A DNA stretch of 64,000 nucleotides from assembly GCA_949752745.1 (NCBI GenBank), contig OX457025.1, positions 48,907,601 to 48,971,600 on the forward strand, read 5' to 3'. The DNA comes from Protula sp. h YS-2021 (Eukaryota; Annelida; Polychaeta; Sabellida; Serpulidae). Below the pieces are notes generated by a model that saw only the letters and a program-made list of their open reading frames with translations, searched no databases and had not been told where the DNA came from. Of the stretch, positions 1 through 64,000 are shown in pieces. A program made the position numbers and the translations under genes. Every line of letters begins with the position of its first letter. Position 1 is the stretch's first letter.

Positions 1-313
1 TGAATGTGAAGAACTGAATTTACCAGGGAACACTTATGACATTGATTCAGCATAATACAATTTGGACAGCTGACCTCATGTTAGTTGTACCTGCAAGAAT
101 TATTTTACTGTCAACGCTTGTTTTATTCAATAATGGAGTTGAAGTGAATATAGACATTTGTAAAATGTTTGAGGAACATTAATTTTATCTGTATGGTAGT
201 GTATAACACACTTTTTAACTGTTTAAAAAATTAATAAATAGTGATTATGTGATTTATATTTGCATGTCAATAAAAGTTTTACAATGTAAATGATTGTTTT
301 CAATTCAAATTAA
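1..313. other. Leading flank of Polinton copy 1, no gene supported
   Basis: AT-rich stretch with AATAAA-type signals near 232 and 270. By position it may be the 3' end of an upstream Polinton gene, but no peptide here is recognisable. Confidence 0.3.
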
Positions 314-577
314 TATGGCAACGTGGAAAAACTACTTAGCCAATACTTACTTTAAACCTGGAATCCCTGGAGCATTTGCAGGCTAATAAGCTATGCAAAC
401 CACTGAAACAAAACAAACAACCTGTGACATATTCCAAAGTAAAAAATTAGCCACAAGATCAGGATGCCTTTAGTTTACTTCAATATAGATTTAAACGACA
501 ACATATCATTATCCGTGGTATTGATGATATGTGGGATGTCGACTTGGCAGATGTAGCTAACATAGACTATAATCTTG
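314..577 (+). pseudogene. Polinton integrase remnant
   Basis: An ATG at 314 opens a peptide starting MATWKNYLANTYF, matching the N-terminal pattern of Polinton integrases and comparable to the copy at 51091. The frame hits stops near 383. Recognisable integrase sequence resumes about 451-577 with a QDQDAF segment and DDMWDVDLADV, which carries the first catalytic Asp of the retroviral-type DDE core. The rest of the core is absent: the next residues belong to a capsid protein. This is a dead fragment left by an internal deletion. Recognition is by conserved motif and by comparison with the better-preserved copy in the same window. Confidence 0.75.
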
Positions 578-1134
578 CTTATCGATCATCGTTAGATGTG
601 TTTTATCAAGTTACCATTCTACATGGTTACTACAGATCCATACCTGAATTATGTAGTGCAATAAATTAAGAATTGCAAAAATGTATTAAAGCAAACTGTA
701 TTCGGTTAAAGTATGACAAAATTAGTCGAAGAGTTTCTCTTCTTTTGAGAAATAATTATGATATTGTCTCTTCTACTGGATTAGCTGAGATTTTAGGATT
801 TATACCAGATAGATGGCATAAAGAATCTGGTCCTGCTGAACTCCAAGCACATGTGAAACATGGATTTTATACACTTTATGTGCACTACATTATTTGCGAG
901 CCACAAGATTATTATGTACCTTTACTACGTTCTGATCCCTTTTGAAGGTGATGATGTGATATTATTATGAAAACTTATTATGAAAACTTATGAAAAACCT
1001 CATTACCTATTAACACATCAAAAATTGATACAATAGAAATGAATATTAAGGATGACACAGGCCATAATGTTTCATTTCAAACTCGAAAAGTGATATGTAA
1101 ACTTCATTTTCGACAAAAGCATTATGAAAGTATA
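578..1134 (+). pseudogene. Polinton minor capsid (penton-like) protein, C-terminal part
   Basis: Peptide features typical of the Polinton minor capsid protein (single jelly-roll, penton base counterpart) run in order. There is a GYYRSIPELCSAIN segment, an ISRRVSL segment, then LAEILGF, then near 1040 an ID-TIEMNIKDDTG segment and a C-terminal KVICKLHF. Stops and frame changes lie near 667, 943 and 950-1020. A small local duplication (tatgaaaact) sits at about 966-990. The N-terminal half is missing here; the opposite fragment, N-terminus only, is found in copy 2 at 53519. The protein would sit at capsid vertices in a Polinton virion. Confidence 0.7.
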
Positions 1135-1460
1135 TAGACACGATTCATCCACATGCCGCAACCGTTTTCTTCGTCAAATGGGTAGGGATTTGCCAGGATT
1201 TAAAGATGCACGTATACAATATGGAGATGTTATTGGTTCGTTCATTGGAGCATTGGCTTGTAAAGCGACTCAAATCATTAAGGCAGGAGTTAAAATTGTT
1301 GCACCATATCTTAAAAAGGCTAAAAAAATGTGGTTAAAGACGTGACTGGTCGTGTAGCTCAAGTAACTGTGCTATGAATAAACAAAGTACACCAACAAAA
1401 GTTGTTAGAAGGCGAAAGAAAGAGAAAAGAGCAACATCAAAAGATATATTTCGGAAATAG
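1124..1460 (+). pseudogene. Small basic Polinton protein (PX-like)
   Basis: It lies directly between the minor and major capsid genes, where many Polintons carry a short basic protein. Visible parts: LPGFKDARIQYG, then GSFIGALA (glycine/alanine-rich and probably membrane-active), then a lysine-rich tail. After a frameshift near 1345 comes a very basic stretch ending KDIFRK and a stop at 1458-1460. Order, composition and the KDIF-type C-terminus match the small protein seen in other Polintons. The biochemical role is not established, although adenoviral core/pX-type proteins are a reasonable analogy. Broken by at least one frameshift. Confidence 0.55.
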
Positions 1461-1474
1461 AAACAACGTGAATC

Positions 1475-2630
1475 ATCCATAATCATTCTTGTGAATGTAG
1501 TGTTTCTCCATTGGAATGGTTTCACATACCCCAACGCAAATTGTTGTAGAAAAAAGTTATAATGTAGACTATCAACCACTCACTACCATTACAGAGGGTG
1601 CTCCAATAGAGTGTTATATTCCTGCGAGTACAGAAGAATATTTAGATTTAAAGAACAGTAGACTTCATATTGGAAGTAACATTGTAAAGGGTGATGGAAC
1701 AGTGTGTATCGCAGATAATAGCTTAAGATCCATCAATGATTTACTTAATGGGTTATGGTCCAATATTGAATTATATCTGAATGATCGATTGATTTCACAC
1801 AGTAACAATTCCCATGGTTATACCATTTCTCACCTCATTCTTAACTCGAAAGAAAGTCTACATTCTGAGCGCTCTACATGTCGTTATTTGCATATACATC
1901 TAAGCCGTGAGTTTATGTCTACAGGTATCTTAGGAGTAGATTTGTTTGAGAAGGAAAGGATCGTTATCTTCCCAATGGTATGTGTATGAAATTGCGGTTG
2001 CATAGACAAAAAGATGAATCTGTATTAATGGCTGCAAATAATACCTTTAAGCTAGAAGTGAGAGATGTATTTTTAACCATTCGCAAAGTGAGGGCAAGTC
2101 AGCTGGGACATACAGATGCACTGATGAAATCTCCTGCCAAGTTTCCTATTACCAGAAAAGAATGTAAAATTCTAGCCATTCCCGCTGGATTTCAATCTTT
2201 TGTGAAAGATAACATCTTTTTGGGTCAATTACCAAAACCTATTGTCATTGGAATGGTTCATATTGAAATCTTTGCTGGAAGAGTGTTGCGAAATCCATAC
2301 AATTCTGAACATTTTAATCTTAACTACTTTACACTGATGGTGAACCAGTCCTATCCAAACCTCTCAAGCTTAACATTAATTGGGAAAAATATCTTTTGAA
2401 ACCCTTTACAAATCTTTTGATAAATTGAATGGTGAGAAAAGTTCCATCATAAAACACCTGACTATGATGGGGATAACCATTACACCCTTATCAAGCATGG
2501 CAACTTGCTGCCCGAGATGAAGTTTGTCCGTGCCTTGCAAAATACAGCCAATGTCATTATCTATGCAGAATTTGACAATACCATTGAAATAAGCGCGAAT
2601 CGCAGCATTCAGTTTGATCATCAATCATGA
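1475..2630 (+). pseudogene. Polinton major capsid protein (double jelly-roll)
   Basis: The N-terminal HSCEC segment is at about 1478-1500. A frameshift near 1515 leads into the long frame with PTQIVVEKSY, then EEYLDLKNS, IELYLNDRLIS, LGVDLFEKER, KLRLHRQKD, TIRKVRASQLGHTDAL and NIFLGQLPKPIVIG. A second shift lies near 1980, with further breaks after 2390. The C-terminus reappears at about 2510-2630 as RALQNTANVIIYAEF, with its TGA stop overlapping the ATG of the protease gene. This residue order is that of the Polinton major capsid protein, the hexon-like double jelly-roll forming the icosahedral shell. It is a decayed copy of nearly full length with at least three frame breaks. Confidence 0.85.
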
Positions 2631-2957
2631 ACAGGAAGCAAATAGATGCGATATTATCCATGATGTCATGACAGAGTATTCCCTGTGGATCAACTGCCAA
2701 CACTACAGCAAGGAGCCTATGCCATCAACACAGACAATCATGATGAACCTGGTGAACAATGAGTTGTCGTGTACTTTGACAAAGGTGTGGGATATTTTGA
2801 CTTTTATGGACTTGCACCTATAGATAATCGTTTAGAAAAGTTTTTAAGTAATGAGTATGTTTATTATTCCATACTATTAAAACAGCCCATTTCCAATACT
2901 TGTGATTTTTATTGCGTATATTATATATTACACAGAGCTCGAGATCATAGTATTTGA
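2627..2957 (+). pseudogene. Polinton maturation protease (adenain-like cysteine protease)
   Basis: The ATG at 2627 overlaps the major-capsid stop as ATGA. A peptide starting MNRKQIDAIL reaches a stop near 2670. After frame changes the protease core is clear: AINTDNHDEPGEQW, VVYFDKGVGYFDFYGL, then CDFYCVYYILHRARDHS and a stop at 2955-2957. In this family the catalytic His lies in the GEHW-type motif and the catalytic Cys in a CGxYC-type motif. Here the His position is Gln (GEQW) and the glycine after Cys is Asp. The enzyme, which processes capsid precursors in related viruses, is therefore dead here both by frameshift and by active-site loss. Confidence 0.75.
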
Positions 2958-3718
2958 TATTGTAGATGCATTAAAAAGAAGTGATTGAGATTTCGTAGTC
3001 AAAGACTCTGTCTATAGACATTATTAACAATTGCTCTATGAAACTTTTTTTAAAATTTGTAGTTAAGTGACATATTTATCCAATAATGTATATCTTTGCA
3101 CACGATTACTAGTATAACTCTAGTGTCATTTCATTCTAATAAGGTCCCTAGCGCGGTTTTAATTCACCCGTAAACCATTCAAGTAGAGGGTCCCTGGCGA
3201 GGTGTTAATTGATCCGTAAACCTTTTCATTTTCCTATTTTTTCATTCTTAAGAAAGGCTCCCTGGCGAGATGTTAACTCACCCGTATATTATATGTCATA
3301 TATTAGTGATAGACAAGTGTTTCTTTTGTTTAGAATTATATATATTTATACATTGATGTAATTTTTGTGTAGTTTTGTATTATATAAATTTGAGATTATT
3401 ATGAGAAAAATAAAAAGTTGAAAAACATCATATGTATTGTTCTTATTTTATTGAATATCACAAATATTTACACTTATTGAGAACTACAATTATCATAAAC
3501 ACCAAATTAAAATATTGACATTTACTGAGATTAAAAACAAAAATATTTCAGATACATATTATGTTAATACATGTAGCATATTCGCAGAGTCACAAGAACT
3601 TAAATTGATATAGTATCATACATGTTGTGAAAACTGACATAACATTGATCCAATCCAATCACTTTCACATCACCATGGTTTGATTATGTCAGTTCATTTA
3701 AACCTTTCATAGTCTCTA
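2958..3718. other. Convergent intergenic region with paired poly(A) signals
   Basis: This lies between the plus-strand capsid block and the minus-strand block. It has an AATAAA on the plus strand at 3409-3414 and its mirror (TTTATT) at 3447-3452, suitable for 3' ends of the two convergent gene sets. Three short direct repeats lie at 3143-3285. No coding sequence is recognisable. Confidence 0.5.
3143..3285. repeat. Three direct repeats of about 30-34 bp
   Basis: Copies lie at about 3143-3176, 3189-3222 and 3256-3285. They share the pattern GGTCCCTGGCGAGGTGTTAA, then TnACCCGTA(AACC). Spacing is irregular, 46 and about 67 bp start to start. They sit exactly between the convergent transcription units of Polinton copy 1. 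Function unknown. Confidence 0.6.
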
Positions 3719-4093
3719 TCACGTTATACATGTTGGGCGTAAAGTCAATTTTCTTTGAACCACGTATCGAATGTACATGTCCATTTGGTTCAAAGTTTCA
3801 AGTTCTTGCCAAGCCTGAAAAACTTGGCTCCAATCTTCCGCACTGAGGATGATGAAATCATAGCTGGTAAGCTCCTCATACTGTTGAAACTGCACACAAC
3901 GTTCACTGTCTCGTTCAATGACTTTCACACTAAGTTCTCCTGAGACTTGTATATGAAATCCTGGTATTGGTAAAGATTCAAAATAACCCTTCACCAAGGC
4001 TTGATCATCAGGAGATAAGATGATGTAAGTTCCACAATAACAAATGGTCAGTTCACCCAAGTGATCCATAGATAGTTTCACGCTTGAATTCAT
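3719..4093 (-). CDS. Hypothetical Polinton protein, 124 aa
   Basis: An open minus-strand frame from an ATG at 4093, in the block between polymerase B and the protease where Polintons carry variable genes. It is acidic-to-neutral with no membrane segment or signal peptide visible. Features are an ELTICYCGTYIILSPDDQAL stretch and a later SYDFIILSAEDW stretch. It is the longest undamaged frame in this copy, yet the neighbouring genes are broken, so expression is doubtful. I do not recognise a family. The start codon lies about 100 bp downstream of the PC4-like gene's end, as if both were in one minus-strand cluster. Confidence 0.4.
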   Translation of the reverse strand: MNSSVKLSMDHLGELTICYCGTYIILSPDDQALVKGYFESLPIPGFHIQVSGELSVKVIERDSERCVQFQQYEELTSYDFIILSAEDWSQVFQAWQELETLNQMDMYIRYVVQRKLTLRPTCIT

Positions 4094-4700
4094 GATGATA
4101 AATGAGTTCTACAGAACCATCTTGTGACTGTACCTGCATTTATAAATATCAGTCTGCTGATACACGAGATTCACTGACGTCATTTGCTTCTTCAGCATTT
4201 GTCAATCTTTCAATGACCATAAAATTCCCTTCTCGGTAGGATATAGCCTCCCAGATGCATGATCCGTAATATATTCGGAAATGTTAATCATCACTTGCTG
4301 TTGATATTTCACCAATTTAATATATGTTTCTCCATTAATGGGTATCATAATCGGTAAATCATCTACACTCATCTTCTTCATGGACTTTGTCGTGGTGGCA
4401 GCTTTACGCTCAGGTTCTCGCTTGACTTTAGGCTCTACCTTAAACTCTATTTTTCGCTTTTAACATGGTAGCTGGTAGCTGGTAACTCATCTCTTTTTAT
4501 CTTTCTAAGCTGTGGTCGCCTTTGAAGCTGTTGTATTGGCAGTGACTTCAACTAACAGTTTACCATGGGCAGTGCCTTAGACTTTGCTGTAGCTATTGTC
4601 TCAGGCTTTGCTATAGGCTTTTCTGTTGGCATTGTCTCAGACTTCTGTAGACATCGTCGTGGATGGCACTGTTGTTCATTCACTGCAGACATGCTCACTC
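4094..4700 (-). pseudogene. PC4/p15-like single-stranded-DNA-binding domain gene, decayed
   Basis: The minus-strand frame around 4209-4440 reads INGETYIKLVKYQQQ, then INISEYITDHASG, then YPTEKGILWSLKDW-like residues. The spacing (K-Y-x-V-x-I-R/S-E-Y, G, P-x-x-K-G-I, L/W) is that of the PC4 (transcriptional coactivator p15) domain, which binds single-stranded DNA. Upstream, to about 4700, the same strand holds Thr/Ser/Pro/Lys-rich low-complexity sequence with several stops, probably the N-terminal tail. A PC4-like protein next to a protein-primed polymerase would make sense as a replication or late-transcription factor; that is inference. A TGA near 4209 interrupts the domain at a position where family members often have Trp. 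Confidence 0.45.
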
Positions 4701-4758
4701 TTCAATATTTTGATACAGAATGATTGTTATGCCTGAGAGCGGGCGCCTTTTATGCTCT

Positions 4759-6602
4759 CTAAGTTGTGTAATGCCCACGAGCTAACGTGGTGTAACCATC
4801 ATCCAATACGTAGCACTTATCATCATATGATAATAAACCAGTCTTCCGAATCTTCTCTGAAAAGATTTGATGTTTATGACTTCGAATGATGTTTCCCATA
4901 ACATATGATTCCCCTTCCCTGAATAAACTATTGCCGTATTGAGCATGTGTTATTCGCCTCTGACAGGCGCGTGTAATGCACTTAGAAGTATGTTTCTCTG
5001 GCCAACCATACAGCAAACTCTACATCTTCGGCCGAAGTCCTACAAACTCCTCAATGGATACTCCAACAGTTTCATGTTTCATTTTCCTCAACACTTTCTT
5101 GTTTACAGTAGAATGTGAAAATGATCCTTTGGATAATCGCTTGTATCAAAAAGATGTCTGGTCGGTATATCATAACACAAACTGTCTGTGTCACTGAACA
5201 ATAATTTTGTCTCTGGATACTTCTTCGTGTAATGGTAATCATACATAGAGGTTTTGCTGAGATCTAGAATAGTAAACCCAATCTGAATGGGTTTGTTCAG
5301 CAACAGATCTGATTTGAGGCAGTGTACTGCTGTCAAGTCTTCACTGAAAATGTGGAATTTGTAAAATGCAGGCTTGGCTACCCCCTATCTGAAACGTTTT
5401 TCATTGTGAACCAATTCCACATTGATTCGTTTCCTCACAAATATAGCACTATTAATCAATTTGTGAAAGTCTTTTTCAAACGATTTTTGCCACATTTCTC
5501 TTCTCTGTGTTAACATCTATATGTGTAGGTAAGATTTGAATCTGATGGAAAATAACGGTTCGATGTACCTTTGCCACTTTCAATGAAAGAGATATATATT
5601 GCTGCAAATTTTGATAATGTACTACATATGTTTCCTTATCACTGAGATTTGGAATCAACATTTCCGTAGGTTTACATTTCAATCCCAACTGTGTTCTCAG
5701 GTTCTGACTATATTCAGCCAATTCACTGATTCGAAGTTTTCTTCTCAGGAGCCACTGGAAAGGCACTTTGCTGATCATGAATTTCATCCGGATATGTGAG
5801 ATCTACCTCTAAAATATAAGCTGTTTCAGCATCAGCACTCACTTTCATGTAGTCCAGATATTTTGAATCTTGAACCTATGCAAATCCATATTCTTGCAAA
5901 CTCTGCGACATATTTCAACCACAGAGATTGTTGGTATCAAAGTACATGATGTAGTTTGTTGACTTGGTCACATAGTCTGGAAGGTAGGGGCTGTTAGCTT
6001 TTGCATACTTGTATGTAATCACTGAAATAACTCGTCGCAGACCTTGCTCTATCATTTGATACATGTCAGTATCACCTATCAATTCCAATTGAAAATTAGT
6101 ATGTTTCAGCATAGCGTCCCATGTCAAACCTGGTGCTGTACATTAGTGAGTAGGATCCAGTTCATATGTGTCAAGACATATATTTCTAAAATTTTCAAAC
6201 ACATCTGCCAACAGCAGCACATCTGTTTTTAGACAGAGGTTAAGATACACTCCAAAGTTATTGCAGTGGAATACATTCCAGATTTGTTGTGCATGAGCAT
6301 AATCCTCGTCACTAATTCCTTCTTCAGACAATTGACTATAAACGTCTTCTTGTGATAGAAACTTGGTTTTTGCAAACTTGGCGGGTTCATCAACATAGTC
6401 ATAGCGATATACTCCTTTTCTCAAAAGTAAATCTTGCTGCTGATTGTCATGCATATGAGCAGTCATATTCTGAAGCTTCTTTTTGCTCTCAGCCGCTAAG
6501 TTGGGTGCCAATTTTTGTAAGGATGCTCCAGTGAATTGATAAGATTCGATGAATTTCAGATTACTTATGGCAATTGCAATGTACTTCGTGGGTTCATCCC
6601 AT
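4759..6602 (-). pseudogene. Protein-primed DNA polymerase B (Polinton), C-terminal part
   Basis: On the minus strand from about 6602 downward: LLRKGVYRYDYVD, EEGISDEDYAHAQQIW, LKTDVLLLADVF, KYAKANSPYL, motif A as YFDTNNLCG (Asp kept, usual Tyr is Cys), GY-type EVDLTYPDEIHD at about 5780-5840, YVVHYQNLQQYI, INSAIF-type residues, PIQIGFTILDLSKTSMYDYHY, and motif C SDTDSLCY (DTD kept). FVGLRPKMYSLLYG and a C-terminal HKHQIF...YVLDDG follow. This is the Polinton polB palm and thumb. The exonuclease/TP-linked N-terminal half is missing: homology stops near 6602 just before unrelated sequence. At least four frame breaks make it a pseudogene. In an intact element it would replicate the linear genome from a terminal protein. 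Confidence 0.85.
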
Positions 6603-6834
6603 TATAAAGGAGCCCCTTGGCTCAAAGGGAGGCCAGAATCTGTACTCTGACCCCCCCTCGGGGCACCAGTCTTACTGAGTTTGCCTCCGTTCTACTGGTA
6701 TCTCGCCCTCTTCCCCATACCTTGTCAATAGTCCAAACTCTTATGAACTTTACCTGGGGATACCGTACCTTGGCAATAATATAAACTTTTGGCCAAAGAA
6801 CCTCTTTACAGCAAATATACACAAATATCACCAT
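6603..6834. other. Spacer between Polinton copy 1 and hAT element
   Basis: About 230 bp with CCCCCCCTCGGGGC-type sequence near 6651-6664. It could be a small repeat or host DNA; nothing coding is recognised. Confidence 0.3.
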
Positions 6835-9800
6835 TATGGGGTGTGACGGAACGCCATTCCCACGGTTCGGTTCGGCTCACTACACTTCAGTAATTTGGTT
6901 CGGTTCGGGTTTTTTTCGGTACGTTTTTGCAAAACTTAAAATTTTGCCGAAATCGTATAAGAGTTGTATTTAGCTAAATATTTATCGCATAACAGCCAAT
7001 AATGCTATGGTATTTGAACAAAAACACCATTTATAATATTTATAACGCTCAAATAGATAAATCAGAGACTATTTAAACAATTATTTAAATAACGTCTCAC
7101 TCCCTTAATAATTATTCGGCGACAAAGCACCTAAAACAGGCCTCCTCAAACGAGGAGACATAATAGTGATTTTGTTAATCATAAGTTTATTTTGCTATTC
7201 GTAACTCGGTGCTCATTTTTTAATAACAAATGTCCCTGAATTCTTATCAAATATTTAAAAATCACAGAAACTACAATTAAGCATAAATATCTGAAATAAC
7301 AAAATCAACATACATATTATTTCACATCAAAGGAGTTAAATTAAGTGAAAGTGTATCCTATAACAATAATTACAGCTTTGTCCTAACTTAAGTTTAAATG
7401 TATCACAAAGTTGTAATTACAGTTTTATTCTGTAAAGTTTGGAACATTTACACAATTTCTTTAATCATAACACCATAAACAAAACGCCTTCACACATATT
7501 ATAAGAAACATTAAATCCTGAATTACACTTATTAAACGAATCGTTACTGCCGCTAAAGGAACAGTTACTATTAAAATATCAAGTAATAACTTCTCAAAAT
7601 TTACTTTAATAAGAGCAACATGTCAACATGTTGATGTTTTATAGTTGAGCGTGAATCAGTAAGAATATCACCTGCTGTGCTAAAAACCCTTTCCAATGGA
7701 ACATTTGTTAGCGAATAATGCTACCATAGACAATATCGGAAATTTCACTTGATTTTTCTTCCACCAATCGAGAGGATTTTTATTCACTGTAATAGCATAG
7801 ATTGCTTTGTAGTCATTAATTTCTTCTTCAGCCAAGATTTTGGTTGGGAAGTATCCGTTGAAAGACTGAAGCAGTCTTGACCAAAAAATGGCGCAAGCGT
7901 ACTTTTCTTTTTAAGAGGTGGCGATTCTCTCTGCAAAGTACCCGCGACACTTCCCTCTTCTTCAGTATATTGCATCCTAGGCAGTGACTCCGTAGATTCT
8001 ATCACACTATGCAGTTGTGCGCTGTGCATGTCAGTTGCCCTTTGGACTATTTTGATGTAAATTATTAAATTTTGACGCTGTGTTAGGAATGGTGTAGCTT
8101 TAAATCTTGGGTCCAGCAAAGTGGCAATGGATAATAATTTCTGAATCTCTTAAGAGGTATATCTTTCTGCAAGGTCTTTTGCCATCACCTGTTTTACCTC
8201 CTTTACAACTTGACTGTCATCGTCTTTAATTTTGAAATTTTCCTTCATGTTGTGAAGCATAGGTGCTATTATTGGCAAAGTTTGAAGTTTCTCATCACAA
8301 ATTGCCAGTGTCGCAAGTTTAAAAGGTTTCAAGATTTCTTGAAGATGCTTGAGATCAGAAAGCTCTACTTCAGATAGTAAAGAGAAGTCACTTATGTTCT
8401 TCTTCACTTCTTTCGTTGTAAGTAATGCAAATATTGCTGCTTGCTGCTTAAGATGTCGGTAAATCATATCATAGGACGAATTCCATCGCGTTTTAATGTC
8501 TATCTTAAGGCGATGTTGTGAAAGTGCAAACAGCGCTTGCTTACTTTTTAACTGTGTCAATGCAATCTATAAAACAATGTAACTATTCTGCGCATTTTGG
8601 CTCAGCTTTTTCATACTTCCGATGTGTACATGGCTTTACTGCAAGCTTAATTCAAAGTATGGCTAAAACAGGGTAGGTGACGATCTAAACCAGCCTCTCT
8701 GGCAGCTGTTTTCATATTAGCTCGATTATCCGTTACCACAGTTTGTTTGTTAGGTCCCACTCAACCAGTGAATCTTTTGTCTGTGTGTATCAAGAACTCG
8801 TGTCTGTAGTGTGAAGTGTTTAACATTCCAATTGGGATCAACGAAATGCGACGTTATTGTGACGTATCCTTGTGAAGATCTGCTCGTTCACCCATCTGTT
8901 ATCAGTGACACATCGTTAGCAAATTTATAGTTGTAATTCACTAGTTTTGAGACATCTACGTACAACTTCGGTAGCTCAGATTTTGTAAATAAAGCACGGT
9001 TAGGAATCTGGTCTCTCGGTTCTAGCTCACGAATAAGTGCCTGAAATCCTTCATTTTCATTCACAGAGAAAGATCTGAAAAAACACATTTCTAATGAAAT
9101 AATTTGTTTGCAAAAACGAAAGAGAAGCAATCAAGCTAATTTTAGTAAGGAATTGTTTTGAAATAAGTATTTTTTAGGATGCGGAAGTTGCTTAGCAGGA
9201 TACTTTGGTATGAATATATTATTACCTAAGATCTTTGATGATGAATCGTGTAATGGCGTGATACGTATCTCGATGTACCAACTGTAACTGTTTTGTTTTC
9301 TTTTGATATGAGAAATTAGAGTATTGCCTTAGAGTACGAAATGTGTCGCCTACAATAATTGCACATGGCATGGGTTTTATCCTTCGTTAATTTGTAATGA
9401 TTCCAGCAGCCGCCGTGAAGTTGGACGGGTGAGCTGTGAAGTCGTTTTCTTCCATTTTCTCGAATGTTAAGGTGGTTTATCCGAAATGTGAGTGACGTTG
9501 TTAAACAGGATAACAACAATATACAATAGTATTAATGCAAGTTATAAAGTCAAATTCCAATTCATTCAGTTATACGAATCGTAATTAATTTATTGTTTGT
9601 ACAATAGTTACCAGTAAAAATTTTAAAAAGTAACGAACAACTCGATTAAATGCATTTCTCAAATACACCAAATTTCTCCATATATCGATAGTCAGTCAGC
9701 CGGGTGTCTGTCGCTGTCTCTCGTGGTCGCTGACCGATGGTCTTTAACTTGCCATAGACACTACTCGGCCTATCACGTCTATGTCAATCCCTTCACTGGT

Positions 9801-10363
9801 GCATAACCGGTCAGATCATGCGGGCCAGCTACTTCAGACCTCTAATAAAAACCCCTCCAGAGCCGTGCGACCAAGCCCTATTTGTAGGGATTTGAGAACA
9901 AATTACCTTTCATAAAAGGTAAGAATAAAAACTCGAATCAGTCTGGATCTTAAATATACTTTGAATGTCACGGAATATATTGTGTAAAATCTTTCAAGTT
10001 TTTCCTTCTCTTTTTTCTTGTTTATAGCTGCTGACAAAGCAATCACCGAAACCCTATATATGGTCATAATTTAGGACGGCTCAATATGAATTTAGGAGTA
10101 TCCATACGAAATAAATGCCTTATCCTCACAAAACACTGTTAATACCTAACGTGCAAATATATCTTAATATAACACAATGAAACAAAAAAATAAAAACGCA
10201 CTAGAATGGAAACGTTTTACTTACCTTATTTTATAGCTGTCCACTATCAGTGAAGAAATTAAAAAGAAAACCGAAAATACCGCGGATTTTATCTTTCGGT
10301 TTTTTAACCGAACCGAACCGCGGTCGGTTTTTTTTGGTTACGGTTCGAACCGAAATACCCTTA
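6835..10363 (-). mobile_element. hAT DNA transposon with degraded ends
   Basis: Both ends are rich in ACCGAACCG/CGGTTCGG motifs in inverted orientation. Probable termini are TATGGGGTGTGACGG at 6835 and, read inward on the minus strand, TAAGGGTATTTCGGTTCG at 10363. A minus-strand BED/hAT transposase lies inside. No exact 8-bp target duplication is visible (flanks ATCACCAT and AACATTAC), so the exact ends are approximate. Internally deleted relatives appear at 37646-38402, where matching sequence is in opposite orientation, and by similarity of ends at 39507-39893. Confidence 0.7.
7601..9519 (-). pseudogene. hAT-family transposase with BED-type zinc finger
   Basis: In order on the minus strand: a BED-like zinc finger near 9330-9450 (WNHYKLTKDKTHAMCNYC, giving the C-x2-C of the finger). 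Then EDEGF-like ENEGFQALIRELEP and DVSLITDGWTS (first catalytic Asp region) near 8870-9060. Then KTRWNSSYDMIYRHL near 8470-8500, LLDPRFKA near 8090-8119, WWKKNQ near 7760 and the C-terminal dimerisation segment VPLERVFSTAGDILTDSRS ending at a TAA at 7601-7603. This is the ZBED1-like hAT transposase layout. Numerous stops and frameshifts separate the blocks, so it is dead. It would normally cut and paste the element, giving 8-bp target duplications. Confidence 0.8.
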
Positions 10364-10385
10364 AACATTACATAAAAGAGTTTAA

Positions 10386-10911
10386 AGTAATGACGTCATA
10401 CGCCTTTCTTAATTTTGATACATCCCTCAAAAGTTGTCAGAGCGGTCGGAAAGACCCACGAACCCCCCCTCCCCAGCCCCCAAAATGAAGTCGATATGAC
10501 TTTCTGTTAGCGAGATATTTTGCACTCAAAATCTCGGTCACAATATATACATATGTAACGCGATGAATTTCCACTCCGCACTTTCAGAGAATCTTTCGGA
10601 CCTATGAAGCAACAATGCTACCAAGTTTGAACTTTTTCCAATATTCAGCGGCACAGAAATTTCGCACACAAGATTTTTACGTAATGACGTCATACGTCTC
10701 ACCTAAAAAGGTGACATGGGTCAAAAGTTGATAGAAGGTTTCGACCAACCCAAGAAACAAAGGGATCAAGTTTGAAGCCGATCCGATTATTCGTTCTTGA
10801 GATATCTTGCAAACAACAATTTGTTCAAAAAAGACTGATGCCCACACACACGTTTATATGTACACATACACGGAACAAACACGATATGTCTTTCCTTGGT
10901 CGGGGAGACAA
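10386..10911 (+). repeat. Dispersed repeat, CRE-containing family (copy 1)
   Basis: Family marked by ACGTAATGACGTCATACG, then AAAAGTTGACAGA-like, CGAGATATCTTGCACACA and a closing hairpin built on GTCTTTCCTTGGTCGGGGAGAC. Two core units are present. Related copies lie at 16120-16430, 20830-21692 and 38406-38650. Each core carries a TGACGTCA palindrome or a one-base variant. The core-plus-hairpin layout is that of pearl/HINE-like non-autonomous repeats. Confidence 0.6.
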
Positions 10912-11382
10912 CAATGGGTATTTCCCTCTAAGTGGGCCATATTTCCACATAAGCTTACCGAATCCGATGAAAATTGAAAGGTCAGTAGCACTTAATAACA
11001 AGTTTGAACAAGCACATAGTCCCAGCTTACGAAAAGCAATACGACCAATTACAGCATGCATGAGCAAGCGAATTTCCCTGAAAAACTGGGCTTCAAAAGA
11101 CGAGATGGCAAACAGATAGCTAAATAATTAATTTGGTAACTGACCCGAACATAGACCGATAACTACATAAATACGTGAGTAGCCTACCAGAGACACCTTC
11201 GAACACATCGAAATTGTATCCACATACATGTACTGTTGGTCAGACACACACAATAATTTCAAGGAACAGAAACGACCAGTAAATAGCGATATGACGAAAT
11301 GCATGTGATGACAAGAAGAAAACGGTGCGTCTAACATAGTATTACTTAAGTTTTAATATTTTTGTACGTATTATTTTGCAGC
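10912..11382. other. No recognisable feature
   Basis: Open frames here are short and overlap the 3' side of the preceding repeat. No domain is recognised. Confidence 0.3.
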
Positions 11383-12715
11383 GTATGCATTTTGGACCAG
11401 TGTGCATGTTTATTTAACTTGCGTTGATGCCAAATCCGCACTTTGAAACAGTGCGCATGTTTATTTAACATGCATTGCTGCGCTGTTCGTATTTCAGACC
11501 AGTGCGCATGTTTATTAGCCCCCAACCGGGGCTTAATGCCCCGGAGGGGGGGGGGCTTATGGATTGGGCTCTGTCCGTGTGTCTGTCTGTCCGTCTGTCC
11601 GTTACCCCTCATTCCTCTTAGATGTGTTAACCATTAGGTCTGAGAGTTTACAGGACTCACCCCATGGTCATAGCTTGATGCACGCCTTTGCGGTTCGTTA
11701 AAAATGGATTTTTGGCGATTTTTAAAAAAAATTTTTGGCTTGTTTGTAAAGTCTTTCTTGTGGACAAGATATCTCAAATTCAGTTGGATGGATTTCAACC
11801 AAAGTTGGATGGAAAAGGCTTGTGACTTGATTACCTTTGAGTTACCTTGGGTCAAAGGTCAAGGTCACTGTGACTTTGAAATCTTACATACTTGTTGCTT
11901 TTAGACACCATAGCTCAAGGTCGGCTGGACGGATTTCAACCAAAATTTGTCTGTAACTTGTATGTAATAGGTGTGTCTTGGGTCAAAGGTCAAGGTTACT
12001 GTGAGACTTTAAAATTTTGCATATCTGTTCTTTTTCGACCCCATATCTCAAGGTCGACTGGACGGATTTTAGCAAAAAATTTGTCTGTAACTTTGCAAAA
12101 TTTGTATGTAAAAGGTGTCACAACCTGATTAAGTTCGGGTGATCTTGGGTTAAAGGTCAACGTTACGGTGATACAAACTGAATTTTGAATGCTACCGAAA
12201 CGTGGTTACTGCGGTTGTGTATTACGTAGGTGTGATATTCCTCACAGACACGCACTTCGTACTTTGCTAAAAGCAATGCTATAAGAATGAAAAAAGCTTG
12301 ACGATGGACTTTTGACGTGTTTTGGCGTGTTTTAGACAATACTTAAACCTTTAGCTTAAGTTGTCGTCCCGACCTGAGTCCTCGTCAGGTTGAGCTCTAA
12401 CAAATCGTTTTATACTATTCACAGTGTCACAGTTGGATCGTACATTAATTTTAATCCGACTAACCGCCCTTTCAGGTTGGGGGCTGTGCTCTCGATGATT
12501 GCATGTTCAACTTAAGGTTCATGCGCGGTTCACATTTCGGACCAGAGCCCATGTTAACTTGCGTCAATGCGAGGTTTGCATTTCGGACCAGTGGGCATAT
12601 TTATTTAACAGACGTCGAACCGCGGTTCGCATTTCTAAATAGTACGCATCTTTATTTAATTTGTGTCGATGCGCGGTTCGCATTTCGGGCCAGTGCGCAT
12701 GTTTATTTAACTGCC
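11383..12715. repeat. Tandem array of about 51 bp, split by an insertion
   Basis: Units with GACCAGTGCGCATGTTTATT recur every 50-51 bp at about 11390-11515 and again at 12505-12715. The two parts are interrupted by a repeat element at 11517-12485 bounded by inverted termini. The units have no coding signature. Confidence 0.65.
11517..12485 (-). mobile_element. Pearl/HINE-like repeat with end hairpin and AGGTCA-rich core
   Basis: Termini are AGCCCCCAACC at 11517-11527 and GGTTGGGGGCT at 12475-12485. The 11517 end folds into a hairpin with GCCCCGGAGGGGG downstream and is followed by a GTCTGTCTGTCCGTCTGTCC microsatellite-like tract. Inside are about three core units of 130-150 bp (11760-12170), each with GGGTCAAAGGTCAAGG. 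This is the layout described for pearl and Helentron-associated (HINE) elements. It interrupts the 51-bp array. Confidence 0.6.
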
Positions 12716-13676
12716 CGACCCAACTGGAGATGCCTCATACCAAAAATAAATGAAATCGGATACAATGTTTACTAGGAAAGGCATTTTGAAGTTTTTGAGA
12801 AAATTCCCCCAAAATACAAAGATTGTCTGATCGACTAAATAAGCAAAAGCCGTATGCAAGACCCCTTAGGGATGTCTCATACCAAAAATAAATGACATCA
12901 GGCCAAAAATGGAGGAGATGCTCCTTGAATTATCTTTGAAATGTTTTCTTAAAAAATTCCCCAATACAAAAATCGACTAAACAAGACTGTCAAGTGACAG
13001 TGGCCCAGTTGAGCATTGAATCTTGTGTCTCTTGAAAAATGGTAAGACAGTCTGATTTGTTTGAATGTTTTTTTTATAATAAATTATGCTGGAATTATGA
13101 AAATGTCTGAATATTTGTAATAAATGGAAAAAAGGCAGACATAGGAATTTTACTCCAATTTGTTATTACATTCAAACAGAAGTCAAATGTAAAAATTAAA
13201 ATAAAGCCTTTTCTTTCATTACTTATATTGGGCCTTGTTTCAAGTGAGTATTAAAATGATGATACAATTTCGGAACACCATATGCAGAACACGGTACGAT
13301 ATTTGTCAAATAAAAATATATACGTAAAAGTAGGATTTGTTCTCCAGTTTGTTTCTAAAATCAAACAGAAGTGGAATTCCAAAATTTAAATAACGTCCTT
13401 TCTTATATGCATTTATTTCGAGTCTATAGTTCCAAACGATTATTTAAACGTGGATACAGCTTTTGGAACATCCTATCTAGGCCAGCGCTTAATGAAAAAT
13501 CAATAAATGATTGGGTGAGGAATATCCAGTATTTGGATAGTCTACACTGAGAGGCGTACTCCAAATGCCCTGGGAAATTTCAAAGCGGGGGTTTCGTCAA
13601 AAACATGTGGACCTTGATTAATTCTATTTGGCGTGGGAAAAATGAAAAAGATGCTATTGACGGGATCATGTCTCAG
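12716..13676. repeat. Degenerate repeat with ATACCAAAAATAAATGACATC units
   Basis: The segment CATACCAAAAATAAATGA recurs at about 12737 and 12878, and again at 15178. It is followed by AT-rich sequence with two related stretches (about 13030-13240 and 13280-13460). No gene. Confidence 0.4.
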
Positions 13677-14720
13677 TCATTTGTTCCTTTGAAGTTTTGT
13701 CCGGGATAGTACTTTCTTTACAGTAACATCACAACATTTGGTACAATAACTATGACACAAACATGTGCAACGATAAGAGTAAGAGAGGTTTTGATCTTTG
13801 ACATTGGCAGTGTTTCCTTGACCTTTGAAATTCTGTGGTGGGCAGTATTCAGCATCTATTAATGATACCGTCCTATCGCCCACCCGAAAAATATCGTATT
13901 TTACGGTCATAGAATTGATTTCTGCACTTCTGCACAAATTACAACTTTTTTGCATTGTCGCCCACTTAAAAATGCTCGGGAACACCCTTAACTAATATTC
14001 AAATCGGCTACATTACCAAAAGGAATGTTTTTGTTCCTTATGTTCCTTATTATCGATCAATTTCCCTAATCTCGCCCAAACGAAAAATATCATTTTCGGG
14101 ACATAGAATTGGTTCCTGTACTTTTAAAGCCAAAATTACAACTTTCTTGAATTATCACCCACTTATAGATGATCGGAGATACCCATAACTAATATTTGAA
14201 ACGGTTACATTTACAAAAGAAACGTTTTGCACTATGTTCCTTATTATTGCACAATGTTCCCTATAATCATCCACCCGAAAAATATCATATTTATCATATT
14301 TTCGGGTCACAGAATTGATTCATGCACCTCGAAAGCGAAAACTACAACTTTCTTGCATTATCGCCCACTTAAAAGTGATCGGAGACATCAATAACTAATA
14401 TTTAAAACGGTTAAATTTACAAAAGAAATGTTTTGCACTATGTTCCTTATCATCGCCCAATATTCTCTATTATCGTCCACCAGAAAAATATCACATTTAT
14501 CATATTTTCGGGTAACAGAATTGAGTCTGCACTTTTAAAGGAAAAATTACAATTTTCTTGCATTATCGCCCAAGTTCCCTATGATCGCCCACCCGAAAAA
14601 TATCATATTTATCATATTTTCGGGTCATAGAATTGATTCCTGTACTTTTAAAGCGAAAATTACAACTTTCTTGCATTATCACCCAATGTTCCCAATTATC
14701 ACCCACCCACTGACCAATTG
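13677..14720. repeat. Tandem repeat array, about 195-bp unit
   Basis: The motif CACCCGAAAAATATC recurs at about 13878, 14076, 14271, 14476 and 14588. Unit length is close to 195-205 bp, with the last unit shortened. Each unit also has GAATTGATT, ATTACAACTTTCTTGCATT and TCGCCCACTTA. The open frames in it are repeat-derived. Confidence 0.65.
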
Positions 14721-15724
14721 ACAACAAAATTACTGAAATCATTCAAGCCCAACCAGAAGTGATTGCAACATATTGTGCCCCTGTGCAAAATGGAACTTGG
14801 CTTTTTTTTTAGAAAAAAAAATATGGAAATTTGCAAATTTTTAAGAGTTACAAACTTTGAAGCTCAGTAGATTCAAAAATGAGGCGAAATTCAAAAATCG
14901 AAAAAAGCACTTTGTTGAGCCCTTAATTCTAGTTTCTTCATAAAAATTTTCGGAATCGTCCGATGAAAAATGGGGGACTAGATAGATTTTTTCGTATTTT
15001 GCCCAAATTGGCAATAAAATCGCCAAAAATGGTTTAAACCAAAAAATAAAAAAAAATGTCCTGATGCACTTGTCGGTTAGGAACTCGTGTTTAAAATTTG
15101 GTAAGAATCGGATAAAAAATAAAAAAGTTATTCCACTTTAACCATCACGGGACGGACGACACTTACCCCCATCTGTATACCAAAAATAAATGACATCGGA
15201 TAAAATTGTAGGAGGAGATACATTTTGAAACAAAAGTTTAATTTTGAAACAAAAGTTTAATTTTGAAACAAAAGTTCACCAAATAACGTGTGACGTAACC
15301 TAACTTACGTGTAACGTAAGCTGGGCTAAAAATTTAGAGACTGGCGGGTGTACGGCTAGACGGTGAACAAAGCCCATCTATGGTGCTAAGGGCCACCTGG
15401 GCTGAACAAGAACTACACTCAGATTCAATGTGAAATTTTATTGAAATGTAATAAAACAATACAACATGACGTGAAAAACATTATTAAAATCTAACGTGCA
15501 ATACATAAAGCATTTGCATTTGAACATATTTTTTTCACCTGGCATTTTAAAATACTTGAGAAATTTTAACAAATGGGCATTTTTCAGAAATTTCCACAAA
15601 AAGGAAAGAGATCTGCTTTTTGTCGTGCATCTATTTCATTTAAAATGAAAACATGACAACAGCTTAACGGACTTAACGGGTATCAAGCGAAGATGGCCAT
15701 GGGGGCTCCGGTCGTAGAAACAAA
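14721..15724. repeat. Repeat-rich stretch ending in a hairpin
   Basis: This contains another ATACCAAAAATAAATGACATC unit near 15178 and a triplicated TTTTGAAACAAAAGTT at 15221-15275. An end hairpin at about 15371-15403 has AGCCCA and TGGGCT arms. From 15410 to 15724 nothing is recognised. Confidence 0.4.
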
Positions 15725-15912
15725 GTCGCACAAGGAAAGAAGACGCCGCCCGCATCACACGTCGGCGATCCGTCGTACAAGGAAAGAAGACGCCGCCCGC
15801 ATGACACGTCGGCGATCCGTCGTACAAGAAAAGAAGACGCCGCTCGCATGACACGTCGGCGATCCGTCGTACAAGGAAAGAAGACGCCGCCTGCATGACA
15901 CGTCGGCGATCC
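15725..15912. repeat. Tandem repeat, four copies of a 47-bp GC-rich unit
   Basis: Unit built on GTACAAGGAAAGAAGACGCC, then CATGACACGTCGGCGATCC, repeated four times with few changes. It is much more GC-rich than its surroundings. The minus-strand open frame across it is a repeat artefact. Confidence 0.75.
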
Positions 15913-16119
15913 AACACTTTTAAACTGAAGGGCAATTACACAGAATCTGGCGCGTGATTACCTAGGGGCTACGAACCGACAGGATCCGAGTTTGTACTGT
16001 GAAGCGCAGGGTAACTATATAATGGTTTCCCCAGCTGGAAGCATTAACACTGACTGCAGCGACCACAGCACACGTAACATCACTGGACTTTCAATTGGGA
16101 CCTATTTATTTCTATTCGT

Positions 16120-16430
16120 CATTTGAGAGTTGTCAGATTTACGAAGCAACAATCCCACCAAGTTCAACTTTCTTCGATGTCCAGCGGCTGAGATATTGGG
16201 CACACAAGATTTTTACGTAATGACATCATACGCTTTTTATTTAATTTCGCCATGTGCGTCGAAAGTTGACAGAGCCCCCTGAAAGACCCGAGGAATTCCC
16301 ACAGAAAATCTGAAGTCTACACGACCTTCCGTTATCGAGAAATTTTGCACACAGGATCTTGTTAAAAACATAAACATATTTTACGTGATGACGCCATGTG
16401 CCATATTCGTCCGTTCAACCTATACTACTT
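16120..16430 (+). repeat. Dispersed repeat, CRE-containing family (copy 2)
   Basis: It shares CGAAGCAACAATCCCACCAAG, ACACAAGATTTTTACGTAATGA and CGAGAAATTTTGCACAC with the copies at 10386 and 20830. The CRE is degenerate here (TGACATCA). Confidence 0.5.
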
Positions 16431-16710
16431 CTAGTAATGTATCATTTGAAATTTTGAAGTGTGAAAAAAAAATAATTAAAAGTTAAGAAATGTGAAACAA
16501 ATAAGAAACCACATACTATGTGGCTAAATTATTGCACTGACAACTGATAAATCGATGTCGTACAGATTTCATTATTTTAGGTTGTAAATTAAATTTATAA
16601 TTAATTTTATTCTAAAAATAAAAAAAAGCACTGAAATGCCTTTCTTCTTATGTATTTAGGACTTTTTATCTCAAATGGTGCGGGGTTCTCTACTTAAGTA
16701 ACTACTAATA
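16431..16710. other. No recognisable feature
   Basis: AT-rich sequence without repeats or coding signal that I recognise. Confidence 0.3.
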
Positions 16711-16718
16711 CTAGCAAT

Positions 16719-17449
16719 TAGGGTTGGGTCGAGTTACCCGGGACCCCGGGACAAACTCAACCACTTGGCAAAAAATAGCTCTGGGGCGCCATGTATTATT
16801 ATCTATACAAATTAAAGTTTTTACACAGAAAAGAACCCATACAAACACTGTACTAACCATGACAAGTATTCTATAGCAATTGGAATTATGAAAATGAGCC
16901 TTTTTCAACATAGTTTTCTTCTTTCAAAAGGGTATACATACAGTGCCCAACAGAGTGCGGAAATTTTTTTCAAAGATTCTTGATGACCAAAAAAAAAAAA
17001 AAAAACTGTCCGCCGATTCTAAAATGTGTAGCGTTATACTGAATGTCAGTACAACTGCTTGCATTAACCTTTTATTTACTGTTAATGGGCCAAACGATGT
17101 TAAGACACTAAACTCACTGCATCAGACGGCCATCTGAGTATTTGTTTGCTCGTTTATTTATTTCTAACAGGGAATATCTCGTTTGCTTAGTCGTAAGAGC
17201 GATTTTAAAGATTCAAAACAGTGTAGTGTGTTGTCAGAAAACCATCACGGCTACGCAACTCAGGATTTGAAGACAAGAGAGCACATTGTTTTTCATCCGT
17301 TAACCATGACATAGCCATTATGAAAAATAAAACAAAACAAAAAACAAAAAAACGCTGGGTATCAGGCACTGTATAGTGAACCATGTTGGCAATGCCAAAA
17401 GTTCGGGGCCCCGAGTTCGGGGCAGGTTCTAGCTCACGACCCAACCCTA
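16719..17449. mobile_element. Non-autonomous hAT-like element with 8-bp target duplication
   Basis: Terminal inverted repeats TAGGGTTGGGTCG at 16719 and CGACCCAACCCTA ending at 17449 are flanked by an exact 8-bp direct repeat CTAGCAAT (16711-16718 and 17450-17457). Sub-terminal CCCGGGACCCCGGG and CGGGGCCCCG palindromes lie at each end. The 731-bp interior has no transposase. An 8-bp duplication is typical of hAT elements. Confidence 0.8.
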
Positions 17450-17457
17450 CTAGCAAT

Positions 17458-18112
<655 letters not shown>

Positions 18113-18254
18113 GACACTTTGCATGAGATACTGATTTAACTCCTTTAGCAGATATCGCGGTTATACAACTCACGTAAATTAGCTTTTATTGTGAATACTT
18201 CGTTTTCACATTAAAAACATTAAAAAACTAGAAATGTGTCCTGGAGGAACACGA

Positions 18255-18594
18255 ATGACCCGTCCGAAACGAAATTTTAAGTGAAGAATTTGAATTTTGT
18301 ATTTATAGACAGAAATCGCTAGCACAAGTTCATTACACAAAACTTCAAGCTGTTCATTAAATATGACTGAAAAAATTGCCTAAGTTCAGACACTCACCAC
18401 GGCCTGACCCATCGCTCGATTTCGGTCAAAAGGAGAGCTGCATTTCCAATGGCTCTGGGATTTATAGGTACAAATCCCTAGCACAAGTTCATTACACAAA
18501 CTTGAGCACCCAAAGCGTTACGCACGGACAGATGGAGGGACGGACAGACAAGGCAACAACTATATGACCCTCCAACTAACGTCGGGCGGGTCAT
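18255..18594 (+). mobile_element. Short pearl/HINE-like repeat
   Basis: It starts ATGACCCGTCCG at 18255. Two core units contain GCTAGCACAAGTTCATTACA (near 18319 and 18479). Then follow an ACGGACAGATGGAGGGACGG tract and a closing hairpin with ATGACCC and GGGTCAT arms at 18564-18594. The 5' end repeats the hairpin arm, as in HINE elements. Confidence 0.6.
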
Positions 18595-20829
18595 AAAAAC
18601 CATACCATATTGCACCCGAAACCACCCCATCTCATTCTTCACACGAAATATGGTATGTACTGACAAGCATGGCAAATAATGATCAAAGCAAACAAATAAA
18701 AAACTTAAAAAGACTACTTAGATTCATTAGACACGAAAAGACACTTGCAAATTCCCTATTTCGTTTGATTCAATCAACGCTAAAAAATGTACTTAATACT
18801 TCATTGTCCAAGCCTGCAAGCCCGAATTGCCCGCAGGCTACAAGCAGAGAATCTATTGAATAAAAAAACAAAAAATAAAATTGAAATCTTTAGACCATAA
18901 ACATCTCACAAAATGTTCAGTCCAAGAAATGCGGCGGGATTTCTGGAGTAACTTAGAAATAGTATTATAAAATAAATTTTACACCAAAATGATGATGAAA
19001 AAAATTATTGTTTAAATCATATTTAGATTCGTTAATTTATTTGATTCCAGAAGGCGCCATATTCGCTCGGCATCAGGAGCCGTGACGATGGTGTCAGGCG
19101 TTCTGGAGAATTAAACAGTCAGCAATAACACATGCAGTACTACCAAACTTTTTCACTTTTACAGAATAGTATTTCCCAGTTTCCCCGAGTCCATCCGTAT
19201 TTCTTTGGACAGAAGAGCTTGTTTATCCGTATTTCTTTGGACAGAAGAGCGTGTTTACTTCATAAAGGGTGACTTTGATCGCATCACAAAAACACAATAA
19301 ACACTTTAATGTATTCTTATAACAAAAACACAAAACACTCAGATATCTTTGTGTCATGAAAACATATTCATATTGCAAAATACATCTGTGACAGTGATGA
19401 TCACCGAGACACAGAAGCGATGCGGCACCTGTCACTGCTTGCCTCAGCACATGCTCCCAGCAATAGCTCCACAACAAACACATATTTTTACAAAAGGCAA
19501 CATATTTACAACTGAATAAACTATTCCTAATGTAATAATTTACTGTATTAATAAAATAATTTGACATACTTTTCTTGGACAAAGATTAACTGAGGTTGAC
19601 TTGGGACTTCCGGCGAGAACAAATGATATCCAAGTTCTTCCCTTACACGATCTGACCCACAGTACGTCCTTACACAGGCGAATTCTGTACATCTACATTA
19701 AACTAGAACGGCCAGTGCACACAACACATAGGAGTACAGGTTTATATTACACACTTTCAAACCCACACCTATTTAGTTTGTTTTTGTAAAAAAATGTCTC
19801 CTCGGCTAAACCCATAATTCCACAAAAAACAGTTCCCATCTTTTTATTACTGAAATAAAAGATTCATTGCCGCATCTGAATCTGAAAGGTAGTTGCTAAA
19901 ACAGGTTTTACTGTACGTCCTTTTTCGCCAAGTCTAGACGTTGCTCGCTACAGCCGTTTTACTGTACACTACATTTTTATCCGGGTCTAGAAGGTGGTCA
20001 AGGCAGGCTGGACTGTTTTTTTTTTTTTTTTTAGCTAACCGTCATCCCCCTCCCAGCAGCCATCTAATATAACTATGACTCTCAATGCAACCCTGACCCT
20101 TTCACTCAAGGTTACGGTAAAAGTCTGTACCCTACGTGTAGTTATAGTCAGGGTCAGCCTTGTCTTCGTATACTCCCATCGGCCAAAAAGCACTTGAAAG
20201 ACATTCTTCGTAACTGCGTAACAGATGACTCACATCAGCGAGAGCGGGATGGGCATTTTGGTGCCAAAACGGTGAGCTGTTTGTCATAACACAAGATATC
20301 AGGTGACCCACTTTAATAGCGAAAAATGCTTCCAGGTAATGCAAACAATTCTAACCGATACAAAATATCTCCCTTATATGGAACACCTTGGCAACCAAAT
20401 CAAGTATGCGGCGAAAACAATCAATAGCTACACCTGCTAAGACCTATAAATACGACAACAGCATTCCATGACCTCGCAGATAACGACTTCATCATGCACC
20501 ATAACTAACACCGACCCCTGACTGAGTGGCATGTTGCGTAATAGGCGTAGATGAGAAACGCACACAAAGCCAATTTCAGGCAATAAGAAATAGAAATTGA
20601 GCGATAGTAATGCTGTTATTGTTTTGAAGCATTCTAAAGAACACTCTTGAATCTCCTGGAAAATGCTGAAAACCTAAGCGTGGTCAACAACTATGCTTAG
20701 TTAACAAAGGAGCTTAGCTTAGTTCACAAAACTGGAAGGCATGGAGGGGGAGGGGGAGGGGATCGTGTTGACGTTGTGCACCTTGCTTAATTTTCTATAC
20801 TAAAACCATGCACCTTATCCAAGGAATAA
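18595..20829. other. No gene supported; small tandem duplication at 19194-19256
   Basis: ATCCGTATTTCTTTGGACAG is duplicated head to tail about 31 bp apart near 19194 and 19225. Other open frames are short and domain-free. A poly-T tract lies at 20018-20033. Confidence 0.35.
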
Positions 20830-21692
20830 CTGCACTAAGTCGATCCGACTTTCCGCTATCGAGATGTTCTGCTTCACAACAGATAAAATTTTACGTAATT
20901 ATGCTTTTCTTAATTTCACCACACGCGTCAAAAGTTGAAACAGTCGTCTGACTGAACTAAGGAATACCCATTTAAAACTCTAAGTCGATACCACTTTCCT
21001 TTAGCGAGATGTTTTGCACACAAGATATTGTCCAAATTATATACACGTTCGTTGTACTGGCGACAAAATTTGATAGAATCTTTCGGACCAAGCAAGCAAA
21101 AAAACACTCAAATTTCAACTTTCTCCAATGTTCAACGGCTGAGAAATCTTGCATGCAAGATTTTAACGTAATGACGTCATATGCCTTTCTTAATTACGCT
21201 ACATCCGTCAAAACTTCAGAGAACTGACGACTGATCCAATGAATACTCATATGAAATTTCAAGTCGATACGACTTTCCCTGAGCGAGATATTTTGCACAC
21301 AAGATCTTGTCCATATTATATATACATATATACATGTTCCTATTATATATACGACGCCATACGCCGCACTCGTTCGTTATACTCCCAACAAAACTTCAAA
21401 AATCTTTCGGACCTAGCACGCAACAATCCCACGAAAGTCTGAACTTTCTCCGATGCTCAGCGGTTGAGAAATTTCGCACACAAGATTTTTACGTAATGAC
21501 GCCTTCCCTAATAATGTAGCATGCGTTAAAAGTTGACAGAACCGTTCGACCTACACAAAGAATAAATGAATCAAATATGAAGTCGATACGACCTTTTGTC
21601 CTCGAGATATCTTGGGCACAACATTTTATTCACAACAGACTTGCACACACACACAGAAAATACAAACACTATATGTCCCCCCTTGGTCGGGG
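20830..21692 (+). repeat. Dispersed repeat, CRE-containing family (copy 3, longest)
   Basis: About three core units of 270-320 bp. TGACGTCAT is at about 21172, ACGTAATTATGC is a degenerate site near 20895, and ACGTAATGACGCC is near 21490. Each unit has TTTTGCACACAAGAT, GTCGATACGACTTTC and GTCAAAAGTTGA-like segments. The end is a hairpin formed by TGTCCCCCC and GGGGAGACA at 21675-21692, preceded by a CACACACACAGA tract. Confidence 0.6.
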
Positions 21693-23205
21693 AGACATAA
21701 ATAACTAATTGAGACGTTGCAGGTATTCTCCTCACCGTTTTCAAACAACGCAAGGATAAATGACTAAGTGTTACTGAGTTGGTAACACCAGACGTTAAAC
21801 AAGACACCTACAATCGATCTAGTCATGAGATGCCGATTTGCAAAGCTAAATTTGTTCATATAAAAAGCACGACATTAATCTAATCGGCAACACAACAGTC
21901 CATTTCGCACCAGCCTTTAACAGATCAAAACTGAGGCGCGGATCCATTCTGGATCAGCAGCACATGATATCACATGATGGCATACATGAAGGATACACTT
22001 CTGCAGTTAACAAACAGATCCATATACAAGAAACTGGGACAGAAAGATCCCGAGCTTGAGAGCCTCGTTTTCTGCTATGGGCGCTAGTACCATTTTCACC
22101 ATACTACTGCGGGCACATGAATACACTTACTTCGCTTGGCAACCAAGAATGGGTAAGACTGTCCGAACGCTGAGGTGGTCAAACGTCCCCGAATAAAATA
22201 TTTACATGGATGCCTAGTGTGGTTCGTCTTACTTTAAAACAACTTCTTTGATCTTCGCTGCCTTCCAGAAACGGGTTGCCCATTGAACCTCGACATATAA
22301 CCAACCCTACCTACATATAGGCACGCCACATTGCTCGTGACTAACTTGGAAATGGATAACCACCATTAACTTGACTAGCATTACCTCAGTGTCTCAAAAA
22401 TGACAAGCATTGATCTAAAAACACATGTACCGCGATGACAAAGAAAATGGTAAAGCTCGTGCACGATGGTGGCGAAAATGGTCACAGAAAAAAAATGTTT
22501 CAATTTGTCATTGCAATCAGAAGAAATTAGCATTAACATTGCTAAATTAAAATATTTCTTCAAGTGTACAGTAAAATAACGAACAAGCGGATTACCTCTC
22601 GTTTTGAGGGCGACACCGAAATTAAGCAGAATCTGGTGTCGTTTTCACTAAATACAAAAGTCTTATACAATCTAGAGTGGCGATAAAACCGATAAATATC
22701 TCAGTTGAACGTGCGAACAGCTGAGCATGAGATTACTGTCCCTGGTACTCCTGGCTGACCGGTAGTGCGCATGTAGCACAGGTGCTCATGTGTGTGAGTC
22801 GGTTGGGGGGGAGGTGTGGGGAGGGAGGACTCGGACTTCTCTCACCGCACTCAAACTGAATCTACATCGACAACGACGAGTCGTGGATGGAAACTGAACA
22901 CAAATAATGATATCATCCAGAATTATAGAGGAAATGTAAAGAAGCCTGAAGAAAAGTACAGACCAGCCGGGAAAGTAAAGATTTTGCAACAGCCGACCAC
23001 TGACTCATTCAACATGCTCAGTTTAGTCTTGTCATTCATGAGATTGTACATCAAAGACTAAACTGACCACTTTCCCAGAAAACATCCTACACAAAAATTA
23101 ACCACAGGAAGGTGATAAGGAGAAAGAAACAACTCATTTACGTTTTGCTACACATTACTGAGTATAATTGAGGCACGCATACAATTAACTAAAACCCTAG
23201 ATACA
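21693..23205. other. 3' flank of the PGAP2-like gene, no other gene supported
   Basis: This probably includes the 3' UTR of the minus-strand gene ending at 23206. I did not find a convincing minus-strand poly(A) signal. A plus-strand frame at 22816-23061 has no recognisable domain. Confidence 0.35.
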
Positions 23206-23378
23206 TTACAGTTTCTTCTTGTTATTTTCTGGTGAAATAGCCGCGCCATTGCTCGACCCTTGCCCGCAGGGTATTCCAATATACCAGACGTGATCTTTGA
23301 AATCCAGCACAGCTGTGTAGTGAAATCCAATGTTGAAATAGGCGATACCGTACTCAAAGGCGGAAAACCAGCTGAAGG
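23206..23378 (-). CDS. PGAP2: PGAP2-like exon 5 (stop codon)
   Basis: Acceptor TTTTGTTGACAG, 173 nt to TAA at 23206-23208. Codes FSWFSAFEYGIAYFNIGFH then AVLDFKD, the last membrane span and its conserved flank. It ends in a basic KKKL tail. Confidence 0.85.
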
Positions 23379-26300
23379 CTGTCAACAAAAATAAATAAAT
23401 AAATAAAAATAATTTAAAAAAATATATATGTAACAAGACTGTAACCATGCTATCTACTGTTAACTTGAAAATACCACGTTATCTATGCATGGTCTAACTC
23501 AATCAGGCATACAATAGATAGCCTGAAAACACTCCGGCTATCTAAGACTATCTTTTCTTACTACACAAAGCGGCGCTGAACAGGCGCTCGAAGCATTTCA
23601 GGCTAAAAACCCAAACCAAAAAGCAGGCTATAAACAGATAGCCCAACCTTTTATGTAGCATATGCGAATATTATACGACTAACACCATTATGCAGGTTAG
23701 TTAGTATATGTGAGACCTTGCGCAAAAACTCGCCCCCGGTGCTACTTTGGAAAACCAAGTTTTTGACAAAGAGCGGGATGTAAGTTTTCTCAGATTTAAC
23801 CAGTCATTACCTAATACATAAAACTAAACTCTCTACGTCAAATGTCTATTATATCCATGCACGGACTCATAATGTGAAATCTGACAGCTTCAATCTTTTT
23901 TGCTATATACCAATAAGGTAATTCAATAGCGTGTTGTATCGTCAGAAGTTCGGACGACAGGATGCTCTTGCTTACTGTATAAATTATATCACCTTACCAT
24001 TGGCCGCACAGAAGATGCGGTGCTGGACAAAGAAATAAAGCAGGCCGGCGGTGCTCAGCAAGCTCAGGGCGAAGTATATCTTCTTCTGCTTAAAGGAAGT
24101 GCGAATCTGCAAGCACAAATACATGGTAAGTCCCAGCTTGTCACTTTGGCATGTATGCATGTAGAACAACGGTAAATTTGCTTTAATACTGAAACCAAGT
24201 AATGAATAAAACTTCATATGACTGTCCTTACAATTGTTGCATTACTTTGTATATCATCTTATGGTGCATATTATAAGACTATAAAAGTCAAATGTTTATC
24301 TGTTATCATATGCGTGTATTTGTTACAGACAAACTGTCAAATCAAGTACATTGCTATCTGGCTGGAAATTTCAGGCAGATTTAAAATGCCTGGATCGACC
24401 CGGCACATTGCACTCTGCCTGGAAAAATCAGCCAGATTGTAACGTGCCTGAAGAGATAAAAAGGTAATTGATGTGTCCTTATGCAATTAAATGGAGGCGA
24501 ATAATCGGTCTGCTCGCGCGTTTCATGGGATTTATTTGCCTCTTGCTTTATTGTATGTCTTGATTGATCACACCTGTACAATGGTACTGATGTGTTTAAA
24601 CTAAATCCAACTGATAATGCAATTTCCTGATTCAGTAAATGCAATGCCATAAATCTTAATCCAGCCTCGCCTCCACGATGGATGACTGAGATCAACATGC
24701 CAATGTAGCAGTCTCCGAAGGGCTCGTGGCTCCGGATTTTCGCATCGGGCTCCGAGTTTTCAAGTTTGGAGCCCGGGTGGCTCTCACCTTTTTTTTCTGT
24801 AATGTACTCACACCCATTACGTTTTCTGATGGATAGATGAGGAGATTGTTTTGTTTGTCAGTATGAGAGCACAGTAGAACGGTGTCTCTATAAAACATGA
24901 GTTAGGTTTTTTCTCAACATTGGAAAGCTATCCGATTATTTTCAGTGGTGCGAAGTTTGGAAATATGAAAAAAATGAGCTTTTGTTGTTTTCAAAACTGT
25001 CACATTTATTTTCAGTGCTGTGTATCACAACATCGGAAAACATTTACTTGGAATAACCAGAACGCTTATTTCCCTTATAACTACATGATCAGGTAAACAG
25101 AACAGCTGCCATGCAATACATTGTGTATATATGAAAATTAGAAAACTTCTTTTAACAAGAATGTCCAGGGACATTGTGACTAGCCGAGATCTAATGAATC
25201 GAGCATCAATAGGCTTATATGATCGTCAAAAAGTGGTAGTCATATTTTAAAATCTGTTATTCAAACTTTAACATTCGTACACAATTTTAATCGAATCCGG
25301 TCAAAACTGTAGGAGAAGGCGCATTTTGAAAATTGGCTACCGTAATTTCCCGTGTATACTGCGCATTTTTTTCCCACGAATTTTGGCCAAAAGTTAGGGG
25401 TGCGCAATATACACGGATTTAAATGAAATAATTTTTTTTTACCTCAAATATTTTATTGATGTTATGGCATATAACCGTGTAGGGTGTGGAAAACTAATAA
25501 ATACTATAAACTTTTCAGCAAAATCAACAACTTTAAGTTTGAAACCGTTTGAATAACTTGCCCTTTTTACCTTTTTATCCATTTTGTTTTTAACTACTGT
25601 TAATTGCCATTTTTCTACCTCATTGAGAAATATGACCTATTGTGTTAAGAGATGCGCTATTTAAAGTGTATTTTTTTAATTTTTAAGGCGTTTTTTTGTA
25701 AAAAGGGTTATTGAGACGCCGGTGTGAGTATTGACTTGTAGCGTGCTGCTTATTAAGCCGATTGCAAAGGCTGAAGAGGTTGCAGCTTGGGCCATCGACA
25801 TCTATGCAGTTTACATAATTTGTCAGTAATAATGTAGCAATTTAAAACAATAGCACTGATTGGCTGATTTGAGTCAGCGATGGAAAGGACGCTTCATAAC
25901 TGGTAAAACTAGAGCAGTGTGCATAGCCCACATATTCCCCACAGCCCCCCCCCCCCCATCAGTTAAACACGGCCATCAATAGTCAATCAAGACCTGAAAT
26001 TTTCCAAGTCCATTTGGTGCAGTTTCCTTTGACGAACCTGGCCCATTTAAAATGCCGATCTGTGTTTGTTCCTATAGAAGCTACACACCACGTTTTATTA
26101 AAATCCCCGCAGTTGTTCTTGAGATATCGTGTTAACAAACTCATTCCGATAATAATTTCCAGGATTTGGTAAATTTCAAAGTCCATTTGGTTCATTATCC
26201 TTGGGCCAACGTATCCCATTTACAATACCGATCCTTGTTAGTGCCCACAGAAGCTACACAACAAGTTTCATTAAAATCCTTGCAGTTCTTAAGATATCGT

Positions 26301-29300
26301 GTTAACAATAATCAATCAAGATCTGAAATTTTCCAGCTTGTCCATTTTCCTTGGACGAACCTGGCCCATTTACAATACCGATCTGTGTTTGTTCCCATAG
26401 AACCTACATACCCAGTTTCATTAAAATCCTTGCAGTAATTTTAATTTATCGTGTTAACAAGCTCTACCTGTGGGGAATAAAAAATATTGAGGCTAATGAG
26501 TCTCCATTTGGGTTGAGCAATATACACACGAATATAGAAATTTTTCAATTTCGAGGCCCAAACTGGGGGTGCGCAATATACTTGGGAGCGCAATATACCC
26601 GGGAAATTACGGCACTTATTTTTTTTAAATGCCCCCCCCCCCCCCCCCTCTCTTTAGCCAACAGAGGACCGCCCGATGGATAATTATGCAAAATTTGAAC
26701 GCAATTACATCAAAATTGTGGGAGACACGGCAATTGAAAACTGGCAACCAACAAAGGTCTTGGGACATTTTGTACCTTTGCACTTTGTACCTTGCCATTT
26801 TGTACCTTCGCGAAAGACGTTTTGTACCTTTTTTGGGACACTTTGTACCTTACCATGTTTTACCCTTTTTATACGTGCAATACTCAGTTAAAACAAAAAA
26901 ATAAATAAATAAATACCGCCTGCTCTACCTGGCCTTCATTTCAGTGAAAACATGTATATTTAGTTATTACAATAAGCTGTAAGATAGTTTTGGAGGTCAT
27001 TCCGTAAAGTGGCTTTACCGTGACTGCAATTATCCCAGGTAACTTTTCTTACCAGTGTTAATTGCATTACTTGACTGAGTGAATGGGACAGAATTGATCA
27101 GCTCTGGGAGTATATTAAATGCAATCATTTCGAACAGATTTTCTCCGGAGTTACTCCACTAGACTGAGTGAATTTACTCAGGGATTACTCTGCAAAATCG
27201 CTATAATTGGCTGGACTTTCATCAAATCAGTATAAATATAGCTGCGATTCCTTGCTAGTTTTGCTACGTTTTGGACGGAATACGAACTGAACTAATTACA
27301 TCGCAACGGATAATTCGAGGTTAATTAGAATAATATAGTCGCCTTAACTCTTCATATTGGATATTTTTGGAAAATAATTTAGTTTTAGCATAACTTCGTA
27401 AAACGCATCAGAATATATTTTGAAATTCTAAAAGCACGCAATGCTTCAAAAATGTTTATTGATATATGCCTGTCGTGCAAAGAGGGCATTCGATCGCTGT
27501 TGGACATATCTATACGCCTGTGCCATAGACTCAGATTTGTCATGTAAACACTCGATTTATGTGGACTGACTGACCATAGACTTAGTGGTAGCTACAACCA
27601 GACTGTTATCGGTGACATTGCTGGTTACACATTACGCGACAGCAAAAAAATAAAAACCTGTAAAGAAGCGTGCAAATTAACAAAAAATATGTAAAATTAA
27701 TCTTGGTTGCAAGTTTTTCTCATCTTAAAGAGGGTACAAAATGACTTAAAAAGTTAGAAAGTGGTAAGGTACAAAGTGGCAGAAAAGGTACAAAACGTCT
27801 TTCGCGGAGGTACAAAGTGTCCCAAAATTTGAGGTACAAAGTGTCCAAAAAGGTACAAAATGACGGAGGTACAAGTGACAAAGGTACAAAATGTCCCAAC
27901 CCCCCAACAAATTATAAATGCTCCCGCTTTACCCAATTTTTGGTGGATCGCCAAAAATAAGTTACTGTCAAGAGAGAACAGCCTAGTGAACACTAAGGCA
28001 AAATTTGAAGGCCATCCGATCAGAATCGTGAAAAAAAAACCTTTGGAAAATTTGCTACCAAAAACTTGGTAAAATCTGCTACCTGTTTTGGTGGACCACC
28101 AAACAATTTCAAGACAAGTGTACCCATTAAGCATCTGTACAAAATTAAAGGTAATCTGATACAAATTGTGGGAGTTAAGGCTTTTTGAAAACAATAACAA
28201 ATGCCTGGCCAGGGTTCGTGGCGAAAATTGAGTTTCAGATTCAAGACTTTTCAAGACAGCTGAGACTTTTTTCAAGACAGTTTTTTTTTTTCAAGACAGA
28301 TTTTTCTCAGGACTTTATACAGTTTTCAGAAATAGGTTTACAGACGTTTCATTCATTTATTTTAAGAATTTGAAGACAATAGCGATGTATTGCATATCTA
28401 ATAATATTTACCACAATATCACTCAGCTTTTCCACAATATCAATTTCATCTATTATAAAAAATTCTTCCTTTTTTACCGTTGGAGTGTCAAGAAGACGAG
28501 AAAAAAATTGAAAGAATACACAAATCTAATAAACATACTTCACATGACATTTGATTTCCCAATTCAAGACTTTTTTTCTAAAATTCAAGACAATTCCAGG
28601 TACCTTGATCCAAAACGACTTTTCAAGACTTTTCAAGAATGCTACGAGCCCTGAATGTCTCCATTTGGCCAATCTTTTGGCGGGTCGCCAAAAAAAAGTA
28701 CATTTCAAGGGAGGATTATGTTGATAACATTCGTACAAAATTTGAAGAGAATCCGATCAAAATTGTTCGATAAGAAGCATTTTGAAAATTGGCAACACAA
28801 AATTTTAAATGCCCCCTATTGAGCCAATTTTTGGCAGATCGCCAAATAAAGTAATTTTCCAAGAGAGACCTATCTAGAGAACAACTGTCCAAAATTGGAA
28901 AAGAATCCGATCAAAATTGAAGGAGAAGCATTTTGAAACCTAGACACAAAAAATTTAAAAAATGCCCCCCATGTAGCCATTTTTTGGCGGTTCGCCAAAA
29001 TAAGTACTTTTTCAAAACAGGTCTACCTATTCGTACATAATTTGAAGACAATCTGATTAAAATTGTGGGAGAAGAAGCATTTTGAAAATTGGCAACCGAA
29101 AAATTGCAAATACCCCTCATTTAGTCAATTTTTGACGGATCGCCAAAAAATAATAATTTTTGAAGAGAGGCCTAGCTAGAGAACATTCATGTAAAATTTG
29201 AGAGGAATCCGATCAAAACTGAAGGAGAAGAAGCATTTTAAGTAAAAGTTTACACACGTGCATACCTATATACAGACGACGGATGCCCCTATATTGATGG

Positions 29301-32300
29301 GATTAGACTAGCCTGGCATAGTCGGCTGGTCTAAAAAACTGTGTAAAGCTTGGTGTAAAGCTTCATAAAGCATTAGTTTAGGTTATCATACGTTTTTCTG
29401 CTTCAAGACGTTTTCGCCCTAAATCCATTTGGGGATCTTATGACGGGGGTAAAGCTTAAATTTAGGTTATCATAGTTTTTTTTTTTTTTTTTTGCTCTGG
29501 GGACGTTTTGGTCCTAATTTGGGAACTGCATGGTTATTATGGTCAGGGATGTTTTGTCCTGGATTTTTCGACAAATTTGGCTTTGGGACGTATTCGCCGT
29601 AAGTTCATTTGAGGTTTTTATGGCCGAGGACGTTTTGTCCTGGATTCCATTGCAAATTTTGCTTCGGCAAAATTTAGGGCAAAACATAGACAACTTTAGG
29701 GCTGGTATGATTTACATCAGTTGATTTACATCATGATTTAAATCGTGATTTAAATCAACGTAAAAAAATCACGATTTTTGATTTTTTTAATTTTTGGATT
29801 TTTTTTTCTTTTTAAAATGTGTGTCATTCAGACTGTGCTCACTGAAGGCAATTGGAGACGCCTTTGTTTAAACAAGGTTTTTCGTATGGTACGCTTATTA
29901 GTGCACATGAGCCTCCGAGGTGGGGAGAAGGCGCTTAGTTAGGGGCAGCAACTAAAAACCTTTTTTGGACAATCGGATCGCCAAAAAAGGCTTATTTTCT
30001 CAAGAGAGGTCTACCTAGAGAACAATCGTACAAAATCGGAAAGGAATCCAGTCAAGAATGTGGGAGAAGAAGCATTTTAAGCAAAAGTTTACACACGTGC
30101 ATACGCGCACACAGACGACAGATGTCCCTCTATTGATGTGATAAGACCAGCCCGACGAGGGATAATGTTTTAGTTAAGTAAGGGAAGGTTCCAAAACTGG
30201 GGATTGAGAATGTGGGGTGAGCTAGTACCAGCTGTAAAACAGGGATGTTTCCATCCCAGTCAAACGGGGAAAAACAGAAATGACTTTCAACCCACAATGC
30301 AAAGTATTGACGATATCACCTAGATGGATTATGAAAAGCATCTCACAGATAGCTCCACTTATGGGCAAAAATTACTCTCTTAAAATGTTAATTCTGTTGC
30401 TGGAGGGTGGGGCTATGGTTTATGCGGAATTGTTGAGGTGCAAAAAAAAAAACGTAGGCATCAGAGATGCATAGCCCTCAGCCAGCCGGAAGATTCGAAA
30501 CAAGGAAAATAGTAGGTTTGAGGCCGGTCACAGGCTCATTTTAATCTTTAGCACCGAAAAGAAAAAAAGGGTGGCAGTGCTTTAAGATGAAATTTAAAAG
30601 TCCAGCTGAGCCACTGTTCTTGGTTCGATATGACTCATTAACAATAGGGATCTTCACTGCTCTATACAGTAGCTATATTCGAAATATTTTAGTAATTGGT
30701 AAAGAATTGTAGGCTAGAGAGTGTTCACAAGCCACATGTTAAGCCAACCTGATAATGGTACAAATAAAAAATTTCCAAGTCCAGCTGAGCCCAATGTTCT
30801 TGGTCCGATATGACTCATTAACAATAGGGATCCTTACTGCTCCATACAGTAGCTATGTCCGAAATATCTTAGTAATTGGTAAAGAATTGTAGGCTAGAGA
30901 GTGTTCACAAGCCACATGTTAAGCAAACTTGATAATGGTACAAATAAAAAATTTCCAAGTCCAGCTGAGCCCACTGTTCTTGGTCGGATACGAATCATTA
31001 ACAATAGGGATCTTTATTAGTCTATATACTAGCTATATCTAAAATATCTTACTAATTGATAAAGAATTGTAGGCTAGCGAGTGTTCACAAGCCACATGTC
31101 ATAAAACCTGATATGGGTAGAAATGTGCAAATTTCAAAGTCCAGCTGAGCCACTGTCCTTGGTCATATATGGCTCATATACAATAGGGATCTTCATTGCT
31201 CCATACAGTAGCTATATTCGAAATATATTAGTAATTGGTGAAGAATTGTAGGCTAGAGAGTGTTCACAAGCCACATGTTAAGCAAACTTGATAATGGTAC
31301 AAATAAAAAATTTCCAAGTCCAGCTGAGCGGTTGTCCTTAGCCGGATATGGCTCATAAACAATAGGGATCTTTATTAGTCTATATACTAGCTATATCTAA
31401 AATATCTTACTAATTGGTAAAGAATTGTAGGCTAGCGAGTGTTCACAAGCCACATGTCATAAAACCTGATATGGGTAGAAATGTGCAAATTTCAAAGTCC
31501 AGCTGAGCCACTGTTCTTGGTCGTATATGGCTCATATACAATAGGGATCTTTATTGGTCCATAAAGTAGCTATATTCGAAATATCTTAGTAATTGGTAAA
31601 GAACTGTAGGCTAGAGAGTGTTCACAAGCCACATGTTAAGCAAACTTGATAATGGTACAAATAAGAAAATTTCCACGTCCAGCTGAGCCACTGTCCTTGG
31701 TCGGATATGGCTCAAAAACAATAGGGATCTTCAGTGGTCCATATACAAGCTATATCTAAAATATCTAAGCGATTGGGAAAAAATTGTAGGCTAGAGCGTG
31801 TTCACAAGGTAAGTGTTAACGGACGGACGGACGGTCCACCTAAGACGAATTTCCACCTAAGACGAACTTAGATGCCACTTAAGATCCAATTTCTCGCACG
31901 GACGGACGGACGGACGGACACGGCCATAGCAATAGCCTTCAGCCAATATTGGCTGAGGGCTAAAAATGAGTTCCCCCAGCACACCGCCCACACAATGCCG
32001 GTGACCGACCGACAACATATCCTCGGTAACAGATACCGAAAGTTATCTTAAGTTGTAACCTCAACTGTAAAGGCACAAGCCTGGGCTGTTCTGCTCACCT
32101 TTGAGGACATGTCCGGGTACGCCCAGCTGAAGAGTATGATGACGAATAGCTGATGGAACATCGAAGCAAACATGAATACCACAAAAATCTTCTCATGGAC
32201 AGCTGCAAATAATGAGACACAACCAGTCAAAACTAAAAAAAAAAAAACAGGCGAAAACATATTTATGTTTCACTTTCAAATGGGATTAGAAAGCTATACA

Positions 32301-35300
32301 AAACAATTGGGGCTGAGTCGGGCCCAAAAGTCATGTTCCGGTATTGATGTTATTCCCTAACGAGAGGTGTTTTAGTGGAGGTTTCGTTGTGTAGATATTG
32401 TAACCAGATATTGTAACCACATATCTTAAAGGTAAAAGGGTTCTAACACTTGTAACGGAAAAATTACAGGTAAGTGCACTCAGTTGCAATGGAAAAATAA
32501 CTTCGTACCAGTTGCCTAGGTTGGGTCTAATTTGATGTCTACTTTAATCCCGCAAAATGGTTTAATAACACCGAAAACGCATATTTTTATAGTTGTATTT
32601 TCGTCAGCAGTAATTTGTGGTGCATTTTATTGGTCTCAGATGGCCTGGGCCACGAATATTGCGAATGAAAATCCAAGATGACGGCAAACGTGGCCTTGAA
32701 ATAGGGTCAAGATCAAAATAATAAGCCATCGTAGAAAGCACAGCCCCCCTTCCCCACCAGAATGCAATATGGCGGCCATTGTGAGTTTGAAATTGGGCCA
32801 ACATTGAAATGACAAGATTGTTCATGGAGAATGTCGCAGCTCAAGAATGCTGATGTCAAGAGTTATGGCATGTAAGTGTTATGGCATGTAAGTGTAACCT
32901 TTAACCCTAAATGCAAGACAGAAAGGCCGGTGTGAGATCAAATCTTCACCCCCATAGAATATTCACCCCCCGCTGAATATTTGATTATCAAATATTCACC
33001 CCCTTATCAAATATTCACCCCCCCCCCCCCAATTACCATCATTGCGAACGTAATTGTATTTTTTTGTGTGGCGTTAGAAATAAACAACCATGCAAAAAAA
33101 TCGAAAGTTTATTTTATAACATATTCTACTTTACATAACATGGTAATTATAATGTATTGAAATGTGTACACAGCGCCCATCAAGCTTGAGCGTGCCGGAC
33201 GGATTAACTTTCAGAATTTTGAACGGCCCAGTCCACCTCGGTGTCAACTCGTCTGCTATGCGGGCATTTCGACGAGCGTTATTTACAAGGACCAGATCTA
33301 CTTCAAATATACAAATACACTACTTTTTCAATAAATGTTTTTTCTTGGTTTCAACCAATCTAAGAAAACCAGTGAACATGCGTTATCTAACAATAAGTCT
33401 GTTCTTCCCTATGGAGTTCTCGATGTCCTTATAAACTGACCCTGGCCACAAATAACGCGAAGCAACTTTTTTCTCTTGTTTTTTTTTTTATGCCAAAGTG
33501 CCCCGCAGTGAAAATATATATATTGAAGTTGTGCGACGTCGCATTATTTTTCGATTCGACCATAGTGCGTGGCGGGGGACATTAGTCAGTTTCACTGATA
33601 ACTTGTTATTTTTGTATCTCTTCTGCATCCATGATCAGGTATAAAGTTCAAGCTGCAATAGTGATGAATTTATAGCCAAAACATAATTGAAATTCATAAA
33701 TACGACCTGTTTCGGACGTTCTGTTGAACCAACCAGCTTGAAAATAGCATGCTCCGAAAGGTAACTGGTCAACTGGGCGCCAGGTCAACTGGGCGACAGT
33801 CAACTGGGCGACAAAAAAGTCAACTGGGCGACAACTCTTGGGTCAACTGGGCGACAAAAAATGTCCAACTGGGCGACAAAAAAAGTCAACTGGGCGACAG
33901 TAGAAGTCAACTGGGCGACAAAAAAAAAACAAATTACTTGAAACATTTTAGTACTTAACCATTTACCATCATGTATAGAATTATTGATTACAATACCAAA
34001 CTAATTGCAGTGTATGTGAACTCCTTTTAATTGCAGTCGGAATGAAGTCGATTCACCCTGGCTAAGCACCCTTTTTAACCCAGCCGACTTTGTCGGACTG
34101 GGTTAGTCGTATCACTGTAGGGAGCTTGAATGTATGTGCGTATGTTAAACTTTTTCTTTAAAATGCTACTCCTGCAGTTTTGCTCCAATCGTTTTGATAT
34201 TACGCAGGAATGTTTCCAGGGTCGTCCCCCACCTGGCTATTACTTTTTTGACGATTGACGAAAAACTGACAAAATGGCGGCACTTTTTGTGCCCGTTTTG
34301 ACCCGTTTTTTAAATGCTGCTCCTCCTACAGTTTTCACACCAATCGCTTAGATGTTACGCAGGAATGTTCCCCAGGGGTTCGCCTACCAGGCTATTATTT
34401 TTTCGTCAATATGTATTAAGATTAGTTGTGTTAAATGTGTTTCGAGTCCTGTTATTGAACCGCTTTAGATGTCGGATTTGTTATTAATAATTCCAATTTT
34501 TATGTAAACGCTTCGTCAGTAGGAATTATGATTAGTGATTTTAAGTGTGTAATTGAATTTCAGTTGATTTTAAGTTATGTGATTAAAACTGAACATGTTT
34601 CAAATGTTACATGCATTAAGTTCAAGGTTTGAGACGGATTAGAACTCACTTTCATCTCTGTTTGTACACGCCTGATTATAGCGAAATAATGAGTTAGTTG
34701 ATAGCAGAGACAGAATTTTTTTGTAATTCAGCTTTCATAATTTCCTAATCTCTACAAATAACCATTTTGCATGAAGCCCAAAATGTAAAAAACGTAAGAT
34801 TTTTTTGTCGCCCAGTTGACTTCTACTGTCGCCCAGTTGACTTTTTTTGTCGCCCAGTTGACCCCAGAGTTGTCGCCCAGTTGACTTCACTGTCGCCCAG
34901 TTGACTTGGCGCCCAGTTGACCTGGCGCCCAGTTGACCAGGAACCCTCCGAAAGTTCTTCCAACCAGTCAGTGCTACAATTGCCTACTCAGGAAGCTTTA
35001 GCCAATGATATTTTTCAACGTTTTTTGCTCTGGTAAATTGCAATCAGCTAAAACCTTATTAAATTGCAATTTGCTAATGTCTGGAGTGTGTATGTAATCC
35101 CGTGTGGAGCATGTCTATTTAAAACTGATCCGAGTTAAGGTCTTTTCTATAAAGAACTACATTGCAACTTCCATATGAAAAGGACTTTCGGCAGTAATCC
35201 TCAGAGAAGCAATTAACCTTTCATTTACTTTAAAACAGAAATGAAATGCAATTCAAAAAGTTGAAAAGGGATCAATTCAATGTGTTATTAATTATCAGTC

Positions 35301-38300
35301 AATTAGCTTTCTTGGGGGGGGGGGGGTGGTGAAGCTTTGATATCAAATGTTCCCCGGGGGGAGTGAAAATTAGATAAGGGGGGTGAATATTTGATGACCA
35401 AATTTCTATCAAATATGCACCCCCCGGTGAAGATTTGATATCAAATCTTCACCGGGGTGAGGTTTCTAGGGGGGTGAAAATTTGATGCCACACCGGCGCC
35501 AGTCAGGAAATTTAATGAACAAACGGTTTATAGTCAATATATCCGCCAATCGTTTGCGAATCCGCAAAAAAGTAATAGTTGCGTGTTTCGGCCAATTTTT
35601 TTCGAAACACCAAACAAAAAACGAATTGGCCACGCGGACATATATACCACTGCCTTCCATCACAATTTTAGAACGTTTCCATCTAAATCCTAGGAGGCGA
35701 TACACTTTCATGAAAATTGCTTTGCCTGTATTTCCACCAATTTTAGGCAAATCACAATATATATATTTTCACTGTACAAGGTTGCATATAGCTTATATTA
35801 GAGTTATTTGACAGATAAAAATAAGGCGTATCTGAAAGGCCAACTCTATACTCAATATCACAGGAAACGGGTTATAAATGTCGGATAATCAAATATCGAA
35901 GGGCGGACGAACAGACAGAAAACAAACCTGTGGTCGCCGGTTGGCAGGTGAGGAAAACTGTGAAGCGAGACTGTCTTCAGCATGAATTCGGACTCTTTTT
36001 GTTTTCCAAGAGTAGAGTTACAAAGCCACACGATTACCAAAGTCAATATATTGACTTCCACCAATATCTGCAATCGATGGCAGACTGTTCGAGCTTAACA
36101 CCCACGAAAGCCCTGCATGAAAGGTCAGGCAATATGTTTTTCACAAATAAGAGGTCTGTATATATCAATCCAGTACAGCAACGCGAAGAGTATAGCAGAA
36201 ATACCATTCGGTTTGCATCTTATTGCATCTATGTATTTAAGCTCCCATTTGTATTGTATTAGCACTTTATCTGGGCTCCTTACAGTCACGTTAGCCAAAT
36301 CTGTTAAATGAAGGTACGTAGCCTGGATCTGATACTACAAATGTCAGGATGATCAGCATCTGGGCGTTGTCTAGGCGTGACCACTTGTGGCTTTGCGTTT
36401 TAAATCACATCAGAACACCGGTCTTGACAAACACTTGATACCGTATTTTCATCCCGCCCCCACCAGTGAATTCCGCCCCCACCAGTGAACAGACTCCTTT
36501 CAACATTCAACAAAAAGACCTGCTTCATTTGGAATTTTACATTGTTACGACTTGTGTGGCAGCGTCGTTATAAGATCAGGTGACATGTGTCATTACATCG
36601 CCAGAACCTCCGGGAACTGGAATTCCCCCCCCCCCAACCCCGAATACTCCTCCCTGGAACATTACCCTTGTAAGAATATTCCCCTTTGGAATACTACCGG
36701 CAACCACTCCCCCATCCCCGGCGCTGCAACCTTTTTTGTTTTGCTTTTTTTTTCGCTGTAATTTCGAACTTGGCATGGAAACATCTGAAGCATTTGGAAA
36801 ATTTTCATGAGCAGTAACAAGAAGACGCCAGGTGAGTTACGCGGTTAATGTCACCAAAGTAATACTACTTTAGCCAAATTGTGAAACTTTATCCCAGGTT
36901 TCAGTACACATACGGCCCGACTCGACCAAATTAAAGGCACCGACTTACAATCAGCTTCGTAAGTAACTTCTGGACCTCAAAAAAGAAAAAAAAACCTGGA
37001 AACCGTACACTCAAATTGAGATTAGTGTACACTGACAATACTTACGATAGTTCTCGTAGTTTGCCACGACAGAAACCAGTAACAGGCAGGAATTTTCCAC
37101 TGTGTACGTCCAGAACGTTGTTGTCACCAATCGCTTGAACATCGTCCGCCGGGCTTCGCTTATCACAGAGATTCGGGACATGTACAAGTTGTAATACATA
37201 ATGCCGACGGCGTAGCGCGGCGTGGCGTGCAGACCGATACACGTGCGCCATATGTAGCGCTGCGGCGCTGCTCCCGTCACCGCGCTTATGGACGGTATGA
37301 AGTTTCGGACCTGGAATCATAAAACAATTAAGCTTGAATTATCAACTGCAATAGACAGCAGTATGCAGCAAATTTCACACAACAAGAGACACTTCTGCCA
37401 AAACAGGTTAAAGAGTGAAAATGAGCTTCTACTAGCCCCGGTCACGGCGTATCAGTGATGACAAGACAGCCTCTTACATCCACTGACGAAAGTTAAAGGA
37501 AGGGCAGCGGTAAATAGATAAAAGGATTAAAATAATTAACGTTAACTACGTAGAAATCTCATTCATTGTGCCTAGTTTAACACAGGCGTATTCGATCTGC
37601 ATTTTGGACCAATCCCAACATCTGTAATACCGACTACCTCCTGTATAGGGGTGTCACGGTTCGCACTATAACCGACACCGGCCGTGGTTTTTCGGTTCGG
37701 TTAAAAAATCGAAAAAGAAAAGCTGTGGTCTTTTCTTTTTTAAAATGTAGTTTAACTTTTTTCACTGATAGTGGACAGCCATACAATAAGGTACTGCTTC
37801 GCGCTCAGCTGACATGTTGCTCTTTTTAAAGCCAAATATGTTAATATGTCAAGTTATCACTTGACATTTTAATATAAACTGTTCCTTTAGTGGCTGCGAC
37901 GTTATGTTTCCTGAGCTTTTTTCAAAACTTAAAGCTTCTTATAATATATGTGAAAGCGTTTTGTCTATGGCGTTATATTTAAGACACTCTGTAAATATTC
38001 TTAAGTTAGAACAAAACTCTAATGACTGCTTTGTGATATACTTAAACTTAGGTCGGGACAAAACTATAGTGATTGTTTTAGGATCTACTTTAACTGAATT
38101 TCTAGTTCGGTGATGTGAAATAATATGTACATTGATTTTTATTTGAGTTATTTATGTTTAATTGTAGTTTCTGTGACTTTTTAAATATTTAATGAGAATC
38201 CTGGGAAATTTGTATGTAAAAAGTGACGAATAGCAAAATAAATTTTTGATTAATAAAATCATTATTATTTCTCCTCCTTTAGGGAGACTTTTGTTTCAGG

Positions 38301-41300
38301 TGCTTCGTCACCGAATAAATATCAAAGAAGTGATGCTTTACTTTGAGGGTTATAAGCATTACATAGCTGTAATACAGTTAAAAGCATTACTGGCTGCACT
38401 TTTACTTTCGCCGATATTCACCGGCTGAGAAATTTCACGCAGAAAATTTTCGGGTAATGACGTCATACGCCTGTCCTAATAACGTCACATGCGTCAAAAG
38501 TTTATAGAACCGTCCGACCTAACCAAGGAATAACCAGATCAAGCTTTAAGTCAGTTCGAATGATCGCTCTCAAGATCTTGCACACATTTTTTTGCACCAC
38601 AGACTGACATACACACACAAATACATTGAACGTACAAACACTATAGGCCTAATCATACTTTGACTGTTTCAAATAAAATGCGCAAGAATTGTGGATTTCG
38701 ACTACAAGGGAACGGGGTAAAATAATAAAAGAAATGATAGAAAAAATACAGCAAAATCAGCTCATACTCGGAACATAAAGAAATTGAAAACTTAAACTAT
38801 TTGCTAAAACTTTTAACAAATTTTTAACGATTGCCTTTCAGTGCGAGAGAAATTTGACATTTAGGCGAAATCTCTTTCTTCCTTGCACAGCAAGGGTCAC
38901 AGTTCCTGTAATAGAAATGGCCATTGATCTCAACTTTCGAAGCTCTGGATTTTCCGGCGCACGTTCCAGGACACTGAGGTTCGAACTAGCAGGCTTTTTA
39001 TTAAAAGCATGTCCAAGGACATCATCCAGCCGAGTTACCAAACAAGGAAAGAGAGACAAACTCTGAAACGAATACTGTTATGCAAAAAAATGAACAACTT
39101 TGTTTCTGAACGTAACTTTTTCATAATTTTAATACACAAAAACGACTTTTCCAGAAGGGAAGCTACCCGAAAAGGGATGTTGGAGAGGTTGGGTTTTGAC
39201 GATTCACGTATTTGCCGACATTTACATAATTTTACAAAATTTTACAAAAGACCACCATTTCGGCATATTTTTTTGTCATTTGCGAAAAAAAGCACAGTCA
39301 AGGTGGAGAAGCACATAAGAAACTTTCGATTATAATGTTATACCTATTTGAAAAAGACTGAGAGAAATGAATGGTTTGACAATTCAGTTATTTACTACCA
39401 TTTATTCCAGTTTTTGCCAAACTTCGAAGTTCCGCCATTTCGGCAGTTTTTGGAGATCCGCAAAAAAAAAAAAAAAAATAGCCTGATAGGCGAACCCCTG
39501 GGGAACTAGTGATGTGACGGTTTACCGTTTGGGACGGTTAACCGTGAAGGTGGCGGTTCGGTTAAACCGAACCGTGCTCTGTGGAAAACCGCGGTTGATT
39601 TTCAGTTTTTAATTAACATTATTTTTTGTTTTTCTCAGGACCATTTTTAACTGCTATGAATGTTTCAGCTCACTATTTTAGCGCAACATTATTTTACACT
39701 TCCAGATGAGTTCCATTTTTAGTTAAGCAATGTGTTTACTTATCACGTTCAAGAATAAAAACAGAAAATTAATTGGGATATCTTTAATTTATATGTATTT
39801 GCATAGTCTGAAAAAACCGAAACCGAACCGAAAAAACCGCGGACTTTTCTTTAAAAACCGAACCGAACCCATCAGTGACGGATCACATCACTATGGGGAA
39901 CATCCCAGCGTAACATCTAAACGATTGCAGTAAAACTGTAGGAAGAGTAGCATTTTAAAAATGGGTCAAAACGGGCATAAAAAGTGCCGCCATTTTGTCA
40001 GTTTTTTTTGTTAAACGTCAAAAAAATTAATAGCCAGGTGGAGGACCACCCAGGGAACACTCCTGCTTAATATCAAAACGATTGGAGCAAAACTGTAGGA
40101 GGAGTAGCATTTTAAAGAAAAAGTTTAACATACGCACACACATTCAAGCCCCCTGTAGTGATACGACTAACCAAGTCCGACAAACTCGGCTGGTTTAAAA
40201 ACGCACACTGAGAAGTATACTGGCGCATTATTTTCGACCACAGCGAAACTACCAAACTTGAGTAAAGAGTGGTTTTGCAGCTGTACAATCAGTGTTGCTG
40301 TGGGTGATAATGGGGAATTCTTTATCCTGATCTCAGGAAAACAATTTTTCTGAGTACAAAATTGTTGTTTGACCATAAAAAAAGTTTGAGCAGTAATTTA
40401 TAATTGAGCCATTTATATAATGCATCCTTTTTAAAATAACGCCACTGGTCCGAGTTGTGCGCGGAGATCAGCAAAACTGACATCAATGGTAAGTTCTATT
40501 ATAGGAACTAAGACTCTTACTGTCATAGGAAGACCTCAAGACTGCATTTACTTCTGCGTATTTATTCTCCGAGAATGATGGAACTATTTTAGGTTTTTTT
40601 ATAACCATTTTATTCTCGACTTTCTCGGAAAATAAACAAGTTATCAGTGAAACTGATGAATGTCCCCCGCCACGAACTATGGTTGAATCGAAAAAAAATG
40701 CAACGTCGCACAACTTCAATATATATATATATTCACTGCAGCAAAAATCAGAAGCCAGGGTTGAATAGCGGCTGAGATATCGCGTGCACGAAGTTGCAAT
40801 GTAGAAAACAGAAGTACTAAAACATTGCCTATTTTCAACAAGTCGCCATTTAGTCATTTTTTGGTCGAATCGAAAAATAATGCGACGTCGCACAACTTCA
40901 ATATATATATGTTACAGGGAATCTGTGAAATTAGGGATTTCATGAAATCCCTAATGGATTCGTGTAATAACTTACTCAATCAATTTCGATGTTTTTATTG
41001 AGAATTTTCATGTTTGCAATGTAGTACTTTAAAATATGAATAGTAGATTTTGAATTAATATACTCCAAGCACTCGATTGTCAAACTATCATTCATGAGAT
41101 ACTTCAGTACCTGAATTTAGCGATATTTTTTATTCTATGTAACTTATGTCACTTTTCGCGCCAAATTCTGTTATTTTGGATGGTAGTGTTATAAATTCCT
41201 TTCGATGTGAAAACACAGTTTTGAAGAACCACTAAACAGCCTTCCTTAATGGATAATTTTTCAAAATAGTTTTACAATCAATATGAGCTTATTCATTACA

Positions 41301-44060
41301 CGAATTCCCTAGGGATTTCATGAAATCCTAATTACACAGATTCCCTGTAACATATATATTCACTGTAGCAAAAATCAAAAGCCAGGGTTGAATAGCGGCT
41401 GAGATATCGCGTGCACAAATATGTGCTTCCAAGTGTCGCCAGACGGACGGACGGACTCAAATACTATAGTCCCCCGCTCCGTGCTACGCGACGGCGGGGG
41501 ACTAATAACAAAATTTTCTCTATCGCTTCCTCCGGGGTAAGATGTCTCAAATGTTTTACAAAATAAGATGTCATGCATTCTTAAAGATTTTACACAAATA
41601 TATATTTATAACAGGCAACAGATATTAGATTTTATGTCAGATGTTGTCTCCGTATTTCTTTTGTACTTCGTACTTAAAAAAACAACAAGAAGCATGTTTT
41701 GATCAGACTTTTTTTCGTCGAGCATTAGCGCTACGTGGAGAAATATGGCGACTTAAACCACACTGACATCCCCCTAAAAACTGGTGGTTTTTGCCCTGAA
41801 AAAAAAAAAATTATTTATTTCCGTTAAGATACTCATTTTTAACTTCAAACTTGTGCTAGCACAGAGTAAAATACAAATAATTAGAAAATGCAAGGCATTT
41901 GTCGGAATCTGTGATTTACAGGTTTATTTTGCGGTGGTTATACAAGGAAGAGACAGCAATTGGAACAAAGTTGTCACTTTTTAATGATTTTAGGGAAATA
42001 TCCCTCAAATTACACGGAACAAATACATACCACTGACAGAGGAGGTCAAGCCAAACAGTGCTAATACAAAACACAACAACTTCCTAATGTACGGACACAA
42101 AAGTATAAACTCTGTTTCTAAGATAAACACTACACAAGTTTGGGAAATCAAATGTCGGCCTAAACGTTAACCAATAACCCACGTCGTTACAAACGATGTC
42201 GCAGAACCAAGATGGCGACGGTTTACACGTAACCAATCACCAACAGCAATACAAGCGAAGTCGAAGAACCAAGATGGCGACGTCAATAAAAAAAAGCAGC
42301 TGATCAATCTGGTTATCTTATTACTTTTTCTCTTGATCAACAAATGATACTTTTAATTTTATGTTTCAATATTATGAGATACACTTTCTCAAGTCTGTGA
42401 TATCCATTAGTAAAATGAGCAAAGCAGGTTTCAGTCTATCTGCGTCAAATGGCTCATTCTACGGTCTGGGCCTTGTGCTGTGGTTGTGTCTTTCTCGGAA
42501 ATTTGAGAACCATTTTATAAGCCAAATCACACTTTGATTTTAGCCGAAAAGTTTTTGCGTTTCGGCTGAATTCAGTTGGGATAAGGATATAAAGTAATGA
42601 TAAAAAAGTAATGGCAAAAATCAATAAAATTCCATTTTGCCAGAAACACTTTCACATATTTGGCTATTAAAGGGACCGAATAATATGTAAAATAGTTTTT
42701 AAAAGATCATATGATTGCTTTACAAATTAGAAAGTGTGCATGTTGAAAGAAAATTAGAATTTTGATGCTTTTCCCTTATCATTTCTTTATAATTTGTCCC
42801 AAAAAAAATTGCAGTTGAAACAACACCTCCACCGAAAAGACCCGAAAGTGCGAATTGGCTTTTTGTGTCTGTTCTCAGAAACATTCTCAGACATATTTGG
42901 TCGTCTGCGCATGTAATTTGCATATTTCCCCCCCCCCCCCCCCCCCGAGGCGCCAGAATAAAATACGATCCAAACGTCAAAGTTTCCACGCATTTGTTTG
43001 CATACCGGGAGCATATTTTATTACGTGAAAAAGTAACAATAACTTTTGCAATTATCCACAAAAAACTTTTAAATTGATATTTAAATAAGAACGTAAAAAA
43101 ATAAAAAGTCAAATATTGTAGGTGTACAAAATGAACTTATACGTAATTCTGAATTTATAAACTATTTTAGTATATATTTTACAAAAAAAACTATAACCCC
43201 TTTATTTAAATTTTTGGTCACTTGACTTTGGTCACGTGAAATTTAAAGGCCAAAATGTAAACAATCATTTGACAGGTGGGTGCGGAAGCTAACTTTTCTG
43301 CACTTTTATGAACAAATCAAAGATCAAATCAAAATCGTCTGTTTTACAAAAAGGGTATACAAGGCAAGGATCATTCAAATTGACCAGCACATCGTAATTG
43401 GTTAATTTACAAACTCGTATGTTGGCTGATAAAAATTATTATGACCCATAATAAGAATGTAATGGTGAATGGCATGGCTTTAAGTTTTTAAATAAACATC
43501 GAACAACCGCCGCAAACGCTGTTCTCGCATTAAAAGAACACATCTTCAGTTTTGCTAATTACGATGTGCTGTTTAATTTTATGTTTCACTCCCTGTATTG
43601 GGCATGAACTTTCTGTAAATGTTTGAATAATAGGGATTCGTGCATCAGTACACATGAAGTTGACCCCTATTAGTGGCAGAATGGAAGGCTTCGTAGCTCT
43701 GACAGGGAGATATACGATGTTATACAAGTCAGAGTTAACTCGGAGCTAAGATATACGAATTTATTTAAATCAGAGCCGACTCGGAGCCAATGTCTCCCCT
43801 TGTCTCGGAGACATAATTACGGGTATAGAACTTATACCCGTAGATCAGAACTTATGTATAATTTTATGTAAAATATAACACTGACTTACGTCGCACATTG
43901 TTAGATTAACCTGGTCAAACTGAAAAATCATGGCGGTTACAAAACAAACGGCAAGTGAAACTGCCGGTAATGACACGGTAATCGGCGCAAAAAAGCGAAA
44001 AGGAAATTTCATAATAGATTCTTTGATTTGAACCTCTTTCACTTCTAGAGATTCACCCAT
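23206..44060 (-). CDS. PGAP2: PGAP2-like protein (Frag1/DRAM/Sfk1 family), five coding exons
   Basis: Coding exons on the minus strand: 43890-44060, 37046-37310, 32099-32202, 23998-24106 and 23206-23378 (171+265+104+109+173 = 822 nt, 273 residues plus TAA). All introns begin GT (GTAAGT, GTAAGT, GTGAGC, GTAAGG) and end AG, and the phases (0,1,0,1) agree at every join. The product is a multi-pass membrane protein: a first membrane span in exon 1, a lumenal NLT site, then the conserved CD-V-x-N-F-I-P-S-I-S-A followed by PQRYIWRTCIGLHATPR, and several more spans. PGAP2 acts in the Golgi in reacylating lyso-GPI-anchored proteins after PGAP3, and this length fits the family (about 250-275). Introns total about 20 kb and are full of transposons. 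A closely related family member cannot be excluded. Confidence 0.85.
23998..24106 (-). CDS. PGAP2: PGAP2-like exon 4
   Basis: Acceptor TGTGCTTGCAG, 109 nt, donor G|GTAAGG. Codes IRTSFKQKKIYFAL, a span, then FFVQHRIFCAANG. The H-x-x-x-C pattern is conserved in PGAP2 proteins. Confidence 0.85.
24107..25249. other. Start of PGAP2-like intron 3, no feature recognised
   Basis: AT-rich intronic DNA with GGCTCGTGGCTCCGG/GGAGCCCGGGTGGCTC-type sequence near 24720-24785 that may be a decayed mobile-element end. Intron 4 (23379-23997) likewise shows only short local repeats. Confidence 0.3.
25340..26612. mobile_element. Non-autonomous DNA element with CCGTAATTTCCCG termini
   Basis: Inverted termini CCGTAATTTCCCG at 25340 and CGGGAAATTACGG ending at 26612, each followed inward by a GCGCAATATAC-type box. 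The interior has about three core repeats of 150-170 bp with CCGATCTGTGTTTGTTCC (26056, 26228 variant, 26380) and a poly-C tract near 25947. It interrupts a core unit of the 25250-29340 repeat. No transposase; the target duplication is short or unclear. Confidence 0.65.
26756..27903. mobile_element. Foldback element with GGTACAAA(A/G)TG modules
   Basis: Both ends are arrays of TTTTGTACC / GGTACAAA in inverted orientation (left about 26756-26870, right about 27725-27903). Both contain a matching TTCGCGAAAGACGTTTTG-type segment. The flanks carry an exact 8-bp duplication CCAACAAA (26748-26755, 27904-27911). The interior (about 27000-27700) is non-coding. It is inserted in a core of the 25250-29340 repeat. 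Confidence 0.8.
28210..28653. mobile_element. Short hAT-like element with CAGGGYTCGTRGC termini
   Basis: CAGGGTTCGTGGC at 28210 and GCTACGAGCCCTG ending at 28653 are inverted. The ends carry TTCAAGACTTTTCAAGAC sub-terminal repeats. The flanks AATGCCTG / AATGTCTC match at six of eight positions, so the 8-bp duplication is imperfect. No transposase. Confidence 0.6.
29341..30471. repeat. Low-complexity and repeat fragments in intron 3
   Basis: Several GGACGTTTTGTCCTGGATT-like units lie at 29400-29650. A palindromic GATTTAAATCGTGATTTAAATC-type segment is near 29727-29757. A partial copy of the 25250-29340 repeat is at about 29955-30150. No gene. Confidence 0.45.
30472..31962 (+). mobile_element. 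Pearl/HINE-like repeat with seven 180-bp cores
   Basis: It starts TAGCCCTCAGCCA at 30472 and ends TGGCTGAGGGCTA at 31962. The 3' end folds as a hairpin (TAGCCTTCAGCCA, ATAT, TGGCTGAGGGCTA at 31933-31962). Between are seven direct repeats beginning TCCAGCTGAG at 30601, 30780, 30960, 31140, 31319, 31498 and 31678 (period 179-180 bp), then ACGGACGGACGG tracts (31818-31834, 31898-31919). Tandem cores plus an ACGG microsatellite and an end hairpin is the organisation reported for bivalve pearl elements. Confidence 0.75.
32099..32202 (-). CDS. PGAP2: PGAP2-like exon 3
   Basis: Acceptor TTATTTGCAG, 104 nt, donor AAG|GTGAGC. Codes VHEKIFVVFMFASMFHQL then a span ending SWAYPDMSSK. The His at the start matches the conserved position after the exon 2 sequence. 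Confidence 0.85.
33760..34945. mobile_element. Foldback element with GTCAACTGGGCGAC modules
   Basis: The left arm (33760-33930) has eight copies of GTCAACTGGGCGAC/GCC with variable A-rich spacers. The right arm (34802-34945) has the inverted set. Outer ends are GGTAACTGGTCAACTGGG and, inverted, GGTTCCTGGTCAACTGGG. The flanks carry the exact duplication CTCCGAAA (33752-33759, 34946-34953); with a shared following G, 9 bp is also possible. No coding capacity. It is nested in the 32926-35497 element and carries a further repeat at 34078-34420. Confidence 0.85.
34078..34420 (-). repeat. Dispersed repeat with CAGCCGA hairpin end
   Basis: A hairpin CCCAGCCGAC/GTCGGACTGGG at 34079-34105 is followed by GGTTAGTCGTATCACTGTAG and two core units with TACGCAGGAATGTT (34203, 34358). 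The same family lies at 39360-40199 in the other orientation, ending near 40199. Confidence 0.55.
35498..37045. other. Remainder of PGAP2-like intron 2
   Basis: Intronic sequence with a duplicated CCGCCCCCACCAGTGAA near 36454 and 36474, and a poly-C run near 36626. No supported gene: the open frames show no domain. Confidence 0.35.
37046..37310 (-). CDS. PGAP2: PGAP2-like exon 2
   Basis: Acceptor ATGATTCCAG precedes GTCCGAAACTTC; 265 nt, entering in phase 0 and leaving in phase 1 at C|GTAAGTATT. It encodes VRNFIPSISAVTG, PQRYIWRTCIGLHATPR and a span ending VVANYENY. This is the most conserved block of the family. Confidence 0.9.
37646..38402. mobile_element. Internally deleted relative of the 6835-10363 hAT element
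   Basis: TAGGGGTGTCACGG at 37646 and ACCG/CGGTTCGG motifs resemble the hAT end. Sequence from about 37755 (CACTGATAGTGGACAGCC) matches the reverse of 10220-10260. From about 37920 to 38402 it matches the reverse of about 6980-7550 (for example GACGAATAGCAAAATAAA near 38224). The transposase region is missing and the far terminus is truncated where a CRE-family repeat begins. Confidence 0.7.
38406..38650 (+). repeat. Dispersed repeat, CRE-containing family (copy 4, partial)
   Basis: It has TTCACCGGCTGAGAAATTTC, GGTAATGACGTCATACGCC and CAAGATCTTGCACACA-type segments, in the order seen at 20830-21692. Confidence 0.55.
38690..38890 (-). repeat. Dispersed repeat shared with 63480-63680 (inverted)
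   Basis: GATTGCCTTTCAGTGCGAGAG and GAAATTTGACATTTAGGCG match, on the other strand, sequence near 63503-63545. The match continues through TTTTAACAAATTTTTAA. Confidence 0.5.
39360..40199 (+). repeat. Dispersed repeat with CAGCCGA-type hairpin end, interrupted by a hAT-type miniature element
   Basis: Core units contain AAACTGTAGGAGGAGTAGC (39930 and 40093 regions) and AATAGCC(T/A)G. The end hairpin is AACCAAGTCCGAC/CTCGGCTGGTTT at 40171-40199. The unit is split by the element at 39507-39893. Confidence 0.55.
39507..39893. mobile_element. hAT-type miniature element with perfect 8-bp target duplication
   Basis: 387 bp with terminal TAGTGATGTGA and TCACATCACTA, sub-terminal GGTTCGGTTAAACCGAACCG and AACCGAACCGAACCC. 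It is flanked exactly by TGGGGAAC (39499-39506 and 39894-39901). No coding sequence. The ends resemble those of the 6835-10363 hAT element in the ACCGAACCG motif. Confidence 0.88.
40640..41504 (+). repeat. Pearl/HINE-like repeat ending in TAGTCCCCCGC hairpin
   Basis: Near-repeat units carry CGACGTCGCACAACTTCAAT and AAAGCCAGGGTTGAATAGCG (40700-40790, 40880-41400). Then follow GACGGACGGACGGAC and a hairpin TAGTCCCCCGC/GCGGGGGACTA at 41467-41504. A reverse-oriented fragment sits at about 33505-33605. The second unit is interrupted by the foldback element at 40911-41351. Confidence 0.6.
40911..41351. mobile_element. Foldback element with GTTACAG ends and 22-nt palindrome module
   Basis: 441 bp. 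Inverted ends GTTACAGGGAATCTGTG and the mirror CACAGATTCCCTGTAAC are each followed by a 22-nt palindrome, 10-bp arms around a 2-nt centre (TAGGGATTTC-AT-GAAATCCCTA at 40932-40953). The right end carries the same palindrome less one base. It is inserted in an (AT)n stretch inside the 40640-41504 repeat; the uninterrupted unit at 40717-40733 shows the empty site. Non-coding. Confidence 0.8.
42165..42290. promoter_or_regulatory. Tandem pair of CCAAT plus AAGATGGCGAC units in intron 1
   Basis: Two units of about 62 bp each contain AACCAAT and CCAAGATGGCGACG. The latter resembles a YY1-type ATGGCG site, and CCAAT boxes bind NF-Y. By motif this could be an intronic promoter or enhancer; there is no direct evidence and it may be a repeat. 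Confidence 0.3.
42291..43529. other. Intron 1 sequence, no feature recognised
   Basis: AT-rich DNA with a poly-C run at about 42929-42947. Open frames have no domain. Confidence 0.3.
43530..43841. repeat. Dispersed repeat with GTCTCC hairpin end
   Basis: Related to 58961-59110 in inverse orientation. It ends in ATGTCTCCCC/CGGAGACAT at 43791-43814 and is followed by a palindrome ACGGGTATAGA/ATACCCGT at 43818-43841. Confidence 0.45.
43890..44060 (-). CDS. PGAP2: PGAP2-like exon 1 (start codon)
   Basis: Codes 57 residues from MGESLEVKEV; one hydrophobic span (FFAPITVSLPAVSLAVCF). It ends N-L-T-M-C-D in phase 0 at a consensus donor GTAAGTCAG (intron begins at 43889). The ATG is chosen as the first in frame with the conserved FPFRFF region. 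No upstream 5' UTR exon could be identified. Confidence 0.8.
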
Positions 44061-44286
44061 ACTGTTCTTGGATATTTTTACGTCTTAGTAAGTCTTTTAC
44101 AGTCCTTTTTATTTTTTGTTTTCTTCCAGCTTGACCAGCACCACCACCAGTGAAAATATAAATAGCAATGACTGCTGCTAGACCGGAACGCATCGTCAAC
44201 AAACGGCGTTTTATTAACGGTTAAACGCCCCTTGCCGCGTTGTTATAAAACAGCTCACCTCTGAGGAGATCAACCTGCTTGTATAT

Positions 44287-45439
44287 GTTACAGTCAATCT
44301 GTGTATTCAGTCAATACGTGTATTGACTGAAATTTTTAGGCAATACGTGTATTGGCTGTGAGGGTCAGGCAATACGTGTATTGACTAAAATTCTCAGGCA
44401 ATTCACGTATTGACTGAAATTAAAGGCCACACAGTACACAGATTGCCTGAAGATGAAGATGGGGTTCAGGCAATACGTGTATTGACTAAAATTTGTAGGC
44501 AATTCGTGTATTCAACAAACCTCAAGGCCGCCTTGTACACAGATTACCTGAAGATGATTTAGGCGATCTGTGTATTGTAAATTGACACTTATTGACATAT
44601 GTAAAATATTTGACTGTGAATAAATAAGAAAGTTGTTTTTCTACTAAAATTACAACTAATAAAATGTACGTTATGTGCTGGGTGAATAAATATTGCAATT
44701 AATGCAAATGTAATCGTGTGTAAGACACCCAATCATTTTTATGTCCAAAGTAATTGAAATTCTGAGTAAATAAGTACCCATTTACCTTGTGTTATTGTTT
44801 ACTCCGGGAAAAAATAACCCTTTTTCATAGTTCCCTAGTTTTGTAGAAATAAGTTATTATCTTTTGGCACATCGGTGACATCATTATAGACATTGTTATC
44901 ATATTCAGTAATTAATTGCATTCTAAGAAGCAGGTCTATCTTTTCGCTTAATTGCAATCGAAAAATATGTATTGATGTGTAACTTTGCACTTATTTTGTT
45001 GATGTGCAATTATGTGCTGAAGTATTAATATTTTGTTATTTTAAATTTTAAATTGCAATTTCTCCACTCCTTAGACCCATTATTCAGATTAATTGCATTC
45101 TAAGAATAGAGCATATCCTTTCAATATTTTGTAATCTCACATTATTTGTAATCGTGTTCTTTTATTGATGTGCAACTAAGAATGGATGTATTAATATGTT
45201 ATATAATTATTGTCAAACAACTTAAAAAATAAATAAAATAACAACAGTTTTGTTTCAATTATCGAACAAAGTACTTCAGGCAATACGTGTATTGACTGGC
45301 CTCTAATTTCAGTCAATACGTGAATTGCCTGAAAATTTTAGTCAGTACACGTATTGTCTGACCCTCACAGCCGATACGCGTATTGTCTAAAAATTTCAGG
45401 CAATACACGTATTGACTGAATACACAGATTGACTGTAAC
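44287..45439. mobile_element. Foldback element with GTTACAG ends and arrays of 22-nt palindromes
   Basis: Ends GTTACAGTCAATCTGTG (44287) and CACAGATTGACTGTAAC-type (to 45439) are inverted. Each arm is an array of modules like CAGTCAATAC-GT-GTATTGACTG spaced about 28-31 bp. On the left they lie near 44308, 44338, 44366, 44396, 44469 and 44497; on the right near 45278, 45309, 45339, 45370 and 45398. The middle is AT-rich and non-coding. It lies 227 bp upstream of the PGAP2-like start codon and, like the 40911 element, sits in a TATA-rich site. Confidence 0.8.
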
Positions 45440-45463
45440 ATATAAACACTGGGATTTCTATCT

Positions 45464-45537
45464 ATCTAGCCGTATTCGCTGGAGGTCTGCGTTCAAACAG
45501 AGAGCAAGGACGCAGACCTCCAGCTAATCTAGCCGTA
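45464..45537. repeat. Perfect 15-bp hairpin between 11-bp direct repeats
   Basis: Arms GCTGGAGGTCTGCGT (45478-45492) and ACGCAGACCTCCAGC (45510-45524) with a 17-nt loop. Flanked by exact ATCTAGCCGTA at 45464-45474 and 45527-45537. Confidence 0.75.
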
Positions 45538-47590
45538 CTGTGCATCCTTAAGTGTTGAGTATTCTCACACATTGGTGAAAAAGGTGCATCTGAGTGTTCA
45601 AGTCACTAAAATCCACATCTTAGTGCCTTTTTTTGAATGATTCCTCCCCTTTAAGAGTACTATTTTGCACGGATCCCCTATACACAGATAAAGACTTCCG
45701 CGGCCATATTGGAAAAATCATCTTTCGACGGTAAACAAACATTTCTTGTCCACAAAAATGGAGCTTCCATATGACATCATTAAATGCAATTTTTTACTTT
45801 TTCAAGCACAACAAAATGAGACCGACCGTACAACTAGAACAAAAAGTACCAAAACCTTAATTTATGATAAAAAGTACCAGCTGACAGCCTCTCTCCACGT
45901 TTCCACAATGCATAAATGGCAGGCGATAATATAAGATCCTGGAGTTTTGCCACACGGATTTTCGACATTTACCAAAAACTTTCGAGACAACCAGTCAAAA
46001 TATTTTTTCAGAAATTAAACCCTAGCAAAATTAAACTGCGTCATTTAAACACCTTTACTTAACAATAGTTTCATTAATTGATTTATGGTCGATTTTTGAA
46101 GTTGTGTACCTTTGGCCCAATGACAAAAAATCTATATAAACACCAGTAAAACTAAGGTTGGGAATTGCTTCAAAAATATTGTTCAGTTGACACCAACATC
46201 GATTTTTTGAGATTTTCCCGGTTAAAGGTAATATTAACTATCATTATTTTTATTGTTTTGAAAAATTTAGTATGTCACTCTTTTGCTACAGGCTGTCATA
46301 TCAAATAGAAAATCGCCCATTTTAAAATCGCGCTACACAACAAGTTCAGTGTGATCTGAAACGTGTCAGATGCGATCGATTCATTTTTCATTGAACTTTT
46401 CACTATAAATTTGATTGAATAAACACACCATTGGGTGTAATTTAAATTCTTCCTTTTATACAAGTCATACTAATACGATTTTTAATGCTTGGCAGAAACT
46501 TTTCGCGAAAATTGGGTACGTGCGCGAAATCTTCTAATGTCGATTTCTTTATCTCAGGGCTTTGTCATGCCCAAAGTAGAATAAAATATACTTTGCATGG
46601 TATTGAAAAATACATGCCGCATGCTGTCCTATTTTGGCAATAAACATTCAGGTTGTTTTTACACAAATTCTGGCGTCTTCTAACGCAAACAAAGACATGC
46701 ACTTCTGCTATGTGTACCTTCTAAGCATTACGGAGAAAATGTAAACAGCACTCTGATTGGCTGATGATCGAAACTCTTGTATTGGGTTGTATTGGGTTGG
46801 GTCTGGGAGTAAAAAGGTGTTATACACAACCAAACCGCCGTAGATGTTGGCTGTTGGACAACAATGACGCTTGCCGGTCTTCTGCAAGTAGTCATTTCTG
46901 GTGGAATAGACAGGCAGCCACAATAATACTTGTCGCTTGGACATGGCATTCTCAATCCAATACAATGTAGTGCTACCACTCCAAAATGTCAAAAATAAAG
47001 TATCAAAGAGGTGTAATTAAAGTACCTCAAGATTCAAAATTAAGAATCAATGAAGTGTTTTTTATGGACAAAAAAGTATAATAAAGTATACATATACAAA
47101 ATTGTAAATTAATATTATCAGAGATGAATAAAAAAATAGGCAAAATGACAGTTTTTAAAAAGTATCAAAAAGTATCAACATCCAAATAACGTATCAATGG
47201 AGTACATAAAGTATCAATAAAGTATCGTACTTTCCTCGAAATGAAGTATTATACGTTAAAAAAGAATTTCATATAATTTAAGTTTAGTTAAAGAATTTCC
47301 TTACCAACGACAGAAAAAATGTATTTATTTTGTGGTAATCTCAGTAAAGCTGAGCTCAAGCACCAGCACTTGTATTAGTTCGACAATTATCATTAGTTCA
47401 ACAATTACAAACGGCATTTGAAAATAAACCATTTAAATAAGATCATAATAATAACATTCGACATTTTATGAACCCTTCTCACGAAAGCCAGAAGGACAGT
47501 ACAAGAAGGAACTGCTTGTAGAAGAGTAAATTGGTTCTCACAGCCACTCTAGAGTAGCCTTGGTATCAACAAGGACGCCAGTCCCTCGTC
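45538..47590. other. No gene supported; AAAGTATCAA-rich stretch
   Basis: Sequence near 46990-47235 repeats AAAGTATCAA/AGTATCAATAAAG many times, perhaps one arm of a decayed element. Open frames at 45746 and 46708-46992 lack recognisable domains. Confidence 0.35.
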
Positions 47591-47990
47591 TTTGAAATAA
47601 AATTTCTTTCTAAATTGAGAGTAACAAACTGCAATAGATATCTGTCAAAAATTACAGTCAATTTTGTCTGGTATGTTACATAAAAAAGAAAAGAAATCAC
47701 CATATTAGTCACTAAGATATGGCGCGTACAACGTTACCACTATAGATTGGGGATATTACACATCTTTACAAGATTTCAAAAATCTGGCAATTTTTCATTT
47801 CTTGAGAAAACAAAATATAATCTTACGTTGCACACCTCCAATATATGTTCTCTCTTGATGCAATAAAAAAGTAAAATCACTGTATTAGTTACTGAGATAT
47901 GGCGCGTACAAACCTACCACTATAGATGGGGACAGACAGACGGACGGACGCGGCCCGTTTCATGGGTCCACCGCTCAGCGCTGCGCGGAG
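47591..47990 (+). repeat. Pearl/HINE-like repeat end, target of Polinton copy 2
   Basis: Two core units share GAGATATGGCGCGTACAA (about 47715 and 47892) and CCACTATAGAT. They are followed by GACAGACAGACGGACGGACG and a GC-rich hairpin region (47950-47996). The Polinton inserted in that hairpin region. Confidence 0.5.
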
Positions 47991-48031
47991 GCCGGTAGTA
48001 GTGGCGTGGGGACCTGTGCTCCCTCTCTGGC

Positions 48032-48409
48032 TCCTATTGTTCTCGAATGACGTCATAAATAGGTCAGCCAATGAGAGAGGGCTCCTAGTTGTACTCCTAT
48101 TGTTCTCGAATGACGTCATAAGAAGGTCAGCCAATAAGAGAGGGCTCCCTCTCTGGCTCCTATTGTTCTCGAATGACGTCATAAGTAGGTCAGCCAATGA
48201 GAGAGGGCTCCTAGTTGGGCTCCTATTGTTCTCGAATGACGTAATAAGTAGGTCAGCCAATGAGAGAGGGCTCCTAGTTGGGCTCCTATTGTTCGCGAAT
48301 GACGTCATAAATAGGTCAGCCAATGAGAGAGGGCTCCTAGTTGTGCTCCTATTGTTCTCGAATGACGTCATAAGTAGGTTAGTCAATCAGAGACAAGCAT
48401 GATGTCATA
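48032..48409 (+). promoter_or_regulatory. Left terminal array, six 63-bp units with CRE and CCAAT
   Basis: TGACGTCA (one unit TGACGTAA) occurs at 48048, 48111, 48174, 48237, 48300 and 48363, exactly 63 bp apart. Each is followed about 20 bp later by GTCAGCCAATGAG (a CCAAT box; GTTAGTCAATCAG in the last unit). Two further GGGTGACGTCAT sites follow near 48436 and 48508 next to TCCAATCA. CREs bind CREB/ATF factors and CCAAT boxes NF-Y, so this looks like an enhancer/promoter array in the terminal repeat. Confidence 0.7.
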
Positions 48410-48624
48410 AATATGTCGTCCAATCATAGAGGAGGGTGACGTCATGCTGAAGGCCATTCCCATTTCTATTCCTAATGTTCTATGTAGGTCATCCAATCAT
48501 AGAGGAGGGTGACGTCATTGTGCTATGTAGGTTGTCCAATCAGAGACACATCCGTTATGCAAACAAAGCGTTAGTGTATGGGAATTGAGAAACGTTAAAG
48601 ACAAGTTATGACACGTTCTACTGA

Positions 48625-48912
48625 CGTGAGCATTTATTTGCATATGAATTGGCTTATTTTGATACTGTGCGCTTGTGTCATGCTCTCGACAAACTGAACA
48701 AGGTTATGGACTGGAACTTCCAAACCACATCGGAGATCAAACAAACGGAGCTCTACAAAACAGTGGTGGACCCAAACTTCGTCTTACAGTGTGCAGGCGT
48801 GGAAGGGGAAGACACTACAAAGGCCATCAACAAGATAAAGGAATACGAGAACATGAAGATGTTTAAAGTGGTGGAAGCCTACAACGGACTATTTCAATAT
48901 TTGGAACTTTAA
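48625..48912 (+). CDS. Unknown short ORF of the Polinton terminal repeat (left copy)
   Basis: Open from 48625 to a TAA at 48910-48912, with no ATG at its start; recognisable sequence begins LAYFDTVRLCHALDK. It may be the last exon of a spliced gene or use a non-ATG start. It is soluble and charged, with a TTKAINKIKEYENMKMFKV helix-like stretch and the C-terminus FQYLEL. AATAAA follows at 49039-49044. The inverted copy at 57747-58034 keeps the frame with only a few residue differences, suggesting coding. I do not recognise a family. Confidence 0.5.
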   Translation, partial: REHLFAYELAYFDTVRLCHALDKLNKVMDWNFQTTSEIKQTELYKTVVDPNFVLQCAGVEGEDTTKAINKIKEYENMKMFKVVEAYNGLFQYLEL

Positions 48913-49149
48913 GATTTTAAGAAACTTGTTTATTGATTTCATTGTTTTGTGTGTCATTGAGATGATGGTGAATTTAATGTATCTATCTTGTGTAGCAGCT
49001 CTGTATCGACTTTAATGTAAATTGTATTTATCATATAGAATAAAGAAGTAAAACATACAATGTAACTTTTTTATTTTTATTATATACAAATGCACATCAT
49101 TTACAAACATACAAAAGAGTCATCATAACATATGTGTTATTTAGCTTTT

Positions 49150-49688
49150 TATGAGTTCATGATGTCGGTTTACGGTTGAATTAACACAGCGTTAAGCACC
49201 CAATGACCTTTCTAGGTCACGTGACTGATGACGTCACAACATTTGAATGATGCAACCGTTACAAAATGGCGGGAAAGATGACGTTACCAAATTTAAATAA
49301 TGCGCAGGGATAAAAATGGCGGTAATACTTGTCTGGGCATGTTCAAGGTTATTTTGTTTTGTTTGTTTTATGAGTAAACCAATCAGCGTTGTGTATGCCC
49401 ACGCTAGAACAACCAATCAAAAAGAAGCATACCCAAGCGTTTTTTCAATATAGCTACCCAAATATTGCACAATCAGCGAAAATTTATGAATCATCTCTGA
49501 GCATGTTTCTGCTAGCCAATAAGAAAAATGTATGACGTAATATTAAACCAATCAGTGTGAGGCATACCCACGCTACATAATCACGTGATTTGGCAGCTTA
49601 AAATTGAGATTTTTGTCTATTTGGCATTATTCTAACAACAAATTTTGTGAAATACACATCTAAATAGCTTTTTGGTGGATATAAATAT
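49150..49688 (+). promoter_or_regulatory. Promoter-like block of the terminal repeat (left copy)
   Basis: Dense motifs: GGTCACGTGACTGATGACGTCA (E-box plus CRE) at about 49216-49237, two AAATGGCGG boxes (YY1-like) near 49264 and 49314, several CCAATCA boxes (49379, 49412, 49548), CTAGCCAATAAG, TATGACGTAAT and ATCACGTGAT near 49581. It sits between the unknown ORF and the zinc/PC4 gene and is kept in all three copies of the arm. A conserved short open frame (MEKSGAKRNSSSMD...) starts at 49689. Confidence 0.5.
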
Positions 49689-49850
49689 GGAGAAAAGCGG
49701 AGCTAAACGTAACAGTTCTTCCATGGATATAAATGACAGCAAAAAGGCAAGTAAATTTTGAGCAAGTAAATGTTTTATTTCGTATTTTGTCATATGTAAT
49801 GTACAATAATTTTGCAAATTTTATTTGATCTAAATAATTAACTTGTTAGC

Positions 49851-50816
49851 ATGACCACGAATTCTATATGCATTGCAGAAATGCTGAAGTATGACGCAAG
49901 CACTGATGAAAATAGCAAAAGTGAAGATATATGCCCACGTGACTCTTTACTCAAGATTCTAAACGAAGAAGAAAATAGAGAGAAAGGAAAATGTATGTAC
50001 TGTTTTCAAGAAAAAGTACTTATTCCTACAAAATCATGTTGTGTGTCTTGTGGAAATAATGGTAGAGACTATAAGTTTTGTGGAAAACGCACATGCAACT
50101 GGTGTGGTCATTTTAAAACACTTGTTCCGCTTAAACCATTTTGTGAAGATTGTGGTACACAGGGCAAAGAGTGTGCATACTGCCACCGCCCCATGCCTGA
50201 AAAATTTTATGCTTTATCAAACGTTTGTGTAATGCTTGTGCACGAAAATATGCAAAATTGAATGAGAAAAGAAGGGAAGAAAGAGAACTAAAAAGACAGG
50301 ATAAAACATGGGTAAATCCATTCAAATTTTCTCGCAAAACATTGTGCATAAAGATTAAAAATTTTGTAACCATTGTTTTTAGATGAGTCACGTGACGAAT
50401 ATGATGGACCCATGAAGTCAGTATCACTTGGAATTAGTGACTTACGGTTAGTGGTATTACCAAACTATGACTTTGTAATTACCAATGGATCATCTCGCAA
50501 TATTTGTCTTCCTATACATGTGTATCGGGCACTAGTACAACATTTGGGGGAGATTAGTGAACAATTACAGGATGTTATGAATAAGAAAAATGTCTATTAT
50601 AAATTGCACTTAAGTGAACAGTTTTCAGTAAATGTCAAATCTCCTTACTGGCTCGTAAATATTGGTAAATGGCAATTTGATGAAAATGATAAATGGAAGC
50701 TTCTTGGAGGAATACAGTTGAAACACGGGCAGTGAGCTGCATTAAAGAAAGCTGTTAAGCAAATATATTTACCTGAATTGTATGGTGTTCCATCATTTTA
50801 CCAAAATGTCTGGTGA
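49851..50816 (+). CDS. Zinc-knuckle plus PC4-like protein of the Polinton arm (left copy)
   Basis: The ATG at 49851 opens a Cys-rich domain with C-x2-C pairs (KCMYC, CCVSC, TCNWC, FCEDC, ECAYC). A frame change near 50210 leads to RLCNACARKYAKL. A likely 75-bp intron runs 50313-50387 (donor TGG|GTAAAT, acceptor AG before TCACGTGAC, phase 0). The second part reads LRLVVLPNYDFVITNG, CLPIHVYRALVQHL, KLHLSEQFSVNVKSP then NIGKWQFDENDKW...GGIQLKHGQ, a PC4/p15-like domain. A TGA at 50733-50735 occupies a usual Trp position; the frame then continues AALKKAVKQ to 50816. AATAAA is at 50831. Probably a DNA-binding transcription or replication factor; inference. Confidence 0.55.
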
Positions 50817-51090
50817 CTTTGATATGAAAAAATAAAGTTTCTTTTTGGTTCTCATGGGTGTAGTCATTTAGAAGAAAATTATTTCACTCATATACTCAGT
50901 TAGAAAATAAAGAAAGCTGTAATGTAGCGTGGTGATGAATTTACAGTTCAGTCAGATCATTTCTTTTGTCTTTATTTAGATAAGTGTTGAAAGGCTAATG
51001 CACTTGTGTATATCTTTTATGTAATACATAATAAATATATGAAAACCTAATCTTTTATGTCATTATTTCTCAAGACTTTCACGAATAAAC

Positions 51091-52234
51091 ATGTACTGAT
51101 TGGGAAGAATATTTAAAAACTATTTACTTTGATCCTTCTCACGAGGGTGCTTTCAGTTTACCTAAAAAACTTCATAACATACTGAAGAAAGACGGACGAT
51201 TTCAAGTTGGATATCATAAGATAAAGAACTGGTTACAAAAACAAGATGCATATAGTCTTCAACAACCCACAAGATATAAATTTAGGCGAGACAGAGTCGT
51301 TACTCAGGGAATGGATGATCTGTGGGATATGGATTTAGCTGATGTAAGCAATATATCCAAGTATAATAATGGGATAAAATATCTTCTTTTTATTATTGAT
51401 GTATTTTCAAAACACTTGTGGGTGGTACCTCTGAGAGATCGAACACATGCGTCTGTTATACAAGCACTAACGCATATATTAAATGAAACAACACGGAGAC
51501 CTAAACGAATAAGATCAGACAATGGATCTGAATTTAAAAATAGATGGGTTAAGTCATATTTACAAAAACAAAAGATCAATCACTACACCACAAAGAATGA
51601 AACCAAAGCAAATTTTGCGGAACGTGTCATTCGACATTTAAAACAATGATGTACAGATATTTTTCACAAAAAGAAACTCATACATACAATAACATACTTC
51701 AGGATTTGTTATCTAATTACAATTCTAGCCCGCATTCGACTTTGAAAGGTTTGGCTCCGAAAGACATATCCAAACAAAATGAATCACAGATATGTAAAAG
51801 TATCTATATAGATACAGAAAAAGAAAAGCCAAAGAGAGACAGAAACCTTGTCTTGCAATACAAACCACCACCCTTTAAGTTTAAAGCTGGAGATATGGTT
51901 CGCATATCTCACTTGAAGTATCCATTTCAACGCGACTATCAACAAAAATTGACTGAAGAAGTATTCAAAATTAAGTAAAGATTTAGACGTAGGGGTATCC
52001 CCAAGTATCAACTACAAGATTATGAGGATGATCCAGTAGATGGAAACTTTTACCAAGGTGAACTCCAGAAAGTCATAAAAAGTCCGGATGATCTTTTCAA
52101 AGTTGAAAAGGTTTTGAGAAGGAGAAAACGTAATGGTGAAAGTGAGCTTTTTTGTGAAATGGAGAGGGTGGCCGAAGAAGTTCAACAGCTGGATAAAAGA
52201 GTCAGATATTCAAGATATTAAAAAGAACCTATAG
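51091..52234 (+). pseudogene. Polinton integrase (DDE core plus chromodomain)
   Basis: ATG at 51091; a one-base insertion right after it puts the frame off (the right-arm copy lacks it). Then DWEEYLKTIYFDPSHEG, KNWLQKQDAYSL, DDLWDMDLADVS (catalytic Asp), FIIDVFSKHLWVVPL, RSDNGSEF (second Asp) and KANFAERVIRHLK (Glu). Next, after a frameshift near 51647, come RYFSQKE, LLSNYNSSPHSTLKGLAP and the KFKAGDMVRI segment. A stop lies at 51976, FYQGELQKV continues, and a shift near 52135 leads into a chromodomain-like FFVKWRGWPKKFNSW. Stop at 52232-52234. The retroviral-type integrase would insert the element with 6-bp duplications. Catalytic residues are kept, but the gene is broken four ways. Confidence 0.85.
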
Positions 52235-52277
52235 TCAAACTATTATTCATTTAAGCACAGATCATTAAAGGTAAAAG

Positions 52278-53488
52278 ATGTCAACTTGTCAAATTTGCGG
52301 AAATTCATATACAAGACATCACGTCTTAAAAAGACATGTAACAGCAAAACATCGAATGCCGCCGCCGCAAACAACGCCACCGCCGCCCCAAAGTCAAGAT
52401 TTTCATTTCAAGCATCCATTTATTATGTCTATTGCTGGTCCAACGATGTCGGGAAAATCTACATGGATTAAAAATATGCTTCAAAATGCCGAAGATATGA
52501 TCGCTCCGCCGCCAGCTAAAATCTTTTGGTTTTATAAAAGATGGCAGCCTATGTACAGCGAGTTGCAAGAAACTATTCCCATTATTGAATTTGTGCAAGG
52601 AATACCGTTAGATTTAAGCAACGACGACTTCTTTGATATGCATTACCCCACGGTTTTTGTTTTTGATGATCTTATGAAAAATGTAACAAAGAATAAAGAT
52701 GTTTCAGGGCTGTACACAGAAGGATGCCATCACAGAAATTTATCCGTTATCACGATTTTTCAAAATCTTTACCACCACGGTCGTAAAAATAGAACATAAG
52801 GCTTACAAAACCAATATCTTGTGTTGTTTAAAACACCTCGTGATCAAAGCCAGATATCTGTACTCGCCAGACAAATGTATCCTGGTTATTCTAATATTTT
52901 ATACAAAAGTTCAAGAATGCTACCGAAAAACCATATGGATATCTGATTGTTGATTTAAAACCGGATACAACGGATAAATATCGCCTAAAAACAAATGTAA
53001 TACCAGAAAACAAATCACGTGTTATTAAAAAAGATCCTTTACCTTCAAAGCCTAAACTTTCCAATCCGCATTGTTTAGACTGTGGTCAGGTATACGCTTC
53101 CGCATTCGACTTGCAGGGATGCAGGGACAAAATTACAAGCTGTGAGCCAGACGAGAGCAATATTACTTTTTCTAACTGGATTAAAGAAACAAAGCGTGAA
53201 AATGATAAACAGTGGCAATCACTAATTGAGCAATATAAAGAAAAAGGTCTTACTCAGCATCAAGCAGAAAATAAAGCAGAACAGAAGTTAGATGATCGCA
53301 AAGTGTTTTTTCAAAAGTATAAGCATCTCCTGAGTCATTTGATTCATTTGGAGGAAAGCTGCTTACACCATAAAATTGTCGATTGTATTAAAAAAGATAT
53401 AGCAAATGATATGTCAGTCACAAAATCTATAAATAGAGCACTTCAAAACCGCAGAAAAGAATTTGAAAAGGTATTTGCGGATAAATAA
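52278..53488 (+). pseudogene. Polinton packaging ATPase (FtsK/HerA type) with zinc finger and helical tail
   Basis: ATG at 52278; C2H2 finger CQICGNSYTRHHVLKRHVTAKH, a Pro-rich linker, Walker A GPTMSGKSTW, KIFWFYKRW, Walker B VFVFDDLM, and an HHRNLSVITIFQNLYHHG sensor-like segment. A stop lies at 52797-52799; in the same frame YLVLFKTPRDQ and LARQMYPG follow. A one-base deletion near 52909 shifts to KPYGYLIVDLKPDTTD. The same frame runs on through CLDCGQVYASAFDLQ (half of a second zinc finger) and a helical, Lys/Glu-rich tail to TAA at 53486-53488. The ATPase would pump DNA into the capsid. It is broken by one stop and one frameshift. Confidence 0.85.
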
Positions 53489-53518
53489 TTATTTCCACTA
53501 CAAGACATATCAGTCATA

Positions 53519-53742
53519 ATGGAGACAGCGACAAAGAAGCACTACTTGTTTTTATCTTCAACCGATTCTTTAAATTTTTACCCAAATAATAAGGGAACGG
53601 TGTTTACTGTTGAACTTACAGATACGTTGGTTTTAAAAGGCTCATGAAATATTGCATTACTTGAAATATTTCTACCAAAAAGATTATTCTACCAGAAATA
53701 TTTCACACAAATCACAAAATACAACAATGTCATTTTCTAATC
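53519..53742 (+). pseudogene. Polinton minor capsid protein, N-terminal fragment
   Basis: ATG at 53519: METATKKHYLFLSSTDSLNF then GTVFTVELTDTL, a stop (TGA near 53645) where relatives usually have Trp, then NIALLEIFLPKRLFYQK. This is the N-terminal pattern of the penton-like protein. Coding ends at the inverted-arm junction around 53742-53756. The C-terminal counterpart in another element is at 578-1134. Confidence 0.7.
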
Positions 53743-53755
53743 TTTTTGGTAGGAA

Positions 53756-53917
53756 ATATGCATCTTGTTTTTGTAACCAGTTCTTTATCTTATGATATCC
53801 AACTTGAAATCGTCCGTCTTTCTTCAGTATGTTATGAAGTTTTTTAGGTCCACTGAAAGCACCCTCGTGAGAAGGATCAAAGTAAATAGTTTTTAAATAT
53901 TCTTCCCAATCAGTCAT
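53756..53917 (-). pseudogene. Integrase N-terminus, inverted copy
   Basis: Minus-strand ATG at 53917 (MTDWEEYLKTIYFDPSHEG to QKQDAY) copies 51091-51253 without the extra base after the start. The frame then runs into minor-capsid sequence read backwards. It is only the first 54 or so codons, so not functional. Confidence 0.8.
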
Positions 53918-54191
53918 GTTTATTCGTGAAAGTCTTGAGAAATAATGACATAAAAGATTAGGTTTTCATATATTTATTATGTATTACATAAAAGATATAC
54001 ACAAGTGTGTTAGCCTTTCAACACTTATCTAAACAAAGACAAAAGAAATGATCTGACTGAACTGTAAATTCATCACCACGCTACATTACAGCTTTCTTTA
54101 TTTTCTAACTGAGTATATGAGTGAAATAATTTTCTTCTAAATGACTACATCCATGAGAACCAAAAAGAAATTTTATTTTTTCATATCAAAG

Positions 54192-55152
54192 TCACCAGAC
54201 ATTTTGGTAAAATGATGGAACACCATTCAGGTAAATATATTTGCTTAACAGCTTCCTTTAATGCAGCTCACTGCCCGTGTTTCAACTGTATTCCTCCAAG
54301 AAGCTTCCATTTATCATTTTCATCAAATTGCCATTTACCAATATTTACGAGCCAGTAAGGAGATTTGACATTTACTGAAAACTGTTCACTTAAGTGCAAT
54401 TTATAATAGACATTTTTCTTATTCATAACATCCTGTAATTGTATACTAATCTCCCCCAAATGTTGTACTAGTGCCCGATACACATGTATAGGAAGACAAA
54501 TATTGCGAGATGATCCATTGGTAATTACAAAGTCATAGTTTGGTAATACCACTAACCATAAGTCACTAATTCCAAGTGATACTGACTTCATGGGTCCATC
54601 ATATTCATCACGTGACTTATCTAAAAACACTGGTTACAAAATTTTTAATCTTTATGCACAATGTTTTGCGAGAAAATTTGAATGGATTTACCCATGTTTT
54701 ATCCTGTCTTTTTAGTTCTCTTTCTTTCCTTCTTTTCTCATTCAATTTTGCATGTTTTCGTGCACAAGCATTACACAAACGTTTGATAAAGCATAAAATT
54801 TTTCAGGCATGGGGCGGTGGCAGTATGCACACTCTTTGCCCTGTGTACCACAATCTTCACAAAATGGCTTAAGCGGAACAAGTGTTTTAAAATGACCACA
54901 CCAGTTACATGTGCGTTTTCCACAAAACTTATAGTATCTACCATTATATCCATAAGACACACAACATAATTTTGTAGGAATAAGTACTTTTTCTTGAAAA
55001 CAGTACATACATTTTCCTTTCTCTCTATTTTCTTCTTCGTTTAGAATCTTGAGTAAAGAGTCACGTGGGCATATATCTTCACTTTTGCTATTTTCATCAG
55101 TGCTTTCGTCATACATCAGCATTTCTGCAATGCATATAGAATTCGTGATCAT
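54192..55152 (-). CDS. Zinc-knuckle plus PC4-like protein (right arm, inner copy)
   Basis: Inverted copy of 49851-50816 with the same Cys pairs, the same frame change in the zinc region, the same possible intron (GTAAAT...AG) and the same TGA in the PC4 part (at 54268-54270). Substitutions relative to the left copy are few: one Cys of the CCVSC...CGNN region becomes Tyr (SYGYNGRYY) and EISEQL becomes EISIQL. Keeping both domains open over most of their length after duplication hints at some constraint, or simply a recent duplication. Confidence 0.5.
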
Positions 55153-55304
55153 GCTAACAAGTTAATTATTTAGATCAAATAAAATTTGCAAAATTATTGT
55201 ACATTACAGATGACAAAATACGAAATAAAACATTCACTTGCTCAAAATAATAGAAAACTTGCTTGCCTTTTTGCTGTCATTTATATCCATGGAAGAACTG
55301 TTAC

Positions 55305-55818
55305 GTTTAGCTCCGCTTTTCTCCATTTTTTATATCCACCAAAAGGCTATTTAGATGTGTATTTCACAAAATTTGTCGTTAGAATAATACCAAATAGACA
55401 AAAATTTCAATTTTAAGCTGCCAAATCACGTGATTATTTAGCGTGGGTATGTCTCACACTGATTGGTTTAATATTACGTCATACATTTTTCTTATTGGCT
55501 CGCAGAAACATGCTCAGATATGATTCATAAATTTCCGCTGATTATTCAATATTTGTGTTGCGTTTAGCTCCGCTTTTCTCCATTTTTTATATCCACCAAA
55601 AGGCTATTTAGATGTGTATTTCACAAAATTTGTTGTTAGAATAATGCCAAATGGACAAAAATCTCAATTTTAAGCTGCCAAATCACGTGATTATTTAGCG
55701 TGGGTATGCCTCACACTGATTGGTTTAATATTACGTCATACATTTTTCTTATTGGCTAGCAGAAACATGTTCAGAAACGATTAATAAATTTCCGCTGATT
55801 ATGCAATATTTGTGTAGC
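55305..55818 (-). repeat. 257-bp tandem duplication inside the right arm
   Basis: GTTTAGCTCCGCTTTTCTCC begins at 55305 and again at 55562, followed by near-identical sequence including GATTGGTTTAATATTACGTC. It duplicates half of the promoter-like block. The left arm and outer right copy have it once. Confidence 0.8.
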
Positions 55819-56351
55819 CATATTGAAAAAACGCTTGGGTATGCTTCTTTTTGATTGGTTGTTCTAGCGTGGGCATACACAACGCTGATGGGTTTACTCA
55901 TAAAACAAACAAAACAAAATAACCTTGAACATGTTTTTCCGCCATTTTTATTCCCGCGCATTATTTAAATTTGGTGACGTCATCTTTCCCGCCATTTTGT
56001 AACGGTTGCATCATTCAAATGTTGTGACGTCATCAGTCACGTGACCTAGAAAGGTCATTGGGTGCTTAACGCTGTGTTAATTCAACCGTAAACCGACATC
56101 ATGAACTCATAAAAAGCTAAATAACACATATATTATGATGACTCTTTTGTATGTTTGTAAATAATTTGCATTTGTATATAATAAAAATAAAAAAAGTTAC
56201 ATTGTATGATTTACTTCTTTATTCTATATGATAAATACAATTTACATTAAAGTCAATACAAAGTTGCTACACAAGATAGATACATTAGATTCACAACCAT
56301 CTCAATGACACACGCAAAACATTAAAATCAATAAACAAGTTTCTTAAAATC
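55819..56351 (-). promoter_or_regulatory. Promoter-like block (right arm, inner copy, remainder)
   Basis: It carries the same motifs as 49150-49688 in reverse: CCAAT boxes, AAAATGGCGG-type boxes, GTGACGTCATC and GTCACGTGACC. One GACGTCATCTTTCCC variant has a full CRE-like core where the left arm has GATGACGTTACC. Confidence 0.45.
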
Positions 56352-56808
56352 TTAAAGTTCCAAATATTGAAATAGTCTTTCTTCCCTTCTTTTCTCATTC
56401 AATTTTGCATATTTTCGTGCACAAGCATTACACAAACGTTTGATAAAGCATAAATTTTTCAGGCATGGGGCGGTGGCAGTATGCACACTCTTTGCCCTGT
56501 GTACCACAATCTTCACAAAATGGTTTAAGCGGAACAAGTGTTTTAAAATGACCACACCAGTTGCATGTGCGTTTTCCACAAAATTTATAGTCTCTACCAT
56601 TATTTCCACAAGACACACAACATGATTTTGTAGGAATAAGTACTTTTTCTTGAAAACAGTACATACATTTTCCTTTCTCTCTATTTTCTTCTTCGTTTAG
56701 AATCTTGAGTAAAGAGTCACGTGGGCATATATCTTCACTTTTGCTATTTTCATCAGTGCTTGCGTCATACTTCAGCATTTCTGCAATGCATATAGAATTC
56801 GTGGTCAT
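56352..56808 (-). pseudogene. Zinc-knuckle gene copy fused to the unknown-ORF tail (right arm, junction)
   Basis: The Cys-rich part is copied from 49851-50279. At about 56377 the sequence switches within ...GGGAAGAAAGA|CTATTTCAA to the end of the short unknown ORF, so the product ends ...EKRREERLFQYLEL. One T is missing from a homopolymer near 56453, so one frame ends at MPEKFMLYQTFV while the other carries the fusion. The PC4 part is absent. This marks the boundary between the two arm segments of the right side. Confidence 0.75.
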
Positions 56809-57009
56809 GCTAACAAGTTAATTATTTAGATCAAATAAAATTTGCAAAATTATTGTACATTACATATGACAAAATACGAAATAAAACATTTACTTGCTCA
56901 AAATTTACTTGCCTTTTTGCTGTCATTTATATCCATGGAAGAACTGTTACGTTTAGCTCCGCTTTTCTCCATATTTATATCCACCAAAAAGCTATTTAGA
57001 TGTGTATTT

Positions 57010-57590
57010 CACAAAATTTGTTGTTAGAATAATGCCAAATAGACAAAAATCTCAATTTTAAGCTGCCAAATCACGTGATTATGTAGCGTGGGTATGCCTC
57101 ACACTGATTGGTTTAATATTACGTCATACATTTTTCTTATTGGCTAGCAGAAACATGCTCAGAGATGATTCATAAATTTTCGCTGATTGTGCAATATTTG
57201 GGTAGCTATATTGAAAAAACGCTTGGGTATGCTTCTTTTTGATTGGTTGTTCTAGCGTGGGCATACACAACGCTGATTGGTTTACTCATAAAACAAACAA
57301 AACAAAATAACCTTGAACATGCCCAGACAAGTATTACCGCCATTTTTATCCCTGCGCATTATTTAAATTTGGTAACGTCATCTTTCCCGCCATTTTGTAA
57401 CGGTTGCATCATTCAAATGTTGTGACGTCATCAGTCACGTGACCTAGAAAGGTCATTGGGTGCTTAACGCTGTGTTAATTCAACCGTAAACCGACATCAT
57501 GAACTCATAAAAAGCTAAATAACACATATGTTATGATGACTCTTTTGTATGTTTGTAAATGATGTGCATTTGTATATAATAAAAATAAAA
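57010..57590 (-). promoter_or_regulatory. Promoter-like block (right arm, outer copy)
   Basis: Inverted copy of 49060-49640, closest in sequence to the left arm, with the same CRE, E-box, CCAAT and ATGGCGG boxes in the same order. Confidence 0.5.
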
Positions 57591-57746
57591 AAGTTACATT
57601 GTATGTTTTACTTCTTTATTCTATATGATAAATACAATTTACATTAAAGTCGATACAGAGCTGCTACACAAGATAGATACATTAAATTCACCATCATCTC
57701 AATGACACACAAAACAATGAAATCAATAAACAAGTTTCTTAAAATC

Positions 57747-58034
57747 TTAAAGTTCCAAATATTGAAATAGTCCGTTGTAGGCTTCCACCACTTTAAACAT
57801 CTTCATGTTCTCGTATTCCTTTATCTTGTTGATGGCCTTTGTAGTGTCTTCCCCTTCCACGCCTGCACACTGTAAGACGAAGTTTGGGTCCACCACTGTT
57901 TTGTAGAGCTCCGTTTGTTTGATCTCCGATGTGGTTTGGAAGTTCCAGTCCATAACCTTGTTCAGTTGGTCGAGAGCAAGACACAAGCGCACAGTATCAA
58001 AATAAGCCAATTCATATGCAAATAAATGCTCGCG
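57747..58034 (-). CDS. Unknown short ORF of the terminal repeat (right copy)
   Basis: Inverted copy of 48625-48912: LAYFDTVRLCLALDQLNKV to FQYLEL. It differs from the left copy at two residues (His to Leu, Lys to Gln). Again there is no ATG at the start of the open frame. Family unknown. Confidence 0.5.
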   Translation of the reverse strand, partial: REHLFAYELAYFDTVRLCLALDQLNKVMDWNFQTTSEIKQTELYKTVVDPNFVLQCAGVEGEDTTKAINKIKEYENMKMFKVVEAYNGLFQYLEL

Positions 58035-58225
58035 TCAGTAGAACGTGTCATAACTTGTCTTTAACGTTTCTCAATTCCCATACACTAACGCTTTGTTTGC
58101 ATAACGGATGTGTCTCTGATTGGACAACCTACATAGCACAATGACGTCACCCTCCTCTATGATTGGATGACCTACATAGAACATTAGGAATAGAAATGGG
58201 AATGGCCTTCAGCATGACGTCACCC

Positions 58226-58572
58226 TCCTCTATGATTGGACGACATATTTATGACATCATGCTTGTCTCTGATTGACTAACCTACTTATGACGTCATTCG
58301 AGAACAATAGGAGCCCAACTAGGAGCCCTCTCTCATTGGCTGACCTATTTATGACGTCATTCGCGAACAATAGGAGCCCAACTAGGAGCCCTCTCTCATT
58401 GGCTGACCTACTTATTACGTCATTCGAGAACAATAGGAGCCCAACTAGGAGCCCTCTCTCATTGGCTGACCTACTTATGACGTCATTCGAGAACAATAGG
58501 AGCCAGAGAGGGAGCCCTCTCTTATTGGCTGACCTACTTATGACGTCATTCGAGAAATAGGAGCCAGAGAGG
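58226..58572 (-). promoter_or_regulatory. Right terminal array, five 63-bp units with CRE and CCAAT
   Basis: TGACGTCA (one TTACGTCA) at 58289, 58352, 58415, 58478 and 58541, each with ATTGGCTGACC beside it. One unit fewer than the left array. Both arrays share the same order of unit variants, including the same degenerate CRE in one unit, so the arms diverged by unit loss after duplication. Confidence 0.7.
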
Positions 58573-58603
58573 GAGCACAGGTGCCCACCACACTACTGCC
58601 GGT

Positions 58604-59143
58604 TGACTAATAAATTGTTTCCTACAAGACACTCTAGAGAAGGTCTGGCATCGGGTAATTTTCTGACATGTACAAGCTACGGAAATTATGGAATTAAAAC
58701 AAAACAAAAGAGATGCAAAATTTATAGAGATAAAATGAAAGTGTCCTGTTTGCCTTTCTTTCATTTAAAACGTACTGGCATTTTGAAAATACTGCAAAAT
58801 TACACAAATACTGTTAAATTGCCCATAAAAATTACGATCTAGTCTTTTTCAATTGAGAGTTTGTGAACTTTTTTAATATGGATAACTGAGTCAATAGGTC
58901 TTTATTTACTGAGTTCATAATCTACCATTTCGCTGAGTTTCAAAGCTGTTACTTGAAAAATTGCACGATTTAAGCATCAAACAATCGTGGACCTTCTCCG
59001 AGTTAGCCCCTCTTTACTTTTACTCCGTATATCTCTTCGTCAGAGTTACCAAGCCTTCAATTGTTCAGCTGATAGGGTTAATTTGTATATGTTTAGACTC
59101 GACTTCGCCGAACTGCTCTTATGACATCAGTGGAGGCATCTGT
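58604..59143. other. Spacer with a repeat shared with 43530-43760
   Basis: From about 58961 to 59110 it matches, inverted, the repeat at 43530-43760. No supported gene. Confidence 0.4.
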
Positions 59144-59301
59144 TGTAATATTATTGATAGTGTCACAACTATCCACCCTTGGGTATTATTTACTGAATAG
59201 TTCCAACCGGTCATGTGACCATGTGACGTAATAACCAAGATGGTTTGGATGGAAATAAAGACTTCAATATAAATCCAGTCGCATCATTCCATAACACAAC
59301 A
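59144..59301 (+). repeat. 5' LTR
   Basis: 158 bp starting TGTAAT and ending ACAACA; contains CATGTGACCATGTGACG and a poly(A) signal AATAAA at 59254-59259. Pairs with 62844-63002. Confidence 0.85.
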
Positions 59302-59395
59302 TGGTGGCAGCGGTGACCAAGCTAAAAGAGATATACAGGACCAGTGATTGAGCTTTCTCGCAAATTTAGTGCACTCAAAGCCACAAACAGAAGAA

Positions 59396-60190
59396 ATGGC
59401 AACAAACGCAATTCGCGCTTTTCAAACGTTCGATTTCAAGAAGCCGGAGGAGTGGGTCCGTTGGCCCTCTCGTTTTGAGCGGTATCTAGCTACTGCTAAA
59501 ATAACTGATGATTGAGAAAAAGTAAACACCCTAATGTACTGCATGACATTTTAAGCGGAAGACATTTTAACCACTTTTTAGTTATCCAGTGATGAAATGA
59601 AATCGTACCAGACAGTGAAAACACTGAAAAATAGATTCCAATCCCACTTCAGTGGGAAGAAAAACCTGGTGTTTGAATGTGTGATCGTTGGTTAGGCATT
59701 GATGAAACGGTAGACAACTTCATTAAAGACTTGTGGATCCAGGTTGAAAAGTGCAACTGTTGCGCCATGGAAGAAGAACTGTTATGCCACCGCATTGTTG
59801 CGGGAATCAGAGACAAAAAATTATCAGAACAGTTGCAGAGTGAGAAAGATCTGAAACTTCAAGATGCGATAGACAAGACACGAGCGCGGAAAGCCATCCA
59901 AAGACAGTCTGCGCACTTAAACACATTAAACCCCAAAATGGTGCGCAAACTACTATTCCACAATGACTCAAGGACACAAAAACTAGTAAAAGCACCAGTC
60001 GCGTGCAGCGCCAAGACGTCTTCAACAACAACAACCAACATGCCGCTGGTGTGGTAAAAACAAACATCCAAAACAAGATTGTCCAGCGAAATATCTACGT
60101 GCAGCTTCTGCAAGAAAAAAGGGAACTGGGCGGTTGTCTGGACCAAGCAAAAGACACGCATTCACGAAGTGAGGGATGAAGACCACTATC
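59396..60190 (+). pseudogene. Gypsy gag with CCHC zinc knuckle
   Basis: ATG at 59396 (MATNAIRAFQTFDFKKPEEW), then ERYLATAKI, a stop-ridden middle, then ETVDNFIKDLWIQVEKC and LCHRIVAGIRDKKLSEQL. After a frameshift near 60040 a zinc knuckle C-x2-C-x4-H-x4-C (Cys 60041, Cys 60050, His 60065, Cys 60080; CRWCGKNKHPKQDC) follows. Gag packages the RNA; this copy is dead from several stops. Confidence 0.75.
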
Positions 60191-60279
60191 AGAACATCGA
60201 CCCAGTTCCATTCCATTCCGACCCAGGGCAGTGAAGAGCAGTTCTTAGGGGCTATTCATACCAAGGACAAGGACGATAA

Positions 60280-60460
60280 GTTTATGCTAAATGTAACGGT
60301 AAATCAACATAGAGACCGGAGCAGATGCATCGGCAATCAGTTTAATTTATACAATCGAGGAACCTGGAACCTCCAGAAAAGGTTAGGGTAGGTGCAAATT
60401 CTGCGCTCTTACAAGTACTTGGTCGGTTCAATGGGCGATGTGTCACTGAATCAAACAAGG
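60280..60460 (+). pseudogene. Gypsy aspartic protease remnant
   Basis: At 60309-60335 the frame reads IETGADASAIS, the active-site loop of a retroviral-type aspartic protease. The usual D-T-G is E-T-G, so the catalytic Asp is lost. Flanking codons include stops. Confidence 0.55.
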
Positions 60461-60461
60461 C

Positions 60462-61314
60462 TTGCTAAAAAATTTTTATGTCGTCAAAAATTTCACTACA
60501 CCCTTTTTGGGCAAACCTGCAATCACTAAATTGCAACTTGTTAGCATTGCTAGTACAATAACTTCATCCGATTTTAAACAAAATGTCCTGAAAAAGTTCC
60601 AAAAATTATTTTCAGGCTTAGGGAGGATAAAAGATTTCAAGTACAAAATACACATCGAACCGGATGCGCAGCCATTTGCAATAAAGACACCAAGAAGGGC
60701 TGCTCATCCATTGTTGCCCAAGGTTAAAACCGTGTTAGATGATATGGTACAGCAAGGGGTAATTCGAGGTCTCGAACCAAACGAGACTTCATCCTGGTGC
60801 GCTGGGATGGTAGTGGTTCCCAAACCGAAAACGGGAGAAGTACGCATTTGCATCAATTTAACTCAACTAAACAAGTATGTAATACGTCCCCAATATCAAC
60901 TTCCCACATTTGAATCAACATTTGGCATATCGAGTGCATCAGAGGTATTCCGGGAGGTTATACACTATGTTGTGGGACAATAACCACATGTCAATATTCA
61001 AATTGACAACATATTGGTGGACAGCAAAGACATTTCATCTCATACGTAGAAATCTAACAGACTGTGAGCAACGATATGCCCATATTGAAAAAGACGCTTT
61101 GGCCTTGACCTGGGGTTGTGAAAAATTTGTTGAGTGTGTCTTAGACTTATATTTCACGCTAGTCATTGACCATAAGCCGTTGGTGCCTATACTTGCCAAA
61201 AAGAGGCTCGACGAAATACCCCCTAGGATAACTCGGTTCAAATCATGCTCATGCGGTTCAGATTCAATATACAACATTTACCAGGTAAGGAAATGTACAC
61301 TCCGGATACCATGA
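60462..61314 (+). pseudogene. Gypsy reverse transcriptase N-terminus joined to RNase H
   Basis: RT pieces: FKYKIHIEPDAQPFAIKTPRR, LDDMVQQGVIRGLEP, SSWCAGMVVVPKP, VRICINLTQLNKYVIRP. The frame breaks near 60960, and the next recognisable part is RNase H: LTDCEQRYAHIEKDALALTW, FTLVIDHKPLVPIL, KKRLDEIPPRI. The catalytic RT core (the LDL-type and YxDD motifs) is missing between them, a deletion of several hundred bases relative to a full gypsy element. Confidence 0.75.
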
Positions 61315-62390
61315 GCCTGGCTCCATTGTCCAAACAGAAGTCAAAAACGAATTTAGCTGAGGAAACGGAAGCATTTGTCAACCAGGTAATTGAAGTTCTT
61401 CCTATCACTGAAAGAAAGTTAGAACAAATTCGCGAACTTCAACATGAAGATGAAGTGTGCACGCGAATAATGTTGTACACCCAGGAAGGTTGGCCTGATA
61501 AAAGTCAAGTTCCAACTATTTTACTCCTTTATATGCAGTTACCTGCGGAGAACTCTATTCAAGATGGCTTCCTACTGAAGGACAGCAGAATCGTTATTCC
61601 GTCCTGAATGCGTCTTGAAATTTTGGATCGTATACACGACGGCCAGCAAGAACTTCAGTTTGGTGGGTTGGCCTATCAAAACAGATTCAAGACATGGTCA
61701 AGAACGGCCTGACCTGTATTAGACAGCGGCCTAAAACTGTGGAGCCATTGCAACCAACCCCACTTCCAGACAGATCTTGGCAGAAGGTAGCTTGCGATTT
61801 ATGCGAGCTTCGAGGTACAACCTACTTAGTAGTGGTAAATTAATACTTAAAGATGGTCAAAATGCAGATGCTATAATAAATCACCTCAAATCAATTTTTA
61901 CCACACATGGAATCCCGGAAATTGTAGTTTCCGACAATGGCGGACAACTACAGAACAGTGCAATGGCGAAAGTCAGCATGGAGTACAATTTTTTCTATTT
62001 AACGTCTTTGCCAACTCACGCGAGCGGAAAAGGGTGTGCCGAGATATCGGAAAAACATTCAAAAATCTTATAAAGAAAAATAACGATCCTTACATAGCCC
62101 TTCTCAAATATAGGTCAACTCCAATCCATAACGGATAGAGCCCTGCTGAACTTTTATTCGGCAGACGGCTGAGAATAACATTACCAACAGCCCCATACCT
62201 AATGACACCCCGCTTGCAGCCGCAGGACATTCGCAATAAAAGAAGTTTACTAGCAGGATATGAAATTCTATCATGACCGAAAACACAATGCTAAACCCTT
62301 CTCACAGCTGATACCAGGTCAGCCGGCACGTATTAGAAGAGACCTGATAAGTTGAACTGGTAAGCAAATTTTGGACTACCGAACGAACTC
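61245..62390 (+). pseudogene. Gypsy RNase H end and integrase
   Basis: FNIQHLPGKEMYTPDTMS ends the RNase H connection. Then comes the linker to the integrase (ERKLEQIRELQHEDEVC) with a stop at 61605, then integrase core pieces IPEIVVSDNGGQL (Asp kept) and an AEISEK segment with the Glu. After a frameshift near 62070 come KKNNDPYIALLKYRSTP and PAELLFGRRLRITLP. The zinc-binding N-terminus is mostly lost. Confidence 0.75.
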
Positions 62391-62843
62391 TGAAAAATAC
62401 AGTTTGATATTAATCGCTTGCGTAAATAATTCTCTTAGTCAGTGATTGATATCCAGTTTGCATATAGGTATTTTGTTTATTATTGTTTTTTGCTGATCTA
62501 GTGTTTTAAAACAAGTTAGTTCATATTGTATATATTGCTTTATCTATTGTCACCCACTTAGTAGACTCGTCACACAACCGACACCGGAAGGAAAAAAAGG
62601 AGATGAGTCAGAATTGACTAAAGTATTTTCCCAAGCTTATGGTTATTAATGTTCTTTCTACTATTTTTTTATCCTTTAACAGAAATGTACTTTAATGTTG
62701 TTTCGCGAAAAATATTTATTGTGTAAAATTCAAACCAGTAAAATGCTTAAAAGGTATTTGAAGTTTAATAAGTATTGTTCGCATGAAACAAAGTCGTGTT
62801 TATTAAAACAGAATCTAATGCTTTTTTGCTTCAGAAAAGGAGA

Positions 62844-63002
62844 TGTAATATTATTGATAGTGACACAACTATCCATCCTTGGGTATTGTTAACTGAATAT
62901 GTTCTATCCGGTCATGTGACCATGTGACATAATAACCAAGATGGCTTGGTTGGAAATAAAGACTTCAACATAAAACCAGTCGCATCATTCCGTAACACAA
63001 CA
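62844..63002 (+). repeat. 3' LTR
   Basis: 159 bp from TGTAATATT to ACAACA, differing from the 5' LTR at a dozen or so positions by eye. Preceded by the purine tract CAGAAAAGGAGA. Confidence 0.85.
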
Positions 63003-64000
63003 TTTGTCGCCTGTATACGTACGTACACCTTCACTTAAAATAAGACAAATCACATTTTGGGCGTTCCAAATAAACTGTGCAAAAATTCTAAGTTTTGATT
63101 AGAAATTAACCGAGTAAAATGAGAAGAAATGATAAAGGAATTCGACTAAGGTCGTAATTCTCTACACCAAACAGCAATCGTTCTTTTTCAAAACTCGTTT
63201 GCTATTTTAAAAAATAACTGAAGTTTTAACAAATGATTTTAAATGTCAATTTCTTTTCTTATCCGACTGTGAGCTATTTCTTCTAAGATTGCTTTCATTT
63301 TTACACAGTTCTTTTGTCGTCGAAGAAAGTTGAGATCATTGGCCATTTTTATTACAGTAACTTTGACTCTTTCTGTGCTAGGAAGATAAAAATGGTCCGC
63401 TGGGACTGCGAATATCTCTCTGTCAGAGCCCTAGTAGCAGGCAGCTTGTTGGAGCGTTTCGATACAAACTAACCGGGTAAAATGAAATAAATAATACAAA
63501 CATTTCGCCTAAATGTCAAATTTCTCTCGGACTGAAAGGCAATCGTGTTTTTAACAACCCGTATGCTATTTTAAAAATTTGTTAAAAGTTTAACAAATAG
63601 TTTTAGGTCTGAATTTCTTTTATATTCCGAGTATGAGCTGATTTTGCTGGATTTCTTCTATCATTTCTTATGCGCTTATGCTTCTTCCTACGGCGGTGGG
63701 GGCAGCGAAAGGCTACAATAGGTTGGTGAAATGAAAAAGGCCCGTGGTTGGAAACAAACTGGTAATGTTAAGCATTGCAAAATGGGTATATTTCAGTCGA
63801 AAGGATTGTAAAATTCGTAGGTCGTTTAGTACCGGTGGAGAGAGGCAACTCACGTACCTTCACTTTTTCAAAGGACTCCTAAATGCGGAGTGTTAATTTT
63901 GAAATAATACCCCTATTTTAACCGAACGCAGAGAAACGTTCCAAAAAAATTAGTCGAATTGGGATCATTAAAGTTTTTTTGTTATCAATTTTCAAAATGC
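63003..64000. repeat. Two related units of a dispersed repeat, no gene
   Basis: Units around 63110-63300 and 63470-63680 share CGGGTAAAATGA-like, GCAATCGTTxTTTT, GCTATTTTAAAAA and GTTTAACAAAT segments. The second unit also matches 38690-38890 inverted. Beyond 63680 nothing is recognised. Confidence 0.5.

Follow-up and report, generated by a model that had tools for sequence, protein, structure and literature searches.

The window analysed here, a stretch of 64,000 nucleotides, contains at positions 47997–58597 a 10.6-kb element lying between two copies of the hexanucleotide GCCGGT. Its features are given below.

47991–47996, no strand: left target-site duplication GCCGGT, read in the sequence
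47997–48393, plus strand: left terminal repeat, with the AGTAGT end motif followed by 5.8 copies of a 63-bp unit
48625–48909, plus strand: 95-aa open frame without known domain (outer-right-arm copy at 57750–58034, minus strand)
49851–50261, plus strand: ORF1, 136 aa, cysteine-rich, putatively zinc-binding as judged by eye
50370–50735, plus strand: ORF2, without known domain (copy on the minus strand at 54268–54633)
51092–52218, plus strand: broken RVE-type (Polinton) integrase gene (Pfam rve, 1.6e-14)
52278–53485, plus strand: broken A32/FtsK-type ATPase gene (Pfam), then a cysteine/charged open frame
53519–53737, plus strand: putative start of a Polinton minor capsid (penton) gene with one in-frame stop, assigned by eye
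53672–53686, plus strand: template of the snap-back insertion
53738–53759, no strand: central junction, made of a 15-nt templated insertion, one extra base and AAATAT
53756–55561, minus strand: inner right arm B, inverted copy of left-arm positions 49453–51253 (96.7% identity by blastn)
55556–56376, minus strand: inner right arm A, inverted copy of left-arm positions 48887–49714, which produces a 257-bp tandem duplication at 55299–55815
56376–58563, minus strand: outer right arm, inverted copy of left-arm positions 48094–50284 (99.7% identity, 6 substitutions, 3 gap positions)
58266–58597, minus strand: right terminal repeat, in which the 63-bp unit occurs about 4.8 times, with the ACTACT end
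58598–58603, no strand: right target-site duplication GCCGGT, read in the sequence

As the initial annotation had proposed, GCCGGT stands directly before AGTAGTG (position 47997) and directly after CACTACT (position 58597). For two fixed borders and equal base frequencies, the chance of such a six-base match is 2.4e-4, and the same match was found in 79 of 200000 random position pairs of the window (4.0e-4). The ends AGTAGT//ACTACT correspond to the conserved Polinton/Maverick motif (AGT)2//(ACT)2. The 63-bp array is one unit longer at the left end than at the right, and the extreme tips of the two ends differ at 3 of 33 bases, after which a 2-bp indel follows.

The left coding part is interrupted overall by three in-frame stops and two frame changes. 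Specifically, the integrase gene changes frame near 51.6 kb and has an in-frame stop at 51976, the ATPase gene a stop at 52797 and a frame change near 52.9 kb, and the putative minor-capsid frame is itself cut by the central junction. The ATPase was recognised through marginal Pfam matches to Adeno_IVa2 (4.7e-5, 22.8 bits against a cut-off of 21) and Pox_A32 (6e-5, 23.1 bits against a cut-off of 22.8). ORF1, which recurs on the minus strand at 54742–55152 and, with an altered end, at 56428–56808, gave no Pfam match at the gathering score and no homologue in a protein search; ORF2 gave no Pfam domain and no homologue at E<=1e-3 in the same type of search. In the eight frames of the left part submitted to Pfam, no polymerase, protease or major capsid domain was found.

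A protein search with the integrase returned 71 of 92 candidates at E<=1e-4, the closest relative bearing an animal name being that of the pearl oyster Pinctada imbricata (52% identity), while most of the 71 matches are without a name. When 19 of these 71 relatives were aligned with the window and the alignment was used for searching, six distant loci were recovered (24–32% identity); a search of a genome collection gave 15 loci (25–33% identity), all titled bacteria. Against NCBIfam, the integrase matched the IS481, IS3 and IS30 models, all below their cut-offs. Searches of viral contigs with the integrase and the ATPase returned no relative, and no contig matched a 20-mer from the terminal repeat (0 matches), a result that says little about a host genome. 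In the PDB, matches to the ATPase piece were at chance level only (best E 0.12), and a frame of a second relic had none.

The right side of the element has a different content. To the right of 53738, all is inverted left-arm sequence; the exceptions are a single base at the junction (53753) and small indels of up to 10 bp. Since the left arm accounts for the right side in this way, the lack of polymerase, protease and major capsid genes on that side is real and not a failure of recognition, and the proposed loss of the half that would carry them, with no remnant left, is borne out. The integrase-side arm is also present on both sides, as had been suggested: the same terminal repeat and arm occur at either end, with the integrase gene on the left arm. 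The right arm measures 4.86 kb and covers left-arm positions 47997–51253, that is, 3.26 kb of the left arm. Read inward from the right tip, it consists of left-arm positions 47997–50284, then 48887–49714, then 49453–51253, so that stretches of 1.4 kb and 257 bp occur twice within it. Between the two arms lies a unique 2.5-kb spacer (51254–53737), which makes the whole an interrupted inverted repeat. Hence, the extent of about 3.3 kb given in the initial annotation for the inverted copy is correct, but the copy is not a simple one, as it restarts twice. In the same way, the description of the element as a palindrome is right as to the inverted arms and missed the 2.5-kb spacer, the composite right arm and a nearly 10-fold contrast in divergence between its outer and inner portions.

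The inner junction, previously placed near 53756, maps to 53738–53759. Here, positions 53738–53752 are the exact reverse complement of 53672–53686; after base 53753, AAATAT runs into the reverse complement of left-arm position 51253, with ATAT shared between the two sides. With a (TA)n tract excluded, an inverted match reaching 15 bases to the preceding 200 bases was found at 11 of 30000 sampled window positions, one of which adjoins the junction itself. This 15-nt inverted templated insertion and the microhomology point to a junction formed by copy-back or end joining. The other two junctions of the right arm are simpler: that between left-arm positions 50284 and 48887 has an overlap of GA, and that between 49714 and 49453 an overlap of ACA if read by the version of inner arm A and none if read by that of the left arm. 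According to passages of PMC9962433, snap-back replication by Pol theta can leave inverted templated insertions, usually of 3–10 nt, and the helicase domain of the enzyme suppresses snap-back. The central junction, with its inverted templated insertion and microhomology, is like the Pol theta snap-back end joining described in those passages; against joining of this type stand the length of the insertion, which at 15 bases exceeds the quoted 3–10, and the suppression by the helicase domain, and Pol theta is here a candidate enzyme.

The two portions of the right arm differ sharply in their distance from the left arm. The left arm and the outer right arm are separated by 6 substitutions in 2187 aligned bases, whereas 60 substitutions in 2349 aligned bases (2.6%) separate the left arm from the inner right arm (Fisher P 8e-12); the latter sum uses inner arm A for left-arm positions 48889–49458 and inner arm B for 49459–51253, the inner-arm-A version of the 257-bp unit being left out. 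Along the inner arm, divergence is mildly uneven (P 0.05). The 3 differences in 33 bases at the tips have a probability of 1e-4 at the outer rate and of 0.051 at the inner rate. For the 257-bp unit, over 257 columns, 11 substitutions were counted between the left arm and inner arm A, 12 between the left arm and inner arm B and 12 between the two inner arms (12, 14 and 13, respectively, if the six junction-overlap columns are kept). As these three copies, all lying outside the outer right arm, are about equidistant, in the manner of a star, the inversion and the tandem duplication appear to be of about the same age.

Over ORF1 and ORF2 together, the left and inner copies differ by 4 synonymous and 11 nonsynonymous changes, a small number (n=15), with P 0.028 under an omega of 0.2 and P 0.43 under an omega of 0.5. 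Judged from these sequences, the differences between the arms look neutral, and nothing in the 15 changes, a small sample, points to a lineage that still functioned. The three in-frame stops observed (in the integrase, ATPase and capsid-start frames) compare with 1.6–3.2 expected at a per-copy divergence of 1.3–2.6%; the two events, insertion and duplication, thus cannot be clearly separated in time. In the inner copy, a nearly invariant residue of the integrase family is preserved that is lost in the left one, while a cysteine of ORF1 is lost in the inner copy and kept in the left. Since the lesions differ, both copies changed after their separation. The start of the integrase is in frame in the inner right copy and not in the left copy, and for this reason the copy was probably made early, while that part of the gene was still intact. 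All together, the neutral arm differences and the tips, diverged beyond the outer tract, fit an old event followed by later homogenisation.

In conclusion, the element is an end-duplicated Polinton derivative and, having no polymerase, protease or major capsid gene, not a complete Polinton. Passages of PMC8097293 give, for vertebrate Mavericks, 6-bp target duplications, terminal repeats of 46–1,447 bp and AGTAGT//ACTACT as the commonest ends. With Polintons/Mavericks as presented in passages of PMC8097293 and PMC4028283, the element shares the 6-bp target duplication, the (AGT)2//(ACT)2 ends and the terminal inverted repeats, as well as the RVE integrase and the A32/FtsK-type ATPase, both of them broken here and the latter with its marginal match. 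In contrast, it is without the three genes named above, its inverted arms reach 2.2 kb, with 3.3 kb of the left arm copied in total, as against the 46–1,447 bp reported in PMC8097293 for vertebrate Mavericks, and its ATPase follows the integrase on the same strand, whereas the usual vertebrate Maverick has a two-module layout. Among the matches listed in a search of the open-licence literature (titles, beginnings of abstracts and passages), there is no palindromic or end-duplicated Polinton; the corresponding passages of PMC12368964 deal with Maverick density at cod inversion breakpoints and not with an end-duplicated element.

Other systems offer parallels to the architecture as such. Linear protein-primed DNA viruses yield end-duplicated defective genomes, as in the symmetric recombinants of adenovirus. 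The element is like these in having one genome end twice and the other end lost; the adenovirus recombinants, however, are free or packaged molecules, whereas the element is a single chromosomal insertion. In defective DNA transposons arising by aborted gap repair, and in foldback elements, one arm is an inverted copy accompanied by filler DNA and the ends are kept. Here too, an arm is replaced by an inverted copy with filler and the ends are retained. Excision of Polintons is not known to leave gaps.

As to the origin of this structure, we tentatively favour, at somewhat less than an even chance, the snap-back joining of two left-end fragments, or of one fragment folding back, in linear element DNA before or during integration. 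In this scenario, a 3' end that had broken or stalled near 53737 would have snapped back onto 53672–53686 and been extended by some 15 bases before a switch, by way of the 4-base match, to position 51253 in the integrase-side arm. Copying or joining would likely have gone on as far as the tip; a single backward slip (49453 to 49714) would have occurred at roughly this time, and the resulting molecule with two integrase arms would have been inserted by an integrase acting in trans or coming from an intact parent. Once inserted, the copies would have undergone neutral decay. Much later, about 2.2 kb of the outer right arm were probably overwritten from the left arm, as far as the limit of homology at left-arm position 50284, through gene conversion or a templated repair that may have ended inside the 63-bp array and left the older tip in place. 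Such overwriting would explain why a 2.2-kb tract of 99.7% identity is flanked by sequence that has diverged further, the tip on one side and the inner arm on the other. The junction between left-arm positions 50284 and 48887 could be the product of either the first or the second phase.

A possible alternative, to which we attach a probability of roughly one third, is that a full-length Polinton was inserted first and that its right half, broken later in the chromosome, was mended through snap-back and by copying of the left arm, the new strand finally annealing to the original right terminal repeat. Repair resolved inside that repeat would leave the same target duplication, which therefore does not single out the integration as a unit proposed in the initial annotation. 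Host repair alone would suffice, and the central junction is of the Pol theta kind. An original right tip would also explain the 3 differences in 33 bases and the unequal 63-bp arrays; for the pre-integration joining, these tip differences are an adverse point, slightly above the inner-arm rate if the tips began identical. Normal Polintons, on the other hand, carry a similar repeat at both tips, and for this reason the tips alone do not decide between events before and after integration. ORF1 looks prematurely ended in both the left and the inner copy; should both have inherited this ending as one lesion, the gene would have been broken before copying, and a post-integration event would fit better. 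However, the duplicated genes show no lesion that is shared with certainty, and in the inner copy the integrase start is in frame. Chromosomal repair also requires that synthesis switch to 51253, proceed for 3.3 kb and then find, in an additional step, homologous sequence in the right terminal repeat, whereas the joining of two left-end fragments yields the whole form in one step. On this ground, we place the pre-integration origin slightly ahead.

The 99.7% identity of the outer arms extends all the way to the homology limit at left-arm position 50284, and the tips match the known integrase end motif, as would be expected of a mobile end-duplicated family, the reading of the initial annotation, in which a defective molecule underwent amplification and repeated insertion, with homogenisation of its 2.2-kb arms as terminal repeats at each replication. 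The tips are nevertheless more different than the outer arms (P 1e-4), and we regard such a family as improbable. A helper-dependent subviral form of the Polinton, with an end-duplicated linear genome replicated and inserted in trans, is likewise unlikely. The 2.2 kb of near-identical inverted sequence could also raise the suspicion of an assembly or library artefact, in which a hairpin read or a mis-joined contig made the inverted repeat. We give this very little credence: the inner arms differ by 60 substitutions and by indels, each copy has lesions of its own, the tips differ and a perfect target duplication lies outside, and arms carrying different mutations speak against an assembly hairpin. 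Recombination between two diverged viral strains is weakened as an explanation by the absence of a synonymous excess in ORF1 and ORF2 (4 versus 11), though the changes are few. Two independent Polintons, nested or neighbouring, were rejected, as one target duplication brackets the whole element; by eye, the junctions showed no inner pair.

According to the abstract of PMC8097293, Maverick viral particles have not been observed. If the structure described here could arise only in a replicating linear molecule, it would be indirect evidence for a free stage of Polintons and, if this is true, Polintons would generate defective genomes as adenoviruses do. Should the helper-dependent reading be true, the element would be the first case of a protein-primed DNA virus leaving a defective interfering genome as a fossil in an animal chromosome. 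Under the more ordinary reading, the locus still records snap-back junctions, and the later homogenisation of the arms, in a giant transposon.

Apart from the main Polinton derivative (47997-58597), the window carries, at positions 424-6601, a second and distinct relic of Polinton type, composed of the following features:

424-564, integrase fragment, assigned by its match to the integrase of the main element (54% identity, 1.1e-12)
1094-2399, + strand, frames assigned by eye
3719-6601, - strand, frames assigned by eye

By eye, the frames on the two strands read like a major capsid protein and a protein-primed polymerase; neither the Pfam scan of these frames nor a PDB search carried out with one of them confirmed this reading.

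A reverse-transcriptase RNase H domain (PF17917, 7.5e-10) at 60967-61311 is a retroelement fragment close to the main Polinton, and hAT-transposase-like frames lie at 7784-8566, with a weak Pfam match (E 0.04). In addition, a tandem array with periods of 180 bp and 359 bp occupies 30590-31808.

Among the relatives of the main element's integrase, the protein P0037 is filed under a draft genome of Candidatus Thiodiazotropha, a clam symbiont; the protein is probably host DNA within a bacterial bin.

Within the main element, the cysteine-rich frame ORF1 (region 49851-50383, and its copies) ends early in both the left copy and the inner right copy, at an identical place, while an overlapping frame, with a cysteine pair, runs on past this point. 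This early end may be either a lesion predating the inverted duplication of the left arm or the point where the gene genuinely terminates.

Finally, the terminal repeats of the main element (48029-48518 and 58142-58565) are dense in CCAAT motifs and in TGACGTCA, a CRE-like motif. The 10.6-kb element holds 17 occurrences of TGACGTCA, of which 13 fall within these two intervals, versus 5 in the remaining 53.4 kb of the window. The element's ends may serve as promoter or enhancer arrays.
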